From Acidobacteriota bacterium (GTDB lineage: Bacteria > Acidobacteriota > Vicinamibacteria > Vicinamibacterales > CAVVIG01): 64,000 bases of DNA. A program made the position numbers and the translations under genes. The stretch covers positions 1 through 64,000 of the forward strand of contig JAOBWF010000300.1 in assembly GCA_025463215.1 (NCBI GenBank), given 5' to 3'. Under the pieces are notes generated by a model. That model was given only the letters and a program-made list of their open reading frames with translations. It had not been told where the DNA came from and ran no database searches. Below are positions 1 to 64,000 of this stretch, piece after piece. The stretch's first letter is position 1; every line of letters begins with the position of its first letter.

Positions 1-364
1 CCGATTCCAGCCAGTTGAGCCGGTAGCCGAAGACCAGCAGCGCGGACGCCAATCCGATTTGGGCGATCAGCTTGGTCGACGGCTTGAGCGAGAGCAGATC
101 GTCGACCAGGCCGACGATGAACACGGCCACGGCCGTGAGGACGAGGACCGGCTGCTGCCGCACCACGCCGAGGGCCCCGGCGCACACGAAGAGGACCAGC
201 GCGATGCCGACGCCGCCGAACAGGGCGACCGGCCGCCGGTGCCAGCGGTCCTCGCGCGGGCGCGCCACGTAGCCCAGCCGCACGGCGATCACGCGGCACA
301 GCGGCACCAGCGCCAGTGACAGCGCGAGCGCCAGCAGAAAAGGCCCGCCGATGGAGGCGATCAT
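1..364 (-). CDS. WecA/MraY-type polyprenyl-phosphate glycosyl-1-phosphate transferase, N-terminal part (cut by window edge)
   Basis: Likely loads the first sugar phosphate from a UDP-sugar onto undecaprenyl phosphate at the inner membrane, starting the glycan. About 121 residues are visible, starting at ATG 364. They show a hydrophobic first helix, then a cytoplasmic stretch RPREDRWHRRPVALFGGVGI (about residues 42-61), which matches the RxHxxPxPxxGG motif of the WecA/TagO/WbpL family. More helices follow, then GLVDDLLSLKPSTKL (about residues 87-101), the Asp-Asp motif that binds Mg2+ and the nucleotide sugar. Its place at the 3' end of a polysaccharide operon fits an initiating enzyme. The substrate cannot be told from this fragment. 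The gene continues left of the window. Confidence 0.85.
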   Translation of the reverse strand, partial: MIASIGGPFLLALALSLALVPLCRVIAVRLGYVARPREDRWHRRPVALFGGVGIALVLFVCAGALGVVRQQPVLVLTAVAVFIVGLVDDLLSLKPSTKLIAQIGLASALLVFGYRLNWLES

Positions 365-416
365 CAGGAACGGGTCATCGTACCAAGTTCAGACGCCGAG
401 CGGCAAGGCGAATGGC

Positions 417-1130
417 TCAGGATCGCCCCTGCGGCCGCGACCCGAACCGGCACTTCAGCAGCACGTACACGGCGTCGACGCCGTCGGTCCACCGAATCTT
501 TTTTCCCTCGTCGGCGCGGCGCGGGTTGTAGCGCACCGGCACCTCGACGATCGATTGCCGCCGCCGCAGGAACTTCGCGGTCAGCTCGGGCTCGAAGTCG
601 AAGCCGACGCACCGCAGCGTGATGCCGTCGAGCGCCGAGCGGCGAAACACCTTGTAGGCGGTTTCCATGTCGGTGAGCCGCGCCCCGAACAGCACGTTGG
701 TCAGCGCGGTCAGCGCGCGGTTGCCGATCCTGGCGCGCAGCGACACGCGCGAGGTCGGCGCCAGGAACCTCGAGCCATAGACGATGTCGGTGCGGCCGTC
801 CAGGATCGGCTGCAGCAGGCCGCCGTACTCCTGTGGATCGAGCTCGAGGTCGGCATCCTGGATCAGCAGCACGTCGCCGGTCGCATAGTGCAGGCCGAGG
901 CGGACAGCGGCGCCTTTGCCGACGTTGATCGGGTTGTGATAGACGCGCACGCGCGGATCGGCCGCCCACTCGCTGCCGACGATCGCGTCGTGCGTGCCGT
1001 CGCTCGATCCGTCGTTGGCGATGATGATCTCCTTGTCGATCGGCCCGAGATCCACGGCGCGCACCCGCTGCACGAGCTCCTGGATGGTCTGCTCTTCGTT
1101 GTAGACCGGAATGATGATCGAGAGTTTCAC
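417..1130 (-). CDS. Family 2 glycosyltransferase, DPM1-like, soluble
   Basis: A 237-residue GT-A fold glycosyltransferase of family 2. SIIIPVYNEE opens the protein, NDGSSDGT (39-46) is the nucleotide-binding strand-loop, and DADLEL (92-97) is the DxD-type metal site. There is no C-terminal membrane pair, so it resembles dolichol/polyprenyl-phosphate mannose or glucose synthases of the short form. It may make a lipid-linked sugar donor for the GT-C-like protein encoded divergently at 1148; that link is inference. The start is GTG at 1130, and the divergent ATG at 1148 lies only 17 bases away, leaving almost no room for two full promoters. The stop lies 52 bases before the initiating transferase start. 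Confidence 0.85.
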   Translation of the reverse strand: MKLSIIIPVYNEEQTIQELVQRVRAVDLGPIDKEIIIANDGSSDGTHDAIVGSEWAADPRVRVYHNPINVGKGAAVRLGLHYATGDVLLIQDADLELDPQEYGGLLQPILDGRTDIVYGSRFLAPTSRVSLRARIGNRALTALTNVLFGARLTDMETAYKVFRRSALDGITLRCVGFDFEPELTAKFLRRRQSIVEVPVRYNPRRADEGKKIRWTDGVDAVYVLLKCRFGSRPQGRS

Positions 1131-1147
1131 CGGTATGATGCTGGCTG

Positions 1148-3067
1148 ATGGATCGTCGCGTCTACGGCGCGTGCCTGTTCTCGCTGTCGCTCGGGCTGCT
1201 CTTCGTGTTCGTGTGGGCGCCGCATCCGTGGGGCGCGGAGGGCTTCGACCACTACCACGACATCGCGCTGGAGCTCGCGCGCGGCCGGCCGTTTCCGACC
1301 ATGGAAGTGCCGTGGGGCTACGCCTACTTTCTCGCCGCGTTCTATCACCTGTTCGGCGATCATACGTGGATTCCGCTGGTCGCGCAGGTCGGCCTCAACG
1401 CCCTGATGCCGCTGCTGGTCTACGCCCTCGCCCGGACGTGGCTGGATCATCGCACCTCGGTGTGGGCGGCGGTGCTCACCGGCGTGTTCTCGTTCAACAC
1501 GGTCTACGCCTCGACCCAGTCGTCCGATGCGGTGTGCACCGTGCTGTTCCTCGCGGCGCTGGTCGCGTTCGCGCAGGCGCGGCGGCGCGAGTCGTTCGCC
1601 TGGTTCGCACTCACCGGCCTGCTCGCGGGCATCGCCCCGCAGCTGCGGCCCAACCTGGTGCTGATACCGGTGGCGCTGGCGGGCTATGCCGTGCTCGAGC
1701 GCCGCCGCGTCACGCGGCTCGCCGGCGCGATGGTGCTCGTCGCCTGCGCCGCCGCGGCGCTCGCGCCGTGGACGATCCGCAACTACATGTTGACGCGGAC
1801 GCTGCTGCCGACCAGTGTCCACGGCGGCGTGCAACTGTGGTACGGCACGCTCCAGGTCGGCCCGTATCTCAATGGCCGGACCTATAACCCGGCGAGCGTG
1901 TTCGAGGCGCCGGTGTTCCCCTATACGAGCCTCGACGCGGTGCCGCTGGTCGTTCAGGCCCAGGGCAAGGCGTGCGCAAACGCGCAGCCGACCGCCGCCA
2001 CGATCACGTACTGGTACGACAGCGGCGCGCCGCGCGAGATCGCCGCCCGTCAGGCCGGCGACGGGCAGTTCATCGCGGATATTCCGCCGCCCGGACGCGA
2101 CGCCGCGCTGTATTTCTATCTCACCGCCGCCTGGCCCGCGGGACACGATCCCGAACGGCAGACGACCCCGTCCCGGGCGGCATCGGCGCCGTTCGTGTAC
2201 TTCGTCACCCAGAACCATCTCGGCGATGCCGATGCCCGCGGCGACCTGCTCGACATCTTCGATCTCGTCCGCTTGGCGCGGCGGGACGCCTGGCACGAGC
2301 CGCTGCCGTTCGCGGACGGTCTGGCCCGGGCCGGCATCCACGACGCCGCTGCTGCGGCGGCGATTCTGGCGCGCCCGGTCACCGCCGACGATCCCGCGCC
2401 GGTCCTCGAGGGATCGACCCACACGGACGCAGAAGCGGTGATCGCGTTCCGCGACGGTTCACGCATCACCGTCCCGCGCGTATGGTCCGGGCGCCTGACC
2501 GACATCTCGATCGTCGGGCCGATGGCCGAATCGGTGATGACCGCGCCGGTGCCTCTCACCTGGTTGAGCGATGGCGATCGAACGACGCCAGCGGAGCGGT
2601 GCGCCGAGCTGGAGTCGGTGCGGGTCAACGATGTCTTCTATCGGCGCGAGCCGCACCTGATGCGGCGCTACGCGGCGCTGGCGCTGGACAACATCCGGCG
2701 CACGCCGGTAGCGTTCGCGCTCGCATCCGCCTATCGCTTCGTTCGGCTCTTCGTCGTCGTCGGCACCGCCGACCGCAGTACCGCGCAGCAGTTTTCGTCG
2801 AGCCGCACCGTCTATCTCGTCGCAACTGCGGCGTCGCTCGCGTACCTGATTCTGTTCATCGCGGGCGTCTGGAGGGCGTGGCGGGATCGCGACGCCTTCT
2901 GGCTGCCGCTGCTGCTGATCCTGTATGTGCCGGCGACCATCGCGCCCGTGCTGACCAACATGCGCTACACAGTAACCGTGCAGCCGCTGGTGTTCATGTT
3001 CGTTGCGAAGGCGCTCAGTGCGAAGAGGATGGCCGCCGCCGCTCACAGCCAGCCGCGTTTCCAGTAG
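1148..3067 (+). CDS. Polytopic membrane glycosyltransferase-like protein (GT-C / PMT type) with a large extracytoplasmic insertion
   Basis: A 639-residue integral membrane protein. The first helix is followed by an acidic loop (GAEGFDHYHD, about 29-38), the position of the catalytic Asp/Glu in ArnT/PMT-type GT-C enzymes that use polyprenyl-phosphate sugars. About seven helices fill residues 5-230. Residues roughly 240-500 are hydrophilic and probably periplasmic, including YWYDSGAPREI. Three further helices close the protein (about 520-625). One of only two plus-strand genes; it starts 17 bases from the divergent family 2 glycosyltransferase, a possible donor synthase. Its 3' end overlaps the convergent gene at 3043 by 25 bases. 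The internal soluble domain is not one I recognise. Acceptor and donor unknown. Confidence 0.7.
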   Translation: MDRRVYGACLFSLSLGLLFVFVWAPHPWGAEGFDHYHDIALELARGRPFPTMEVPWGYAYFLAAFYHLFGDHTWIPLVAQVGLNALMPLLVYALARTWLDHRTSVWAAVLTGVFSFNTVYASTQSSDAVCTVLFLAALVAFAQARRRESFAWFALTGLLAGIAPQLRPNLVLIPVALAGYAVLERRRVTRLAGAMVLVACAAAALAPWTIRNYMLTRTLLPTSVHGGVQLWYGTLQVGPYLNGRTYNPASVFEAPVFPYTSLDAVPLVVQAQGKACANAQPTAATITYWYDSGAPREIAARQAGDGQFIADIPPPGRDAALYFYLTAAWPAGHDPERQTTPSRAASAPFVYFVTQNHLGDADARGDLLDIFDLVRLARRDAWHEPLPFADGLARAGIHDAAAAAAILARPVTADDPAPVLEGSTHTDAEAVIAFRDGSRITVPRVWSGRLTDISIVGPMAESVMTAPVPLTWLSDGDRTTPAERCAELESVRVNDVFYRREPHLMRRYAALALDNIRRTPVAFALASAYRFVRLFVVVGTADRSTAQQFSSSRTVYLVATAASLAYLILFIAGVWRAWRDRDAFWLPLLLILYVPATIAPVLTNMRYTVTVQPLVFMFVAKALSAKRMAAAAHSQPRFQ

Positions 3068-4887
3068 CCGACGATCGCGAGATATTCCTGGACGATGCCG
3101 CGCAGCTGCTCGGCGCTCGCGCCGGTGGTGTGGGCGTAGAACTCGCTGGCCGGCACCGGCGACGGCACCACCGCGACGTCCGGCGCCTGGCGGCGCCACA
3201 CCAGCAGCGCACGGCGCATGTGGTACGGTGAGCTGACGAGGACGATCTTCTGCCAGTGGTGCTCGCGCAGGATGTCCTCGACGAACGTGACGTTCTGAAA
3301 CGTGTTCGAGGCGCGCTCCTCGAGCAGGATCCGCGACGGCGGCACGCCCTGGTCGACCGCGAGCGCCCGCATCACTTCGGCCTCGTGGAAGGTGTAGACG
3401 TAGCCGGACGACAGAATCAGCATCGGCGCGTAGCCGCCGCGATAGAGATCGACGGCGTGCTTGATGCGCTCCTGGGCGCCGCCGCCGGCCTTGCCCGATT
3501 CTCCGACGCCGCCGGCAAACACCACGATCGCGTCGGCCTTCTCCGGCGCCATGGTGACCTGGAGCGGCCGCGCCGCCCACCAGATCGCGTTGGTGTTGAA
3601 CATCAGCAGATAGACCGCCGCCACCGCCGCGATCGTTTGCGCGACCCGCCAGCGGGTGCGGCGATAGAGCCGGCGCAGCGTTTCGTCCCAGCGCTGGCGC
3701 GTCTGCGCGCGGCGCTCGATCGCCTCGTCGATCAGGCCGGTCATCACCAGCAGGCGGTTCGCCCAGCTGTTCTCCTGCGCCACCTCGACGCGCCGCGCGA
3801 CTTCCCCGACTGGCGCCGCGGGCAGCGCCGCGCGGATCGCGGCCGCGAACGCATCCGCATCCGCCGCCACGCGCACGATGCCGTCGTACTGCGCGTTGAA
3901 CCGGCGGATCTCCGGCAGGTCGGTCGCCACGACCGCAATGCCCATCGAGAGGTACTCGTTCAGCTTGGTGGGATAGACGTTGGCGGTGTAATCGGTCAGC
4001 CGATACGGCACGATGCCGACGTCGAACGCCTTCACATAGCGCGGCAGCTCACTGTGCTGCCGCATGCCGAGCAGGTGCACATTGGGGCAGGCGCGCAGCG
4101 TCGACACGTCGGTCTGCTCGGGACCGACCAGCGCAAACGTGACGTCGGGCATCCGCGTCGCAACGGCCGCGAGCAGATCCTGATCGATCCACTGATGCAG
4201 GCCGCCGACGTAGCCGACGATCGGCCGCGGCATCTCCTTCACTTCGTCCGGCGCCGGATCGGAGCGCCGCCGGACCGCTTCGAACCGTTCGAGACTGACG
4301 CCGAACGGGAAGAGGTGAACGCGTTCGTTGAAGGCCGCGGCCCGCACGCGCAGGCGCTCGGAGGTGACGAACACCAGGTCGGCGTCCTCGAGCAGCCGAT
4401 CCTCGCTCGAAACAATGCGCTTTGCGCCGGCCGAGCTCGAGGCGAAGTCGTCGATGCAGTAGTAGATCGTCACCTGCGGATCGACCGCGGCGAGCAGATC
4501 GCGCGCGAGCGGGGTGGGCAGGAACGTCCACGCGATCGGCTGGTGGAACCCGGTCGCCCGCATCCACCCCTTCAGCGCGCGCAGCAGCACGAAGCGGTTG
4601 ACCCAGCGGGACGGCGCGAAGTACGGCCACGGCAGCAGCAGCGGCGAGTAGATGAAGATGTTGGGCCGTTCTTCACGGAACCCTTTGGTCCCCTTGCGCC
4701 AGTTGCGGATCCGCTGGCGGACGCGCGGCAGATCGCGCAGGTTCGGCGCCCGCACGCCGGTGTTCTCGATGAACAGCACTCTGTGGCCGTCGGCGGCCAG
4801 CCGCGTCATGATCTCCTGGTGCCCCTGCCAGATGAACTCCCAGTCGATCGAGGAGATGCAGAGGATGTCCGGCCGGCGCGCAATCAC
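3043..4887 (-). CDS. Fusion protein: cytoplasmic glycosyltransferase plus membrane-anchored YdcF/DUF218 domain
   Basis: 614 residues in two parts. Residues 1-395 are a GT-B glycosyltransferase: a GHQEIM...ADGHRVLFIENTG Rossmann start, a VGYVGGLHQWID linker start (224-235), and PTKLNEYLSMGIAVVATD (306-323), the sugar-nucleotide region. One helix follows at about 415-436. Residues 449-610 are a DUF218 (YdcF/SanA/ElyC) domain with AIVVFAGGVGESG, LILSSGYVYTFHEAEVM, SNTFQN and VSSPYHMRRA, the usual conserved sites of that family. The single helix would put the glycosyltransferase in the cytoplasm and DUF218 outside. DUF218 proteins are tied to envelope polymers, but their chemistry is poorly known. 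GTG start 4887, 7 bases after the upstream stop. The convergent 3' overlap with the 1148 gene is 25 bases. Confidence 0.85.
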   Translation of the reverse strand: MIARRPDILCISSIDWEFIWQGHQEIMTRLAADGHRVLFIENTGVRAPNLRDLPRVRQRIRNWRKGTKGFREERPNIFIYSPLLLPWPYFAPSRWVNRFVLLRALKGWMRATGFHQPIAWTFLPTPLARDLLAAVDPQVTIYYCIDDFASSSAGAKRIVSSEDRLLEDADLVFVTSERLRVRAAAFNERVHLFPFGVSLERFEAVRRRSDPAPDEVKEMPRPIVGYVGGLHQWIDQDLLAAVATRMPDVTFALVGPEQTDVSTLRACPNVHLLGMRQHSELPRYVKAFDVGIVPYRLTDYTANVYPTKLNEYLSMGIAVVATDLPEIRRFNAQYDGIVRVAADADAFAAAIRAALPAAPVGEVARRVEVAQENSWANRLLVMTGLIDEAIERRAQTRQRWDETLRRLYRRTRWRVAQTIAAVAAVYLLMFNTNAIWWAARPLQVTMAPEKADAIVVFAGGVGESGKAGGGAQERIKHAVDLYRGGYAPMLILSSGYVYTFHEAEVMRALAVDQGVPPSRILLEERASNTFQNVTFVEDILREHHWQKIVLVSSPYHMRRALLVWRRQAPDVAVVPSPVPASEFYAHTTGASAEQLRGIVQEYLAIVGYWKRGWL

Positions 4888-4894
4888 ATCGGCC

Positions 4895-6946
4895 TCATCG
4901 CAGACTGGCGCTCGCGCGCGGGCGGAGGCGATAGACGTCGAGCGCCTGAATCTCGAACGCGGTCCGCGGTGCTTCCGAGTAGACCAGCATCTGGACGCGG
5001 CTACCGGTCTGAACGAAGGCGCGGTCGTGCGGGAACCACGGCTGCTGGATCAGCGCGGCCGGCAGACCTGCGGACGACGACCCGACCAGCGACTGCATCT
5101 GCGGCTCGCGCCAGGTGCCGAGGTACAACAGATCGCCGTCCCGGGTCGCGACCGTCCGTGCCCGCACCAGGTACGACGCGCCGGCTTCGCCCTTGAAATT
5201 GTAGGAAATCCCCGGCCAGCCGCCGCCGGCGATGAGCACGCCGCGATCGGTGAGCTCGACGCGCGACGGCGGAGAGGCCGGCGTGCGCCTCGGGTCGTCG
5301 TAGCGCTGCCACGTCGCCAGATCCGCGGCGGTCTGCCGCAGCACCGGTTCGCCGACCTCGTACTCGGTGCGGCCGGCGACGATACGCGGTGTCGCCAGCG
5401 GCGCCGGCGCGCCGTGGAGCTGGCAGTGGTACAGCGCCAGCGTGCCGTGCGCGGTGCCGGGCGCGAGCCCGTCCATCGCGCAATGCTGTTCGATGAACTG
5501 AACCCAGCCGCGCTGCCAGGCGGTGCCGGGTTGCGACACGCCCATCGTGATCTCGGGCAGCCACTGCATTTCGTCGACGATCAGGTAGATCGGCCGGTCG
5601 TCACCGGCGCCGGCGAGCGTTGCACCGGTGCGGTCCTCGACCGGTCCCGCCGCGGCATATGAGTAGAACGTGACGCCGGCGCCGTCGTGAAGCGGCGTCC
5701 AGAACTGCGGCGACGCGTAGAGATACTTCGGGCCGGACGGCACCAGCGTCCGCAGGGTGTCCGCGGTCACCTCGAAGGGCACCAGTTCGGACTTGCGGAC
5801 GCTCGCGTACCATTTCTCGTAATAGAGAACGCTGACAGCACCGTACACGGTGAGCGCAATCATCGCCGCTCCGGTGGAGGCTCGTACCGGCAATAACCGT
5901 GACGTCTCGCTCAGCGCGAATCCCGCCGCCAGCGCAAAGCCGACCAGGACATGGGGCAGGTAGACCGGCACTTTGTTGTTGATGAATGCGGCGAAGATCA
6001 ACGCGGTTCCGGCAGCGAGGATCAGCACGCGAAGGGGGCCGCCGCGCCGGGCTCGAATCACCAGTGCGAGGAGTCCGAGCACGACAGCGCCTTGGAACGC
6101 CCACAGCAGCGGGTTCGGGACCTCGTTGGTGACGAGGCCGAAGTACCAGTTGCGGTAACGCTCGCCCTCGCGCAACACCTGATGCGCGATGAAGTTGAGT
6201 TGCCAGCCCGGGACGCGATCGCCGGCGAAGTTCGCGATCTGCAGCTGGACGTCCTTCCAGCGGATCAGCACGACCACCAGATAGGGTCCGAATGTCGCGG
6301 CGACGCCCGCCGTGATCCAGTAGCCGAACGGCACCCGCAGCGCACGCCGGCCATAGTCCGCGAAGAACCACGCGACCAGAATCAGACCCGCCCAGAACGC
6401 GTTGCCGTGGCACAGCACGGCGAGACCGAGCGACGCGCCGCTGACGAAGAACCAGCCCCGCTTCGATCCTTGCCGGCCGATCGCATACGCGGTCAGCGCC
6501 GCCACCGCAAAGAAGACGGCCGGGATGTCCGTGCGGGAATTGCGCACGCCGCCGAGAAAGTTGCTGTCGGCCGCCAGGAACAGGGCGGCGGCGAGACCGC
6601 TGATCGGATCGAGCAGACGTCGTCCAAGGGTCGCGGTCATCAGAAGGATGCCAAGGCCGAGCAGCACACCGAAGAGGCGCGCCTGGAAAATGTCGAATCC
6701 GAGCAGACCCAGCCACGGCGCCAGCAGATAGCCGTAGCCGACCTGCAGGAGATACGCGGTCTTGAGTCCGAGCATCGGTTGACTCGGCACCCCCGTCGTC
6801 CACACCTGGTACGCGCGCTCCATCAGCCACGGCTCGTCCACGTTGACCCGCGGCATCATCGTCAGATGCGGCAGCGTGTTGTGGAGGTACACCGCGGCGA
6901 CCAGCGTCAGGCCGATCGGCCAGCTGCGCGGCGCCGTGTCAGACAA
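4895..6946 (-). CDS. Polytopic GT-C (PMT/ArnT-like) glycosyltransferase with C-terminal beta-rich domain
   Basis: About 683 residues. The best start is TTG 6946, which overlaps the methyltransferase stop (TTGTCTGA); the longer reading frame upstream only mirrors the methyltransferase gene in another frame. The first helix is followed by MPRVNVDEPWLMERAY (about residues 31-46), whose NVDEPW is the catalytic-loop motif of PMT-type enzymes that move sugars from polyprenyl phosphate. About ten helices run to residue 430. Residues 440-683 are soluble and beta-rich; the end (about 568-675) resembles the module seen in three other proteins of this window. Likely adds a sugar to the glycan or its carrier on the periplasmic face. 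Donor and acceptor unknown. Confidence 0.75.
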   Translation of the reverse strand: MSDTAPRSWPIGLTLVAAVYLHNTLPHLTMMPRVNVDEPWLMERAYQVWTTGVPSQPMLGLKTAYLLQVGYGYLLAPWLGLLGFDIFQARLFGVLLGLGILLMTATLGRRLLDPISGLAAALFLAADSNFLGGVRNSRTDIPAVFFAVAALTAYAIGRQGSKRGWFFVSGASLGLAVLCHGNAFWAGLILVAWFFADYGRRALRVPFGYWITAGVAATFGPYLVVVLIRWKDVQLQIANFAGDRVPGWQLNFIAHQVLREGERYRNWYFGLVTNEVPNPLLWAFQGAVVLGLLALVIRARRGGPLRVLILAAGTALIFAAFINNKVPVYLPHVLVGFALAAGFALSETSRLLPVRASTGAAMIALTVYGAVSVLYYEKWYASVRKSELVPFEVTADTLRTLVPSGPKYLYASPQFWTPLHDGAGVTFYSYAAAGPVEDRTGATLAGAGDDRPIYLIVDEMQWLPEITMGVSQPGTAWQRGWVQFIEQHCAMDGLAPGTAHGTLALYHCQLHGAPAPLATPRIVAGRTEYEVGEPVLRQTAADLATWQRYDDPRRTPASPPSRVELTDRGVLIAGGGWPGISYNFKGEAGASYLVRARTVATRDGDLLYLGTWREPQMQSLVGSSSAGLPAALIQQPWFPHDRAFVQTGSRVQMLVYSEAPRTAFEIQALDVYRLRPRASASLR
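4916..5245 (-). other. Candidate copy of the shared beta-rich module (weakest of four)
   Basis: The C-terminal ~105 residues of the GT-C protein. The pattern is a short strand-rich run, then SYLVRARTVATRDGDLLYLG, a variable loop and GSRVQMLVYSEAPRTAFEI followed by LDVYRL. The layout matches the other copies (a V/L-rich strand, a G-containing turn, a GLL/YLG strand, then an S-x-V/I-x-I/M-x-V-x strand and a closing hydrophobic strand), but few positions are identical. Homology is therefore an inference. Confidence 0.4.
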
Positions 6947-7682
6947 CCGGCGCGACCCGCTCGAAGACGGTGACGTTGTGCCGCAGCTGCGAGGGGCTCG
7001 TGCTGCGCATCGGGTACTGCGCGACCACGCGCAGGCCGGCGGCTGGCGCCAGCCGCTCGCGCATGTGGCGATCGAGCATCCGGGTCGGAGGCATGTACAT
7101 GTAATCGATGCGCTCGCGCAGCGAGCGCGCGTCCATCTCGCGGCCGTGCAGCGCGCGCGCGGCGAACAGAATCGCGCGGTCGACCAGCGGCGATCGGACA
7201 TGGCGCAGGCCGCCCCGGATCAGCGCGAAGAGGCGATTGTACCTGCAGTCGAACGGCATGCCGCAGACGAACACTCCGCCGGGTTGCAGATCGGACGCGA
7301 TGCGGTTCAACAGTGCGCGTGTGTCGCCAGGAATCAGGTGAAGCACGCCGTCGCTGACGATCGCGTCGAAGGGAACCGCGCGATAGGCCATGTAGTCGGC
7401 CTGCTCGAATGTGATACGCGGGGCGGCACCTGACGAGGCGCGTGCATGCTCGGCGGCGCGGACATTCGCCAGCGAGATATCGATGCCGCTGACCTGCGCC
7501 AGCGGCCGCGCCTCGGCAATGCGGACCACCAGCGAGCCGGTGCCGCACCCGATGTCGAGGACCCGAACATGGCGGTGGTCAGGAATATGGCCGAGCGCGA
7601 GCGCAGCCATGCGCGCCGACCGCGCCGGCGGCGCGCTGCAGGTCTTGCCGCTGAAGTCGAGCGCCCGATCGGCAGCCGTCAT
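6939..7682 (-). CDS. Class I SAM-dependent methyltransferase
   Basis: 247 residues. LDIGCGTG (42-49) is the SAM-binding glycine loop, GIDIS holds the acidic residue that binds the ribose, and FDAIVSDGVLHLI is motif IV. ATG 7682 overlaps the stop of the deacetylase gene by four bases (ATGA); frames opening further upstream lie wholly over the previous gene. Sits between a NodB-type deacetylase and a GT-C-like protein, so it probably methylates the glycan or a sugar precursor. The acceptor is unknown; small-molecule or lipid methylation cannot be ruled out. Confidence 0.85.
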   Translation of the reverse strand: MTAADRALDFSGKTCSAPPARSARMAALALGHIPDHRHVRVLDIGCGTGSLVVRIAEARPLAQVSGIDISLANVRAAEHARASSGAAPRITFEQADYMAYRAVPFDAIVSDGVLHLIPGDTRALLNRIASDLQPGGVFVCGMPFDCRYNRLFALIRGGLRHVRSPLVDRAILFAARALHGREMDARSLRERIDYMYMPPTRMLDRHMRERLAPAAGLRVVAQYPMRSTSPSQLRHNVTVFERVAPVV

Positions 7683-8809
7683 GGCAGGCCCGCGCTCGCA
7701 ATCGCCTGCAGCGGCGAACTGAACGCGAAGCGCTCGTCGGCGCCGATGTATTCGAGCAGCGTCCGATACGCCGCGAGCATCGCGACGTTGCCGCTGAAGC
7801 GCCGCTCGCAGTGCGTCAGCAGCACGACGACGCCGCGGGCGCGCGCGATCGCGTCTGCGCAGGAGATCCACAACGCCGCAATTTCTCCCGGCGAGTGCCC
7901 GAGAAACCGCAGGCTGCCGTCGCGCGGCATCGACAGCGGCAGTTCGGCGATGCCCTCGGCGACGAAAGGACGGGCGCTGGCGCAGCCGTTGTTCGGTACC
8001 GGAAACAGACCGCCGGACGTCGGGATGCTGCTGTCGTAACGGTATCGTCCGGCGAGGTCGCGAAGCAGCGCGCGCGTCCGCAGCAGGGACGGTGCGCGGT
8101 AGCCGGTGCTCCGGTAACGGTCGGCGAACGCTGCCGCGGCGTCGAGCCGGCGGCCCCGCTCGGCGGCGTCCGCGAACGCGGTCCGGTTGCTGTGATCGTA
8201 GCCGTGCACGCCGATGTCATGGCCGCGCGAGACCACGGCATCCGCGAGCGCGTACTCGATCGGCCACGCACACGGCACGACATAGCTGGTCGATCGCGCG
8301 CCGGCCTGCTCCTCCAGCGGCAGGAAATCGGCGACCAGTCGCTCGAGCCCCTCAGGCGAATCGATGTCGTGCGTCAGCAGCACGGGGGTTCTGAGCGCGG
8401 ACATGGGACTCGCCGTCGACGTCATGTCGGCGACGAAGTCGGCGCTGAGGTCGAGTGGCCATGCCGGAAACCGCGCCCAGTGGCCGGTGCGTGACCGGTT
8501 CAATCGCCCGATTGACGCGCCGACGATCGCGCGCGCCCACCCGGGCACGTATTGATACGACACCGGCAGCCGCGAGCTTGCCGGCGGATGGTCCGTGAAT
8601 GCCGCCTGCTCCCGCAGGCGAACGACGTCGTCCAGTGTCGGGATCTCAACGTCGCCGGGCAGCGACAGCGTGCCGCTCGCGTCGAGGAAACGCCGCCAGC
8701 CCGTGCGATCGAGCAGTTCGCTGGAGAGCGAGACGGTGCGGCCCTCCGCCCACACCGCCGGCTCGCGGCCGCCGACCGATCCGACAACGACCCGCTCCAG
8801 CCTGCTCAC
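7679..8809 (-). CDS. NodB-type polysaccharide deacetylase
   Basis: 376 residues, starting at GTG 8809 in a GTGA overlap with the sulfotransferase stop. The N-terminal ~140 residues have no clear match; the deacetylase domain follows. THDID (146-150) is the first metal-binding motif in the THDxD variant, SRGHDIGVHGYDHSN holds the HxxxH motif (about 202-206), and RAPSLLR and LLTHCERRF are later motifs of the carbohydrate esterase 4 fold. Family members remove N- or O-acetyl groups from glycans with a metal-bound water. No signal peptide is visible, so it may act on a lipid-linked intermediate at the cytoplasmic face. Coupled to a sulfotransferase and a methyltransferase, it fits a decoration group. 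Confidence 0.8.
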   Translation of the reverse strand: MSRLERVVVGSVGGREPAVWAEGRTVSLSSELLDRTGWRRFLDASGTLSLPGDVEIPTLDDVVRLREQAAFTDHPPASSRLPVSYQYVPGWARAIVGASIGRLNRSRTGHWARFPAWPLDLSADFVADMTSTASPMSALRTPVLLTHDIDSPEGLERLVADFLPLEEQAGARSTSYVVPCAWPIEYALADAVVSRGHDIGVHGYDHSNRTAFADAAERGRRLDAAAAFADRYRSTGYRAPSLLRTRALLRDLAGRYRYDSSIPTSGGLFPVPNNGCASARPFVAEGIAELPLSMPRDGSLRFLGHSPGEIAALWISCADAIARARGVVVLLTHCERRFSGNVAMLAAYRTLLEYIGADERFAFSSPLQAIASAGLP

Positions 8810-9558
8810 GTCCACATGTCGAATGCCGCGCCGAGCAGCGCGGCGAGACGGCCGTTCGGTTCCTGATAGCGTGTCTGGAGCGATGCCCGGACGCGTGGGG
8901 CGAGCGCCGTCCCGTCCTTGGTCGACGGGTTGATCACACCCAGGCTGATGGCGTCGTCCGGCCGCTCGGCGACGCCGAGAAAACGGTGCATCCGCGCGGC
9001 GAGCCATTGCGGCCGATCCACGATGTCCTCGAACCGGACGACGAGCCATTGATTGCGATCGAAGCGATCGAGGTACGGCTGCAGCAGGTCCGCGTACAGG
9101 CCGCGTGAGAAATACGAATACGGCCGCGCAAAGCGCAGCCCCTCCGGCAGGTCCCGCTCCCGCTGCGCTTCCAGCGCCAGCGCGGCCTCGAACGATTCGT
9201 GCTCGAGGCCGTTCATCCGCGTCCACAGGTAGTTCGAATACGCACGCTCGACCGGCTCGCGCAGGATGAAGATCAGTTTCACGTTGGGCAGGTCGCGGGC
9301 GATGCGCTCCGCCGCCGCCGCGCTCTCGAGATAGTCGGTGCTCTTTTCACCCGCGACCAGCGCCTCGTCGATGCCGTGGAACCACGTCCGCGAATAATGC
9401 TCGAGCCCTCGGGCATACAGGCTGTCGACCAGAAAGAATTTCGGCTCTGGTGCGAGCGGCTTTGCCATCTGCACCGCGGGGTGACGATCGAGCAGCGCGG
9501 ACAGCCAGGTCGTGCCCGATCGCGGCGCGCCGCCGATGATGAACTCGGGAAGCCTCAC
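8806..9558 (-). CDS. PAPS-dependent sulfotransferase family protein
   Basis: 250 residues, GTG start 9558, one base after the upstream glycosyltransferase stop. PRSGTTWL (12-19) is the 5'-phosphosulfate loop that binds PAPS. KLIFILREPVERAYSNYLW (about 94-112) is the 3'-phosphate motif with conserved Arg (100) and Ser (108). EKSTDYL (71-77) fits the usual middle segment. The short length and motif spacing resemble bacterial carbohydrate sulfotransferases of the Sulfotransfer_1/3 group. It implies that the polymer, or a lipid glycan made here, carries sulfate esters. The acceptor position cannot be predicted. No PAPS synthesis genes lie in the window. Confidence 0.85.
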   Translation of the reverse strand: MRLPEFIIGGAPRSGTTWLSALLDRHPAVQMAKPLAPEPKFFLVDSLYARGLEHYSRTWFHGIDEALVAGEKSTDYLESAAAAERIARDLPNVKLIFILREPVERAYSNYLWTRMNGLEHESFEAALALEAQRERDLPEGLRFARPYSYFSRGLYADLLQPYLDRFDRNQWLVVRFEDIVDRPQWLAARMHRFLGVAERPDDAISLGVINPSTKDGTALAPRVRASLQTRYQEPNGRLAALLGAAFDMWT

Positions 9559-9559
9559 C

Positions 9560-10498
9560 TCAGCGTGTCAGCGGTCCGAGGTTCCGTTCGACGATGTAGA
9601 GCGGGCGGCCGCGGGCTTCGTCGAGGATGCGCCACAGGTACTCGCCGAGCACGCCGACCATCGTCAACTGCACGCCGCCGAGCACCAGGACGGCGAGCAT
9701 CACCGACGTCCAGCCGTCGACGCGGGTGCCGAAGAACAGCTTGTTGACGAGCACGTAGAAGCCGAACAGAAAGCTGAGCGCCGAGACCCCGAGGCCGATC
9801 GCGGAGATCAGCCGGATCGGCAGGAACGAGAACGAGACGAAGGTGTCGATCGCCGCCTTCACCATCTTGCCCGTGGTCCACGACGAGGCGCCGACCAGCC
9901 GCTGCGGCCGGTGGTACTCGACCTGTGTTTCCCGAAAGCCGGCCCAGGCGATCAGACCGAAGGTGAGGCGATTGCGCTCGGCGCACTGCCGGAACGCCTC
10001 GATCGCCGGCCGGGCGATCAGGCAGAAGCTGCCGGTGCCGCCTTTCGGATACGTCGGGATCGCGAAGCGCCGCACCATCGCGTAGAAGCGGTTCATCGCC
10101 CATGCCCGCATCGCCCCGTCGTCGCGACCGGTCCGCGCGCCCCAGACGACGGCATAGCCCTCCTGCCATCTCGCGACGAACTCGCGGATCAAGGCCGGTG
10201 GATCCTGGAGATCGGCGGCCATGATCACCGCGGCGTCGCCGTGGCAGTGATCGATCCCGGCGGCAATGGCGACGTGGCTGCCGAAGTTGCGCGGGAAGCG
10301 GATCGCGAACACGCGGGGATCGGCGGCGCGCAGCTCCTCGAGCACGCCGAACGATCCGTCGCGGCTGCCGTCGTCGACGAAGATGAATTGCCAGTCGTAG
10401 GCCGCGAGCGACGTCATGACCTCGGTCACTTCCTGGTGGAAGCGGCGCAGGTTGTCCTGCTCGTTGAAGACCGGAACGACAATGGTGATGAGCGGCAT
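9560..10498 (-). CDS. Membrane-anchored family 2 glycosyltransferase (GtrB/ArnC-like polyprenyl-phosphate sugar synthase)
   Basis: 312 residues. IVVPVFNEQDNL, VDDGSRDGS (41-49) and ADLQDPP (95-101, the DxD-like site) are typical of the GtrB/ArnC/DPM branch. Two helices near residues 225-250 and 262-288, then EYLWRILDEARGRPLYIVE, make the standard C-terminal membrane pair and tail. Such enzymes transfer a sugar from UDP- or dTDP-sugar onto undecaprenyl phosphate for use outside the inner membrane. It is a paralogue of the proteins at 35836 and 37663. Start ATG 10498 shares one base with the aminotransferase stop (TGATG). Donor sugar unknown. Confidence 0.85.
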   Translation of the reverse strand: MPLITIVVPVFNEQDNLRRFHQEVTEVMTSLAAYDWQFIFVDDGSRDGSFGVLEELRAADPRVFAIRFPRNFGSHVAIAAGIDHCHGDAAVIMAADLQDPPALIREFVARWQEGYAVVWGARTGRDDGAMRAWAMNRFYAMVRRFAIPTYPKGGTGSFCLIARPAIEAFRQCAERNRLTFGLIAWAGFRETQVEYHRPQRLVGASSWTTGKMVKAAIDTFVSFSFLPIRLISAIGLGVSALSFLFGFYVLVNKLFFGTRVDGWTSVMLAVLVLGGVQLTMVGVLGEYLWRILDEARGRPLYIVERNLGPLTR

Positions 10499-11637
10499 CA
10501 GCGGGTCCGGCCTGCGAGGTCGCCGACGGCATCAATGACGCGGACCTGATCGGCGTCGGACAGTCCGGCGTACATCGGCAGGAAGATCGAACGGGCCGCA
10601 ACCTTCTCGGTGATCGGCAGCGAGCCGGCGCCGGGACCATCGCGGTAGAGCGGCTCGAGATGGATCGGCGGGATGCCGCGCCGGCAGGACACGCCGCAGG
10701 CGACGAGGGCGCGCATCGCCTCGTCGCGGTCGAGCGCACAGCCGTCGGTCAGCATCACCGCGTAGGACTGATACGCGTGATCGGCATACGGGGGGCGCGC
10801 CGGGACCTGCAGCGCCGGAAGCGGCGCGAACGCGGTGTCGTAGCGATCGGCGATGGCGCGGCGGCGCTCGAGGAACCGCGCGAGCTTCGGCAGCTGCGCC
10901 AGGCCGATCGCCGCCTGCAGGTCGGTCATGCGGTAGTTGTATCCGAGCTCGCGATATTCCTCGTAGACCAGTCCGCTCGCCTGATGCCGCGCATGATCGG
11001 ACACCGAAGCGCCGTGCGATCGGAGCTGCCTGGCGTGATCGGCGATCGCCTCGTCGTCGGTCATCAACATGCCGCCTTCGCCGACGCAGATCGTCTTGCG
11101 CGGGTGAAAGCTGAAGCAGCTGATGTGGCCGTGCGAGCCGACTGGGCGGCCGCGGTAGGTCGCCCCGATCGCGCACGCGGCATCCTCGATCACCGTCAGG
11201 CCCCGCGCCGCGGCAGGCGCCAAGGCGTCCAGATCGGCCGCGAGCCCGACCTGATGGACCGGCATGATCGCCTTCGTCCTCGGCGTGATTCGGCGCAGCG
11301 CATCGGCGGGATCGATGTTCCAGGTGTGCGCGTCGATGTCGGCGAATACCGGCGTTGCGCCGGCATACAGAATCGCGTTGGCGGTGGCGACGAAGGAGTA
11401 CGACGGACAGATCACCTCGTCGCCTTCGCCGATGCCGGCGACCAGCAGAGCGAGGTGCAGCGCGGTCGTGCATGACGTCGTGGCGATCCCGAACCGCGCG
11501 CCGACGCGGCCGGCGAACGCGCGCTCGAATTCCGCCACCTTCGGCCCCTGGCTCACCCACCCGCTCGCCAGCACGTCGGCGACCGCGCGGGCCTCCGTCT
11601 CGTCGAACTCCGGGCGCGAGAGCGGAATTTCGTTCAC
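10498..11637 (-). CDS. DegT/DnrJ/EryC1-family PLP aminotransferase, WbpE/WlbC-like
   Basis: 379 residues. SGWVSQGPKVAEFE opens the fold, IEDAAC (Asp152) binds the PLP pyridine nitrogen, and SFHPRKTICVGEGGM places the Schiff-base lysine at 181. The enzyme would transfer an amino group from glutamate to a keto-sugar nucleotide. The neighbours at 12599 (hexapeptide acetyltransferase) and 13078 (Gfo/Idh/MocA dehydrogenase) are the partners of WbpB/WbpE/WbpD, which turn UDP-GlcNAcA into UDP-2,3-diacetamido-2,3-dideoxy-glucuronate, so a 3-keto uronate is the likely substrate by context. GTG 11637 overlaps the epimerase stop (GTGA); this replaces a much longer open frame that only shadows upstream genes. 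Confidence 0.85.
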   Translation of the reverse strand: MNEIPLSRPEFDETEARAVADVLASGWVSQGPKVAEFERAFAGRVGARFGIATTSCTTALHLALLVAGIGEGDEVICPSYSFVATANAILYAGATPVFADIDAHTWNIDPADALRRITPRTKAIMPVHQVGLAADLDALAPAAARGLTVIEDAACAIGATYRGRPVGSHGHISCFSFHPRKTICVGEGGMLMTDDEAIADHARQLRSHGASVSDHARHQASGLVYEEYRELGYNYRMTDLQAAIGLAQLPKLARFLERRRAIADRYDTAFAPLPALQVPARPPYADHAYQSYAVMLTDGCALDRDEAMRALVACGVSCRRGIPPIHLEPLYRDGPGAGSLPITEKVAARSIFLPMYAGLSDADQVRVIDAVGDLAGRTR

Positions 11638-12602
11638 GACCCGGCCGCCGTGGCGCGTTCGCGCTGCCACCACTCGACCAGGCCGCGCAGGCCGTCCTCG
11701 AGCGTGACGCGCGTGCGGAACCCGAGGACGTCGGCTGCGGCATCGACCGCCGCCAGGCGCCGCGGCACGGGGTTGACGCGGCGCTCGGCCTTCCGTTCCG
11801 GCCGCAGCGGCGAGTGCATGACCGCCAGCAGCATGTCGGCCAGCGCGTTCAGCGACGTCTCCGTGCCGCTGCCGATGTTGAACACCGCGTCGCTGACGTC
11901 GGCGCCCGCCGCGAGGATGTTGGCGCGTGCGATGTCGGCGACATGGACGAAGTCCATCGTCTGCGTGCCGTCGCCGAAGATCGCCGGCGGCTGCCCCGAC
12001 GCAATGGCGTCCATCCAGCGCACGAAGACCTCGGTGTAGACGCCGTGCACGTCCATGCGCGGACCGTACACATTGAAGTAGCGCAGGGCGACGTAGCGGA
12101 GCCCGTACATCTCGTTGAAGCTGCGCAGCAGCCCTTCGTTGAACACCTTGGCGGCACCATACAGCGTGCGGTTGCGGTACGGATGGTGATCCTCGAGCGT
12201 GGGGAAATGTTCGGCCGCGCCGTACACCGAGGCGGACGAGGCGGCCACCACCTTGCGGACGCCGGCGCGAACCGCGGCCTCGAGCACGTTGAACGTGCCG
12301 TCGACGAGCACGTCCTTCGCGAGGCGCGGCTCTTCGGCGCATTGCGTGATGCGGATCGCCGCCTGGTGAAAGACGAGACCGACGCCGTCCATCGCCCGCG
12401 CGACATCGTCGACGTTGCGGACGTCGCCTTCGACGATCCGGACGCGGCCGCTCGGCAGCGACGTGGCGAGGTTCTCCCTTCGTCCACGTGAGAAGTTGTC
12501 GAGGATCACGATGTCGGAGATGCCGCCGCGGACCAGCTCGTCCGCGATGTGCGACCCGATCAGGCCGGCGCCGCCGGTAATGAGCACGCGTTCGTCTGTC
12601 AT
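11634..12602 (-). CDS. Extended SDR NAD-dependent epimerase/dehydratase (GalE/WbpP-like)
   Basis: 322 residues. GGAGLIG (10-16) is the NAD-binding GxxGxxG, ASSASVYG (121-128) holds the catalytic Ser region, and YGAAK (148-152) is the YxxxK pair. ALRYFNVYGPRMDVHGVY and FVHVADIARAN are typical of UDP-hexose 4-epimerases and related dehydratases. Encoded inside the WbpB/E/D-like set, overlapping the acetyltransferase gene start and the aminotransferase gene by four bases each. It may epimerise C4 of a UDP-GlcNAc-type sugar or of the diamino uronate. The exact reaction is not fixed by these motifs. Confidence 0.8.
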   Translation of the reverse strand: MTDERVLITGGAGLIGSHIADELVRGGISDIVILDNFSRGRRENLATSLPSGRVRIVEGDVRNVDDVARAMDGVGLVFHQAAIRITQCAEEPRLAKDVLVDGTFNVLEAAVRAGVRKVVAASSASVYGAAEHFPTLEDHHPYRNRTLYGAAKVFNEGLLRSFNEMYGLRYVALRYFNVYGPRMDVHGVYTEVFVRWMDAIASGQPPAIFGDGTQTMDFVHVADIARANILAAGADVSDAVFNIGSGTETSLNALADMLLAVMHSPLRPERKAERRVNPVPRRLAAVDAAADVLGFRTRVTLEDGLRGLVEWWQRERATAAGS

Positions 12603-13081
12603 GCCGTCCGTTCGATCGACCGGCGGACCCGCGCCGGGTTGCCGGCGACGATCGTGCGTGCCGCAACGCTTCTGGTGACGACACTGCCGGCGCCGATGAT
12701 CGCGTCCTCGCCGATCTCGATGCCGCAGAGAATCGTCGCGCCGGAGCCGATCGACGCGCCGCGGCGGACAATCGTGCGCACCACCTGCCAGTCGGCCGCG
12801 GTCTGCAGCGCACCGTCCGGATTAGTCGCGCGCGGGAACAGGTCGTTGGTGAACATCACGCCGTGCCCGATGAATACGGCATCTTCGATCTCCACCCCTT
12901 CACAGATGAAGGTGTGGCTCGAAATCTTGACGCGGCGGCCGATCTTCGCGCCGCGCTGAATTTCGACAAAGGTGCCGATCCTGGACTCGTCGCCGATTTC
13001 GCAGCCGTACAGATTGACGAAGTCGTAAATGGCGACGTCTTTCCCCAACCTGACGTCGGCGGCGATCGACTGACATTTCAT
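12599..13081 (-). CDS. Left-handed beta-helix acetyltransferase, WbpD/WlbB-like
   Basis: 160 residues made mainly of hexapeptide repeats: VRLGKDVAIYDFVNLYG, IGDESRIGTFVEI, IGRRVKISSHTFICEGV, IGSGATILCGIEIGEDAIIGAGSVVT. A loop with GVMFTNDLFPRATNPDG (about 74-90) carries the His/Asn-rich active site area seen in WbpD/WlbB, which acetylate the 3-amino group of UDP-2-acetamido-3-amino-2,3-dideoxy-glucuronate with acetyl-CoA. The length fits that family (about 190 residues or slightly shorter). ATG 13081 overlaps the dehydrogenase stop (ATGA). Function assigned from family and the flanking dehydrogenase and aminotransferase. Confidence 0.8.
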   Translation of the reverse strand: MKCQSIAADVRLGKDVAIYDFVNLYGCEIGDESRIGTFVEIQRGAKIGRRVKISSHTFICEGVEIEDAVFIGHGVMFTNDLFPRATNPDGALQTAADWQVVRTIVRRGASIGSGATILCGIEIGEDAIIGAGSVVTRSVAARTIVAGNPARVRRSIERTA

Positions 13082-14088
13082 AGCCGCACCCGCCGGCCTT
13101 CGGCGCGCAGCGATCGCTCGGCCGCTTCGAGCAGCTGGACGACGCGAATGCCGGCGGCCCCGTCGGTCAGCGGCGCGCGGCGCTCCTCGATCGCGTCAGC
13201 GAACTCGCGCACCACCGAGGCCAGCGCTTCACGGCGCTCCAGCTTCGGCGCGTACATGTCGCCGGTGCGGTACGAGACCAGGATCTGTTCGCGGGCGCGC
13301 TCGTCCTTGAGGTCGAAGTCGACCCCCTTGTCGTAAACGCGCACTTTTTCGCTCGGCTCCATGTCGTCGTAGACCAGCATCCGCTGACTGCCGCCGATCA
13401 GCATGGTGCGCACTTTGACCGGCGCCAGCCAGTTGACGTGAAAGTGCCCGAGAAAGCCGTTGTCGAAATGGACCGTGATGTAGGCGATGTTCTCGTGCTC
13501 GTAGCCGGCGAGCGCCGTGCCGTCCGCGGACACGGCGACCGGGCGGGCGTCGACGAGATGATCCATCACGGCGAGGTCGTGCGCGGCGAGATCCCACACG
13601 ACGTTGGAGTCCTGCTGGAACAGACCGAGGTTGACGCGCACGGAATCGAGATACAGCAGATCGCCCAGCTCCTTCGTCTCGACGAGCGCGCGGATCTTCC
13701 TCACCGCGCCGGTGTAGACGAACGTGTGGTCGACCATGAGACAGACGCCGCGCCGCGCGGCGATCTCCGCCAGCTCGGAAGCTTCGGCATACGAGGCGGC
13801 CAGGGGCTTCTCGACCAGCACGTGCTTACCGGCCTCGAGCGCCGCCTTCGCAAGTGGGTGGTGCGTTTTCAGTGGCGTGGCGATGATCACCGCCTGCACC
13901 GCGGCGTCGGCAATGACCTCGGCCGCGTCGGCGCAGGTGGTCGTGCCGGGATGCCGCCGCGACGCGAGATCGCGCCGCTCCGGTCGTCCATCGGCGATTA
14001 CCGTCAGACGCACGCCTTCAGACTCGGCGATGTTGCGCGCCAGGTTGGGGCCCCAGTAGCCGTAGCCGATCAGTCCAACGTCGATCAC
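13078..14088 (-). CDS. Gfo/Idh/MocA oxidoreductase, WbpB/WlbA-like NDP-sugar 3-dehydrogenase
   Basis: About 336 residues. LIGYGYWGPNLARN is the N-terminal NAD-binding Rossmann motif, VEKPLAAS (Lys94) holds the conserved EKP lysine, and WDLAAHDLAVMD gives the active-site histidine (about 170). The family oxidises a sugar hydroxyl; WbpB/WlbA oxidises C3 of UDP-GlcNAcA. Gene order with the acetyltransferase, epimerase and aminotransferase supports that role. GTG 14088 is preferred: it follows a GGGGGA ribosome-binding site at 10 bases and puts the Rossmann motif at the usual place. An alternative TTG at 14133, 3 bases after the upstream stop, would add 15 residues. Confidence 0.8.
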   Translation of the reverse strand: MIDVGLIGYGYWGPNLARNIAESEGVRLTVIADGRPERRDLASRRHPGTTTCADAAEVIADAAVQAVIIATPLKTHHPLAKAALEAGKHVLVEKPLAASYAEASELAEIAARRGVCLMVDHTFVYTGAVRKIRALVETKELGDLLYLDSVRVNLGLFQQDSNVVWDLAAHDLAVMDHLVDARPVAVSADGTALAGYEHENIAYITVHFDNGFLGHFHVNWLAPVKVRTMLIGGSQRMLVYDDMEPSEKVRVYDKGVDFDLKDERAREQILVSYRTGDMYAPKLERREALASVVREFADAIEERRAPLTDGAAGIRVVQLLEAAERSLRAEGRRVRL

Positions 14089-14136
14089 CTGAAGGATTTC
14101 CCCCGAAATGTGCGGTTCCTCACTATAGCCCAAGGA

Positions 14137-15330
14137 TCACGCGACACGACGCCGCGCCGGTGCGCCAAGTACATGCTGATAGGTCTCGAGCCACCGAGCG
14201 GCAATCGGGTCGATGGCGAATCGCTCGACGATCGTCTCGCGACCGCGTGCGCCGATCGCGTGCGCCGCATCGGGATCGGCAAGCAGCGCCTGCAGCGCCG
14301 CGGCGAGCGCATCCTCGTCGTCGGGCCGCACGAGACGGCCGTTCACACCATCGACCACGAATGCGTCGGTCGCTCCTTCGAGCCGTGAAGCGACTGAGGG
14401 CACGCCGCACGCCATCGCTTCCATCAGGGCCATCGACTGGGTTTCGCGGATCGACGGCAGCGCAAACACATCCGCGGCCCGAAGGTAGGTCTCGACGTCG
14501 TCAACCGACCCGGTGAAGCGGATGTCATCGGCCCGGCCGAGCGCCGCCGCGGCGGCGCGCAGGGTCTGTTCGAGCGTCCGATCGACCTCGAAGTACGGCG
14601 AGTGCGTTGCGCCGACGTAGACGAGGGTGGCGCGGGTCCCGGCGAGGAGGAGCTGCTGCCAAGCACGGAACAGAAGATCCGGCCGTTTGTCGCGCGAGAA
14701 GAATCCAACGAAAACGATGACGGGCTGATCCGGCCAACCGAGTGTGCGCCGGATCGCCAGGCGCTCGCCGGGCGTGGCCGGATAAAAGCGGCTGGTGTCG
14801 ATGCCGTTCGGAATCAGCCGATAGCGATCGGACGGCAATCCGGCCTCGAGGTAGCGCGTGGTGATGTACGGGCTGACGCCGACAACCAGATCGGCGGCGG
14901 TCAGCGTCGCATAGGCAGCGCGGCTGCGCGCCTTCACTGCCGCCGGATCATCCTGTCCGGCCGTGTGGAGCGTGACTACGATCGGCTTTCCGAGAAGGCG
15001 CGCGATCGCCGTGGCTGCAAGGTTTTTCTGCGACACACCATGGATGTGAATCAGATCGAACGCCGAACGGATCGTGATCAGACGCGCGGCCAGCCGCAGT
15101 GACGCGGCCGCCTTCGACGCCGCGCTCGTGACGTCTACCGGCAGACGATACACCGTGACGTCGTCGACGTTGGCGGCCCGAGGCAGCCCCGAGTCGACTG
15201 CCGTCGCGAGCACCGAAAATACGGCGCGTCCTGCCAGCGCGGCGGCGACGGCGCGGCATTGGATCCCCGCGGCGCTGATCTCGGGGTAGTACGCGCCGGT
15301 GATCTGGAGCACCCGCGGAGGTTTGCTCAC
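14137..15330 (-). CDS. GT4-family glycosyltransferase
   Basis: 397 residues, GT-B fold. LQITGAYYPEISAAGIQ begins the acceptor domain, IHIHGVSQKNLAA and GVSPYITTRYLEAG lie in it, and IPNGIDTSRFYP begins the donor domain. VFVGFFSRDKRPD follows, and PSIRETQSMALMEAMACG contains the EX7E motif that binds the donor sugar. Retaining transfer from a nucleotide sugar to the growing lipid-linked chain is expected in the cytoplasm. GTG 15330 overlaps the previous stop (GTGA), so the ~340 residues of open frame upstream are not part of the protein. Sugar specificity unknown. Confidence 0.88.
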   Translation of the reverse strand: MSKPPRVLQITGAYYPEISAAGIQCRAVAAALAGRAVFSVLATAVDSGLPRAANVDDVTVYRLPVDVTSAASKAAASLRLAARLITIRSAFDLIHIHGVSQKNLAATAIARLLGKPIVVTLHTAGQDDPAAVKARSRAAYATLTAADLVVGVSPYITTRYLEAGLPSDRYRLIPNGIDTSRFYPATPGERLAIRRTLGWPDQPVIVFVGFFSRDKRPDLLFRAWQQLLLAGTRATLVYVGATHSPYFEVDRTLEQTLRAAAAALGRADDIRFTGSVDDVETYLRAADVFALPSIRETQSMALMEAMACGVPSVASRLEGATDAFVVDGVNGRLVRPDDEDALAAALQALLADPDAAHAIGARGRETIVERFAIDPIAARWLETYQHVLGAPARRRVA

Positions 15331-16559
15331 GTGCGGAACGCTCTCGTCAGGGCGGCTTCGAGTTGTCGGGTCGTCACCCGGATATCGAATTCGGCGGCGA
15401 CGTCGGCGAAGGCCGGCGACACCGCCAACCGTCCCTCGCGCCACTCCGCAATGACGTCGGCGACCGCGGCGGCGATGGAGTCCACGCGATCGGGCGGCGC
15501 GATACGGCAGCCGAGTCGGCGGAGCAGACTGGCCGACGCCCCTATCGCGGGCGTGATGCCAAGAATCGGTTTGCCCAGCGACAGGTAGTCGACCAGCTTG
15601 CTCGGCAGAAAGACACTGGGGCCGTCGCTCGGTGCGTCGATCACGAGCAGCACGTCCGCGTCGGCCGCGATCTCCTGCGCCTGGGCGGGCGGAACACGCT
15701 CGCGAAACCGCACGATACCATCCAGGCCGATCGCATCCGACTCGCGCTTGAACTCGGCCACATGCGGGCCGACGAGCGTCACTTCGAGGATGTTCGCGAG
15801 ATTCGCGCGCGCATTGAGTGCGGCGATCGCCTTCAAGAACGAGACCGGGGTACGTCGACCGGAATAGAAGCGTCCGGTGTGGACGATGCGCAATGGTCCA
15901 GGACGCCGCTCCCCTGCGAAGGCCTGCGGCGCGAAACCGTGAGGGACGATCGACACTTTCCGGCGCCACTCGGGTGGATATTTCCGCATGACGAGGTCGG
16001 CGGTTTCGGCCGTCACGAAGACGACGCCGTCGGCGCGGCGGATGACGTCCGCCTCCATTTGACGCCACGCCGCGCGCTGTCGTCCGAACCCCGCCGAGTA
16101 GGGACTGTCGACCCAGGGATCGCTGAAGTGAGCGACCCATCGCAACCCGGTCGCGCCACTCACGCGGAGCCCGATCAGATGGTTCGACCAGGGCTGGCCG
16201 AATGTCATCAGGCCTGCAAAGGACTGCACCGCAGCGGCTTGCAACGCCGCCCGTTCGGCTCGCCGGATCCACACCCACTTCGAGTCGGGCCAGTCGCGGA
16301 GCACGGGTGCCAGGCGCCACGCCGCACGAACCGACCACCATTCCTCGGGAGACGGCACGCGGACGACATCGACGCCAGGCAGCGGCTCGGGATCGACGCC
16401 ATCATGCCAGTGCGGACCACGCCTGCGCGGCGCCATGGTGATCGCCGTGGTCTCGCGGCCGAGCGCCGCCAGTTCTCGCAACGAGCGCGATACCTGCGTC
16501 GCGCGCGGACCGTACATCGGCGGAAATTCCCACGACACCGCCAGCAAACGGCCCTTCAT
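15327..16559 (-). CDS. GT4-like glycosyltransferase
   Basis: 410 residues, GT-B fold. SWEFPPMYGPRATQVSRSL is the glycine-poor N-terminal motif of GT4 enzymes acting on lipid-linked glycans, VAHFSDPWVDSPY follows, and VSIVPHGFAPQAF starts the donor domain. RIVHTGRFYSGRRTP and PSDGPSVFLPSKLVDYLSLG hold the nucleotide-sugar contacts. The second Glu of EX7E is replaced by the KLVDYL type seen in many WcaI-like enzymes. Translationally coupled to the genes on both sides through four-base overlaps. Start ATG 16559. Donor and acceptor unknown. Confidence 0.85.
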   Translation of the reverse strand: MKGRLLAVSWEFPPMYGPRATQVSRSLRELAALGRETTAITMAPRRRGPHWHDGVDPEPLPGVDVVRVPSPEEWWSVRAAWRLAPVLRDWPDSKWVWIRRAERAALQAAAVQSFAGLMTFGQPWSNHLIGLRVSGATGLRWVAHFSDPWVDSPYSAGFGRQRAAWRQMEADVIRRADGVVFVTAETADLVMRKYPPEWRRKVSIVPHGFAPQAFAGERRPGPLRIVHTGRFYSGRRTPVSFLKAIAALNARANLANILEVTLVGPHVAEFKRESDAIGLDGIVRFRERVPPAQAQEIAADADVLLVIDAPSDGPSVFLPSKLVDYLSLGKPILGITPAIGASASLLRRLGCRIAPPDRVDSIAAAVADVIAEWREGRLAVSPAFADVAAEFDIRVTTRQLEAALTRAFRT

Positions 16560-18169
16560 CTGGGGACGGCACCGCTCGTTTCGACGCGTTCCCGGAGCCG
16601 ATCGATCGTTCGCCGCGTGTGCTGGCGCCAGGTGTACCTCGCCAGGACCTGCTCGCGCGCCGCCGCGCCAAGCGTCATACGCAAATCCGGATCGTCAACC
16701 AGGCGTTCCAGTCCGTCCGCCAGCGCCGTCGCGTCACCTGGCGGGACCATCCACGCGGTCCGGCCATGCTCGAGCACGTCGCCGATCTGATCCAGGTTCG
16801 ACGCGACAATGGCCCGTCCCATCGCCATGTACTCGAACAGTTTGGTCGGCGAGCCGAAAAACGGAGAGCCGTCGGGGTTGGGCACGTGCGGCGAGGCAAG
16901 GATGTCGCACGCGGCGAGATGCGCCGGGCCGTCCTGCTGCGGCACCAGACCGGTAAATACCGTTGCCTCGAGTGCGCCGCCGTCGCTCAAGATCCGCCTG
17001 ACCTGCGGCAGCGATGCCCCGTCGCCAATCATCAGGAGCCTGACGCGCGCAGCCGACCCGGCACGGCGATGGAGATCGACGAACGCTCGGGCAAGGACCT
17101 CGGCGCCGTGCCATGGTCCGAACGTTCCAATGAAGCCGACGACCGTCGCGTCGCCGAGCGCGTACTGCTGGCGTACGCCGCTCGCGTCAACATCGGCATT
17201 GAACGCATCCGGATCGACGCCGTTCGGATTGACGAGCACCGCGGCCGGATCGGCACCGCGCCCGATCACTTCGTCGCCCATCGCACGGCTGACCACGACG
17301 ATGACGTCTGGCAGCGTCAGGTTCAGCTGTTCGATCCGGCGCGACAGCGCTTCGTATTTCAGCGGCCGCCCCCAATGACGGCTCATCCAGATTTCCGAGC
17401 CGTTGTATTCGAGAATCAGCGGAACGCGAAAGCGCCGCGCTGCGACGATGCCGGCATAGCTGTTCAGGCTGTAGCGCTGATATACGAAACTGAGCGAACG
17501 GCTGCCGACGTGCGCGGCGACGCCGGCGACGACGGCGTCGTTGAGCACGAACGTCGGCAGCTCGCGAAAATTCCAGAACGCCTCTGCCGGTTCGATCGCG
17601 TGGACTTCGATGTCACGCCGCAGCGTCGCGATCGCATCGGTGGTCAGGAAGATTGGCGGTCCGGTGAACGCGTCGAGCGTGTTGACGACCCCGGCGATGT
17701 GACCGACCGAGCCGCCGGCGCGGACGCCGAAGCTGAGGTCGGTCCGCAGGTACAACGGCGGCCGCGCGAGGTCTAGCGGCGGCACCGCGGTCGCCGGCGA
17801 GCTCCCGAGCGCTTCGACGTCCCGGCCGACGCGCGCCAGGAGACGCGACACCTGAAACGGCTCGCACGCCAGTTGTGCGCCCCATCGTACCAACTGGGCG
17901 GCGGGCAAGACCCGGCGGCGGCCGATTGCGTCTTCAATGACGACCGAACCGCGGGACAGGAGCCGAAGGATCAGAGCGGCCGGCAACGGACGGCCGACAC
18001 TCTCCAACCGATGCACGAGCAGCCGCCCCTCACGATAGCGGCCGACGCGGGCGAGCAAGGAACCGCGGCGAATCGCCCGACGCAATTCCTCGAACGAGAG
18101 CACCGCCTCGCCGGGCTCGATCCGGGGCGAGGCCACCCCTGGACGCACGATCGTGAGCCGATCGGTCAC
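16556..18169 (-). CDS. GT4-family glycosyltransferase with ~150-residue N-terminal extension
   Basis: 537 residues, GTG 18169 in a GTGA overlap with the asparagine synthase homologue stop. The N-terminal ~150 residues are basic, helix-rich and of no recognised fold. The GT-B part starts near LYLRTDLSFGVRAGGSVGH; EYNGSEIWMSRHWG, LVNPNGVDPDAFN, GFIGTFGPWHGAEVL and FGSPTKLFEYMAMGRAIVAS follow. The same landmarks (LRTD...GGSxGH, EYNGSEI, GTFGxWHG, FFGSPTKxFEYMAMG) occur in the glycosyltransferase half of the 22982 fusion, so the two are paralogues. Likely adds one sugar of the repeat unit. Substrate unknown. Confidence 0.85.
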   Translation of the reverse strand: MTDRLTIVRPGVASPRIEPGEAVLSFEELRRAIRRGSLLARVGRYREGRLLVHRLESVGRPLPAALILRLLSRGSVVIEDAIGRRRVLPAAQLVRWGAQLACEPFQVSRLLARVGRDVEALGSSPATAVPPLDLARPPLYLRTDLSFGVRAGGSVGHIAGVVNTLDAFTGPPIFLTTDAIATLRRDIEVHAIEPAEAFWNFRELPTFVLNDAVVAGVAAHVGSRSLSFVYQRYSLNSYAGIVAARRFRVPLILEYNGSEIWMSRHWGRPLKYEALSRRIEQLNLTLPDVIVVVSRAMGDEVIGRGADPAAVLVNPNGVDPDAFNADVDASGVRQQYALGDATVVGFIGTFGPWHGAEVLARAFVDLHRRAGSAARVRLLMIGDGASLPQVRRILSDGGALEATVFTGLVPQQDGPAHLAACDILASPHVPNPDGSPFFGSPTKLFEYMAMGRAIVASNLDQIGDVLEHGRTAWMVPPGDATALADGLERLVDDPDLRMTLGAAAREQVLARYTWRQHTRRTIDRLRERVETSGAVPR

Positions 18170-20103
18170 GCGATCGCTGACGCCTGTCGAGAGGCCGGGG
18201 CCGATTCGCCGGCGATGAACGTCCGCCACCACATCGCCAGGTTCAACAGGTACCAGCGCTTGGCGGCGTCGGCGGTGCTCATGACGCGCGCGACTTCCGC
18301 CCGGTCGAGGAGATCGGTGTCGGCGCAGAACCGGCGCAGCTCGGCGTCGGCGATCGCCGCCAGCGGCCCCTCGAACAGTTCGTTGACCGGCACGCCGAAA
18401 CCCTGTTTGCGCCGAGTGATCAGATCGTCGGGGACGAGGCCGCGGACCGCCTTCTTCAGGATGTACTTCAAGGTACCGTTTTTCGTCTTCAGCGCACCGG
18501 GAATGCTCATCGCCAATCCGACCATGCGATGGTCGAGAAACGGTACCCGCGCTTCGAGTCCGACGCTCATCGTCATCTTGTCGACGCGCATCAGCAGCAG
18601 TTCGGGCAGGCGGAGGTGGAGATCGACGTAGGACATCCAGTTCACCGCCGTCGGCTCGGGCGCGCGCTGTTCGAAGCGCTCCCGGATCGGCCGGATCGCG
18701 TCGTACGACGTCACGCCGGCGAGCAGCCGGCGCAGGCGCGGCGAGAGCAGCCGGCGTTTTTCCGCGTCGGTGAACGCTTCGGCGCCGCTCCAGAACAGCG
18801 GCTCGCGACGCGCGCCGCGGCGGAGCCATTCGGCGTGCACGGTGCGGTCGTATCCCATCGCGGCCAGCGCGGCGCAGGCGGCGCCCTTGGCGAACGCCGG
18901 CATCGGCAGGTCGTCGTAGCGCTGCCGCTGCAGCGCCTGGATCCAGTTCGGGTAGCCGATGAACAGCTCGTCGGCCCCCTCGCCCACCTGACAGACGATC
19001 GTGCCGTGTTGCCTCGCCAGTTTCGCGACGTAGTGGACCGGCACACAGACCGGATCCGCGATCGGCTCGTCCTGCAGGCGGACCATTTCGGGGAGGAAAT
19101 CGATCACATCCTGGGCGGTGATCAGATACTCGTGGTGATCGGCACCGACGCGCTGGGCCATCTGGCGCGCGTAGGGCAGTTCACTCGGATACGACGCGTA
19201 GTCGCCGGCATATCCGATCGAAAAGGTCTGCACCGGACGCGATTCCCCTTCCGAAAACAATGCGGCGTTGGTGCTCGAGTCGAGTCCGCCGGAGAGGAAT
19301 ACGCCGACCGGCACGTCGCTGACTTTGCGCAGCCGTACGGCGGTGCGCAATTCCTCGAGGACGCGCTCGGCGATTTCATTCTCACTCGAGCCGGCCGGCT
19401 GCAGCTCATCCCAGACGTCCCAGTAGCGCCGTTCGGTCAGGCCGCCGTCGGCGTCGACCCGCAGCCAGGTCGCCGGCGGCAGCTTCTGGATGCCGGCGAA
19501 CAGCGTCTGCGGTCCAGGCGTCGTGAGGAAGGAGAGGAAGTGGAACAACGCCGCGTCGTCGACGTCGCGGCGCTGGTCGGGATCATCGAGTAGCGCCTTG
19601 ATTTCCGACGCGAAGGTGAGCCGGCCGTGATGGACGCTGAAATACAGCGGCTTGATACCGATCCGATCGCGGACCAGCCAGAGTTGGCGCGCGCGCGCGT
19701 CCCACAACCCGAACGCGAACATGCCGCGGAAGCGGGCGAGGCAGTCGATGCCCCACTCTTCGAACGCGTGCAGGATCACTTCGGTGTCGGAGTGATCGGT
19801 CTTCCACTGATGCCGCCCGCTCGCGGTCAGCTCACGGCGAATCTCGGCGTGGTTGTAGATCTCGCCGTTGAAGACGATTCGCAGCGACCCGTCCTCGTTG
19901 GCCATCGGCTGGGCTGCGGTCTCGGACAGGTCGATGATCGACAGACGGCGGTGGCCGAGGCCGATGCGGCCGTCGCCGGCAACCCACGTCGAGGCGCCGT
20001 CGGGTCCGCGGTGCGCCAGCACGTCCCGCATGTGCGACACGTACCCCTCCGTGGCCGAAAAGCTGCCGCCGTCGAACGCGAGGACGCCGTTGATGCCGCA
20101 CAC
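18166..20103 (-). CDS. Asparagine synthase (glutamine-hydrolysing) family amidotransferase, copy 1
   Basis: 645 residues. MCGINGV gives the N-terminal nucleophile Cys; HRGPDG, GHRRLSIIDL and FNGEIYN are glutaminase motifs. LSGGLDSS is the ATP pyrophosphatase loop and GEGADELFIGY the second ATP site. RKQGFGVPV lies near the C-terminus. Family members amidate a carboxylate with glutamine and ATP. In polysaccharide loci they often amidate uronic acids (WbpS type), and a diamino-uronate pathway lies at 10.5-14 kb, so an amidated uronate is more likely than free asparagine; that is inference. GTG start 20103, one base after the ABC permease stop on the map. Two further copies are at 49617 and 55056; overall similarity makes this one closest to the third. 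Confidence 0.85.
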   Translation of the reverse strand: MCGINGVLAFDGGSFSATEGYVSHMRDVLAHRGPDGASTWVAGDGRIGLGHRRLSIIDLSETAAQPMANEDGSLRIVFNGEIYNHAEIRRELTASGRHQWKTDHSDTEVILHAFEEWGIDCLARFRGMFAFGLWDARARQLWLVRDRIGIKPLYFSVHHGRLTFASEIKALLDDPDQRRDVDDAALFHFLSFLTTPGPQTLFAGIQKLPPATWLRVDADGGLTERRYWDVWDELQPAGSSENEIAERVLEELRTAVRLRKVSDVPVGVFLSGGLDSSTNAALFSEGESRPVQTFSIGYAGDYASYPSELPYARQMAQRVGADHHEYLITAQDVIDFLPEMVRLQDEPIADPVCVPVHYVAKLARQHGTIVCQVGEGADELFIGYPNWIQALQRQRYDDLPMPAFAKGAACAALAAMGYDRTVHAEWLRRGARREPLFWSGAEAFTDAEKRRLLSPRLRRLLAGVTSYDAIRPIRERFEQRAPEPTAVNWMSYVDLHLRLPELLLMRVDKMTMSVGLEARVPFLDHRMVGLAMSIPGALKTKNGTLKYILKKAVRGLVPDDLITRRKQGFGVPVNELFEGPLAAIADAELRRFCADTDLLDRAEVARVMSTADAAKRWYLLNLAMWWRTFIAGESAPASRQASAIA

Positions 20104-20104
20104 G

Positions 20105-20923
20105 CTATTCGAAGTCCGCGAGCACGCCCTTGAATCGCTCGAAGAATGCGCTGCCTAGCGCGAACGTCCCCAGGCACATCACGACGTAGACCGTCAATAC
20201 CGAGGGTGCCGGCCAGCGGCCATGCAGCATCGAATCGCGGTACATCTCGGTCAGGTAGTAAATGGGATTCAGATAGATCACCCATCGCCACTTGTCCGGC
20301 ACCATCTCGGGCTTGATGCCGATCGGCGACAGGAACATCAACATGAAGACGAACAGATTGACGAAGTAGGTCACATCCGGGAGCGCCACGGTCAAACTCG
20401 CGAGGATCCAGGTGAGGCCGGAGAGCCACATTACCTGGAGCGCGATCACGACGGGTAGCCAGAGCACGTGCCAGCTCAGCGCGCGGTCGCCGAGGAGCAG
20501 TACCAGCACGAGCCCAATGCTGACGAACTGACTCGCCATGCCGACGAGCACTGCGCGCACCGGAATGAGCTCGATCGGCAGCATCACGTTTTTCACGAGG
20601 TGGATATTCTGCTTGACGGACAATCCGCCGGTCGTCAACGCCTCCATGAAGCCGAGGTAAGGCACCAGGCCGCAGAACACATACAGGACATAGTCGAAGC
20701 TGCTGAAGCCTTCGAACCGCATCTTGAAGACGACCATGTAAATGAACAGGTAGACCGACAGCAGCAGCGCCGGCTGCAGGATGACCCAGACCATACCCAG
20801 GACCGATCCCGCGTGCCGCTTCGCCAGTTCCACGCGGGTAATCGACGCCAGCAGGCGCCGATACTTGTAGATGATTCCCGCCATCTTCCTCGAGTCGCCA
20901 ATCAGCGCGCGGAGCAACCTCAC
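20105..20923 (-). CDS. ABC-2 type polysaccharide export permease (Wzm-like)
   Basis: About 272 residues with six predicted helices. An amphipathic cytoplasmic N-terminus (RLLASITRVELAKRHAGSVLG) precedes QPALLLSVYLFIYMVVF. Further helices cover LYVFCGLVPYLGFMEAL, SQFVSIGLVLVLLL, VVIALQVMWLSGLTWIL, YFVNLFVFMLMFLSPIG and VLTVYVVMCLGTFALG. WRWVIYLNPIYYLTEMYRD is the re-entrant loop typical of Wzm/TagG/KpsM. It would form a homodimer channel moving the lipid-linked glycan across the inner membrane, paired with the Wzt-type ATPase at 62379, 41 kb upstream on the same strand. GTG 20923 (GTGA overlap) is preferred; ATG 20944 would add seven residues. Confidence 0.9.
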   Translation of the reverse strand: MRLLRALIGDSRKMAGIIYKYRRLLASITRVELAKRHAGSVLGMVWVILQPALLLSVYLFIYMVVFKMRFEGFSSFDYVLYVFCGLVPYLGFMEALTTGGLSVKQNIHLVKNVMLPIELIPVRAVLVGMASQFVSIGLVLVLLLGDRALSWHVLWLPVVIALQVMWLSGLTWILASLTVALPDVTYFVNLFVFMLMFLSPIGIKPEMVPDKWRWVIYLNPIYYLTEMYRDSMLHGRWPAPSVLTVYVVMCLGTFALGSAFFERFKGVLADFE

Positions 20924-22944
20924 GATGCGATCTCGAATCGCCATGTGCGCTGACCGTCCAGCGTGGTGCGCATCGACAATTCGACCGAGCTGCACGGCCA
21001 CTTGACGCCGTACGACGGCGAGTACGCGGCCGGCTGCACCGACGCGTCCAGGTCGTCTGGATATCGCAGCGTCCAGCACGCCGTGGCGGTCCTCAAGGTC
21101 AGCGCCCCACGGGCTGACATCGACGCCGCGACCTCTCGAGCGAAATGAAAATGCCAGCGCAGCGTATGGGTTCCCGAACCTTCCAGCCTGTCGACGATGT
21201 TCAACGTCCCCGACCGCTTGTCGAGACGCAGCCTGCGCTCGTGAGTGACAGGCGCGTCGAGCCGCTCGTATCCGTGATGGCGACCGACGTACTCGGCACA
21301 CGCGGCGGTGTCTTCGAATGCCAGATGCTCGGCGCGCGCGCTTTCAAACATGCGGAAAATCCACTCGGGACGCGTGTCGTTCTGCTCGATGCCGTCAATC
21401 ATGAGGGTGCTATGGTACCCAGTACCACGGAACAGGTTTCGCGCGTCGGGATCGGAAGTGTACACGTAGCTGCCAGGATCGACGATCAGCGGCGTGCCGC
21501 GCGGATGGTATTCGAACGACAGCTGATCGTTGTGCTTGTGGTTGCCGAACCCTTTGGTGCCGACGATGCCGTTGGTCACCAGGAGATACGACGCCTCATC
21601 GCCGCGCATCACGGCAACGCCGGCATCGCGACATAGCCGGCTTGCGGTGATTGCTGCGACAGGCGCGGGCGGAGTCAGCCCCCACCACGCGGCTTCCCAT
21701 GCGGCCACGTCGCCGGCGATCGCTGCCCAGGCCGGCTCGCCGAACATCGCCGATGCCGGGCCGAAGAGATGCCGCGCGTCCTGCGGCGTCGTCGTTCCGT
21801 ATCCGCTGAGCACGTGCAGGCGGCCGTCGTCGGCATCGCCGACCTGGGGCATCAGACCGTCGGGGCGCTGGACTGCAGCGAGATAGGCAATCATCGCGCG
21901 CACCCGTTCCTGGTAGTGGGGCGACAACGGCGCCTGCTGGTGATCCGCCAGGCGCTGACAGCCGAGGAACAGTTCGGCGACGAGGCGATGGTACGGAATC
22001 GACGATTCGAAGTCGGCGCCGTCGGGCAGTACCTGCACGTCGATTTCCTGCTCGAGCGACTCGCGCGCGAACGCCTGCCAGGCAGCGCCCTGGGGCACGT
22101 CCGCGAACACCGCACCGAGGAACCAGAGCCCCGCGACGTTGCTGAGGAAGTGATTGCTGGTGACCTCGTAAGTGTTCTCGAGGTTGGCACGGATGAAAAT
22201 GCCGTGATCGAACAGCGCGGAATACGCACGCCGCCAGAACTCCGGTTCCAGCGCTGAGCTGTCTGAGATGAGTTCGAGCGCGATGGCCCAGCTCACGGCG
22301 CGAAGCGCCACATCCATCGTGCACGTCCAGTTGATGCCGAGTCCGACCGGGTTGGCCTCCATGAAGTCGTCCAGTTCGCCGGCGATCTCGCGCGCGAACC
22401 GCTCGTCTCTGGTCAACAGGAATGCTTGCCCAAGCGTCGCCCAATGCTGACAGCGCGCCAGCTCCCACGGATATTTCACGTCCGCATTGGCCGGACGCAT
22501 TTCGTACAGCTTCCATTCCTTGTAGGGAACGCCTCTCGGAAAGCGCAGGCGCCTGACCGGATCGAGATACCAATCAATCGGCCGATAGCCGTCGTGCCCC
22601 AGGCGGTCGGGATCGATCGGCACAAATGGTCCGCTGCCCAGCAGGTTGAATTCGTGACTGAGCACGCGTTCCGCCTGCGCGATCACCGCCGCGATCCGTG
22701 CCGGCCGGTTCGGGATCGAGCGGTCGAGCGATTCGATCGACACGCCGGTGTAGAGGCGCGACCGTGCGCGGAGTGCACGGTGCCAGCCGGTGATCTCGAG
22801 GCCGCCGCTCGCGAGCGCGTCTTCAAGCCGCGGTGGCGGCTGCGGCCGATCCGCCACGGCGGCCGCGCCAGCGCGCACGAAGCGGAGTCTCGCCAGCCAG
22901 CGCCTCAACATCGCGGGGGCGCGGATGTGGGCGACGTGAACCAC
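20920..22944 (-). CDS. Heparinase II/III-fold protein, copy 1
   Basis: 674 residues. HEFNLLGSGPF (about 93-103) and KYPWELARCQHWATLGQA begin the (alpha/alpha) toroid; INWTCTMDVALRAVSWAIAL and SNHFLSNVAGLWFLG follow. The beta-sandwich part has KGFGNHKHNDQLSFEYH, the His-rich motif of the Hepar_II_III domain, then GTPLIVDPGSYVYTSDP. Family members cleave or epimerise uronate-containing glycans. No signal peptide is visible, which is odd for a secreted lyase. Cut and paste with biosynthesis genes suggests chain editing or epimerisation. GTG 22944 is taken as start; ATG 22911 would also work. Paralogue of 28453-30531. Confidence 0.8.
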   Translation of the reverse strand: MVHVAHIRAPAMLRRWLARLRFVRAGAAAVADRPQPPPRLEDALASGGLEITGWHRALRARSRLYTGVSIESLDRSIPNRPARIAAVIAQAERVLSHEFNLLGSGPFVPIDPDRLGHDGYRPIDWYLDPVRRLRFPRGVPYKEWKLYEMRPANADVKYPWELARCQHWATLGQAFLLTRDERFAREIAGELDDFMEANPVGLGINWTCTMDVALRAVSWAIALELISDSSALEPEFWRRAYSALFDHGIFIRANLENTYEVTSNHFLSNVAGLWFLGAVFADVPQGAAWQAFARESLEQEIDVQVLPDGADFESSIPYHRLVAELFLGCQRLADHQQAPLSPHYQERVRAMIAYLAAVQRPDGLMPQVGDADDGRLHVLSGYGTTTPQDARHLFGPASAMFGEPAWAAIAGDVAAWEAAWWGLTPPAPVAAITASRLCRDAGVAVMRGDEASYLLVTNGIVGTKGFGNHKHNDQLSFEYHPRGTPLIVDPGSYVYTSDPDARNLFRGTGYHSTLMIDGIEQNDTRPEWIFRMFESARAEHLAFEDTAACAEYVGRHHGYERLDAPVTHERRLRLDKRSGTLNIVDRLEGSGTHTLRWHFHFAREVAASMSARGALTLRTATACWTLRYPDDLDASVQPAAYSPSYGVKWPCSSVELSMRTTLDGQRTWRFEIAS

Positions 22945-22981
22945 CGAACCTGTCGGCGTTCCCGCGCGGGCGGCTCGGCGT

Positions 22982-25774
22982 TCACCTCTGACCGTCCGGC
23001 TTGCGCGCCTTGATGATCAGATTCCAACCCATGATTGTGCCGAGGGTCGGCAGCGGCACCCAGCGCAGCAGGCGCGGGACCTCGGCGGCGACCATCTGCC
23101 GCTGCACCACTTCGAGATCGGTGAATCCACGAAACAGATTTCGCAGGCGGCGCGCGGTGTAGACCTTCACCAGCGGACGAGCGGCGGCGTTGTCGGAACG
23201 CTCGACCGACCGCGACATGATGTCGCCCATCGAGCAGCGCATCAGCTCGCCGCTCTTCAAGCCGATGGCCCAGACGAGATTCCGCCAGTAGTGCAGCGAA
23301 TTCTCGGCGTACATCATGATAATCGCACGGCCGCCTGGCTTGAGCACACGATAGATCTCCTCGACGACCTGCCGCGTATTGGGCGTGTGATGCAGCACGC
23401 CGTTGCTGTAAACCAGGTCGAACGTACTGTCGCCGAAAACGAGAGACTCTGCATCGTGCAACACGAACTCACCCGGAAGCCCGCGCAGGCGGAAGTTTTC
23501 CTTGGCGAGCTCGAGATGGCCGGCCGACAGGTCCAGATCCGTAATCAGCGCGCCGTTTCGCGCAAACTGCGAGAGATCAGTGCCCATGCCGCCGCCAATC
23601 TCGAGCACCTTCTCGCCCCGGTGCTTTGCGAACTCCATCGTCTCGGCCATCCACGGCGCGTATTCGCCGTAGCGGTAGGCCTCGGCTTCGTCGAACCACG
23701 GCAGCGTGTGCGGCTCGGCGACCTTCACATAGTGGGAGCCCGCCGGATCGTTGTCCCATTGCTTCTGCACTTCATCTTTGTAGCTGTCGCCGGTCTCGAC
23801 TTGGCGCTGGCGCACGGCCGAGGCCGTGACCGGCGCGACTCCGACGGTCGGCGCGGCGGTCGGAGCGACGACGACGCCGCGGCGGCGCTGCAGGTCAGCG
23901 CCGAAGCTTGCGGCCGGGGAGCCCGACAGGAAGAGCCACAGGTTGGCGACGTGCCCGGTCCAGGAGTAGTGCTGTTCGACAGCCGCGCGCGAATTCCTGC
24001 CGAGCGCACGCCAGATGCCGCGATGTGCCAGCAGGCCGACGACCGCCTCGACAAAGTCGCCGACGTCTCCGGGCACACACAGTACCGCGCGCTGGTCGGT
24101 CACGACGGGCGGCAGTGGCGCGGACAGGTCCGACGCCGTCAATGCCGGCGACAACGCTTCGCCGATCTGTTCCAGGTCGCTGGCGACGATCGCTCCGCCC
24201 ATCGCCATATATTCGAAGATCTTGGTTGGCGATCCGAAGAAGCGGCTGTCGACCATGTGGCTGCTGTGGGGCGACACGAAGATGTCGCACGCCTTGAGCA
24301 GCCGGGCACCGTCGCTCTGGGGCACGCGGCCGACGCGGCGCACGCGGTCCTCCAGCCCCTGCGCCACCACCTGCGTGTCGACGAGATGTTTGTAATTGCC
24401 GTCGCCGATCAGCAGAAAACACGCGTCCGGGACGCGGCGGCAGATCTCGGGAATGGCCGCCGCGAGAACGTCGACGCCGTGCCAGCCGCCGAACGTCCCG
24501 GTGAAGCCGATTACGGCGGCGCCAGGGTCAAGACCGCACTCGGCGCGAACGCGCGCCTTCTCACCCTCGACGGCCGGCGCATAGTCTTGGAGGTCGGCGC
24601 CGTTCGGGTTGACCAGGATCTTCGCGGGATCGACGCGCCGTGCGATCAGAGCGCCGCGCACTTCTTCGGAGATCACCGAAATCATCGTCGCCTGCTTGAA
24701 CGCGAACTCCTCGGCCTTGATGTATTCCTCTTCGTAGACGTAGCCGACGCCGTCGAAGCTGCGGCGCATCGAAATCTCGGAACCGTTGTACTCGACCATG
24801 TACGGAATCTGCAGCGACCGGCTGAGCAACGCGCCCGCGTAGTTGCCCAGGCACAGCCTCTCGTAAATGTATGCCGGCGGCATCGCTTCGAATGCGGGGC
24901 GGAGCATTCTGACGAAATGCGGCGTGGCGTTGACGATGTCGTCTTCCGAAGCGCTCGCCGACGGGGGATCGAGCACGATTTGCTGCACACCGAAATCGTC
25001 GAGCAGCCGGTAGCGCTGCGTGACGAAGCAGATCAGCCGCGCGGTGACCGCGGCGAGTTCCTTCGCGACGTAGCACGTGTGCCCGTAGCTGCCGCCCGAT
25101 TGGATCTGGGCCCAGAAGTCGGTGCGCAGGTACGCGCCGCAGCCCGCAATCGGATGGACGCTGCTCGGCACCATCGGCCTGACCGGAAACGGCACCGGCG
25201 CTGCGGACGCGATCAGCGCATCGAGCGCCGCGAGACGTGCGCCGGCATCGGGCACGGCCGGCTGGGACGACCGCGCCAGGCTCGGACCCGCCAATGAGCG
25301 GCCGAGCTTTCGCACGATCCGTTGCGGGAACTCGGACAACGGCACGTGGTCGAGCGCCTGCCGTGCACCACGGATCTCGCGTTGGGTGGCGCGCGCCAGC
25401 CGTCCGACCATGTTCCGCGCATGCTCGATCGTCCGGTAGGTGGTGATGAACGCCCAGTGGCGCCACAAACTCGACAGCCGCTCCTCGTCGATGCACTCGA
25501 TCGCCTGTTCGCCGGGCCAGTACAGCCATGCGCGGCGGCCGCTAGCGATGATCCGCCGCGCCAGCACGATGACGTCGCGCCCCGCCCACCCGTGGTACAT
25601 CTCGATGACCGCGCCGCCGAGCGCCGCGTCCGCGTCGAGGGCGGTCAGCGCATCGGTCAAGCTGTCGGCGCACTCGGGCGCAAGGTCGATCTTGTGACGT
25701 TCGGTCGTGAGATCGAGCCGGGGCTCGTCGACGACACCCTGCCGTCCGTTCGCTGCCAGATACAGAACACGCAT
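22982..25774 (-). CDS. Three-part fusion: unknown N-domain, GT4 glycosyltransferase, SAM methyltransferase
   Basis: 930 residues, ATG 25774. Residues 1-190 (MRVLYLAANGRQGVV...) look like a separate Rossmann-like domain of unknown role, with RAWLYWPGEQAIECID. Residues about 214-640 are a GT4 domain: LRTDFWAQIQSGGSYGH, EYNGSEISMRRSFDG, LVNPNGADLQDYAP, GFTGTFGGWHGVDVL, FFGSPTKIFEYMAMGGAIVAS. Residues about 680-930 are a class I methyltransferase: VLEIGGGMGTDLSQFA (723-738), FDLVYSNGVLHHT, RVLKPGGRAIIMMYAEN. One protein may add a sugar and then methylate it, or couple capping to elongation. The linker near 650-680 is Val/Ala/Pro-rich. Its GT part is a paralogue of the 16556 protein. Confidence 0.88.
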   Translation of the reverse strand: MRVLYLAANGRQGVVDEPRLDLTTERHKIDLAPECADSLTDALTALDADAALGGAVIEMYHGWAGRDVIVLARRIIASGRRAWLYWPGEQAIECIDEERLSSLWRHWAFITTYRTIEHARNMVGRLARATQREIRGARQALDHVPLSEFPQRIVRKLGRSLAGPSLARSSQPAVPDAGARLAALDALIASAAPVPFPVRPMVPSSVHPIAGCGAYLRTDFWAQIQSGGSYGHTCYVAKELAAVTARLICFVTQRYRLLDDFGVQQIVLDPPSASASEDDIVNATPHFVRMLRPAFEAMPPAYIYERLCLGNYAGALLSRSLQIPYMVEYNGSEISMRRSFDGVGYVYEEEYIKAEEFAFKQATMISVISEEVRGALIARRVDPAKILVNPNGADLQDYAPAVEGEKARVRAECGLDPGAAVIGFTGTFGGWHGVDVLAAAIPEICRRVPDACFLLIGDGNYKHLVDTQVVAQGLEDRVRRVGRVPQSDGARLLKACDIFVSPHSSHMVDSRFFGSPTKIFEYMAMGGAIVASDLEQIGEALSPALTASDLSAPLPPVVTDQRAVLCVPGDVGDFVEAVVGLLAHRGIWRALGRNSRAAVEQHYSWTGHVANLWLFLSGSPAASFGADLQRRRGVVVAPTAAPTVGVAPVTASAVRQRQVETGDSYKDEVQKQWDNDPAGSHYVKVAEPHTLPWFDEAEAYRYGEYAPWMAETMEFAKHRGEKVLEIGGGMGTDLSQFARNGALITDLDLSAGHLELAKENFRLRGLPGEFVLHDAESLVFGDSTFDLVYSNGVLHHTPNTRQVVEEIYRVLKPGGRAIIMMYAENSLHYWRNLVWAIGLKSGELMRCSMGDIMSRSVERSDNAAARPLVKVYTARRLRNLFRGFTDLEVVQRQMVAAEVPRLLRWVPLPTLGTIMGWNLIIKARKPDGQR

Positions 25775-25778
25775 GCGA

Positions 25779-28430
25779 CTACGCGTCCTCCGTCCGTCCG
25801 TACAGCAGGTCGTCAACGTGCAAGGCGACGGCGCTCGTTTCCGTCAGTTCCTCGAAGGGAATCGGCGACGCGCCGCCGGTCGCGATGGCATCGCCGAACT
25901 GGCTGAGCTCCTCCGCGTGGCCCTTGTCGACCTCGGCGCTCTGCCACAATACCGACCCATCGCTTGCTTTGATCAACTTCTTGAAGTCGTCGACCACGTA
26001 TGTCTCGCCGTCGCAGAAGATCTCGATCCGCTCCTTGCCGAGGCCCGATTTCGCGCCAAGTGAGGTGTACAGGAGGTGCGCGAGGCTGCCGTCCTCGTAG
26101 GTGATCGTTGCGCTGAAGTTGTCGTCGCGCCGGTACGGGCGATCCCCCGGGTCGATGGCCTCGGCCGAAATCGCCTTTGCCGGAGCGGCGGTGAGATACC
26201 GGAACACGTCGTACATGTGGCACGCCTCGCCGATGTTGCGGCCGCCACCCTGTGGGCCGTGGACCCAGTGATCGAGCGGGATGTAGCCGGCGTTCAGGCG
26301 GTAGCCGATGACCAGGGGCGCGCGCCGGCTCGCGATCAGCTGTTTCACCATGGTCAGCGCCGGAGAAAAGCGGCGGTTGAAGCCGACCAGGACGAGGGGC
26401 GCGCGCCCGTCACCCGCCCCGTGATGGGCCTCGGTCACCCGCTCCAGCTCTGCCCAGTTCAACGCCAGCGGCTTCTCGACGAACACGTGCTTGCCAGCGT
26501 TCAGACTGCGCACGACCTGCTCCGCATGAACATCGTGTCGCGTGGCGATCACCACCAGATCGACCCCGGGATCGCGCAGGACGTCTTCGAGGTCCGAGGT
26601 CAGCACTTCGACCTGGTTCTCGCGTGCGAAATTTCCGCCGGTCACGGCGTTGCGGCTCACCACGGCCTTGAGGAAGAAGCGGTCGCGCCGCTTCTTCATC
26701 TGCGGCACCAGCATCGCGGTGCCGAACGCGCCGGCGCCGACCAGCGCGTAGTTGACCAGCTCGCCGCTCGCCTTGCGATGTCCGCGAATGACGACGCGCG
26801 TCGCATCGGCTGGCTCCGGCAGCTCGCGTGTGTCGTCCGGATACCGAATCAGCACGCCGAGCGGCAGCTCGCCGCCGCCGTCCGCGAGCGCGCGGTACGC
26901 CGCCGGCGCCTCGTCGACCGAGATGACCCGATCGATGAGCGGCTGAATCTCGAGCCGTCCCCGCGCGACCAGATCGAGATACGCCTGCATGTTCCGGTTC
27001 AGGGTCCAGCGGACGTAACCGAACGGATAGTCATGCCCTTCGGTCTCGTAAGCCGCATCATAGCGGCCGGGCCCGTACGATGTGCTCATCAGCAGGTCGA
27101 TCTCCTTGCGATAGAAGACCTCGCGCTCGAGCTTCAGTCCGACGTCGCCGACAATAACGACCGTGCCCTTGGCGCGCGTCACGTCCATCGCCAGATTGAT
27201 CACCGCATTGGATTTGGTGGCAGCCGTGATCAGCGTGCGATCCACGCCGCGGCCCCCCGTGAGATCGCGGACCATCGCCAGCAGCGTGCCGGTGTCGCTG
27301 GCGCCGTGCTCCATGCCGAGCGCCTTGGCGCGCTCGACGCGCGCGGCATCGAGATCGAGGCCAATCACGTCACAGCCCGAGGCGCGCACCAATTGCACCG
27401 TGATCTGCCCGATCAGGCCGAGCCCGAGGACGCAGACGCGCTCGCCGAGCTGGGGCGCCGCGCGGCGCACACCCTGGAGCGCAATCGTGCCGACCGTGGT
27501 CGACGCCGCCAGCGACAACGGGCAACCGGCTGGTACCCGGGCGACCAGGTTGCGCTTCACGGTGATGAAGTCGGCGTGATTGGCCTGGCCGGCCCCGGCG
27601 CAGGCGACGGCGTCGCCAATCGCGAGGTCGGTGATCCCGGATCCGACCGCGACGACTTCACCCGCCGCGGAGTAGCCGACGTTCCAGCCCTGCACATCGA
27701 GTTCGCTCAATGGCAGACCACCGATCGTCGGCGGCGCCATCCCGACGTCGACCGTCTGAAAGCTGGCGCGCGATCGCTCCGCCGCCCCTGCGGTCGTCAC
27801 GACGATGGTGATCGCGGTCGATCCCGCCGGTTCGAAGATCAACGTATCTTCGAACGGCCCCTCCTGATAGGTGCGAGATCCGAGCCAGCGATCGCGCGCG
27901 TCGTTGAGCAGCCCGACCGCGATCGCGCCCCCTTCCACTCGTCCGGTGAGGCGGACGACCGGAACCTGCCCCGCGGGTATGCCGATCGCCTGCGACATGA
28001 TCTGATAGCCGGCAGGGGTCTGGTCGGTGATCAGCGACACGATCCCGCCTCGATCGGATACCGTCACCTCCGGGCTCGCGCCGGTCCATTGAATCTGTCC
28101 GGCGCCGGCGGCGGGCGTCACCGCCACCGTGCGGGCGGGACGGAGACGGTCCACACGGCTTCTCGCGATCTTCGCGACCCGGCTGAGCGCCTTGCGCGGA
28201 TCCCTGACGCTGGCCCGCAGGTAGTGCCGCGCCAGCGCCGCATACTCGATTCCGCGTTCGACGGAGGAGCTGTCTGGGGCCGCGCCGGCGACCGATCGCA
28301 GCGGCGCGATTTCGGTGCCGACGCTGATCAACGAGTAATGAACGCGAACGAGCACGGCGCCTCGCTCGACGATCGGACGGGGAACACGGGCGACGACGGC
28401 ACCGCTGTTGTTCAGGAGAATCTGGCGCAT
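25779..28430 (-). CDS. Two-domain oxidoreductase: zinc-type alcohol dehydrogenase fused to Gfo/Idh/MocA, with inserted beta-rich module
   Basis: 883 residues, ATG 28430. An MDR (zinc alcohol dehydrogenase-like) domain: HYSLISVGTE (31-40), GWNVGYSAAGEVV (248-260), CVLGLGLIGQITVQLV (333-348, NAD-binding). Residues about 118-232 interrupt this domain with a beta-rich module. From about 558 a Gfo/Idh/MocA domain begins: LVGAGAFGTAM (563-573), FVEKPLALN (650-658), GEACHMYD with His near 738. The fusion type is known in glycan loci as a two-domain oxidoreductase, but its reaction is not settled; oxidation of a sugar followed by reduction (epimerisation) is one idea. It lies between two heparinase-fold genes. 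The inserted module is the unusual part. Confidence 0.85.
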   Translation of the reverse strand: MRQILLNNSGAVVARVPRPIVERGAVLVRVHYSLISVGTEIAPLRSVAGAAPDSSSVERGIEYAALARHYLRASVRDPRKALSRVAKIARSRVDRLRPARTVAVTPAAGAGQIQWTGASPEVTVSDRGGIVSLITDQTPAGYQIMSQAIGIPAGQVPVVRLTGRVEGGAIAVGLLNDARDRWLGSRTYQEGPFEDTLIFEPAGSTAITIVVTTAGAAERSRASFQTVDVGMAPPTIGGLPLSELDVQGWNVGYSAAGEVVAVGSGITDLAIGDAVACAGAGQANHADFITVKRNLVARVPAGCPLSLAASTTVGTIALQGVRRAAPQLGERVCVLGLGLIGQITVQLVRASGCDVIGLDLDAARVERAKALGMEHGASDTGTLLAMVRDLTGGRGVDRTLITAATKSNAVINLAMDVTRAKGTVVIVGDVGLKLEREVFYRKEIDLLMSTSYGPGRYDAAYETEGHDYPFGYVRWTLNRNMQAYLDLVARGRLEIQPLIDRVISVDEAPAAYRALADGGGELPLGVLIRYPDDTRELPEPADATRVVIRGHRKASGELVNYALVGAGAFGTAMLVPQMKKRRDRFFLKAVVSRNAVTGGNFARENQVEVLTSDLEDVLRDPGVDLVVIATRHDVHAEQVVRSLNAGKHVFVEKPLALNWAELERVTEAHHGAGDGRAPLVLVGFNRRFSPALTMVKQLIASRRAPLVIGYRLNAGYIPLDHWVHGPQGGGRNIGEACHMYDVFRYLTAAPAKAISAEAIDPGDRPYRRDDNFSATITYEDGSLAHLLYTSLGAKSGLGKERIEIFCDGETYVVDDFKKLIKASDGSVLWQSAEVDKGHAEELSQFGDAIATGGASPIPFEELTETSAVALHVDDLLYGRTEDA
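27735..28079 (-). other. Shared beta-rich module inserted in the two-domain oxidoreductase
   Basis: Encodes residues about 118-232, inside the catalytic domain of the MDR half. Landmarks are GYQIMSQAIGIPAG, VVRLTGRVEGGAIAVGLL, RWLG and STAITIVVTTAG, ending SFQTVDVG. The same order is found at the C-terminus of the 47071 protein (GYQLVSARVDV, IVRLPLTIQAG, GVLDEGQRQWL, SVFVVVANCNGAG) and in the 41317 protein. Confidence 0.6.
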
Positions 28431-28452
28431 GACGAACCGACCTGACCTGGTA

Positions 28453-30531
28453 TTAGGAACGCGACAAAAGGGCTGCGGCCGCGGCGCGTGCGCTGCCACT
28501 GAGCTGCGACTCGGCGAACAAGAATGAAGCGGTGACCGACGCGTCGGCGCTCAGCGCCCAGCGGATCACGGTCGTCGGCACCTTCACTCCGTAACTTGGC
28601 GAGATCCAGCCCGGCTCGAGCGACAAGGCGCCCCGAAATGCGCCGTCCGCAGGCAGCAGCCAGATATCGAGATCGCCTGCGGTCAATCGTACGTCGCCGC
28701 CGTGGACGTGCGGCACGACAGCCGGATCGAGGTGAAAGCGCCACGCGTAGGCGTGCGGGCCGTCGCTGTCTAGCCAGTCGCACAGTAGAACGCGCGGACC
28801 GGTTCGGCTGACGTAGAAAGCACGACGATGTGCGACCGGCGGATCGAGACGGAGATATCCGCGATGGCCGCCGCTGAACGAATCAACCTCGCTGCCGAAC
28901 TGCCATTGCGGATCGATCGGGGCGGCATCGTATTCGAGCTGCCAGAGAGCAGTCGGCGAAACGAAGCGGTTGACTTCGGCGTCGTCCACCTGCACCGTGT
29001 TGTGGAACGCGGTACTCCTGAAGGCGTTTCTCCACTCGGCGGAAGCAGTGTACACATACGCGCCGCAGTCGGAAATGACGTTGCGGCCGCTCATGAACAA
29101 CTCGAAGCTGAGAATATCGTTGTGGCCGTGGCCGCCCCGGCCTCGCATGCCGACTTCGCCGCAATCGACAACGAGATGCGTGTCGGGTGTGCGAAGGACA
29201 AAGAAGCCGCCCGCCGGGAATGCGGCCGACCGCGCCTCCAGCGGGCACGCCGGCAGCGCGTCGAATCGCGAGGCGGCATCGGGACCGCAGAGCCAGAATG
29301 TCTCTTCCCAGCACGATCCGGCCGCGGCCTTCAAGTCCGCCCGGTCGAACATCAACGCGGCGCTCGATAGCAGGTAGCGGTGATCGTTCATCGCTTGCCG
29401 CCCCAGCCGCTGAATGCGGCCATCGTCTGCATCGCCGAACAACGGCGCGCGGCCGTCCGGCTTGGTATAAGCCTGGACGAATTCGCACATCCCCGCGAGG
29501 CGCTCGGCGCACGCCGGCGGCACTTCCGCGCCGTACATGCGGAGCAGTTGATAGCTGGTCAAGAACGCCTCGAGCACCAGTCGATGGTAGGCGGTCGATT
29601 GCTCGAAGTCGATGCCATCCGCGGTTGTCTGATTGAAGATCTCGTCTTGGACGATCGATCGGCCGATCGCGAGCCATCGCGCCGCGCGCCGCGCGGGCGA
29701 GAAGAAGCAGCCGAGAAACACCAGCCCGACGCCGTCGCACAGATAATGGTTGCCGTTGACGTCGCCGCGTTCGAGGTGTGAGGCGATAAATTCGCCGTGC
29801 AGGAACAACGATCGCAGGAACGCGGCGCGAAACTGCTCGTCGCGGCAGGCCGGTGCGTCGGCAAAGAAGTGGAATCCCCAGATCCAGCTGACGGCGCGGA
29901 GGGCCACGTCCATTGCGCAGGCCCAGTTGACGCCGTGGACGTACGGATTGTCCTGGATCCACGCGGACACTTCCGAGACGAACTCCGCGGCGTAGCGATC
30001 ATCTCCGGTGAGCCAGTACGCCTGACCCAGCAATGTGAAGTGCTGACAGCGGCTCAGCTCCCACGGCACCTTCACGTCCGACGGCCGATCCAGCTCCAGG
30101 TATTCGATGTCGCCGCTGTAGCTCGCCGGCCAGCGCCTGCCGGTCTTGAAGTCTGAGTGCCAGGGCAGTCGATCGCCAAGCGCCCGGGCACCTGAACCGA
30201 GGAGATTGAACTCGTGACGGAGGACTGCGTCGGCGGCGTCGACGATCTCCGCGGCGGCGCCTGGATACCACACGTCGTACGCCTGCGCCGCGGCGGCGCG
30301 CGTTGATGCCTGGATGAAGAACGGCTGCGACGCGAGGCGGCGCCACGCCTCGTCCACCGAGGACGCGCCGAGCGCGCGCAGCACCGCCGCCTCGGTGACA
30401 ATCCGGGGCAGCACATGCGACCACGGCCGCCGGCTGCGGCGGACCGCGGAATCGACCGCGCGGCGCACGTAGTACCCGGCCGGCCGCCGCAGCGCGCGCC
30501 GCACTCTGACCATGAACGGATCGAGAGTCAT
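28453..30531 (-). CDS. Heparinase II/III-fold protein, copy 2
   Basis: 692 residues. LRHEFNLLGSGARALG and VPWELSRCQHFTLLGQAYW start the (alpha/alpha) toroid; VNWACAMDVALRAVSWIWGF and GDVNGNHYLCDGVGLVFLG match copy 1 step for step. MRGRGGHGHNDILSFELF is the His motif of the beta-sandwich domain, followed by SDCGAYVYTASAEWRN. ATG 30531 overlaps the wecB stop (ATGA). The N-terminus (MTLDPFMVRVRRALRRP) is basic and not a secretion signal. The two copies flank the two-domain oxidoreductase and the glycosyltransferase fusion. Lyase, epimerase or structural role remain open. Confidence 0.82.
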   Translation of the reverse strand: MTLDPFMVRVRRALRRPAGYYVRRAVDSAVRRSRRPWSHVLPRIVTEAAVLRALGASSVDEAWRRLASQPFFIQASTRAAAAQAYDVWYPGAAAEIVDAADAVLRHEFNLLGSGARALGDRLPWHSDFKTGRRWPASYSGDIEYLELDRPSDVKVPWELSRCQHFTLLGQAYWLTGDDRYAAEFVSEVSAWIQDNPYVHGVNWACAMDVALRAVSWIWGFHFFADAPACRDEQFRAAFLRSLFLHGEFIASHLERGDVNGNHYLCDGVGLVFLGCFFSPARRAARWLAIGRSIVQDEIFNQTTADGIDFEQSTAYHRLVLEAFLTSYQLLRMYGAEVPPACAERLAGMCEFVQAYTKPDGRAPLFGDADDGRIQRLGRQAMNDHRYLLSSAALMFDRADLKAAAGSCWEETFWLCGPDAASRFDALPACPLEARSAAFPAGGFFVLRTPDTHLVVDCGEVGMRGRGGHGHNDILSFELFMSGRNVISDCGAYVYTASAEWRNAFRSTAFHNTVQVDDAEVNRFVSPTALWQLEYDAAPIDPQWQFGSEVDSFSGGHRGYLRLDPPVAHRRAFYVSRTGPRVLLCDWLDSDGPHAYAWRFHLDPAVVPHVHGGDVRLTAGDLDIWLLPADGAFRGALSLEPGWISPSYGVKVPTTVIRWALSADASVTASFLFAESQLSGSARAAAAALLSRS

Positions 30532-31625
30532 CCGAGGAGTGTGCCCGCGAGAATGTCGCGGACGCGCTCGGCCGTCCGGCCGTCCCACAGTTCAGGAATG
30601 CGCGGCTGCCCGCGGTCGGCAAGTGCGGCGCGATAACCGGTCAGGATATTGGCGGCCTGCGTGCCGACGACGCGGTTGGTACCGTGCGTCACCGTCACCG
30701 GCCGCTCGGTATTCTCGCGAAGGGTCAGACACGGAATGCCGAGTGCGGTCGATTCCTCCTGCAGCCCGCCCGAGTCGGTCAGCATCAGCCGCGCGTGCGA
30801 CGTGAGCGCCAGGAAGTCAATATAGCCGAACGGCTCGGTCAGAATCAGACGGCTGACCAGGTCCGCCAGTTTGAGTTCGCCGATCCGGTTTCGCGTCCGC
30901 GGATGGACGGGAAACACGACCGGCATGTCGCGGGCGATGACATTGACCGCTTCGAGGATGTCTCGGAACGTGTCGGGATGGTCGACATTCGACGGCCGGT
31001 GAAGCGTGAGCACCGCATACTGGCCGTCCGCCACCTGCACGCGGTCGCGGATGCGATCGAGGCGCGCCGCCTCGCGGTGGCGGAACAGCGTGTCGATCAT
31101 GATGTTGCCGACGAAGTGAATCTTCTCTTTGGGCACACCCTCGCGCAGCAGGTTCTCATCGCCGTCGCGCGACGGCGTCAGCAGGAGATCGGCCAGGCGA
31201 TCGGTCACGATGCGATTGGTCTCTTCAGGCATTTCACGATCGAAGCTGCGCAGGCCCGCCTCAACGTGCGCCACCGGAATCAGGAGCTTGGATGCGACCA
31301 GCGTCGCCGCCATTGTCGAATTCACATCGCCGACGACCACGACCATGTCAGGGCGTTGTTCGAGGCACACGGCCTCGAACCGGATCATCACGTTCGCGGT
31401 CTGCACGGCGTGGGAGGCTGAGCCGACCTCGAGATCGCGATCCGGCACCGGCAGCTGGAGCTCACGGATGAAGCCCTTTGCCATCGCTTCGTCGTAGTGC
31501 TGGCCGGTGTTGACCAGAAACTGGCGGATGCCGCTGACGGGCCGCAGCGCCTCCATCAGAGGCGCGATCTTCATATAGTTCGGCCGCGCGCCAATCACGT
31601 GAATAACCGTTTTGGTAGATGTCAT
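30528..31625 (-). CDS. wecB: UDP-N-acetylglucosamine 2-epimerase (non-hydrolysing)
   Basis: 365 residues. GARPNYMKIAPLMEAL (13-28) is the N-terminal UDP-binding stretch, VVVGDVNSTMAATLVA and HVEAGLRSFDREMPEETNR are family signatures, and TDSGGLQEESTALG binds the UDP moiety in the C-terminal half. It interconverts UDP-GlcNAc and UDP-ManNAc in the cytoplasm, so ManNAc or a derivative (ManNAcA after a dehydrogenase not seen here) is a likely building block. ATG 31625 overlaps the upstream stop (ATGA). Length is normal for the family. The most securely named gene of the window. Confidence 0.93.
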   Translation of the reverse strand: MTSTKTVIHVIGARPNYMKIAPLMEALRPVSGIRQFLVNTGQHYDEAMAKGFIRELQLPVPDRDLEVGSASHAVQTANVMIRFEAVCLEQRPDMVVVVGDVNSTMAATLVASKLLIPVAHVEAGLRSFDREMPEETNRIVTDRLADLLLTPSRDGDENLLREGVPKEKIHFVGNIMIDTLFRHREAARLDRIRDRVQVADGQYAVLTLHRPSNVDHPDTFRDILEAVNVIARDMPVVFPVHPRTRNRIGELKLADLVSRLILTEPFGYIDFLALTSHARLMLTDSGGLQEESTALGIPCLTLRENTERPVTVTHGTNRVVGTQAANILTGYRAALADRGQPRIPELWDGRTAERVRDILAGTLLG

Positions 31626-33646
31626 TGCGAAATCGCCGATGTTGACCGGTTGACGCCCACTCGCTGATACAGGGGGGCCTGCCGCCAACGTTCGTTCAGT
31701 CGGGCCGTAAGCAGAAGGGGGAATTCGGCCGCGTTGTTGATCGTCTCAACCGTGATGCATGTGGCGGTGCCGGGATCGGTCTCAAAACCGGCGAATCGGT
31801 ATCCCCCCGTACGCTCGTAGACCGGGTAAAACAACCGTATCGATCCGTCCGACAATCCCGCCGACAGCGCGAAATTCTGCGACAGGTCCATATCGGACGA
31901 TGCGGTCTCGTAGACCGCACGAATATTTACCGGGGCCGAACCGCATCTCGCACTCGATTGAATCACCATCAAGTCAAAGCTGATGTTTTGCCGGTTCGCG
32001 GGGTGCGGCTGGGCGCGATCGGCGACGAGCAGAACGCGGCCACTCGCGAGGCGCGACGGGGTGAGCCGGATCGGCGTCCTTGGCGCGCGTTCATACGCGC
32101 TGAACAGGTGCACCAGGTTTTGCGATTGATCCGAGCGGGCGATCACCAGAGCAAGCCACAGCACCATGCCGACCGCGGCGATCAACGAGACGCCGCGAGC
32201 CATCTCACGCCAGCGGTAGCCCCGAAGCGCGCCCCCATTCCCTGACTGCCACGCATCGACGGCGCGGAATGCCGTGCTCACGAGGAAGCCGAACGCCCAC
32301 CACGTGACGATCTCATAGAAGAAAAAGTGGCGCGGGTGGAACTGAATGGCGGTCGCTCCCAGAAACAACGTGATCACCACCATCATCAGGGCGGCGGCCC
32401 GGACGTGTACGGCGGCGAGGAGGCATACGGAGATGATGACCGCCGGAAGTGCAAGCGGCGCGGCGAGCGCATCCACCTTCGCCTTGACCCGGTATGCCCC
32501 TTGGACCAACGCGTTATCCGCCGGCGCATACTGGTAGGCCGTCAGAAAATAGCCAGGCAACGTCGCCATCGCCGCATATGCGCGAATCAGCAGATCCGCC
32601 GGACAGGTCGCGGCCACCGTCAGCACATAGGCGAACGCCTCCCGATCATATTCCGGGCTGAGATACTCGATTCCATTGACGCGCGGGTGGTTCCGATCGG
32701 CGAAGGTCGTGACGATCGCATTCGCAAGCGTGTCGAGATATTGATGACCGTACTCGTAGACCGACGGATCGATCCCCAGTTCCTGATCAAACGGCGTCGT
32801 GAGACCAAGCACGGCGACGTGTCCCGTATTGCTGCCACCGGCATAGTCGGCGAGCACGGGCGCGGCGCTGATCGAGAAGGCGGCGATGAATATCGCACAC
32901 GCCGCGAGGCGCCAGGGCAACTGCGGCTTCGGCAATGGCGGCGCGAGGCACAGCAGCGTCAGGACGAACGGCAGGACGACCACCAGCAAGTCGTTTCGAA
33001 ACCCGAAGCCTACGCCAGCGACGGCACCACCGGCCGCCGCAAGAACGAACAGATGGGCCCGCGTGCGCGCCCTGGTGACGATCATTCCCATGATGAGGAG
33101 GGAAACGACGATAAACGGCGCTTTCGCGTAGTCTCGAACGTACCGCACCATCGACAAATTCAACGTCGATCCGGCGAGCACGAGCGACAGTCCGATCGAC
33201 AGCAGCTTCCCCATCCCGAGCCGTGCGACTCCATAGGCTGCAACCGTCAACAGGGCGTACAGCAGTGCAGCAAGGATCGCGACCAGGGACCAGGAGACGC
33301 CAGTCACCCTCCACAACACGCCGGTCGCCCAGAGGAGGTATCGCGCCGTTCTGTGATAGGAATCGAGGTCCTGGTGAGGCAGCGTCGCCGGCAGCGCCGA
33401 ACAATCGAAGGTCTCGGTTTCCTGCCGCAGAAACGCCTGCAGCGCCGGCACCTGTGCTGCGGCCGGATTGACGTACGCGTGGCCGCACCCGATCATCACC
33501 GCCGGACCAAACTCTATTTGATAGAAGTCGAGAGGCTGCCCGGCACGCGCTTGCGTGCGTAATGCGGTGAGCGCAATCAGGATCGACAGGACGAACAGCG
33601 CGGTCGCGATCGAGGCGTCGACACGCCACCCGCCGAACTCGGTCAT
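31622..33646 (-). CDS. Polytopic membrane protein of unknown function, homologous to the C-terminal half of the 41317 protein
   Basis: 674 residues, ATG 33646 (ATGA overlap). About ten helices to residue 490, then a hydrophilic C-terminal ~170 residues that should lie outside. The first loop (GPAVMIGCGHAYVNP, about 47-61) is followed by ETFDCSALP. The middle has FVLTVAATCPADLLIRAYAAMA, matched by LDLVASFPADFLARSYAAVA in the 41317 protein. The soluble tail (SFDLMVIQ, RLFYPVYERTGGY, LLLTARLNERW) is matched there by CDLMAVPV, LFVPVYASMM, VLQVPDGWQ. I do not recognise a named family; a GT-C-like glycosyltransferase is possible because of topology and context. Confidence 0.7.
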   Translation of the reverse strand: MTEFGGWRVDASIATALFVLSILIALTALRTQARAGQPLDFYQIEFGPAVMIGCGHAYVNPAAAQVPALQAFLRQETETFDCSALPATLPHQDLDSYHRTARYLLWATGVLWRVTGVSWSLVAILAALLYALLTVAAYGVARLGMGKLLSIGLSLVLAGSTLNLSMVRYVRDYAKAPFIVVSLLIMGMIVTRARTRAHLFVLAAAGGAVAGVGFGFRNDLLVVVLPFVLTLLCLAPPLPKPQLPWRLAACAIFIAAFSISAAPVLADYAGGSNTGHVAVLGLTTPFDQELGIDPSVYEYGHQYLDTLANAIVTTFADRNHPRVNGIEYLSPEYDREAFAYVLTVAATCPADLLIRAYAAMATLPGYFLTAYQYAPADNALVQGAYRVKAKVDALAAPLALPAVIISVCLLAAVHVRAAALMMVVITLFLGATAIQFHPRHFFFYEIVTWWAFGFLVSTAFRAVDAWQSGNGGALRGYRWREMARGVSLIAAVGMVLWLALVIARSDQSQNLVHLFSAYERAPRTPIRLTPSRLASGRVLLVADRAQPHPANRQNISFDLMVIQSSARCGSAPVNIRAVYETASSDMDLSQNFALSAGLSDGSIRLFYPVYERTGGYRFAGFETDPGTATCITVETINNAAEFPLLLTARLNERWRQAPLYQRVGVNRSTSAISQ

Positions 33647-35136
33647 GCGCGCCCGCGGAGCGACCGCCACATTGCGGTCATCGCAAGCTGATAACCCGCG
33701 AGACAGAGAAACGCGAGCGCAAACAGATGGATGCTGTGATATTGCGGTGTGAAAATCGGAACGAGCACCGTGGCCTCGAGCTGGCTCAACACTGCAAGCA
33801 CGGCCACCATCGCCACCGGCAGGGACCACGGGCCGGCGTCGCCGAGCCGGCGCCATCCGGCGATCGCGACGGCCGAGAGGACGATCAGCAACACCCAACC
33901 ATTTCGGATCACGAGCATCGGCGCAGCAACGAGCATCCACAACCGGTGGTGGGGCAGGGTCGCGAGCGCGTCGATCAGTGAGCGGCCGGCCGTCCGCCCC
34001 TTCACGGCATACACATACAGCATGTCTCGCGGGTGGGTACGCCACAGCGTGACATAGAACCTGAAGAGATTGGCTTCGTAGGAAGGGCCCAGATACGTCG
34101 TCGACGGATCGATACGCTGGGCCAGCGCCAGCCCGGCACTATCTTTCCATTCGATGCCCGCGTTCGACGCGAATTCGTTCGGCGGGACCGCGAGCGACAG
34201 GACAAGCGGATGCGCGATCACGTGGTGCACCGAGACGAGTTGACGTGGCACGGCGCGCTCGAGCGGCCGAATGAAGGTGGCCGTGAACGCCAGATAGCCA
34301 AGTGCAAATGCGGCTGCCGAGAGGCCGTACCAGCGGATGACTGCGTGCAACCCGCCGCGGCGCGTGGCTTCGACGTAGCACACGGCCAGCGCCACCGTCA
34401 GCGGGACGGTACTTGACCTCAGATTGACCGTGAACGCGGCGAAGATTCCGGCGATCGCGAGCGCACCGGCATGTCGCATCGCCGTCGCCGCCCAGCGCAG
34501 TCGACCGGCCCACAGGTAGAAGGCCACATGTGCCGCAATGACTGGCATGATCAGCGGATACTGACTGTAGAAAAACGGGTCGAGGCTATGAAGCATCGCG
34601 ACGGTGACCGCGAATACGGCCGTACAGAAAACAACCGGCGCACCACAGGCGAGCAATCCCAGTACGAATGCAGCGCATCCGGCGATCCTGATCGCAACCA
34701 ACACGCGGCCGATGTCGACCGCGGAAGCGCGGTGATTCCACCCGAGCGCGGCGCGCTCGATCAGCATCAATGAATTTTCTGCATTCGCCATCGGATACAG
34801 CGATTGGCACAAGCCATCCCGACCGCCAAACCGCTCGACCGCGAGATCGCGCAGCGGCACGTGCTCCGAACCGAGCCGGCTGAGTCCGGCGGCAGCGGTA
34901 TACCGGCCGGACATCGCCGAGTCGACGCCGCAGACGGATCGATGAACGGCCATGTCCAGAGACACCGCGGCGTGATCCTCGGCGTGAAATGCGACTCCTC
35001 GGACGATCTCGCCGGAATAGCTGAGGACATATGCGCCGAGAACGAACGCAGACGCTGGCAGCATCGCGCGGAGCCCCATCGGCCGCCCCGATCCGAACAT
35101 CAGCGCTCGTACCAGTCCGGCCCGGCGGTCATTCAC
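33643..35136 (-). CDS. Polytopic membrane protein of unknown function, homologous to the N-terminal half of the 41317 protein
   Basis: 497 residues, GTG 35136 (GTGA overlap with the methyltransferase stop). About ten helices. An N-terminal outside loop holds HAEDHAAVSLDMAVHRSVCG and NAENSLMLIERAAL. IAHPLVLSLAVPPNEFA, GIEWKDSAGLALAQRI, TTYLGPSYEANLF and LWRTHPRDML lie in a later outside loop. The 41317 protein has the same blocks in the same order (NGENSLM, IAHPLVLGLAVPMNDLA, IEWNDGAGLELAQR, TYLGPLYEKALF, LWRNHPKEML). The conserved acidic residues after helix 1 would fit a GT-C-like catalytic loop, but no family is recognised. Confidence 0.7.
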   Translation of the reverse strand: MNDRRAGLVRALMFGSGRPMGLRAMLPASAFVLGAYVLSYSGEIVRGVAFHAEDHAAVSLDMAVHRSVCGVDSAMSGRYTAAAGLSRLGSEHVPLRDLAVERFGGRDGLCQSLYPMANAENSLMLIERAALGWNHRASAVDIGRVLVAIRIAGCAAFVLGLLACGAPVVFCTAVFAVTVAMLHSLDPFFYSQYPLIMPVIAAHVAFYLWAGRLRWAATAMRHAGALAIAGIFAAFTVNLRSSTVPLTVALAVCYVEATRRGGLHAVIRWYGLSAAAFALGYLAFTATFIRPLERAVPRQLVSVHHVIAHPLVLSLAVPPNEFASNAGIEWKDSAGLALAQRIDPSTTYLGPSYEANLFRFYVTLWRTHPRDMLYVYAVKGRTAGRSLIDALATLPHHRLWMLVAAPMLVIRNGWVLLIVLSAVAIAGWRRLGDAGPWSLPVAMVAVLAVLSQLEATVLVPIFTPQYHSIHLFALAFLCLAGYQLAMTAMWRSLRGRA

Positions 35137-35834
35137 AAGGGGCGGCCGCGCTTTCGACCCGAGACGTAATACTGACCGCCCAGCGGCAGCCAGCGCAGGG
35201 TCGCGTCGACCCACGGCGCCCGCGCGGCAACGGGTTGGGGGGTGAACAGCAGATATCCGGTCGTCACATCGGACAGCTCCGCCGCGGCAAACATACGGCG
35301 CATCCGAGCGGGTGGAATCATGGTGCAGTCGCGATCGACCGGTGCGCGCCGAAACACGATCTGCGTCACCGGATTGTACGGATTGTGTTCGAACACGAAC
35401 AGCCGCGCTCCGGGCCGGAGAGTGCGAACCACTTCCTGCAGGTGCAGACTCTGTTCGCCGTCACTCACATGATGGTACACGCAAAACGCGAACGCGATGT
35501 CGAAGGTGCCGTCCGCGAACGGCAACGCGAGCCGATCCTGCACCGCGACCTTCACTCGCTTCGGAGCGGCGAGAAGCATCTCGTGCGAAACATCCGTACC
35601 GACCACATTCCACCGGTTGTTCAGAAAGGACAGCGCGTGACCTTGACCGCACCCGACATCGAGCACCCGCGGCCGAGGGGGAATGCCTTCCGGGTGCCGG
35701 CCGATGAACTGCAGCATCGCGTGACACTTCTGCTCGATAAAAAATGCGGAAGAGTCTGCGAACCGGGTTCGCCACGGGTCATCCAGTGCCGTTTCATAGT
35801 CGCTGGCCAGGGAGTCAAAGGTCGGCCGCGTCAC
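35133..35834 (-). CDS. Class I SAM-dependent methyltransferase
   Basis: 233 residues. VLDVGCGQGHALSFL (57-71) is the SAM loop, VVGTDVSHEMLLAAP the acidic loop, and FDIAFAFCVYHHVSDGEQ the motif IV region with a His-His pair typical of UbiE/COQ5-like enzymes. FEHNPYNPVTQ lies in the later beta-strand. Stop overlaps the start of the membrane-protein gene by four bases. Probably modifies a sugar or lipid intermediate. Acceptor unknown. Confidence 0.85.
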   Translation of the reverse strand: MTRPTFDSLASDYETALDDPWRTRFADSSAFFIEQKCHAMLQFIGRHPEGIPPRPRVLDVGCGQGHALSFLNNRWNVVGTDVSHEMLLAAPKRVKVAVQDRLALPFADGTFDIAFAFCVYHHVSDGEQSLHLQEVVRTLRPGARLFVFEHNPYNPVTQIVFRRAPVDRDCTMIPPARMRRMFAAAELSDVTTGYLLFTPQPVAARAPWVDATLRWLPLGGQYYVSGRKRGRPL

Positions 35835-35835
35835 T

Positions 35836-36840
35836 CTATGTGCCCGCAGAATGCGACGCCGAGTCCTCGAAGTTGAGGCGATCGCGAACCAGGTACATCG
35901 GCCGCTGCTTCACTTCGTCGTGGATACGGCCGATATATTCGCCCAGCAGTCCGAGGGCCAGGAGTTGGACGCCGCCGACGAAGAGTGCCGCCACAAACAG
36001 TGACGTCCATCCTGGCACGAGCCCTGAGCCTCCACCGAACTTATAGATGACAATCACGACCATTCCGACAAAGCTCGCGACCGACATCAGCAACCCGATG
36101 TGCGACGCGAGGCGCAGCGGCCTGATCGACATGCTCGTAATCCCATCCAGCGCGAAGATGACCATCTTGCTGAAGGGAAACTTGGACCTTCCTGAATGCC
36201 GCGGGTCGCGGTCATAGAGGACGGGAGTCTGCTGATATCCGACCCAGGTCACCAGGCCGCGAATAAAGCGGTGATGTTCACGGAATCGGCTCAAATCATT
36301 GACCACACGCCTGGACACCAGCCGGAAATCCCCGGTATCAACCGGAATGTCCAGGTTCGTCAGTTGCCTGACCAGTCGATAAAACATCCGCGCGGTCAGA
36401 CGCTTGAGCCAGCCTTCCCCTTGCCGTCGTCGACGCTGTGCGTACACGACGTCGAAGCCTTCGACAAACTTGGCATAGAGGTGCGGAATGATCTCCGGCG
36501 GATCCTGGAGGTCTGAGTCCATGACGACGACCGCATCGCCGCGGCTCGCTTCGAGCCCTGCCGTAATGGCGATCTGGTGACCGAAGTTTCGGCTCAGGTT
36601 GATCGCCTTGACGTGAGAATCCGCCTCGGCGAGCGCCTCGAGCGCCTGCCACGATCCGTCCGTGCTGCCGTCATTGATAAAGATGATTTCGTAGCTGATG
36701 TGAAGGCTCTCGACCACAGTCCTGAGCCGGCGGTGGAGTTCGTCGATCAGCGCCGCCTCATTCAGCACGGGCAATACCAGGCTGATTGCCACGTTCGACG
36801 GGGAGGAGGATGGATAGACTGCGCGTGGACCTGGACCCAT
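35836..36840 (-). CDS. Membrane-anchored family 2 glycosyltransferase (GtrB-like), second copy
   Basis: 334 residues. SLVLPVLNEAAL, INDGSTDGSW and MDSDLQDPPEI (the DxD-like site, about 108-118) identify the polyprenyl-phosphate sugar synthase branch. HSGRSKFPFSKM is the amphipathic segment before two C-terminal helices (about 240-262 and 275-298), and EYIGRIHDEVKQRPMYLV the usual tail. Expected to make undecaprenyl-phosphate-sugar for a membrane enzyme such as the neighbours at 33643 and 31622. ATG 36840 shares one base with the previous stop (TAATG). A GTG 16 codons later is a possible alternative. Confidence 0.87.
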   Translation of the reverse strand: MGPGPRAVYPSSSPSNVAISLVLPVLNEAALIDELHRRLRTVVESLHISYEIIFINDGSTDGSWQALEALAEADSHVKAINLSRNFGHQIAITAGLEASRGDAVVVMDSDLQDPPEIIPHLYAKFVEGFDVVYAQRRRRQGEGWLKRLTARMFYRLVRQLTNLDIPVDTGDFRLVSRRVVNDLSRFREHHRFIRGLVTWVGYQQTPVLYDRDPRHSGRSKFPFSKMVIFALDGITSMSIRPLRLASHIGLLMSVASFVGMVVIVIYKFGGGSGLVPGWTSLFVAALFVGGVQLLALGLLGEYIGRIHDEVKQRPMYLVRDRLNFEDSASHSAGT

Positions 36841-37688
36841 TAACCGTCAGACTTCCTAAAAGCCAAGTACATGGTGTCGAACAGGTTAATCGGCACGTAC
36901 CACGAGTCGAACCGCTGCGCCCACGCCGGCGCCTTGCCACCTCGAATGAATTCGGCGGCATACCGGATCACGTAACCGACCGATCGCAACCGCCCTCGGT
37001 GACACCAATCCACGAGCTCGAAGCCATGCTTCGCCGCGGCGGTGGACAGCGTCCGTGGCGAGAAATACGACAGATGATAGGGATAGTAAAAATGCCAATG
37101 CTTGCCAAAGAGGTTCGCCGTCATGCTGCCGACGTTCGGCGTCGACGCCAGAAAGACCCCGCCGGGCTTCAATGCCGCTGCGACATCCGCCAGGAATTCC
37201 TGAGGGTGGGCGACATGCTCGATCACGTCGAAGGCGGTGACGACGTCGTATTTCTTGGCGGAATGGTCTGCCAGCATCGCGCACGTGAACGCGTCGTCTC
37301 CGACCAGGAAGTGTTCGAACAGTGCTCGAGAAGGTTCGAGCCCTTCGGCGAGCACACCGTGGAGGCGTAGTCGACGGACCAACTTACCACTGCCCGCACC
37401 GACGTCGAGCAGGCGTGCTCCATCCAGGCGATAAAACCGGTTCATCCAGGACCGCAGCGACTCTTCGTTGGCCTCGTCGGCTGCATCCGGCGCCAGATAT
37501 TGCAGGTACGACGCCTCGTAGTCGCCGAGGGTATTCGCGAAATTCGGATTGACGTCCGGCGAGGCAAACCTGAACTGACATGACCCGCACGCCGAATACT
37601 CGGTGTTCTTCTTTGTGAAAAGAACGACAGTCTGGCTCGAACCACAGAGCGGGCACACGCGGCTACTTCGGGGCTGTCTGTTCGTCAC
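36840..37688 (-). CDS. SAM-dependent methyltransferase with N-terminal zinc ribbon
   Basis: 282 residues. Cys12/Cys15 (CPLC) and Cys34/Cys37 (CGSC) form a probable zinc ribbon. LLDVGAGSGKLV (93-104) is the SAM loop, FDVIEHVAHPQEFL motif IV, and LKPGGVFLASTPNVGS a strand common in SAM enzymes of sugar clusters. The layout matches Methyltransf_23-type enzymes, some of which methylate deoxysugars. Its 3' end is overlapped 26 bases by the next coding region on the minus strand (37663), which is upstream in the operon. A second zinc-ribbon methyltransferase lies at 59650. Confidence 0.85.
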   Translation of the reverse strand: MTNRQPRSSRVCPLCGSSQTVVLFTKKNTEYSACGSCQFRFASPDVNPNFANTLGDYEASYLQYLAPDAADEANEESLRSWMNRFYRLDGARLLDVGAGSGKLVRRLRLHGVLAEGLEPSRALFEHFLVGDDAFTCAMLADHSAKKYDVVTAFDVIEHVAHPQEFLADVAAALKPGGVFLASTPNVGSMTANLFGKHWHFYYPYHLSYFSPRTLSTAAAKHGFELVDWCHRGRLRSVGYVIRYAAEFIRGGKAPAWAQRFDSWYVPINLFDTMYLAFRKSDG

Positions 37689-38643
37689 TCATCGGCCTGT
37701 TGATCACTGGGACGTTGATTGCGGACTCGATCAGATAGTGCGGTCGCTGTTTCACTTCGTCGAATACCGCGCCGAGGTATTCGCCGATGATGCCGAGGCA
37801 GATCAGCTGAGTGCCGCTGAACATCGAGATCAGCACAATCAACGTCGCCCAGCCCGAAGGAAAACGACTCGAATTCAGAGACTGTACCGTGGTCACCAAT
37901 CCCACGCCGAAGCCAAAGAATGCGAACGCGAATCCGATAATCGTGGCGGCCTGGAGTGGACTCTTGCTGAATGATACGACGCCGTCGATTCCGAACCGCA
38001 CCATGCGCCGCACTGAGTACTTGGTTCGGCCGGCGCCGCGCGCGCGGACCCGGAACGGCACGGCCGTCGCGTTGAATCCCACCCAGCCAAACAACCCGCG
38101 CAGGAATTGATTCCGCTCGCGGATCTGGCTTCGAAACACATCTGCAACACGACGCGATACGAGGCGAAAATCCGCGGCGTTCTGCCGGATTTCGACATCT
38201 GAGATTTGATTGATCATCCGATAGAACAGGCGCGAACTGGTCCGCTTGGCCCAGCTGATCTCCCGCGAATCCTCGCGCAGCGTATGAACGATTTCGAATC
38301 CCTTTTCGTATTCGGCGACCAGTTCGGGAATCAAGTCGGGTGGATGTTGCAGGTCACTGTCCATCATGATGAGCACGTCGCCCATCGCGTGATCGATACC
38401 GGCGAGAAGCGACATCTGGTGGCCGAATCTCGCCGACAGGGCGAGAATCTGAACCGCCGCGTCCGCGCCGGCGATGTCCTTCAGAATCGACAGGGTCCCA
38501 TCATCGCATCGGTCGACAACAAACAATATCGCGTGGACGTACTGAGGCTCCAACCGTGCGACGACCGCCTTCAGCTCCTTGTAAAAGGACCGGATCACGG
38601 CCTCTTCGTTGAAGACCGGACAGATAATCGTCAGTGTTTTCAC
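37663..38643 (-). CDS. Membrane-anchored family 2 glycosyltransferase (GtrB-like), third copy
   Basis: 326 residues, GTG 38643 (GTGA overlap with the reductase stop). TIICPVFNEEAVI, FVVDRCDDGTL and MDSDLQHPPDL are the catalytic landmarks, with Cys replacing Gly/Ser in the second. GAGRTKYSVRRM precedes two helices (about 230-255 and 268-290); EYLGAVFDEVKQRPHYLIE closes the protein. Same branch as 9560 and 35836, so likely a polyprenyl-phosphate sugar synthase. It overlaps the start of the methyltransferase gene downstream by 26 bases. Donor sugar unknown, perhaps the product of the adjacent nucleotide-sugar genes. Confidence 0.87.
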   Translation of the reverse strand: MKTLTIICPVFNEEAVIRSFYKELKAVVARLEPQYVHAILFVVDRCDDGTLSILKDIAGADAAVQILALSARFGHQMSLLAGIDHAMGDVLIMMDSDLQHPPDLIPELVAEYEKGFEIVHTLREDSREISWAKRTSSRLFYRMINQISDVEIRQNAADFRLVSRRVADVFRSQIRERNQFLRGLFGWVGFNATAVPFRVRARGAGRTKYSVRRMVRFGIDGVVSFSKSPLQAATIIGFAFAFFGFGVGLVTTVQSLNSSRFPSGWATLIVLISMFSGTQLICLGIIGEYLGAVFDEVKQRPHYLIESAINVPVINRPMSDEQTAPK

Positions 38644-39548
38644 GGTTCCTGTCGCAAATGCTCGAGTATCTGAACGATCTGGGCTGTCGTCGGGGGCTGC
38701 GCCACCTCGTTCAGCAAGGCGTGGAGTTTCGCCGTGCTGCCGTAATGATGATCGATATCCACCGTCTTCACGAGCACGGGATCGACCTCGATCCGGACAC
38801 ACACGTCTGCCGCAGCGACCAGGGCCGCCAGAATGTCGGCCAACGTCGTCTCGACACCGGTGCAGACATTGACCACCTGGCCGTATGCCGCGGGCTGGCC
38901 GAGCAGGTTCCAATAGATTCTGACGACATCATCGACATGGATGAAATCCCGCGAAGGTTTCAGATTGCCGACGCGAATGACCGGCTCGCAACGCCCGTTC
39001 TCGATGTCGGCTATCTGTCGGGCGAAACTCTGGACGGCGCCGTGCTCAGGCATGCCGGGGCCGAGAATATTGAATGGCCGAGCCACGACCACCGGATAGC
39101 CATCAGCCGCCACCCGCTGCGCCATCAACGACTGGGCGAATTTGCTGATGCCATAGTGGTTGTACGGTCGCCCGACGAATGCCTCGGTGAGCGGCAAGTC
39201 AGCGGCGGACGGCACTCCGTATTCGGCCGACGTCCCCACAACGAGCACCGGACAGCGATGGCCGGCCCGTCCGAGCGAGCGGAACAGGACCGCCGCCGCC
39301 GCCGTATTCACGCGGTAATACATCGCGACGTCGTTCGAGGACGAGACACCTGCCAAATGCAGGATCGCATCAGGCGCAACGTCACGCACGGTTGATGTGA
39401 CCGCCTCTTCGTCAAACAAGGCCGCGAAATGGTGGTTCGCCGACGTGCGTCGAGGCCCGATGGTATGGACATCGGCTCCCTTGGTCAGTGCGTAACGGAG
39501 CATGTGCCGACCACAGAATCCGCCGGCGCCGGAGATCAGCACCTTCAC
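38640..39548 (-). CDS. Extended SDR reductase, Rmd (GDP-4-keto-6-deoxymannose reductase)-like
   Basis: 302 residues. ISGAGGFCGRHM holds the GxxGxxG site; LHLAGVSSSNDV, VGTSAEYG and YGISK (YxxxK) the catalytic residues. ARPFNILGPGMPEHGAVQSF and VGNLKPSRDFIHVDDVVR match the Rmd/GMD branch closely. A 4-keto-6-deoxy nucleotide sugar is the expected substrate, reduced to a 6-deoxyhexose with NAD(P)H. Immediately follows (four-base overlap) the nucleotidyltransferase gene and the 4,6-dehydratase gene, forming a plausible three-step route to an NDP-6-deoxysugar. Base could be GDP; not proven. Confidence 0.78.
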   Translation of the reverse strand: MKVLISGAGGFCGRHMLRYALTKGADVHTIGPRRTSANHHFAALFDEEAVTSTVRDVAPDAILHLAGVSSSNDVAMYYRVNTAAAAVLFRSLGRAGHRCPVLVVGTSAEYGVPSAADLPLTEAFVGRPYNHYGISKFAQSLMAQRVAADGYPVVVARPFNILGPGMPEHGAVQSFARQIADIENGRCEPVIRVGNLKPSRDFIHVDDVVRIYWNLLGQPAAYGQVVNVCTGVETTLADILAALVAAADVCVRIEVDPVLVKTVDIDHHYGSTAKLHALLNEVAQPPTTAQIVQILEHLRQEP

Positions 39549-40270
39549 GGTGTGGAGCTGTTCGGCATGAAGCCGGCGTGATTCGCCTGGAACAGTTCAA
39601 CCGCCGCCCGGTAATCGTCGACGCGGCCGATATCCAGCCACTGGCACTCTTCGCGATAACTGCACACCCGCTTCCCTTCCGACACGAGAAGTTGCATCAG
39701 CGTCGGAAGATCCATTCGCACGCCCGGCTTGAGGTGGGCGCGCACCGAGTCGACATTCAGGACATTGATGCCCATGCTGACGTCGAACGTGTACCGGGGT
39801 TTTTCCACATAGCGGACGAGATCGGCCTCGTCATTCAATTCGAGCACGCCGAAATCGATGTCGACGTGGCGGCGGAAGGTGCCGATCGTCGCCGCGGCCC
39901 GATGCTCGAGATGATGAGCGACGAGACGATTGAAGTTCAATGTCGTCAGCAGGTCGCCGTTCAGCACGAGGACATTTTCGTCGAGTTTGTCGAGGATGCT
40001 GGCCAGCGGCCCTGCGGTTCCGAGCGCAGCGTCCTCGAACGAGTAGGTGACCTCCAGCCCGAAGCGGCGGCCATCCTGGAAGAATGCCTCGAACAGGTGG
40101 CTCATGTGGCCAACCGCCAAAATCACCCGTGTGACGCCATGATGTTGAAGCTGACGAAGGATGATCTCGAGAATCGGATGGTCGCCGATCGGCATCAGCG
40201 GCTTGGGCAGCACCGTCGTATACGGATGAAGTCTGGTCCCTCGTCCGCCTGCAAGTATTACGGCCTGCAT
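39545..40270 (-). CDS. Sugar-1-phosphate nucleotidyltransferase
   Basis: 241 residues, ATG 40270. VILAGGRGTRLHPYT (about 4-18) with PKPLMPI is the nucleotide-binding signature; LGTAGPL and VLNGDLLTTLN (Asp binding Mg2+) follow; VEKPRY and QWLDIGRVDDYRAAVE are the sugar-site motifs. The size and WLDIGxxxDY resemble mannose-1-P or heptose-1-P guanylyltransferases (HddC/GMP pyrophosphorylase-like); a uridylyl or cytidylyl specificity cannot be excluded. Stop overlaps the Rmd-like gene by four bases, and the LegB-like gene ends seven bases upstream, so it should activate the sugar those enzymes convert. Confidence 0.85.
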   Translation of the reverse strand: MQAVILAGGRGTRLHPYTTVLPKPLMPIGDHPILEIILRQLQHHGVTRVILAVGHMSHLFEAFFQDGRRFGLEVTYSFEDAALGTAGPLASILDKLDENVLVLNGDLLTTLNFNRLVAHHLEHRAAATIGTFRRHVDIDFGVLELNDEADLVRYVEKPRYTFDVSMGINVLNVDSVRAHLKPGVRMDLPTLMQLLVSEGKRVCSYREECQWLDIGRVDDYRAAVELFQANHAGFMPNSSTP

Positions 40271-40277
40271 AGGCACC

Positions 40278-41267
40278 TCAAACCGCGTACTCGGAGGATC
40301 GGAACAACTCAGGGTGAGCAGTGACGAATTCGATGGTCCGATCGAGTCCATCGACCAGCGACCAGCGGGCGGTCCAGCCGATCATGGCCTTGGCGCGGGT
40401 CGCATCGCACAGCAGGACGTTGACCTCACTGTCCACAGGACGCAGCCGATTCGTGTCGGCAACGATTTGCTTTGTCGAGCCCATTCTCTCGAGGATCAAC
40501 GCCGCAAGATCACCGACGCTGATGGCGCGGCCGGTGCCGACATTCACGACCTGACCAACTGCTGCTGCGGCGTCAGCGATCTTCACAAACGCATCGACCG
40601 TATCAGCGACGTAGGTCAGATCACGGACGGGGTCGAGCGCTCCCAATCTGACCACGTCTTCGCGAAGGGCCTGACTGACGATGGTGGGAATCACCGCGCG
40701 GGCGGATTGCCTCGGACCGAACGTATTGAACGGCCGCAGCGTGGCAACCGGAAGACCGAACGAACGGTGGTAGCTTTCGACCATCTTGTCGGCCCCGATC
40801 TTCGAGGCCGAATACGGCGACTGCCCCTGTAACGGGTGCTTCTCATCGATCGGTGTGTACAACGCCGTACCGTACGCTTCCGACGTCGAGGTATGAACGA
40901 GCCGACCGACCCGGAACCGCCTGGCGGCCTCGAGCACGTTCAGCGTTCCCTCAATGTTGGTGCGGACGTAACTGCGCGGTGCGACGTACGAATACGGAAT
41001 CCCAATCAGGGCTGCCAGGTGGAATACCACCTCCTTGCCTTCCACAAGGCTGGCGACGAAATCTCCATCTTCGATGTTGCCTGCGGCCACATGCAACGCC
41101 GAACGAATCGGGGAAGCCAGGTGCTCGAGATTACCGTGATCGCCGCGTGAGTTGTAGTGCGTCATCGCCGTCACGTCGGCGCCAGAAATGATCAGCGCCT
41201 CGCAAAGGTGACTGGCAATAAAGCCGGCCGCACCCGTAACCAGCACCCGCCTGCCGGACCAATTCAT
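40278..41267 (-). CDS. NAD-dependent 4,6-dehydratase of the LegB type
   Basis: 329 residues. VTGAAGFIASHL is the NAD site, with Ala where the third Gly usually stands. THYNSRGDHGNLE, FHLAALIGIPYSY, HTSTSEAYGTALY, HPLQGQSPYSASKIGADKM (YxxxK) and RPFNTFGPRQSARAVIP are very close to LegB from legionaminic-acid pathways and related NDP-GlcNAc or NDP-hexose 4,6-dehydratases. It would make a 4-keto-6-deoxy sugar nucleotide. The rest of the legionaminate pathway (aminotransferase, acetyltransferase, hydrolase, synthase) is not here; instead a nucleotidyltransferase and Rmd-like reductase follow, so a 6-deoxyhexose route is the simpler reading. Confidence 0.8.
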   Translation of the reverse strand: MNWSGRRVLVTGAAGFIASHLCEALIISGADVTAMTHYNSRGDHGNLEHLASPIRSALHVAAGNIEDGDFVASLVEGKEVVFHLAALIGIPYSYVAPRSYVRTNIEGTLNVLEAARRFRVGRLVHTSTSEAYGTALYTPIDEKHPLQGQSPYSASKIGADKMVESYHRSFGLPVATLRPFNTFGPRQSARAVIPTIVSQALREDVVRLGALDPVRDLTYVADTVDAFVKIADAAAAVGQVVNVGTGRAISVGDLAALILERMGSTKQIVADTNRLRPVDSEVNVLLCDATRAKAMIGWTARWSLVDGLDRTIEFVTAHPELFRSSEYAV

Positions 41268-41316
41268 AGGGACCTCATTCCATGATCACACGACACGACG
41301 CGTACGAGAGAAGGTC

Positions 41317-44300
41317 TCACCGCTTCAGCCGGCGCTCTGCGCTCGTCTGGTCAGTCGCCATGATGCCGATTCGATCGAGTTGTGCGACCACCGCGTACGT
41401 TTCCGGAGGAGAGTCGTTGGCGACGACCACTGAGTATTCAGCATCGTCGTCGACGCGGATCAAGGCCAGAAAACCGCCTGGCACCGTGACGTTTACCGCA
41501 CGAGACCAGGCGTTGCCTTTCAGCAGGCCGATGGTCATCCCGCCCTTGCGCACGGTGCCTTCTGCCAACAGGTAACGATTACGACCGATGATCGCCGGGT
41601 TGGTCACGTACAGGTACGAGAAGCGGCCTGGCGGCTCGCCGTGTACGAACAGCCGCGATCCGCGCTGCTGGACTGACGTATCGATCAACGCGGTCGTCGC
41701 GCTCAACGGCTCAACGGGAAGGCTCACCAACTGCCGGGATACAGCGATTCCGGCAGGCGACGTCATGATTCGTTCTTCGGCGTCGCCGCGCTCCCAACGC
41801 GCAAAGGTGTCGTATGCCGGTACGTCCTGCCACCCATCGGGCACTTGCAGGACGTACGCGAGTGACGTCCTTGGGTTGCGCCCCACGAGCCGCATCCCCG
41901 CAAGGCATTCGGCGCCTGAGGCAGGCAATTCCACATCAACGGCACCGCGGGGAGCGTCATCTGCATCGCCGGTCTCAACCATCATCGAGGCATATACCGG
42001 GACAAACAATTCCGTCGATTGCATCAGCCCCTTGGGCACCCGCACATTGATGTCTTGAGACCGAGCCACCCCGGCAAGGCCGGAATTCGCCGGCCAAGAC
42101 ACTTTGACCGGTACCGCCATCAAATCACAATTCGCAGAACCGAACTTTCCGGCCAGGAAACCTGTCGCGCCCGCGTCGCCGCCGCTGCGATCGAGGAGGA
42201 CCCGGGCAACGCGGCCTTGGACCTCGACATGCCCCCGTTTCGCCCACGCGTCCGGAGGGTTTTCGGACAACGAGCGAATGACTGCATGAAGACGTCGTGT
42301 CTGATAGGCCCGTGCGGTCAGTAACGCGATCGCAAAAATGAATGATGCCGCCACCGCGAACACGGCGCCGCGCCTGGCAGCGAGCCGTAATCCGCGACGC
42401 CGCAAGTGTTCGGGCCCCGGTATGCCACGGGGCTTGGTCGCACCGGCGAATACCGCCCTTGCAACCATGGCGCTCCCGGCCGTGATGGCCCACCACTTCA
42501 CCAAGGCCACACTCAACGTGTCGGAAATCTCCATTCCAGCAGTCGCCGTGAGATATACAAGCACGAGCAGAAGCCATCCGCCGAGTCGAAACGACGCTGC
42601 GCCGGCACCAACCACGATCATTCCGACTGAGACTAATGCGGCGATGGTGACAACGGCGTAGAGTCGACCTGTCGCGGTTCGAATCGGCGACGGGACGTCA
42701 GGGCGAAGTAGACGTTCGACAATGTCACCATCGGTTCGAGCATTGAACATGTTGGCGGCGACGGCCGCATACGAGCGGGCCAGGAAGTCCGCCGGAAACG
42801 ATGCGACCAAGTCGAGGACATCGCGCTCACCTAACCCATTGCGGTCCGGTCTGTTCACGGTCCATGTTCCCGGCGGCTCCGCACGATCGAACACATCCCG
42901 GAGTGCGGCTCGCGAACCGTTCACCGAGAGCGGATCGAATGAGAAGGGGTTCCGTCGCAGCCGCAGCCGGCCATCGTTGGCCGACGAGAACTGGTCGACC
43001 ACCGAACTCCACGTTCGTCGCGGCTCGAGGTTCGCCGACCCGGTCGGCCACGCCACGACCGTGGTCACGGTGATCAAGACCGCGGCCGCGATAACACGTG
43101 TGCGAATGCCCGTTCGGCGCGAAAACTGCGCGAACGCGACGAGCGACAGCGCGACGAGCGGCGCCGGCAGCAATGGACTCGTGTGCAGCCCCTTGCCGAG
43201 TCCAAGCAGCAATCCAAGAACGACAACCATGCGCAGCATCAACGCTGTCGGCCTCTCGCGCACAACCATCCAGCTCATCGCGACGAGAGCGCCCAACGTC
43301 AACGCCACGCCAGCCAAGTCGGGTAGAGAAGGATTGTTGAGGAACCGCGCGCTCGAGAGCACAACCGCCGCAGTCCCCAGCACGGCGAGTGCTCGGCCCG
43401 TCGCGAATCTAAACAGAAGGTAGAGACCGAGCCCGACACACCCGTACAGCACGGCCGCCGCAATCGCGGGCCCGTCGATCCACGTCGCCGCCACGTTGCT
43501 CTGCCGAGCGGCATGTCGCCCCGCGACGTACAACAGACCTGCCGTTGCGCCACCCACGGCCGCCGACCGACCGAGTTCCAGCTGACATTCGTGTGCCCAC
43601 CTCTCGACAACCGGGAGATTTCGTGCCGCGGCTTCGTATGCGCTCATACACAGAAACAGCAGACCGAACATCAGCACCGATTGGTACTGCATGTAAAACT
43701 CCGGCATGATGATCGACGCCTCGAGCTGCACCAGCAACGCCGCAACCGAGACGAGCATCAGGACAAATGCCGACAGTGTTTGTGCGTACATCCAGCGCCA
43801 GGCCGAATAGACGATGACGCTGGCGCACAGACAGATCACCAGCAGGCCGCTTGGCAATCCACGGAGCGCGACCAGCACCGTGCCGTAGACCCCCCCCCCG
43901 TATTCGCCGCGATTGGACCATTCGAGCAGCGAAACGCCGGCAAGACTGAATTTGACGATGTAGAGGCGCAGCATCTCCTTGGGATGGTTTCGCCATAAGG
44001 AGCGATAGTACGAGAACAGCGCCTTTTCGTAGAGTGGGCCGAGATATGTCGCCTCAGGAATCGCCCGTTGCGCGAGTTCCAATCCGGCGCCATCGTTCCA
44101 CTCGATGTGCTCGCGGCGCGCGAGATCATTCATCGGCACCGCCAGTCCCAACACCAGCGGATGCGCAATCGGGTGGTATGTATAGTTGCCTGTCGTCACC
44201 GACGGCGTCAGCCTCTTGATCACGCCGAATTGAAAGACGCTGTAGCCGGCCGCGAACGCGATGACACTGACCACGGTGAGAGACGTGAGGGTTCGAATCC

Positions 44301-45141
44301 GATGCGAACGCGCGGCCGCGGGTGACTCGGTGGTCTTCGCCCAAGCGGCTGCCATGCAGTAACAGACGACGAACAGGACGCAGGCCGGCAGGCAGCTGGT
44401 CCGGATGTTCGCCGTAAATGCGACGAGAAAGCCTGCCGCGACCAGCGTCAGCGTGTGCGTCCAGAGGCGGGACCACAGGCGGAAGCTCAAGGCCATCGCG
44501 AAGACACTGATATTGAGGACGATCGCGGGCAGGATCAAGGTGTACTGCGAGTAGCGCAGCCCCTCCAGATCCAGAATGATCATCCAGTACGCGGCGAGCA
44601 TCACCGCGACCAGCGGTAACCCGGACCCCGCGCGGAACAACACGAAGGCGAACAACAACGCGATCACCGCAGCCGAGCCGCACAAGGCCCACTCCAGCGA
44701 GGCAAGCGACGAGTCCCGACGGACGGCCAGGATAGCGGCGGTTGCAACCATCAGGGAGTTCTCGCCGTTCAGGTAAGGAATCGTCAGTGACCGGCAGTAG
44801 GCCCCGATCGTTCCTGCCTGGCGAATGGCGACCTGGTCGAGTGGTGTCCGAACCAATTCCGCGTGACTGTGAAGATAGCCGGCGATCCGATGAGCCTCAG
44901 ACAGACTCGCGGGCTGACCGCAAAACACCCAGTTGAAGGCCAGCTCCAACGAAATCGACGGATGGCCGTCGCCCCCGATCCCGGCGTCCTCAGGCGCGTG
45001 TTTCCAAAGCACGAGCCCGGATCCCACCATCAGCACGAGGACCAGGACGAGCGAACTCAACGCGGTTCGTCCCGACCGACGGCCCACCACGAGCTCGATC
45101 AGCCCGCCGACGAGCGAACCCTCTCCCCTGATCTTGATCAC
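41317..45141 (-). CDS. Giant polytopic membrane protein (1274 residues), fusion of two families that are separate genes at 31622 and 33643
   Basis: GTG start 45141. Residues 1 to about 490 follow the 33643 protein (NGENSLM, IAHPLVLGLAVPMN, TYLGPLYEKALF). Residues about 530-1130 follow the 31622 protein (SFPADFLARSYAAVA, then a soluble stretch with LFVPVYASMM). Residues about 1162-1261 are an extra C-terminal beta-rich module shared with other proteins here. Twenty or so helices are expected. The coding strand carries ten consecutive G (encoding Gly-Gly-Gly near EYGGGVYG). Large two-lobed GT-C-like proteins are known for arabinosyl- and other polyprenyl-phosphate transferases, but no recognised catalytic motif is seen. 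Function unknown; surface-glycan modification is the likely setting. Confidence 0.7.
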   Translation of the reverse strand: MIKIRGEGSLVGGLIELVVGRRSGRTALSSLVLVLVLMVGSGLVLWKHAPEDAGIGGDGHPSISLELAFNWVFCGQPASLSEAHRIAGYLHSHAELVRTPLDQVAIRQAGTIGAYCRSLTIPYLNGENSLMVATAAILAVRRDSSLASLEWALCGSAAVIALLFAFVLFRAGSGLPLVAVMLAAYWMIILDLEGLRYSQYTLILPAIVLNISVFAMALSFRLWSRLWTHTLTLVAAGFLVAFTANIRTSCLPACVLFVVCYCMAAAWAKTTESPAAARSHRIRTLTSLTVVSVIAFAAGYSVFQFGVIKRLTPSVTTGNYTYHPIAHPLVLGLAVPMNDLARREHIEWNDGAGLELAQRAIPEATYLGPLYEKALFSYYRSLWRNHPKEMLRLYIVKFSLAGVSLLEWSNRGEYGGGVYGTVLVALRGLPSGLLVICLCASVIVYSAWRWMYAQTLSAFVLMLVSVAALLVQLEASIIMPEFYMQYQSVLMFGLLFLCMSAYEAAARNLPVVERWAHECQLELGRSAAVGGATAGLLYVAGRHAARQSNVAATWIDGPAIAAAVLYGCVGLGLYLLFRFATGRALAVLGTAAVVLSSARFLNNPSLPDLAGVALTLGALVAMSWMVVRERPTALMLRMVVVLGLLLGLGKGLHTSPLLPAPLVALSLVAFAQFSRRTGIRTRVIAAAVLITVTTVVAWPTGSANLEPRRTWSSVVDQFSSANDGRLRLRRNPFSFDPLSVNGSRAALRDVFDRAEPPGTWTVNRPDRNGLGERDVLDLVASFPADFLARSYAAVAANMFNARTDGDIVERLLRPDVPSPIRTATGRLYAVVTIAALVSVGMIVVGAGAASFRLGGWLLLVLVYLTATAGMEISDTLSVALVKWWAITAGSAMVARAVFAGATKPRGIPGPEHLRRRGLRLAARRGAVFAVAASFIFAIALLTARAYQTRRLHAVIRSLSENPPDAWAKRGHVEVQGRVARVLLDRSGGDAGATGFLAGKFGSANCDLMAVPVKVSWPANSGLAGVARSQDINVRVPKGLMQSTELFVPVYASMMVETGDADDAPRGAVDVELPASGAECLAGMRLVGRNPRTSLAYVLQVPDGWQDVPAYDTFARWERGDAEERIMTSPAGIAVSRQLVSLPVEPLSATTALIDTSVQQRGSRLFVHGEPPGRFSYLYVTNPAIIGRNRYLLAEGTVRKGGMTIGLLKGNAWSRAVNVTVPGGFLALIRVDDDAEYSVVVANDSPPETYAVVAQLDRIGIMATDQTSAERRLKR
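41359..41658 (-). other. Shared beta-rich module at the C-terminus of the giant membrane protein
   Basis: Encodes residues about 1162-1261. Landmarks SRLFVHGEPP, YLLAEGTVRKGGMTIGLL, AWSR, YSVVVANDSPPETY and AQLDRIGI line up with the module in the oxidoreductase (27735-28079) and in the 47071 protein. The neighbouring split homologue at 31622 lacks this tail. Confidence 0.6.
43890..43899 (-). repeat. Homopolymer tract of ten G (coding strand) inside the giant membrane protein gene
   Basis: Ten consecutive C on the plus strand, i.e. ten G in the coding strand, spanning Gly-Gly-Gly-Val codons at about residue 415 of 1274. A one-base slip would stop the protein. No other mononucleotide run of this length was noticed in the window. 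Confidence 0.9.
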
Positions 45142-45362
45142 ATCAACTGCCGTATCGGCCTGTTCACAAAACGGTGCATTCGCGTCGACGCAGTCCTAGG
45201 ACGAGACATCGAAGCACCATAACCCGGTTGGTAGTTCGAGGTCCGACAGGCGCTGAGAACATGCTCGGGGATGCGCAGGAGTCCGCGACCGGCCATAACG
45301 CTGCGGCCCATCCCGATGCGCCACCGGCCGACGTGAGTGACGATCAATGACCAGCGCAGCGG
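45142..45362 (-). other. Intergenic region (221 bases), longest non-coding gap in the window
   Basis: Lies between the giant membrane protein start (45141) and the radical SAM protein stop (45363). Small frames here show no family features. No convincing -35/-10 pair, terminator hairpin or repeat was found by eye. As the only sizeable gap besides 46932-47070 it is the most likely place for an internal promoter serving the genes down to 1. Confidence 0.5.
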
Positions 45363-46931
45363 CTAATAGCGTGTGCCGCCCGTCGCCGGCCGAAACATTT
45401 TGAGCCCGAAGAAGCTGATGCCGGCCCAAAAATAACGCGCCGCGCGTCCTGGCGGAAGATACATGAAGTTCATCAAGCCTAACCAGAGCTGCCGGGGGCG
45501 AAAATAAAAGTCTCGCATCGCGGACTGCGACGCGTCCTCCAACTCCTGCCGCGTGCGGCCGTGGGGAATCCACACCGCGGAGTTCTCAGACAGCAGGTTG
45601 TTCTGATACTCACCGGATGTGTCGAACGTTCCGAACCTCTTGGCGTCCACCCAGAGCTCCGTGCCGGGGTACGGCTCGGTAATCGGAAACACCGCGTAAT
45701 CGAGTCCGCTGTTCAACGCGAAATCGATCGTTCGTGTCGTCTGCTCCTTGGTTTCGGTCGGGAGACCCAACATGAAGGACGACAGTGTCAGGATGCCGTG
45801 CGCCTTCGCCATCTGAATGCCTTCGAGGTTCTTGCTGACGGTCAGGCTCTTCTTGATCAGCTTGAGAAGATCGTCGTCACCGGATTCGCCGCCGTAGGTG
45901 ACGAGATAGCAGCCCGACTGCTTCATCAGTTCGAGCATGTCGTGGCTGACACAGTTCGTCCGGGTGAAGCACATCCACTGGATCTTCATGCCGCGCGCGA
46001 TGATGCCGCGGCATAGATCTTCGACGCGCTTCTTGTTGATCGTGAAGATGTCGTCGTAGAACTGGAAGCTGTCATAACCTTGACGCACCAGCTTCTCAAG
46101 CTCCTCGAGGACGCGGTCGGTCGAGTGATAGCGGAACGATCGGCCGAAGGTCAGCTTCGTCTCACAGAATGTGCACTCGAAGGGGCATCCTCTCGAGGTC
46201 AGCAGGTGGGCCACCCGACGGCCGCGGATGTGAACCGGCGGGTAGTACTTCTCCATCTCGTACAAGTCGAGAGCCGGCATCGGGAAGATGTCGAGATCGT
46301 CGGCGAGCCCTTCCCGTTCATTCCGGACGATGTCTCCGCTCTTCGTCTTGAACCAGATGCCCTTCACCGCGCGAAGGCGATCGTCGTCGCCGAGCGCGTT
46401 CATCACGTTCCTGATGACGATTTCACCCTCGGACAGCACGATCATGTCGACGTCGCTCGAGACGAAGCCCTCTTCCGGGAACACGGAGACCTGAGGGCCT
46501 CCAAGGACGACTACCACTTCGGGGTTCACCCGTTTGGCAATCCCTGCGACGGTCGCGCACCGCCGCATGTTCGTGATGTATACGGTCATCCCCACGACGT
46601 GTGGATTGAGTCGCCGGATATCCGCCTCGACGTCGGCAACCGAGCCGCGATCGACCTCGAAGTCGCGGATCGTGACCTCGTGCCCCTGATCTCTCAGGGA
46701 CGCGGCGATGTAGGCCAGGCCAAGCATCGGCAGTTCCCCGGCGGCCGCTGACAGGCGTCCGTACGATTCCTCAGTGGTGCCTGGCGGCACAATCAAGAGA
46801 ATGCGCTTCGGTTCGGTGAGCCGCGGCGGCAGCGCATTCAGCTCCCGATCCGGTTTGATCACGCGCGCGATCGCCTTTTTCTCAGCCTCGGCGGCATCGG
46901 AGCTTGGCAATAACGTGAGCAAGGTTGGCAT
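45363..46931 (-). CDS. Radical SAM protein with N-terminal B12-binding-type domain, copy 1
   Basis: 522 residues, ATG 46931 with GGAGA eight bases upstream. Residues 43-180 form a cobalamin-binding-like Rossmann domain (RILLIVPPG, GLAYIAASLRDQGHEV, VVGMTVYITN, VVVLGGPQVSV, IVLSEGE) but lack the DxHxxG cobalt-ligand motif. TSRGCPFECTFC places the 4Fe-4S cysteines at 249, 253 and 256. YGGESGDDDLLKLIKK, SSFMLGLPTET and EPYPGTELW are typical of the B12-binding radical SAM class. Members methylate or rearrange unactivated carbons in natural products and lipids. In this place a sugar or lipid-carrier modification is possible. Target unknown. A second such gene lies at 60785. Confidence 0.85.
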   Translation of the reverse strand: MPTLLTLLPSSDAAEAEKKAIARVIKPDRELNALPPRLTEPKRILLIVPPGTTEESYGRLSAAAGELPMLGLAYIAASLRDQGHEVTIRDFEVDRGSVADVEADIRRLNPHVVGMTVYITNMRRCATVAGIAKRVNPEVVVVLGGPQVSVFPEEGFVSSDVDMIVLSEGEIVIRNVMNALGDDDRLRAVKGIWFKTKSGDIVRNEREGLADDLDIFPMPALDLYEMEKYYPPVHIRGRRVAHLLTSRGCPFECTFCETKLTFGRSFRYHSTDRVLEELEKLVRQGYDSFQFYDDIFTINKKRVEDLCRGIIARGMKIQWMCFTRTNCVSHDMLELMKQSGCYLVTYGGESGDDDLLKLIKKSLTVSKNLEGIQMAKAHGILTLSSFMLGLPTETKEQTTRTIDFALNSGLDYAVFPITEPYPGTELWVDAKRFGTFDTSGEYQNNLLSENSAVWIPHGRTRQELEDASQSAMRDFYFRPRQLWLGLMNFMYLPPGRAARYFWAGISFFGLKMFRPATGGTRY

Positions 46932-47070
46932 CAATTTTCTCCGACAGCGGCCACGAACGCGACGCCCTCGACGCGGCAACGATCGGCCTCATCGGATGGC
47001 CATTCTCCCACGTCCCAGCAGTCCCGCGGCATGAATGGTCGTGGCGCGCGTCTGCCACCAATGCCTCTGG

Positions 47071-49617
47071 TCACCATGCGCGCATCAGCTCCTCTGCGTA
47101 ACCGAGCTCCCGGACAATCGCCACACCGCCAGCGGCCACCGTAAAGCGGCTGGCGGCGGCGCCAGCGCCGTTGCAGTTGGCGACGACGACAAACACGCTG
47201 CGGTTTGCACCCGCCGAGAAGCGGTGAACCGGCATCGCATCGGACGGCGCGACCAGCCATTGGCGCTGCCCCTCGTCAAGCACGCCGGTGCACACCCGTC
47301 CGGCCTGGATCGTCAACGGCAGACGGACGATCGCCTCGGCCTCCGGACGCACGTCGACCCTCGCACTGACCAGTTGATAGCCGGACGCAGAGGCGTTGCC
47401 GCTCACGACGAGCCCGGCGCCATCGCGCGCCGCGGTGACACCATCGGACGCTGTGGCCACCCACGTGGAGAGAGGCGGTAACGGGTGCTCGGCGGCCCGT
47501 TCACGCGCGAGCCGGTAATCGTCGACGCCAGTTACGCGAAACGCGTCGATCGTGCCGAGCCGCGCGTCCGCAGCGTCGCTGAACAAGTTCACCGCCAGCA
47601 GGCCGCCGTCATGGTGCTGCAGCAGATAAACCGGCTCGCGCCGGAGTCGGACGGCGACATCGATCGGTGGAGGCAGATCGCCGACAGCGAATTCGTGCGC
47701 GATGCCGCGACCGGCCACGAGCAGCTGCCGCATGCCGCTCTGCGGCGGCGGCGCGACCCGGAATAGATACCAACCTGCGACCAGATCCGCGACAGCGGTA
47801 TCCGTCGCCACTGAGTTCCACGCTTGCGAGCCCTTCGACACGCGCAGCCCGCCTCGTGCGCGAGACCAGGCGATACCGGGCAGCGGCATAACTTGGCGGA
47901 GCCAGCGACCCAACGGGGCATCCCAGACGCTGACGAGCGGTATCCGCTCGGCGGCATCGTCCGCCGTTCGACGCGCGTAGATTCGTGTCGTGCCGTAGGG
48001 GGTCGCCGACGTCATCGCGGCGACCGAAAACTCGACTGCCGGCAGGAGAGACCCAATCAGGCGGACCGGATCTTTCGCCGGGTCCGTGAATGGAAACACG
48101 ATCGCGTCGGTATTTTGCGGATGTCCCCAGACGAGAAAATCCGGCGCGAGTGAGGCGCGCTGGTCGACCGGCACGCGAGACATGATCCGCAGCGCGGTCT
48201 CCATCGAGACGAGCTGGATGCGGCGCGGTCCCTCGGCGGCGAGCGCATAGCTGCCCCACGCGATCGACTGACGAGGCACGGTGCCAAGCACTTCGTCGAT
48301 GTATGGCGTGATGCCAATCCACGATCGGGCGATCCGCACGCGGGCGTCGTCTGCGGCAGTCGCGACGGTGACGTTCAGCCGCGCGACGAACAACGCAACG
48401 GCGATCGCAGCGACACACTCGATCGCACGTCCTCTGCGCGGCAGCCGTCGGCGGACTGCCCCAAGGACGACATACAGCGTGGCGGCGCCAATCCATACAC
48501 CGATCAGCTGCGGCAGGATGACGTAACCAGTATGGAAATTCTGATACAACGCGAGGCCGGCGACATAGAACACGAAAACCGTCACCCCGGGGACAATCAA
48601 CGCGGCCGTCTCCACGCGAGCGGACCCGGGCTTCGCCAGGGCGATCGCGATCAGTGCAATGGCCAGAATCAAGGTGAGCGCAACGGCCACGACATAGATG
48701 CCGTCTACGCCCGCCGAGGCAAACCTGTAATGCTCCTTCCAGACGGCCAGCGGGCTTGCAGTGCCGAGGGCGGAGGTCGTGGTCGGCCGGACGATCGAGC
48801 GATAGCTCAGGATCAGCCGCAGGTGATCCCTGACCCGAAAGCCGAACGACGCATAAAAAATCACCGCGCTGGTGCACCAACCTGCGAGCAACGCCGCGAC
48901 CCAGCCGGTGATGGCGCCGCGTTCGGGCCCGGTCCCGCGACTGCGCGACAGGCAGAGTACGGAGACGGCCAGCATCGTGAGCGAAGCTGGAATCAGCGTG
49001 GCGGCGACTAGATGGGACAGTGCGCCGCAGCCGGCGGCGAGTCCCGTCGTAAACCAGTGGCGGGCCAACCCGGTCATGATCGCCTTGGCCGCGGCCCAGA
49101 TCGCAAGCGCGGCAAACAGCGTCACGAAAGGATCCGGCCTGACCATCGGCCATTCGAGCTGCGATACCGCGTAACAGACGCCCACGCCGGCAACGGTCGT
49201 GGCGATCGCGCCGCGCAGGCCGGTGAACAAGCGGCCGGCGACCAGCGGAACGGCCAGCGCGGCAAGCAGGTGAAGCGAGCGCAGCACCTTTACGCTAAAG
49301 CCGAACAGCCACACGATACCGGCGCCGGCAAAAAAGTACCACGGGCCGTAGTTGTAGAACCCGCGGTAACGCTGCGCGGCGGAGAACGGCTCCAACGGCA
49401 CCGCAGGATCGCCGTAACGGCCGACCTGAAGCAGTGAGGCGCTGATCACCGACAACCCGTCGTCGACCGACCAATAGGGATAGTGGTCGACGTAGGCGAA
49501 GAAATGATGCACCGATTGGATGGCGAACACGGCGAAGAGGAAGAGGAGGATCTGCGACAGGACACGTTCTGCGCCGGGGTCCGGCGCCGTGGGCGAACCG
49601 GGCAGCGACGTCACCAT
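47071..49617 (-). CDS. Polytopic GT-C (PMT-like) glycosyltransferase with large C-terminal beta-rich region
   Basis: 848 residues, ATG 49617 sharing one base with the asparagine synthase stop (TGATG). First helix about 19-38; the following loop YWSVDDGLSVIS (about 47-58) has the Asp pair expected at a GT-C catalytic site; FYNYGPWYFF comes next. About ten helices to residue 400. The remaining ~440 residues are soluble, with WNSVATDTAVADLV and GWYLFRVAPPPQSG in a first beta region, and the shared module at about 735-835. Probably transfers a sugar from a polyprenyl phosphate donor outside the inner membrane. The long C-terminal part could bind the glycan acceptor; that is inference. Confidence 0.75.
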   Translation of the reverse strand: MVTSLPGSPTAPDPGAERVLSQILLFLFAVFAIQSVHHFFAYVDHYPYWSVDDGLSVISASLLQVGRYGDPAVPLEPFSAAQRYRGFYNYGPWYFFAGAGIVWLFGFSVKVLRSLHLLAALAVPLVAGRLFTGLRGAIATTVAGVGVCYAVSQLEWPMVRPDPFVTLFAALAIWAAAKAIMTGLARHWFTTGLAAGCGALSHLVAATLIPASLTMLAVSVLCLSRSRGTGPERGAITGWVAALLAGWCTSAVIFYASFGFRVRDHLRLILSYRSIVRPTTTSALGTASPLAVWKEHYRFASAGVDGIYVVAVALTLILAIALIAIALAKPGSARVETAALIVPGVTVFVFYVAGLALYQNFHTGYVILPQLIGVWIGAATLYVVLGAVRRRLPRRGRAIECVAAIAVALFVARLNVTVATAADDARVRIARSWIGITPYIDEVLGTVPRQSIAWGSYALAAEGPRRIQLVSMETALRIMSRVPVDQRASLAPDFLVWGHPQNTDAIVFPFTDPAKDPVRLIGSLLPAVEFSVAAMTSATPYGTTRIYARRTADDAAERIPLVSVWDAPLGRWLRQVMPLPGIAWSRARGGLRVSKGSQAWNSVATDTAVADLVAGWYLFRVAPPPQSGMRQLLVAGRGIAHEFAVGDLPPPIDVAVRLRREPVYLLQHHDGGLLAVNLFSDAADARLGTIDAFRVTGVDDYRLARERAAEHPLPPLSTWVATASDGVTAARDGAGLVVSGNASASGYQLVSARVDVRPEAEAIVRLPLTIQAGRVCTGVLDEGQRQWLVAPSDAMPVHRFSAGANRSVFVVVANCNGAGAAASRFTVAAGGVAIVRELGYAEELMRAW
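47113..47415 (-). other. Shared beta-rich module at the C-terminus of the 47071 membrane protein
   Basis: Encodes residues about 735-835: GYQLVSARVDV, AIVRLPLTIQAGRVCTGVL, RQWL, SVFVVVANCNGAG, SRFTVAAGGVAI. Position by position it is the closest partner of the oxidoreductase insert at 27735-28079. Confidence 0.6.
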
Positions 49618-51533
49618 CACAGCCGCTCGCCGTCGACGAAGGTGCGATACCACAGCTCGAGAATCACCAAGGCGAACAATTTCTTGGCGACCATGTAGTC
49701 GCCGGCCCGCGCCATCGCCTTGAGCCTGCGCACATAATCGGGCTTGACGATGTCGCGGCGTCGGACCCGAACGTCGTCGAGATTGTCCTCGACGAGCTGC
49801 CAGACTCGCGGGTCGGACAGATAATGTTGCAGCGGCATATGGAACGGCATCTTGGTCGCGCCGGCTACGGTGTGGCGCAGCCGTGTCGCCGCCAGGCGGC
49901 GTAGCGCGACCTTGCTGCGACGGCCATCCATCTTCAGACGATCCGGAAACGTCGACAACAACTCCACAAACTGATGATCGAGGAACGGCACGCGGTTCTC
50001 GAGGCCGTGCGCCATCGAAACGCGATCCTGTTTCAGGTTGATCAACTCAGGGAGCCAGTGGCGAAACTGCAGCGACAGGACCCGCCCGAGCACCGTGGCG
50101 CCGGCCGGGACACCGGCGAAGGAATCGTCCGCACACCCCGATATCTGCGCGTGGAAGCCGTCGGTGTACACGTCGTTCAGCTCGTCGCGACTGTAGAGCG
50201 CCAGCAACTCGTCGTAGAGCGCGCGCATGTCACGCTTCGGGAGCATTCCGAGGACTTTGACCAGCCGCTCGCGGGCGTCGCGGGCAACGTCGAGTGGAAG
50301 GTCGGCAAGCGCCTCGATCAATGGCAGGGGCAACCGCTTCGCGATCGACGCCCCTGCCGTTGCGAACAGCCAGCCTGGAAGGCGCTCCGACCATGTCGTC
50401 ATCGACGCGATCGCGCGCAGATGTTGATAGCCGCCCAACACCTCGTCCGCGCCATCTCCCGTGATGACCGTCTTCAATCCCGCCCGAGCGGCCGCCCGCG
50501 CCAGCACGTACTGGGCGACGACGATGGTATCCCCCACCGGCTCTTCGAGGACCCGAACGATCCGCGGCAGCTCCAGCAGTTCGTCGACGCCGCACATGAC
50601 CGTCTGATGCTCGCAGCCGAGCTCCTTCGCGGTCTGCTCGGCAACCGCGGCTTCGCTGTAGCCTTCAGTGAAATGGATCGAGAAGGAGCGAATCGCGTGG
50701 CTGGACACGCGAGCCATTTCGCTGACCAGCGTCGATGAATCCACTCCGCCGCTCAGATACGCGCCGACCGGAACGTCCGCAATCATCCAGGTCTTCACCG
50801 CATCCGCGAACCCCGCCTCGAACTCCGCCTCGAAATTGCGGCCGCCGTCCTGCGCCACGTTCAGAGGCATCGTGTAGTACCGATGCTGACGCACTCGATC
50901 TTCGCTCCATTGGATGTACGCGCCTTCCGGCACGCGGTGCACACCTCTGAAGAGCGTCTCGTCGCCGTATGGAAATCTGGTCTGGAGAAAGCGCGGAATC
51001 GCCTGCTGGTTGACGTCGACCGAATAGCCGGCGCGAATCAGGGGGGCGATCTCCGACGCAAAGTGCAGCGCGCCACTGCTGTTCTGGTGATAGTAGAGCG
51101 GCTTGATCCCGAACCGATCCCGCACCAGGTACACCGTTCGCTGCTGCTGATCGAGCAGGGCAAACGCGAACATGCCGCGCAACCGCTGCACCATCGCAAT
51201 GCCGTACTCCTCATACAAGTGGATCAGCGTTTCGGTGTCGGACCGCGTTTTGAACGTGTGGCCGCGCGCCACCAGTTCCGTGGTCAGCTCCCGGTAATTG
51301 AAAATTTCGCCGTTGAAGGTGACCGCGACGCCGCTCTCGTCGCTGACCATCGGTTGGGCGCCGCCATCGATGTCGATGATTGAGAGCCGCCGGTGGCCGA
51401 GACCGACGTGTCCTGCGACGAAGGTGCCCTCGCCGTCGGGCCCCCGGTGAGCGAGGGAACGGGTCATTATTGCGAGTACGTCACGCGATACGGCGCGCCC
51501 TCCCGGTTCGACGATGCCGCAGATGCCGCACAC
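49617..51533 (-). CDS. Asparagine synthase family amidotransferase, copy 2
   Basis: 638 residues, GTG start 51533. CGICGIVEPGG gives the nucleophilic Cys2; HRGPDGEG, GHRRLSIIDIDGG and FNGEIFNYREL are glutaminase motifs; GAYLSGGVDSSTLV the ATP loop; ITGDGADEVLGGYQHL the second ATP site. FLDHQFVELLSTFP matches the C-terminal part. This copy resembles the amidotransferases found in exopolysaccharide and exosortase-type loci more than the other two. Expected to amidate a carboxylate, probably of a uronic acid. Coupled to the toroid-fold gene three bases upstream and to the GT-C gene by a one-base overlap. Confidence 0.85.
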   Translation of the reverse strand: MCGICGIVEPGGRAVSRDVLAIMTRSLAHRGPDGEGTFVAGHVGLGHRRLSIIDIDGGAQPMVSDESGVAVTFNGEIFNYRELTTELVARGHTFKTRSDTETLIHLYEEYGIAMVQRLRGMFAFALLDQQQRTVYLVRDRFGIKPLYYHQNSSGALHFASEIAPLIRAGYSVDVNQQAIPRFLQTRFPYGDETLFRGVHRVPEGAYIQWSEDRVRQHRYYTMPLNVAQDGGRNFEAEFEAGFADAVKTWMIADVPVGAYLSGGVDSSTLVSEMARVSSHAIRSFSIHFTEGYSEAAVAEQTAKELGCEHQTVMCGVDELLELPRIVRVLEEPVGDTIVVAQYVLARAAARAGLKTVITGDGADEVLGGYQHLRAIASMTTWSERLPGWLFATAGASIAKRLPLPLIEALADLPLDVARDARERLVKVLGMLPKRDMRALYDELLALYSRDELNDVYTDGFHAQISGCADDSFAGVPAGATVLGRVLSLQFRHWLPELINLKQDRVSMAHGLENRVPFLDHQFVELLSTFPDRLKMDGRRSKVALRRLAATRLRHTVAGATKMPFHMPLQHYLSDPRVWQLVEDNLDDVRVRRRDIVKPDYVRRLKAMARAGDYMVAKKLFALVILELWYRTFVDGERL

Positions 51534-51536
51534 CGG

Positions 51537-53189
51537 CTAACGGGGATCCATCCGCCACTCGGCGCCCGCCGTGGTCAATTTGCCGCGCAGCGCCATACGC
51601 CGGGCCGCCGGCCAGCTCACGAGCAGCGGGCCGGGTCCAGCGCTGCGCGCATCCGCGTAGAGTGCCGAGCCCATGTGCAACGCGGTGCATTGCTCGACCG
51701 CCGACAGCTCGCCGGAGTCCCACGGGGTTTCAATCTCATCGTGCACATGGATGCCATCAGCCTCGACCCGCAGGGTGCGCTGGTGAACGACCGCCGGCCG
51801 CCGCTTCCGTTGGATCAGCACGCGGACCAAGGTTACCTTGAGCCAGCGGCTCACCATCGGCAGGCGCCCGACGGTCAGCGTCACCAGTCGGAACAGCATG
51901 AAGAGCGGCGAGCCGAAGACCTTCGTCTCGAGCGACTTCCACACGACGGTCGTCTGCAGCGTCGCGCCGGCGGGGGCATAAATGGCCTCCGGGGACCGTT
52001 GAAAATCCTGACTGATGAATCGTTCGGCGCCGCGTTCGAACATCAGGGCCGAGTGTCGCGCGGTCAGGCGCCGCGACGCCTTGTCGAACACCGACACGGT
52101 GCCGCCCTTGCTCACGCCGACGACGGCGTAGTACGCGGGCTCATTGACGACCCACAAGCCAGCTTCCGGAAAATAACGGCGAAACGGGTCCCGTTCATAT
52201 GGCAGGAGCTGAGTGTCGGCGAGCGATTCGGCGGCATCATGGGCGACGAGCACGTTGTTCAGCATCGGCATGAGGTTGAATTCGTCCATGCTCCAGACGC
52301 CGCAGACACGCCGATCGCACATCGAGCGCCGCAGCGCCGAGGCAATGCTGGCGCTCGCAGGCGAAACGGCCGCGAGCATCTCGAATCCGGCCGGGTAATA
52401 AAACTCCGTGTTGCGGCTGCCGTACTCGCCGCCGATCGTGCCGTCCGGATGGACGAAGTGCGCGAGGAAGTCCGCGAAGCCGGCGAGCGCGGCGCGCGTC
52501 CGTTCGCATCCGGTCAGCTTCCAGTAGGCAGCGAGGTAGAAAAACGCGTGGGTCCCATAGCCGATGTCGGCACCGCCATATTCAACCATCCAGCCTTCGG
52601 ATGACTGGTGCGCGAGGATGCGGTCGAGGAACACCCGCGCCCGTACTGAGAAACGCGGCGCGTCAAGCGTCCGCGCCGCGAGTTCCAGTGACGCAGCGGC
52701 CGCCGCCAGATGGTTCGACAGCATTCCGTGCGTCTCGTCGTGGTGGCAGAGCCAGTCACCGGCGCGCACGAGCGCGGCCTCGACCCGGCCCCGAAGGCGT
52801 GGCTCGAGCCGCTCGCCCCAGTGTGCGAGCGTGCTGCCCACGTAGAAACCCGTGAACGCCGTGGCTGCGAGGCACTGCTCGAACGGATACGCTTCGTCAT
52901 AGGCGCCGTTCGCGTGTTGCAGCGACACCCAATATTCCAGCGCCCAAGCGACCCACGACTCGACGGCGGGCGCATGAAACAGCTGGTTACCGGGGGCATC
53001 CAAATCGTGCAGCCGGGCCAGCGCGTAGACCCCCTCCTGAAACCGTGGGTAGGGAAAGTCCGTGAACTTCCAGGCCCAATGTGTCCGGGAAAAGCTGCCG
53101 CGCGTTCGGGAGTGCGGGTTTCGATCGAGCAGTGACACGAGACGCGCCGACTGCTCGACCGCCGCGTCGCGATACACGTCGACGCTCAC
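51537..53189 (-). CDS. Toroid-fold protein, possibly heparinase/alginate-lyase-like
   Basis: 550 residues, GTG 53189 (GTGA overlap). Helical first half with TDFPYPRFQEGVYALARLHD, YDEAYPFEQCLAATAF, GMLSNHLAAAAASLELAA, VEYGGADIGYGTHAFFYLAA and GGEYGSRNTEFYYPAGFEML, a pattern of repeated helix pairs with conserved aromatic and acidic residues as in (alpha/alpha)6 toroid lyases and epimerases. From about 340 on it becomes beta-rich (YYAVVGVSKGGTVSVFDK). No signal peptide. The His-rich HxHxD motif of the two heparinase-fold proteins is missing, so it is at best a distant relative. Function unknown; acting on the glycan made here is likely. Confidence 0.6.
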   Translation of the reverse strand: MSVDVYRDAAVEQSARLVSLLDRNPHSRTRGSFSRTHWAWKFTDFPYPRFQEGVYALARLHDLDAPGNQLFHAPAVESWVAWALEYWVSLQHANGAYDEAYPFEQCLAATAFTGFYVGSTLAHWGERLEPRLRGRVEAALVRAGDWLCHHDETHGMLSNHLAAAAASLELAARTLDAPRFSVRARVFLDRILAHQSSEGWMVEYGGADIGYGTHAFFYLAAYWKLTGCERTRAALAGFADFLAHFVHPDGTIGGEYGSRNTEFYYPAGFEMLAAVSPASASIASALRRSMCDRRVCGVWSMDEFNLMPMLNNVLVAHDAAESLADTQLLPYERDPFRRYFPEAGLWVVNEPAYYAVVGVSKGGTVSVFDKASRRLTARHSALMFERGAERFISQDFQRSPEAIYAPAGATLQTTVVWKSLETKVFGSPLFMLFRLVTLTVGRLPMVSRWLKVTLVRVLIQRKRRPAVVHQRTLRVEADGIHVHDEIETPWDSGELSAVEQCTALHMGSALYADARSAGPGPLLVSWPAARRMALRGKLTTAGAEWRMDPR

Positions 53190-54043
53190 CGCGTTGCCAC
53201 GTTGCGCGCGCGAATGACGGTCAGCAGGCCCAAGCGCCGACTGAGCCACCGATGCAACCACGCGGGTATCGGTACGGGAAGCGCCCTCGCCGGGAAAAAG
53301 AAATATTCGACCCGATCGACCTCGAAATACTCGGAGACCATTTGGCGAAGTTGTGCCGGCGTATAGGCCCGTCCCAACGGGTTATCCTCGCCGTCGTACA
53401 TGCGGACGATCTGTTCCGCGTCGGATCGCTGCAGCATCGACTCGCGGCCACGACCGCGCAACCGCACCACGCGGCCGATCAGCCAGATCGTCAATCGCAG
53501 CAGACCGGGATGACGGAGCAGAAAATTCCGGCGGTAGACGGAGAGACACAATGTCCCGGCCGGCCGCAAGACCCGGGAAAACTCGCGAATGGCCGTGGTC
53601 GGCTGCGGTGTGTGGTGAATCACTCCCTGGCAATTGATGTGATCGATCGATCCCGTCTCATAAGGCAGATCCTCGGCGTTGCCGACCCTCACCCGGGCCG
53701 ACAAGCCGAAGATTTCAAGCGAGCGCACCGTCAGGTCGACTGCGGCCTGGGTCAGGTCGCACGCCTCCAGGTTGGTGAATCCATGCCTGGCCAGATACCT
53801 CACCCAGAACCCGGGACCGCAGCCCACGTCCAGCGTCCGTCCGTTCGGATCGAGATCGCGCGTGAAGATGTCGGACGGCGACCCCGCAAGACAGTCCTCC
53901 ATGTAGACACGCTCGTGTTCGGCGAACCACTCGCGCGATCCGGTCGGGTGGCTGCCCTCGCCGACGAACAGCGGCGACGATTCCCAGAAGCTGCGCACCT
54001 CGTCGAGGGTCGGGCTTGCCGCCGGCTGGACTCGCTCGCTCAC
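53186..54043 (-). CDS. Class I SAM-dependent methyltransferase
   Basis: 285 residues from GTG 54043 (GTGA overlap; a GTG one codon earlier is equivalent). The start region FWESSPLFVGEGSHPTGSRE resembles a group of glycan-locus methyltransferases. TLDVGCGPGFWVRYLA (70-85) is the SAM loop, LEACDLTQAAVDL the acidic loop, and HINCQGVIHHTPQP motif IV. The C-terminal part (RRLGLLTVIRARN) is basic. Same subgroup as 58817 and the methyltransferase part of the 22982 fusion. Acceptor unknown. Confidence 0.85.
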   Translation of the reverse strand: MSERVQPAASPTLDEVRSFWESSPLFVGEGSHPTGSREWFAEHERVYMEDCLAGSPSDIFTRDLDPNGRTLDVGCGPGFWVRYLARHGFTNLEACDLTQAAVDLTVRSLEIFGLSARVRVGNAEDLPYETGSIDHINCQGVIHHTPQPTTAIREFSRVLRPAGTLCLSVYRRNFLLRHPGLLRLTIWLIGRVVRLRGRGRESMLQRSDAEQIVRMYDGEDNPLGRAYTPAQLRQMVSEYFEVDRVEYFFFPARALPVPIPAWLHRWLSRRLGLLTVIRARNVATR

Positions 54044-55056
54044 CACACGCGCGCCTGGCCGAGCGATTCCTCGTAGTAGTAGTGACGGCGCGCGGTGCGC
54101 GGGCCGTCACGATCGGCGAGCGACTGATCGAGCCGCCATACGTCCGCCTCGATGTGAAACACGTGTCCGAGCAGGAAGTAGCCGACGGTCAGGTTCACCC
54201 AGAGGATCAGCAGGAGGCCGGTGACCATCACGAGGAAGATCGAGACGTCATGCATCAGGAGGTTGCGAATCGCCCAGATGCCGAACACGAGAATGGCGGC
54301 GCTCAGCAACGCGATCGTCGGCACGATGATCCGGCCGATGCCCTGCAGCACGCCGAAGGCGACGTGGGACGCCATCAGCCGGCGAATTTTGCTCCAGTCG
54401 GTCCTGCCGCCGCGGCTCTTGCGCTCATCGCTATCGGCCGGCCAGCTGAGAATCGCGGGCACCTCGCCGATCCGGTGGCCGAGCGACATCAGGCGGTGAG
54501 CGATCTCGAGATGCAACTCCTTGCCGTCGTTCGCGAATCGCTGACCCTGGATGACCCACGCCCGGTAGGCGCGGGTCATGCCCGTAGTCATCGAGATGCT
54601 GGAGGGGTACAACATCCGCAGCAGCCGGTTCCCCCATCGGCTCAGCACGATGCGGAACCACGGCACGTTGCGGTAGCCGCCGCCCGCCACGTGCGGCGAC
54701 GCGAACACCGCGTCGATGCCGGCATGGCGATCGAGCGCGTCCAGCATGACCTGGACGATGTCCTGTCCCCACGAGAGATCTGCCTCGGTCGTGACGATGA
54801 TGTCACCGCCGGCCTCGGCAAAGCCGGTCCGCATCGCGCGGCCCCGGCCGAAGTTGGCCTTGTGCGTGAAAATGCGGAACCGATCGTCGGTCCCGATCGC
54901 GCGCGCCGCCGCCGCGACCGTGCGGTCGGTGCTGCCGTCGTTGATGATGAGCACTTCCGCGGGCACGCTGAGGGCGTCGAGGCAGGCCCGCAGCTGGCCG
55001 ACGGCGCCGCCAATGCCCGCCTCTTCGTTGAATGCCGGACAGATGATGCTGACCAT
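54040..55056 (-). CDS. Family 2 glycosyltransferase with two C-terminal helices
   Basis: 338 residues. SIICPAFNEEAGI, INDGSTDRTV and TTEADLSWGQDI (EAD in place of DxD) mark the GT-A core. DWSKIRRLMASHVAFGVL precedes helices at about 240-262 and 272-292; the tail (HIEADVWRLDQSL) is long and charged. The overall plan is like polyprenyl-phosphate glycosyltransferases, but the sequence differs from the three GtrB-like copies. Start ATG 55056 shares one base with the third asparagine synthase homologue stop (TGATG). Could supply the donor for the 47071 GT-C protein; inference. Confidence 0.82.
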   Translation of the reverse strand: MVSIICPAFNEEAGIGGAVGQLRACLDALSVPAEVLIINDGSTDRTVAAAARAIGTDDRFRIFTHKANFGRGRAMRTGFAEAGGDIIVTTEADLSWGQDIVQVMLDALDRHAGIDAVFASPHVAGGGYRNVPWFRIVLSRWGNRLLRMLYPSSISMTTGMTRAYRAWVIQGQRFANDGKELHLEIAHRLMSLGHRIGEVPAILSWPADSDERKSRGGRTDWSKIRRLMASHVAFGVLQGIGRIIVPTIALLSAAILVFGIWAIRNLLMHDVSIFLVMVTGLLLILWVNLTVGYFLLGHVFHIEADVWRLDQSLADRDGPRTARRHYYYEESLGQARVW

Positions 55057-57056
55057 CAGAAGCAGTCTTCGCGGCCTTCAATCCAGGAGGCATGCCAGAG
55101 CACCGCGTTGAGCACCGTCCACAATTGGAAGCTGTAGCCGCCGGCGCCGTCCATCTGCCGCTTGAGCAGATCGGTGAAATAACCGTTGTCGAAGAAGCCG
55201 TCGCGCGCGAGCTCCGAGCGCTCGAACGCCGCGAGACTGCGCCGACCGAAGTCCCCTTCCCGGAACCACTCTTCCATCGGCGCGCCGAACCCCTGCTTGC
55301 GGCGGTAAATCAGATCGTGATCGATGTACGGCTCCGCCGCGCGCTTCAGCACGTGCTTGCCGACGCCGTCCTTCAACTTATAGGCGGCCGGCAGCCGGGT
55401 CGCGAACTCGACGACGTCGTGATCGAGAAACGGCACGCGCGCCTCGATGCCATGGGCCATCGTGAGCTTGTCGACGCGCATCAGCAGATGCTCGGGCAGG
55501 CGCAGCTTCATCTCCATGTACGGTATCTTCTGCAGCACCGTCGGCTCGCTCACCTCGCCGTCGAGCCCGCCCAGATATTCGCGGACCACCGCATCGCTGT
55601 GTAGGGTGGCGTGGCCGCCGGGCATCAGGTTCTCGATCGGACAGTCGACCTCCTGCCGAAATGGCGCGCGATCGGGCGTGAGCCGCTGCCGCATCTCGCC
55701 CCACCAGCACACCGCGCCGCCCCAGAACAGTTCCTGTCCGGTTTCCGCGCGCCGCTGGATCTCCCGATCCTCGCCGTTCATGCCGGGCGTACGCGCTTTG
55801 AGGTGGGGCAGGAAGCGGCGCCATCCCTGCGTCCCGTCCCGCGCCGGCCGGTATACCGTCTCGTACTTGTCACGGTAATGTTCGCACCACCAGTAGCCGA
55901 GGAAATTCTCGTCGGCGCCTTCCCCCACCTGGACGACGGTCGTGCCCGTCTGCTTCACCAGCCGGGCGAGAAAGTACAACGGGATGCAGACGTTATCGGC
56001 GATCGGCTCGTCCTGCAGCCTGACGAGCAACGGCAAAAACTGCTGCGCCTCGCGTCCGTTGATCAGCGTCTCGTGATGATCGGTCTTGTAGCGGGCCGCG
56101 ACGCGCCGCGCGAACTGGAATTCGTTGTAGTCCTCGTTCCCCTCGTAGCCAATCGTGAACGTCGTCACGGGGCGGCTCATCAGCTCGCTCATGAGCGCCA
56201 CGTTCAACGACGAGTCGACGCCGCCCGACAGCAGTACGCCGAACGGCACATCGGACACCATCCGCCTGGCAATCGACTGTTTGAGCAGTCGCGTCAACTC
56301 CGCGACCGCCTCGTCTTCGCTGAGATCCGTTTCGGTGAGCGCCTGCGACCGCGACGGGCGGCAATCCCACCACGATCTGGCGCGGGCGTGGCCGTGCTGG
56401 TCGATCGTGACCAGGTGCCCGGCGGGCAGCTTGAAAATGCCGCGAAACAACGTCAGCGGCGCGGGAGTGACAATGAACGTGAGGTAGTGCCAAAACGCGG
56501 TGCGATCCATTTCCGGCGACACATCGGGATGTGCGAGCAGGGCGCGGATCTCCGACGCGAACAGCCATTCACCGCCGCGGGTGCGCGTGATGTAAAGCGG
56601 CTTGATGCCGACACGATCGCGGACCAGGTGCACAACCGGTCGATCGCGGTCGCGTGCATCGTACACCGCGAAGGCGAACATGCCGAAGAATCGGTTGACG
56701 CAATCAACGCCCCACTCCTCGTAGGCGTGAAGCAGGACCTCTGTGTCTGAATGGTCAGTGCGCCAGCGGTACTTGCCCAGCGCCGACAACTCGCGGCGGA
56801 TTGCCGCGTGATTGTAGATCTCGCCGTTGAAGGTCAGCGCAACCGTGCCGGCGTCGTTCAGCATCGGTTGCGACGCTGCATCGGAGAGATCGATGATCGA
56901 CAGCCGCCGATGGCCGAGGACGCACGATCGATCCGGCGCCGACCACAATCCATGGCCGTCGGGGCCGCGGTGCGACATGCGATCGCGCATCCGCGACACG
57001 ATGTCCGGACCGACGGTGGCTCCGCCGGGCTTGAAAGCGCCGACTATTCCGCACAT
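55056..57056 (-). CDS. Asparagine synthase family amidotransferase, copy 3
   Basis: 666 residues, ATG 57056. CGIVGAFKPGG with Cys2; HRGPDGHG, GHRRLSIIDLSDA, FNGEIYNHAAIRREL; LLSGGVDSSL; GEGADENFLGYWW; RRKQGFGAPMEEW. It is closest to copy 1 (for example TDHSDTEV, HAxEEWGxDC and RVDKxTMxxGxEARVPFLDH are shared), while copy 2 is more distant. A one-base gap separates it from the unknown pair at 57058. Presumed role: glutamine-dependent amidation of a sugar carboxylate. Confidence 0.85.
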   Translation of the reverse strand: MCGIVGAFKPGGATVGPDIVSRMRDRMSHRGPDGHGLWSAPDRSCVLGHRRLSIIDLSDAASQPMLNDAGTVALTFNGEIYNHAAIRRELSALGKYRWRTDHSDTEVLLHAYEEWGVDCVNRFFGMFAFAVYDARDRDRPVVHLVRDRVGIKPLYITRTRGGEWLFASEIRALLAHPDVSPEMDRTAFWHYLTFIVTPAPLTLFRGIFKLPAGHLVTIDQHGHARARSWWDCRPSRSQALTETDLSEDEAVAELTRLLKQSIARRMVSDVPFGVLLSGGVDSSLNVALMSELMSRPVTTFTIGYEGNEDYNEFQFARRVAARYKTDHHETLINGREAQQFLPLLVRLQDEPIADNVCIPLYFLARLVKQTGTTVVQVGEGADENFLGYWWCEHYRDKYETVYRPARDGTQGWRRFLPHLKARTPGMNGEDREIQRRAETGQELFWGGAVCWWGEMRQRLTPDRAPFRQEVDCPIENLMPGGHATLHSDAVVREYLGGLDGEVSEPTVLQKIPYMEMKLRLPEHLLMRVDKLTMAHGIEARVPFLDHDVVEFATRLPAAYKLKDGVGKHVLKRAAEPYIDHDLIYRRKQGFGAPMEEWFREGDFGRRSLAAFERSELARDGFFDNGYFTDLLKRQMDGAGGYSFQLWTVLNAVLWHASWIEGREDCF

Positions 57057-57057
57057 G

Positions 57058-58002
57058 TTATTTCGGCCTCACCACGAAGCGGCGCCAGCCCCGGGTCATG
57101 AATTCGTACTGGTGCTGCAACTCGCCGATGCGGCGATCTCTGATGGCGACGGTCTCGGCGTGTTCGGCCTGCTGGCTGGCGAGCATGCGGTCGCGCAGAC
57201 CCACTGCCTCGATCAGTTCGGTGACGCGCTGCTCGAGCGCGGCGAACGCATGATCGCGATGGCCCAGCGCCGGATGGAAGACGCTCTCTGCGTAGCTCAC
57301 AAATTCGCTCGCAGCGACGCGCAATCCAGCCGCGGATGGCAGCATCGGGATCGGCGATGCGTCGTCGTATGCAGTGAGCTTGCTCCCGAGATGGTGCTCG
57401 AGAATCGCCAGGTCGGCGGCCGCGGGCTGATGATCATCCACGTGACGGGTTCCGGACTGCTGCCACCGGTCATAAAACTCGTCGATCAGCCGGCGACAGG
57501 CGCTGATATATTCGGCCACCTTGCGGGGGCGATCCATGCGGGCGAGCAGGTGATCGAGATCAAACCGGTAGACATACGGATGGGGCAAGGTGTGAGCGAG
57601 CAACAACCCGACGCCGAGGAACAGCGCGACGCGCTGTTCGAAAAGCGATTGCACCTGTTCGTTGTACAGGCTGTGCGCCTCGGAGCCGATCGCGCTCGCG
57701 AACTTGCGCGCCAAAATCCACTGCAAGGCTGGAGGAGACTCGAGGAAATAATTCATCTCCAGAGGCCCGCTGTCACCGTGCGCGTGGAGAACGCGCTCAC
57801 GCAGCCAGCCGCGCGTGGACAGCCATTCGCAAGTTGACCGAGACGCAATCGCGTGCAGGCGGTCGCGTGTGACGACGTGCTCCAGGCGATCACAGAGTGC
57901 TGCCAGCGGAGTTCGATCCTCCACCCCGGAGTTGACGATCAGCAACACGTTGCCCGGCGGCAGCCGAAGTTCTGGCCACGTGGTGACGCCGACCTCAGTC
58001 AC
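57058..58002 (-). CDS. Unrecognised protein, member A of a tandem paralogous pair
   Basis: 314 residues, GTG 58002 (GTGA overlap). I do not recognise the family. It opens with GNVLLIVNSGVEDRTPL and contains LEMNYFLESPPALQWIL, NEQVQSLFEQRVALFLG, AHTLPHPYVYRFDLDHLL and RRLIDEFYDRWQQSG, each matched in member B (57999-58820). The core (about 20-185) is alpha/beta and suggests a Rossmann-like start followed by helices. The C-terminal ~60 residues (RVTELIEAVGLRDRM...RRIGELQHQYEF) look like a coiled coil. No signal peptide or membrane helix. Lies between a methyltransferase and an amidotransferase gene. Confidence 0.75.
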   Translation of the reverse strand: MTEVGVTTWPELRLPPGNVLLIVNSGVEDRTPLAALCDRLEHVVTRDRLHAIASRSTCEWLSTRGWLRERVLHAHGDSGPLEMNYFLESPPALQWILARKFASAIGSEAHSLYNEQVQSLFEQRVALFLGVGLLLAHTLPHPYVYRFDLDHLLARMDRPRKVAEYISACRRLIDEFYDRWQQSGTRHVDDHQPAAADLAILEHHLGSKLTAYDDASPIPMLPSAAGLRVAASEFVSYAESVFHPALGHRDHAFAALEQRVTELIEAVGLRDRMLASQQAEHAETVAIRDRRIGELQHQYEFMTRGWRRFVVRPK

Positions 58003-58820
58003 TCGTGCACGATCCGCCACAGAAGCTGCCGCGTGCGTCTGAACCTGGTCTTGAGCTCGCCGTCGAGCCGTCTGATCGCCTGGTCGCGAACCTGTATTTC
58101 GCGCACCAACGTGTCTCCCAACCGGACCACCAAGGCCGCAGCCGCCGCACCGTCAGCCATGTCGGGGGACAAGCGCACCGGAGCGTTCTCGTCGAATTGA
58201 ACGATCCCATCGCCCATGCTCGCCCGAACCGCACTCATGACGTCGGTCCGATCCATGTCGTCCGAATGACTCGGTCGTCCGGTTGCCTCCCACAAGGCGT
58301 AGCAGGTGGCCACCATGTCGCGAGCGCGCGATTCGTACTGAGCCAGCCTACGTTCGCGTCCCAGCCGATGGCACACGGCGGCGAGGTCGAACATGTACAG
58401 TTCCGGCAGCGGCAGTGCGTGCGCCACGAATACGCCGTGGCGCAGGAATGCAGCGACCCGTTGTTCGAAGACGTACTTCACCTCTTCGTTGTGCCGGCCG
58501 TGAGCAGCGGTGCCGATGACGAGGCCGAAGGCACGCTCGCCGGTCCAGCCGAGAACCGCCGGCGATTCGAGGAAGTGATTCAGCTCGAGTTCGTTGCCGG
58601 CCTGATCGCACGACGCGATGACTCTGGTCTCGGGGATTCCGCGGGTCGCGAGCCATCCGACCCACGACGACGGCGCGATCGCGTAGATCGTATGCGAGTG
58701 TCCAAGACGCTCGATCACGTCGGCGGCGATCGCCTCCTCGCTGGCGGTCGAGTTGACGATCAGCAGGGCGTCGCCAGCAATACTCGCGACCTCGGCCCAA
58801 CTCGCCAGGCGTGAGCTCAC
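57999..58820 (-). CDS. Unrecognised protein, member B of a tandem paralogous pair
   Basis: 273 residues, GTG 58820 (GTGA overlap with the methyltransferase stop). Shares with member A: DALLIVNS, LELNHFLESPAVLGW, IGTAAHGRHNEEVKYVFEQR, AFLRHGVFVAHALPLPELY, MFDLAAV and YALWEATG. Invariant FLESP, NE-x-V-x-x-x-FEQRVA and AH-x-LP-x-P-x-x-Y-x-FDL suggest a conserved active or binding site. The tail (DTLVREIQVRDQAIRRLDGEL) again looks like a coiled coil and is basic at its end. I know no family with this signature; function not assigned. Confidence 0.75.
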   Translation of the reverse strand: MSSRLASWAEVASIAGDALLIVNSTASEEAIAADVIERLGHSHTIYAIAPSSWVGWLATRGIPETRVIASCDQAGNELELNHFLESPAVLGWTGERAFGLVIGTAAHGRHNEEVKYVFEQRVAAFLRHGVFVAHALPLPELYMFDLAAVCHRLGRERRLAQYESRARDMVATCYALWEATGRPSHSDDMDRTDVMSAVRASMGDGIVQFDENAPVRLSPDMADGAAAAALVVRLGDTLVREIQVRDQAIRRLDGELKTRFRRTRQLLWRIVHE

Positions 58821-59611
58821 TTCCGACCCTTCAGCATCAAGTAGAAGCCGAGGCGGCTCGCCATCCAGCTCCAGAACTCGGGCGGGTAATCATCGAACGG
58901 AATAAGCGGCAGCTGATCCGGCGTCAGGTTGCGGACGATCAAGTCGTCAATCGCGAAGCGCGCAAACGCCTGTCGCAGCGTCTCTGGCGTTTGATGGTAC
59001 GTGCGCGGGTAGCCAAATCCGTCAGTGAACCAGTCGACCAGCCGGCGCGGTCCAAGCAGCTGCTCCAGATCGCAGACGATGCCGTAGTAGTACAGCGTCT
59101 TGACGTAGTAGTGGAGGCTCTGCCGGTTGTAGAACATGGTGATGACGCGGCCACCGGGTTTAAGAACCCGGTGAATCTCCGCGATCGCGCCGTCGAGATC
59201 TTCCACCAGGAGCAGCACGCCGAACGAGTAAACCAGGTCGAACGACTCGGATGCATACGGCAGACGCGTGGCGTTGGCCTGCACCACCGGCACCGTACCG
59301 CCGGTGACGACCTCGGTGAACCGACGTGATATCTCACAATGCTTCGGCGTCAGGTCGCAACCGAACGTATGCGCGCCGGCCGCCGCGAACTGCGACAGAT
59401 CGGCGCCCTGGCCACAGCCGATCTCGAGCACGCGCCGACCACGCCACGCCTGGAAGTCCACGAACTCGCGAATGAACGGGTACAGGGTGTACCGATGTGC
59501 CAACGCCGCCGCGCAGTACGACGGCGACAAGAACGCTTCGTCCTTGACGTAGCGCTGCGCCAGTTCGTCGTCGGACTCTTGGTAGTAGCGTTGAACGTCG
59601 GTTGGAGTCAT
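58817..59611 (-). CDS. Class I SAM-dependent methyltransferase
   Basis: 264 residues, ATG 59611. YYQESDDELAQRYVKDEAFLS begins the domain; VLEIGCGQGADLSQFAAAG (61-79) is the SAM loop, CDLTPKHCE the acidic loop, FDLVYSFGVLLLV motif IV and HRVLKPGGRVITMFYNR a late strand. Close to the methyltransferase part of the 22982 fusion (VLEIGxGxGxDLSQFA, RVLKPGGR). The tail has several aromatic residues (PPEFWSWMASRLGFYLML), perhaps membrane-associated. Divergent from the plus-strand gene at 59650 with 38 bases between. Confidence 0.85.
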   Translation of the reverse strand: MTPTDVQRYYQESDDELAQRYVKDEAFLSPSYCAAALAHRYTLYPFIREFVDFQAWRGRRVLEIGCGQGADLSQFAAAGAHTFGCDLTPKHCEISRRFTEVVTGGTVPVVQANATRLPYASESFDLVYSFGVLLLVEDLDGAIAEIHRVLKPGGRVITMFYNRQSLHYYVKTLYYYGIVCDLEQLLGPRRLVDWFTDGFGYPRTYHQTPETLRQAFARFAIDDLIVRNLTPDQLPLIPFDDYPPEFWSWMASRLGFYLMLKGRK

Positions 59612-59649
59612 GAAATGAATTGATGAGAGAATGCGTCGGAGGCGATGCG

Positions 59650-60822
59650 ATGACTCGATCGTGGAGCGATAACGACGGCGTGACGGCACTGAGCCGCGCC
59701 GCCGACAGCCTGGCGGCGCTGGCCGAGGCGATCCCGGCGCGCGGACAGGTTGCGCCATCGATCGACACGTCGGCCGCAGAACTGCCGATTCAGAACCTGC
59801 CGGCGCATGTCAGGTTCGCGAGAATCTGGGAGCAGCGGCGCGCGTCGGTGCTGGCATCGGCCGAGTCGCGCCGGTGCCCGCTTTGCGGCGCCGCCGAGAG
59901 CCGCACCTGGTTCCTCACTCAGGACGGTTACCGCTACGACATCTGCGACCAATGCCGGATGATTTACATTCCCGAAGTGGTCCCGATGGCCGCCTGGGAT
60001 CGTTACTTCGCAGATATTCCCGACGCGCGCGAGCATCTCCGAAGCCAGATGGCCGCGACCATCACCGTGGACGCGCTCGACGCGCACCGGGTACGGTTCA
60101 GCCGGTACTTCGAGCTGATCGAACGGCACGGCGCGGCCCTGCGTGGCGCGCGGCTGCTCGACATCGGCACCTACACGGGCGGCGCGCTCAAGATTGCGGC
60201 CGAGCGATCGCTCGAGCCGGAGGGCGTCGAAGGGCTCGAGGAGGCGGTCCAGTTCTGCCGCGCTCACCGGCCCGAGCTCCGCGTCACTCTCGGACACGCC
60301 GAAGCGCTGCCCGAGCCGGTGCGGCGCCAGGGCTTCGATCTCGTGACGATGTGGGAGACGCTGGAACACACGTTCGATCCGATGCGGGCACTGGCTGGCG
60401 CGTGGCAGGCGTTGAAAGCGGGCGGCCTGCTCGGACTGACCGTGCCGAACGGCCGCAACGTGCAGTGCTCGGTGCTGCGCGACTACTGTTTTTTTGCGTA
60501 CGGCGGCTATCAGGGCATCGGCCACGTGAATCTGTTCACGCCCGAGACGCTCGCCGACGTGCTCGATCGAAGCGGCTTCGACCTCGTATATCTCGAAACG
60601 GAGTTCAGTACCGACTGGCGGCAGATGGCGTACTACCTGCAGCTGCGCTTCGAACGGATCTACTGCTACCGGAATCTGGTGCGGCACGGCGAGTTCACGC
60701 GCAATCCCGAGCCCTCGCTCGGGGTGATACTGAACTGGCTGTCGCCGGCGCTGACGAGGATCGAGAATGCGCTGCAGGCCGGCCCTATAGCATTTGCATT
60801 GGCGAGGAAGCGGCCTCGCTGA
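59650..60822 (+). CDS. SAM-dependent methyltransferase with zinc ribbon (plus strand)
   Basis: 390 residues. ATG 59650 is chosen because GGAGG stands seven bases upstream; an in-frame ATG at 59623 and TTG at 59620 lack such a site. CPLC (76-79) and CDQC (99-102) make a zinc ribbon. LLDIGTYTGGALK (169-181) is an unusual SAM loop with Tyr-Thr in place of the usual glycine-rich turn. MWETLEHTFDPM is motif IV and GGLLGLTVPNGRNVQ a late strand. The layout matches the zinc-ribbon methyltransferase at 36840. One of two plus-strand genes; its last 38 bases overlap the convergent radical SAM gene. Confidence 0.82.
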   Translation: MTRSWSDNDGVTALSRAADSLAALAEAIPARGQVAPSIDTSAAELPIQNLPAHVRFARIWEQRRASVLASAESRRCPLCGAAESRTWFLTQDGYRYDICDQCRMIYIPEVVPMAAWDRYFADIPDAREHLRSQMAATITVDALDAHRVRFSRYFELIERHGAALRGARLLDIGTYTGGALKIAAERSLEPEGVEGLEEAVQFCRAHRPELRVTLGHAEALPEPVRRQGFDLVTMWETLEHTFDPMRALAGAWQALKAGGLLGLTVPNGRNVQCSVLRDYCFFAYGGYQGIGHVNLFTPETLADVLDRSGFDLVYLETEFSTDWRQMAYYLQLRFERIYCYRNLVRHGEFTRNPEPSLGVILNWLSPALTRIENALQAGPIAFALARKRPR

Positions 60823-62302
60823 AGCTGGCGATCGGCGGCACGTCGATCGCCGAGCCGTGCGGTGCGATGCAGCCCCAGACGCCGTAGTCGTGCGTCAGTT
60901 TGTTGCAGAGCGACTGGCCATAGGCGAACAGCTCCTTGAACCGGTCGCGCGGCACGTCGCAGAACAGCCGCGCCTGCGAGGCGATCTCGCCGATCTTCCG
61001 CCACTCCATCGGATCGTCGCGATCGATCGAGCCCTTGGCACGCAACTGGTCGTAGTCCGGCGAGCCTGGCAGCGGAATATACCAGTTGAACCCCGCCACC
61101 GGCGGCTTGTGCCGTTTGATGAAATCAATCGACGCGAGAATGTCTTCTTCGCGCTCGCCGGGATAGCCCATCAGCATGCTGGCGGTGTACGGAACGTCCA
61201 TCTCGCGATGGAGTGACGCCGCTTTCTCGTTGTCGGAAACCTTGCAGTCCTTCACCATCGCCTTCAGCACGCGGTCGCTGTTGCTCTCGAATCCGTAGAG
61301 CAGGTGCGCGCAGCCGGCCGAAACCAGCTCGCTCATCAGCTTGCGGCTGATCTGATTCGGACGGATGCAGCCATTCCACCGGATCCGACGATCGAGACCG
61401 CGGCGCCGCATCAACTCGGAGAACTCGTACAGCAGCGGCTGATTGTTCCCGATCGTGCTGTCCATGAAGTAGAAGGAGTCGATACCGCACGTCGCCATCA
61501 GGTATTCGACTTCGTCGACGAGATATTCTGCCGAATGAAACCGGACCGTCGACAGCGCGTTGTAAGCACAGAAGGCGCACCGGTATACGCACCCTCGGCC
61601 CATCAGAATGTCGAGACTGCTCGCCAGGAAGGTGCGGAACTTGGCGCGATTTGGACGGGCGTAGAACTGATAGTTGACGAGATGATAGTCGGGGAACGGC
61701 AGCGAGTCGAGGTCGTGTAATACCTCGCTCTTGTCCGGGAAGAGCAGCGTTCCGGTCTTGGCCGCGCCGGTCGAGCGCGTCTCCGTGAGCGCGAACGCCT
61801 TCTTCGTGTCGTGGCCGAGCACGCCGGGAATCGTGCGGGGGTCGGCACCGTCGCAGAACTTCGCGAGGCTGATCTCCGCTTCACCGATGAAGACATGGTC
61901 GAATTCGAGGTTCTTCAGCGTCAGCGCTGGCTCGGTCGAGGCGTGGATGCCGCCGGCGATGAACGTCGTCCTCAGCCCCGCTTTGGTGCATACCTGGCGG
62001 GCGAACCGGACCAGCCGCTGCACTTCGACATAGTGGATCGAAAAAAATCCCATGCCGATGATGTCGGGCTGAAACCGACGGATCTGATCCGCGAACTGCT
62101 CGAGGGTGGCGTCAAGGTTGCCGCGGTTCGTCACCAGCCGCTCGATGAGGTCGACGACGCAGACGTCGTGACCCTGCTTGCGCAGCAAGGTGCCCAGCAG
62201 GACCAGCGAATACGGCGCGCAGCGCCATTCGTTCTCCAAGTCGTCGTGGACCACGTTCTCGTCGTGGAAATTCCACGGCTGGCATAACATCACACGGGCC
62301 AT
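60785..62302 (-). CDS. Radical SAM protein with N-terminal B12-binding-type domain, copy 2
   Basis: 505 residues, ATG 62302 after an AGGAAAGG ribosome-binding site. Residues 1-145 are the cobalamin-type domain (ARVMLCQPWNF, LLGTLLRKQGHDVCVVDL, IIGMGFFSIHYV, FIAGGIHAS, VFIGEAE), without DxHxxG. GRGCVYRCAFCAY gives the cluster cysteines at 238, 242, 245. FYFMDSTIGNN, HLLYGFESNSDRVLKAM, SMLMGYPGEREEDI and YIPLPGSPDY are class features. The target is unknown; the placing next to export and methyltransferase genes suggests tailoring of a sugar or lipid. Confidence 0.85.
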   Translation of the reverse strand: MARVMLCQPWNFHDENVVHDDLENEWRCAPYSLVLLGTLLRKQGHDVCVVDLIERLVTNRGNLDATLEQFADQIRRFQPDIIGMGFFSIHYVEVQRLVRFARQVCTKAGLRTTFIAGGIHASTEPALTLKNLEFDHVFIGEAEISLAKFCDGADPRTIPGVLGHDTKKAFALTETRSTGAAKTGTLLFPDKSEVLHDLDSLPFPDYHLVNYQFYARPNRAKFRTFLASSLDILMGRGCVYRCAFCAYNALSTVRFHSAEYLVDEVEYLMATCGIDSFYFMDSTIGNNQPLLYEFSELMRRRGLDRRIRWNGCIRPNQISRKLMSELVSAGCAHLLYGFESNSDRVLKAMVKDCKVSDNEKAASLHREMDVPYTASMLMGYPGEREEDILASIDFIKRHKPPVAGFNWYIPLPGSPDYDQLRAKGSIDRDDPMEWRKIGEIASQARLFCDVPRDRFKELFAYGQSLCNKLTHDYGVWGCIAPHGSAIDVPPIASFSEAASSPMQML

Positions 62303-62313
62303 GAGCTGCCTTT

Positions 62314-62335
62314 CCTGAAGATCGTACGCTTCAGG
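62314..62335. other. Short inverted repeat in the leader of the radical SAM gene
   Basis: CCTGAAG (62314-62320) and CTTCAGG (62329-62335) can form a seven-base stem with an eight-base loop. On the plus strand it is followed by TTCA and a run of seven T (62340-62346), so it could end plus-strand transcription; on the minus strand it lies just before the ribosome-binding site at 62302. TAGAAT on the minus strand (about 62354-62359) is a possible -10 box, but no good -35 was found. Confidence 0.35.
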
Positions 62336-62378
62336 TTCATTTTTTTGAACACTGTATTCTAACCCGGAAGCTGCCGAT

Positions 62379-64000
62379 CTACGGCGCGATGGACGGGCTG
62401 GCTGGGTCGCCGAGCCCCCACTCCGCGTCGACCACCACGCCGGTTCCGGTACCGACGATGCCTGCGCCGCGCACGACGATTTCGATCGCCCTCGACAGGC
62501 ATGTGTAGACCTCGGGGTTGAGCGAGAAATACCTCGTCTGTTCGCGGTCGTAATACCCTTCGCGAGCGACCATCACGGTCACGGTATAGGTGCCGTTGGC
62601 CAAGCCGAGCCTGGGCAGGCGCACGCGAATCGTGCCGCGGCGTGCCTGCGCGGTATCGAACAGCAGGTCCCGCGAAATGGTTCGACAGGTGTCGAGCACG
62701 CCGTCGCGGTGGAATGCCAGGAGCACCTGCGAGTGCTCACAGAGGTCCGGCTGATTGATCCGGTACGCAATCAGGATGTTGGCCGGCGAGCCATGGTCGA
62801 AGGTGTGCGATTCCTCGCCACCGTCGAGCGTGGAACGCACCTCGTCCACCACGATCGCGCCTGTCCCGTGGCGACCGGAGGTGTTGACCTCGCCGGTCGA
62901 GGCCGCCTGCGGCAGCGCATCCTGAAGGCGAACCACATGGCGGGTCCATTCGCCCCGGGACCCGGGCAGAGGCCCGAGCGACAACTCCTGACGGCCGATA
63001 AAGACACGCAGCTCTAATGCCGCCGCTTCGGCCGACCAGTATTGCAGCGACAGCGCCATGTCCGGACGTGTCAGATCCAGGCTTCCGGTCTCGAATACAC
63101 CGGCGATCTTGTGAAACGGCGACCCATAGTTCAGCATCGGGCGTGCGCGCCGGCCCTGCCAATCGAGCACGGGTCCCCAACAGGTTCCTTCCTGCTGCAG
63201 GTGCGATCCACGGCGTTCGTCGAACGCCCGCTCGTCGAGCGGCAGTTCCGCGGCGTGGCCGTCGGCCGATCCGAGGGTCACCGCCGAGAAGTACACCGGT
63301 GACGGCTGCGGCCGGTTTTCCTGGGCATAAACTTCCACGAGCAACGGCGTGGATGGCTTCGATTCGGCCGGAGCGGCTTGCAGGCTGCTGGCTCGTTCCT
63401 GCTTTCGCAGCCGCAGGCGATTCTCCTCCTGCTGCCGCACCGAATCCTCGTAACCCTTGACGACGTTCTTGCTCGCGCCGTCCATCAACACGCGGCCGCG
63501 ATCGATCCAGACAGCCCTGCCACACAGATTCACCGCTGAGTAGATGTCGTGCGTGACCAGCAGGAGCGTCGTACCGTCCCGTTCGCACAACGTCCGGATG
63601 CGTTCATAGCTCTTATGCGCAAAATAGGCGTCACCGACGCCAAGCACTTCGTCGAGCACCAGCAGGTCAGGAGTGATGGCGGTCGAAGCGGAAAACATGA
63701 GCCGCACCGTCATCCCTGTGGAGTAGGTCTTCATCGGCTGGTCGATGTATTCCTCGATCTCGGCGAATTCCACCACATCGTCGCACCGGCGTCGCGCCTC
63801 GGCGCCGGTGAGGCCGAGTTGCGCGAAATACGCGTAGACGTTTTCGCGCCCGGTGAAATCGGGATGAAACCCGGTGCCGATCTGCAGCAGCGCGTGCGCG
63901 GTGCCGCTGACCGCGAGCGAGCCCGACGTCGGCTCGATGACGCCGGTCACCAGTTTCAGAAACGTGCTCTTGCCGGCGCCGTTCCTGCCAATGATCGCGA
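62379..64000 (-). CDS. ABC transporter ATPase for polysaccharide export (Wzt-like) with two C-terminal beta domains; 5' end outside window
   Basis: 540 residues visible. GRNGAGKST (visible residues 4-12) is Walker A, YSTGMTVRLMFSAS the signature, LLVLDEVLGVGD Walker B, and LLVTHD the switch His. A charged linker (about 190-225) leads to two beta-rich parts: about 235-370 (GPVLDWQGRRARPMLNYG, ELRVFIGRQEL) and about 395-515 (HTFDHGSPANILIAYRI, LPRLGLANGTYTVTV). The last resembles the Wzt C-domain that reads the modified end of the chain. With ~40 missing residues the protein is near 580, longer than usual Wzt. It pairs with the permease at 20105. Confidence 0.9.
   Translation of the reverse strand, partial: AIIGRNGAGKSTFLKLVTGVIEPTSGSLAVSGTAHALLQIGTGFHPDFTGRENVYAYFAQLGLTGAEARRRCDDVVEFAEIEEYIDQPMKTYSTGMTVRLMFSASTAITPDLLVLDEVLGVGDAYFAHKSYERIRTLCERDGTTLLLVTHDIYSAVNLCGRAVWIDRGRVLMDGASKNVVKGYEDSVRQQEENRLRLRKQERASSLQAAPAESKPSTPLLVEVYAQENRPQPSPVYFSAVTLGSADGHAAELPLDERAFDERRGSHLQQEGTCWGPVLDWQGRRARPMLNYGSPFHKIAGVFETGSLDLTRPDMALSLQYWSAEAAALELRVFIGRQELSLGPLPGSRGEWTRHVVRLQDALPQAASTGEVNTSGRHGTGAIVVDEVRSTLDGGEESHTFDHGSPANILIAYRINQPDLCEHSQVLLAFHRDGVLDTCRTISRDLLFDTAQARRGTIRVRLPRLGLANGTYTVTVMVAREGYYDREQTRYFSLNPEVYTCLSRAIEIVVRGAGIVGTGTGVVVDAEWGLGDPASPSIAP

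What the first reader, a model, noticed from the sequence alone, without database searches (positions are those of the whole stretch)
57058..58820. Tandem paralogues of an unrecognised family with coiled-coil tails
Both proteins carry LLIVNS near the start and FLESP, NE-x-V-x-x-x-FEQRVA and AH-x-LP-x-P-x-x-Y-x-FDL. These long invariant runs between otherwise diverged copies suggest a functional site. They sit among amidotransferase and methyltransferase genes. The helical tails recall the coiled-coil rulers of ABC-dependent O-antigen systems (WbdD), though no sequence kinship to WbdD is seen.
Basis: partly seen in the sequence, partly recalled or inferred. Interest (0 to 1): 0.7.

Follow-up and report, generated by a model that had tools for sequence, protein, structure and literature searches.

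The report
Orphan paralogues with a shared tail
Two neighbouring bacterial proteins of a type seen nowhere else sit in a cluster that builds and exports a surface sugar chain; one carries the same coiled-coil tail that related clusters put on methyltransferases in that spot, so the pair may be a new version of the protein that caps or measures the chain.

Summary
In detail: P0002 (57999-58820, -) and P0001 (57058-58020, -; the real start is probably GTG at 58002) are tandem paralogues, 36% identical over 221 aa (E=1e-43), with every quoted motif present. They match no Pfam, NCBIfam, PHROG or PDB entry, and I found no relative outside this genome. A weak model shows one Rossmann-like domain with no specific fold match.

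The new finding is the tail. A model built from six C-terminal coiled-coil tails on five methyltransferases and a glycosyltransferase in other genomes of the order ranks P0001 first (E=1e-12) and P0002 second, weakly, among 44 contig proteins. P0001 ends in GWRRFVVRP exactly as a methyltransferase and a glycosyltransferase from two other genera do. In several relatives the tailed protein lies between Wzt and, or directly before, an orthologous AsnB (70-82% identical). P0001 lies directly before that AsnB.

Best reading: P0001, with P0002, replaces the tailed methyltransferase in a WbdD-like position. The tail acts as ruler or dock; the unrecognised head probably caps the glycan or scaffolds a neighbouring enzyme. 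Tail and slot are shown; terminator role and head chemistry are inferred. Homology to methyltransferases was tested and not supported.

The parts
57999..58820 (-). P0002: orphan Rossmann-like head plus short helical tail (273 aa)
   Evidence: tail is second of 44 contig proteins with the tail model, E=0.012, weak
57058..58002 (-). P0001: paralogous head plus coiled-coil tail ending GWRRFVVRPK; the likely start is GTG at 58002 (ORF as given runs to 58020)
57061..57255 (-). P0001 C-terminal coiled-coil tail, homologous to tails of methyltransferases and a GT2 in related genomes
   Evidence: tail model built without window proteins: E=1.1e-12; exact GWRRFVVRP end in three genomes; whole-genome tail search
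58817..59611 (-). SAM methyltransferase without tail, GTGA-coupled to P0002
   Evidence: Methyltransf_11 E=3e-23; junction
55056..57056 (-). AsnB-type amidotransferase (666 aa), 1 base downstream of P0001; its orthologues mark the slot in relatives
   Evidence: Pfam; orthologues of 70-82% identity
62379..64000 (-). Wzt: ABC domain plus Wzt_C (gene runs past the window edge to contig position 64172)
   Evidence: ABC_tran 5e-19; Wzt_C 1.2e-6, just under its curated cut-off
20111..21343 (-). ORF holding the Wzm-like ABC-2 permease (open frame; the gene itself is shorter)
   Evidence: ABC2_membrane E=7e-13

Best explanation
P0001, helped by its paralogue P0002, is the coiled-coil-tailed component of an ABC-transporter-dependent glycan system. 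Its C-terminal coiled coil and basic, tryptophan-containing end dock it to the membrane or to partner enzymes and set a distance, as in WbdD. Its N-terminal head is an unrecognised Rossmann-like domain that takes the place of the SAM methyltransferase head found in the same slot of related clusters. The head most likely adds, or helps to add, the non-reducing-end cap that stops polymerisation and is read by the Wzt C-terminal domain, possibly together with the coupled methyltransferase at 58817-59611. Shown: paralogy, shared tail, slot, operon coupling, Wzt and a Wzm-like permease on the contig. Inferred: membrane docking, ruler function, capping and the head's chemistry.
For: A tail model built from six tails outside the window ranks P0001 first (E=1.1e-12) and P0002 second (0.012, weak) of 44 contig proteins. 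The exact GWRRFVVRP end occurs in three genomes of the family, on an orphan head, a methyltransferase and a GT2. Tailed proteins occur only at such glycan clusters in 12 genomes, one per cluster. Slot: Wzt-tailed MT-AsnB in G112 and in two G025 loci; tailed MT-AsnB in G123; tailed MT one gene before AsnB in G040. P0001 is directly before the orthologous AsnB. Coupled GTGA starts. Wzt_C and ABC2_membrane present. Wzt_C is 58-65% identical among tailed-MT loci but 43-53% to the window. Literature: terminators carry coiled-coil rulers, with heads that may be unrecognisable (PMC11231755; PMC3482155).
Against: No homology of the head to any enzyme; no activity is predicted. The core model is weak (pLDDT 56). 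P0001's coil is short. The tail is also on a GT2 in G009, so it need not mean 'terminator'. In G049 and in the G009 AsnB contig the gene before AsnB has no tail. The lower Wzt_C identity is partly general divergence (ABC domain 70-73% against 81%). A single MAG locus, with 7% contamination.
Confidence: 0.45

Rival explanations
1. The tail is a general docking device for glycan enzymes of this order, not a ruler. P0001 and P0002 are ordinary biosynthetic enzymes (for example a new transferase acting on the repeat unit) held at the membrane by it.
For: The same tail sits on a GT2 in G009, and on a zinc-ribbon methyltransferase unlike the others in G040.
Against: Only one tailed protein per cluster, although each cluster has many enzymes; in most loci it is a methyltransferase in a fixed slot near Wzt and AsnB.
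Confidence: 0.3
2. The heads are decayed class I methyltransferases that lost SAM binding: a pseudo-enzyme scaffold for the coupled methyltransferase.
For: The slot is usually held by a tailed methyltransferase; the core model is Rossmann-like and some Foldseek hits are methyltransferases; the beta4-helix-beta5 stretch has the same length by eye.
Against: A 20-sequence methyltransferase HMM gives no hit; the profile comparison is no better than shuffled columns (10.1 against mean 11.5); no glycine-rich motif I; the model shows no beta6-beta7 hairpin.
Confidence: 0.12
3. Fast-evolving accessory proteins with a structural or regulatory role that came in by horizontal transfer and are not catalytic at all.
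For: Absent from all searched relatives, including the other genome of the genus; no enzyme signature.
Against: Long invariant runs kept between old paralogues, and tight coupling to enzyme genes.
Confidence: 0.1

Closest known systems
Tailed Methyltransf_23-type proteins of order relatives (L042, L043, L060, L061)
   Same: Homologous tail; same slot before AsnB and, where resolved, after Wzt.
   Different: Their head is a SAM methyltransferase with motif I (LDYGSYFG or similar); the P0001 and P0002 heads are not detectably related.
WbdD (E. coli O8/O9a, Klebsiella O3/O5)
   Same: N-terminal head, C-terminal coiled coil, ABC-dependent glycan cluster with Wzt_C.
   Different: WbdD's head is a methyltransferase or methyltransferase-kinase. 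P0001's head is neither by sequence, its coil is shorter, and the ruler function is untested.
GT137 terminator ORF7 of Klebsiella O4 (PMC11231755)
   Same: A head with no recognisable domain, partly Rossmann-like, plus a C-terminal coiled coil in an ABC-dependent cluster.
   Different: GT137 is described as having two beta/alpha/beta domains and a TPR-like bundle; P0001 has one such domain. Sequence kinship was not tested.

Membership tests
WbdD-type terminators | C-terminal coiled coil after an N-terminal head | tested here: met
   Tail model E=1.1e-12 for P0001; long C-terminal helix in the model. P0002 is weak.
WbdD-type terminators | Methyltransferase or kinase head | tested here: not met
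   No Pfam hit at E=10; no hit with a methyltransferase HMM; profile comparison at shuffle level
WbdD-type terminators | ABC-dependent cluster with Wzt carrying a C-terminal glycan-binding domain | tested here: met
   ABC_tran, Wzt_C (just under cut-off) and ABC2_membrane on the contig
WbdD-type terminators | Coil length sets glycan chain length; end binds membrane and polymerase | not testable with these tools
   Needs experiment
Class I SAM methyltransferases | Glycine-rich motif I after beta1 | tested here: not met
   LLIVNS followed by G/T and acidic residues; no GxGxG
GT-B glycosyltransferases | Two Rossmann domains in one chain | tested here: inconclusive
   The weak core model shows one such domain followed by helices
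GT137 | Sequence kinship to ORF7 of K. pneumoniae O4 | not tested
   That sequence was not at hand; no Pfam match to P0001 or P0002

The most novel reading that the evidence does not exclude
The head domain founds a new family of chain-capping transferase, with a new cap chemistry, carried on a WbdD-like ruler whose head can be swapped (methyltransferase, glycosyltransferase, orphan) while the tail and the Wzt-AsnB setting stay.
Probability: 0.2. Interest if true: 0.75.

Novelty: new variant of a known kind. Interest (0 to 1): 0.5.

Why it matters
Coiled-coil terminators decide the length and end group of exported glycans, and known heads are few (methyltransferase, methyltransferase plus kinase, Kdo transferases). 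A conserved tail that accepts different heads in one locus type would show how new caps evolve, and would give a search handle (tail plus Wzt plus AsnB) for finding unknown capping enzymes outside the studied enterobacteria.

Tried and rejected
Family libraries: no match. PDB by sequence and by two-sequence profile: none. Relatives: none in 149, 162 and 193 genomes (relatives, order, class; overlapping sets), 396 of the phylum, or 349 and about 212 genomes from the phyla of other records. Searches drew largely the same genomes, and empty answers outside the phylum prove little. The weak hits were chance frames or unrelated proteins, or were tail-only. Two scans of GTDB contigs gave pattern matches only, all chance on reading the frames. 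Viral contigs, plasmids and phages: none. Methyltransferase kinship, suggested by eye, failed both tests. Structure: the full-length model is poor (pLDDT 51); the core model is weak (pLDDT 56, pTM 0.57), and Foldseek gives only generic Rossmann folds, best PDB E=0.007 with TM about 0.3. Clustering of invariant residues at strand ends was tested and not found. No membrane segment by hydropathy (max KD19 about 1.4).

Full report
The observation. The two ORFs lie on the minus strand at 57999-58820 (P0002, 273 aa) and 57058-58020 (P0001, 320 aa). They are paralogues: 36% identity over 221 aa, E=1e-43, with all four quoted motifs present and no gap in the NE...FDL stretch. Codon-position GC supports both as genes. 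The junctions are MT-GTGA-P0002, P0002-GTGA-P0001 if the GTG at 58002 is the start, and P0001-1 base-AsnB, so MT, P0002, P0001 and AsnB look translationally coupled.

The family. Neither protein matches Pfam, NCBIfam, PHROGs or the PDB. A profile of the pair finds nothing else in this genome or in the searched genomes of its order, class and phylum, nor in samples from other phyla. Two scans of the contigs of about 85,000 species, and scans of viral contigs, plasmids and phages, gave no relative. The contig scans needed exact short patterns, so distant relatives could be missed. The contig comes from an incomplete assembly with 7% estimated contamination.

The tail. The first relatives' search hit P0001's tail on a methyltransferase in G025 and a GT2 in G009. 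All three proteins end in GWRRFVVRP. A pattern search in 149 relatives finds that end without mismatch only in these three; the other three hits have one mismatch, and the reversed control pattern gives one hit in all. A tail model built without the window proteins (five methyltransferases, one GT2) scores P0001 at E=1.1e-12 and P0002 at 0.012, ranks 1 and 2 of 44 contig proteins. Across 12 whole genomes the tail appears at the seed loci only, one protein per cluster, with one further weak match adjoining the G112 tail. The seeds match by construction; the information is that nothing else does.

The slot. AsnB next to P0001 has orthologues of 70-82% identity at eight loci of the order. In G112 and in two G025 loci the order is Wzt, tailed methyltransferase, AsnB. 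In G123 a tailed methyltransferase precedes AsnB. In G040 a tailed zinc-ribbon methyltransferase lies one gene before AsnB, in a cluster with Wzt. Not every locus fits: G049 has a methyltransferase without a visible tail, G015's contig ends there, and in G009 AsnB is preceded by an untailed GT2 while its tailed GT2 lies on another contig, downstream of Wzt. In the window the order is Wzt, radical SAM, a plus-strand methyltransferase, methyltransferase, P0002, P0001, AsnB. A Wzm-like ABC2_membrane protein is on the same contig at about 20.1-21.3 kb.

What it works like. In E. coli O9a and related Klebsiella systems the terminator sits on a coiled-coil protein whose C-terminal end binds the membrane and the polymerase; the coil acts as a ruler, and Wzt's C-terminal domain reads the cap (PMC3482155; PMC11231755). 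In Klebsiella O4 the terminator head had no recognisable domain and proved to be a new transferase, GT137. P0001 has the same plan with an unrecognised head. Identity of the Wzt C-terminal domain is 58-65% among tailed-methyltransferase loci, 43-53% from those to the window and 35-43% to G040. This fits a different cap, though general divergence explains part of it.

The head. The core model (pLDDT 56, pTM 0.57) shows beta-alpha repeats of Rossmann type followed by helices. Foldseek hits are generic (SDR, GT-B N-domain, heptosyltransferase, methyltransferase), none with E at or below 0.001. I suspected a decayed methyltransferase from the beta4-beta5 spacing, but an HMM of methyltransferases and a profile comparison against shuffles gave nothing. 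Invariant residues are not enriched at the C-terminal ends of the strands, although the model is poorest in exactly the FEQRVA region.

Verdict. Shown: paralogy, absence of relatives in the searched collections, shared tail, slot and coupling. Inferred: ruler or docking role of the tail, capping by the head, cooperation with the coupled methyltransferase. I file it as a new variant that works like WbdD-type systems, not as a WbdD member, because the head test failed.

Noticed in passing
window 20920-22944 and 28453-30588: Two heparinase II/III-like proteins inside a glycan export cluster, hinting at a uronic-acid-containing polymer that the AsnB proteins might amidate.
   Followed up: no
window 18166-20103, 49617-51533, 55056-57056: Three AsnB-type amidotransferases in one cluster; the 55056 and 18166 copies are 48% identical, and two are Pfam-confirmed.
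   Followed up: partly
L041 (G009 contig C897), 6158-8101: A family 2 glycosyltransferase downstream of Wzt carries the same GWRRFVVRP tail as P0001: the tail moves between unrelated heads.
   Followed up: yes
L042 and L043 (G025 contigs C2 and C260): One genome holds two parallel Wzt, tailed methyltransferase, AsnB clusters with different tails.
   Followed up: partly
window 41317-45141 and 51537-53261: Two large ORFs (1274 and 574 aa) with no Pfam match at E of 1e-5.
   Followed up: no
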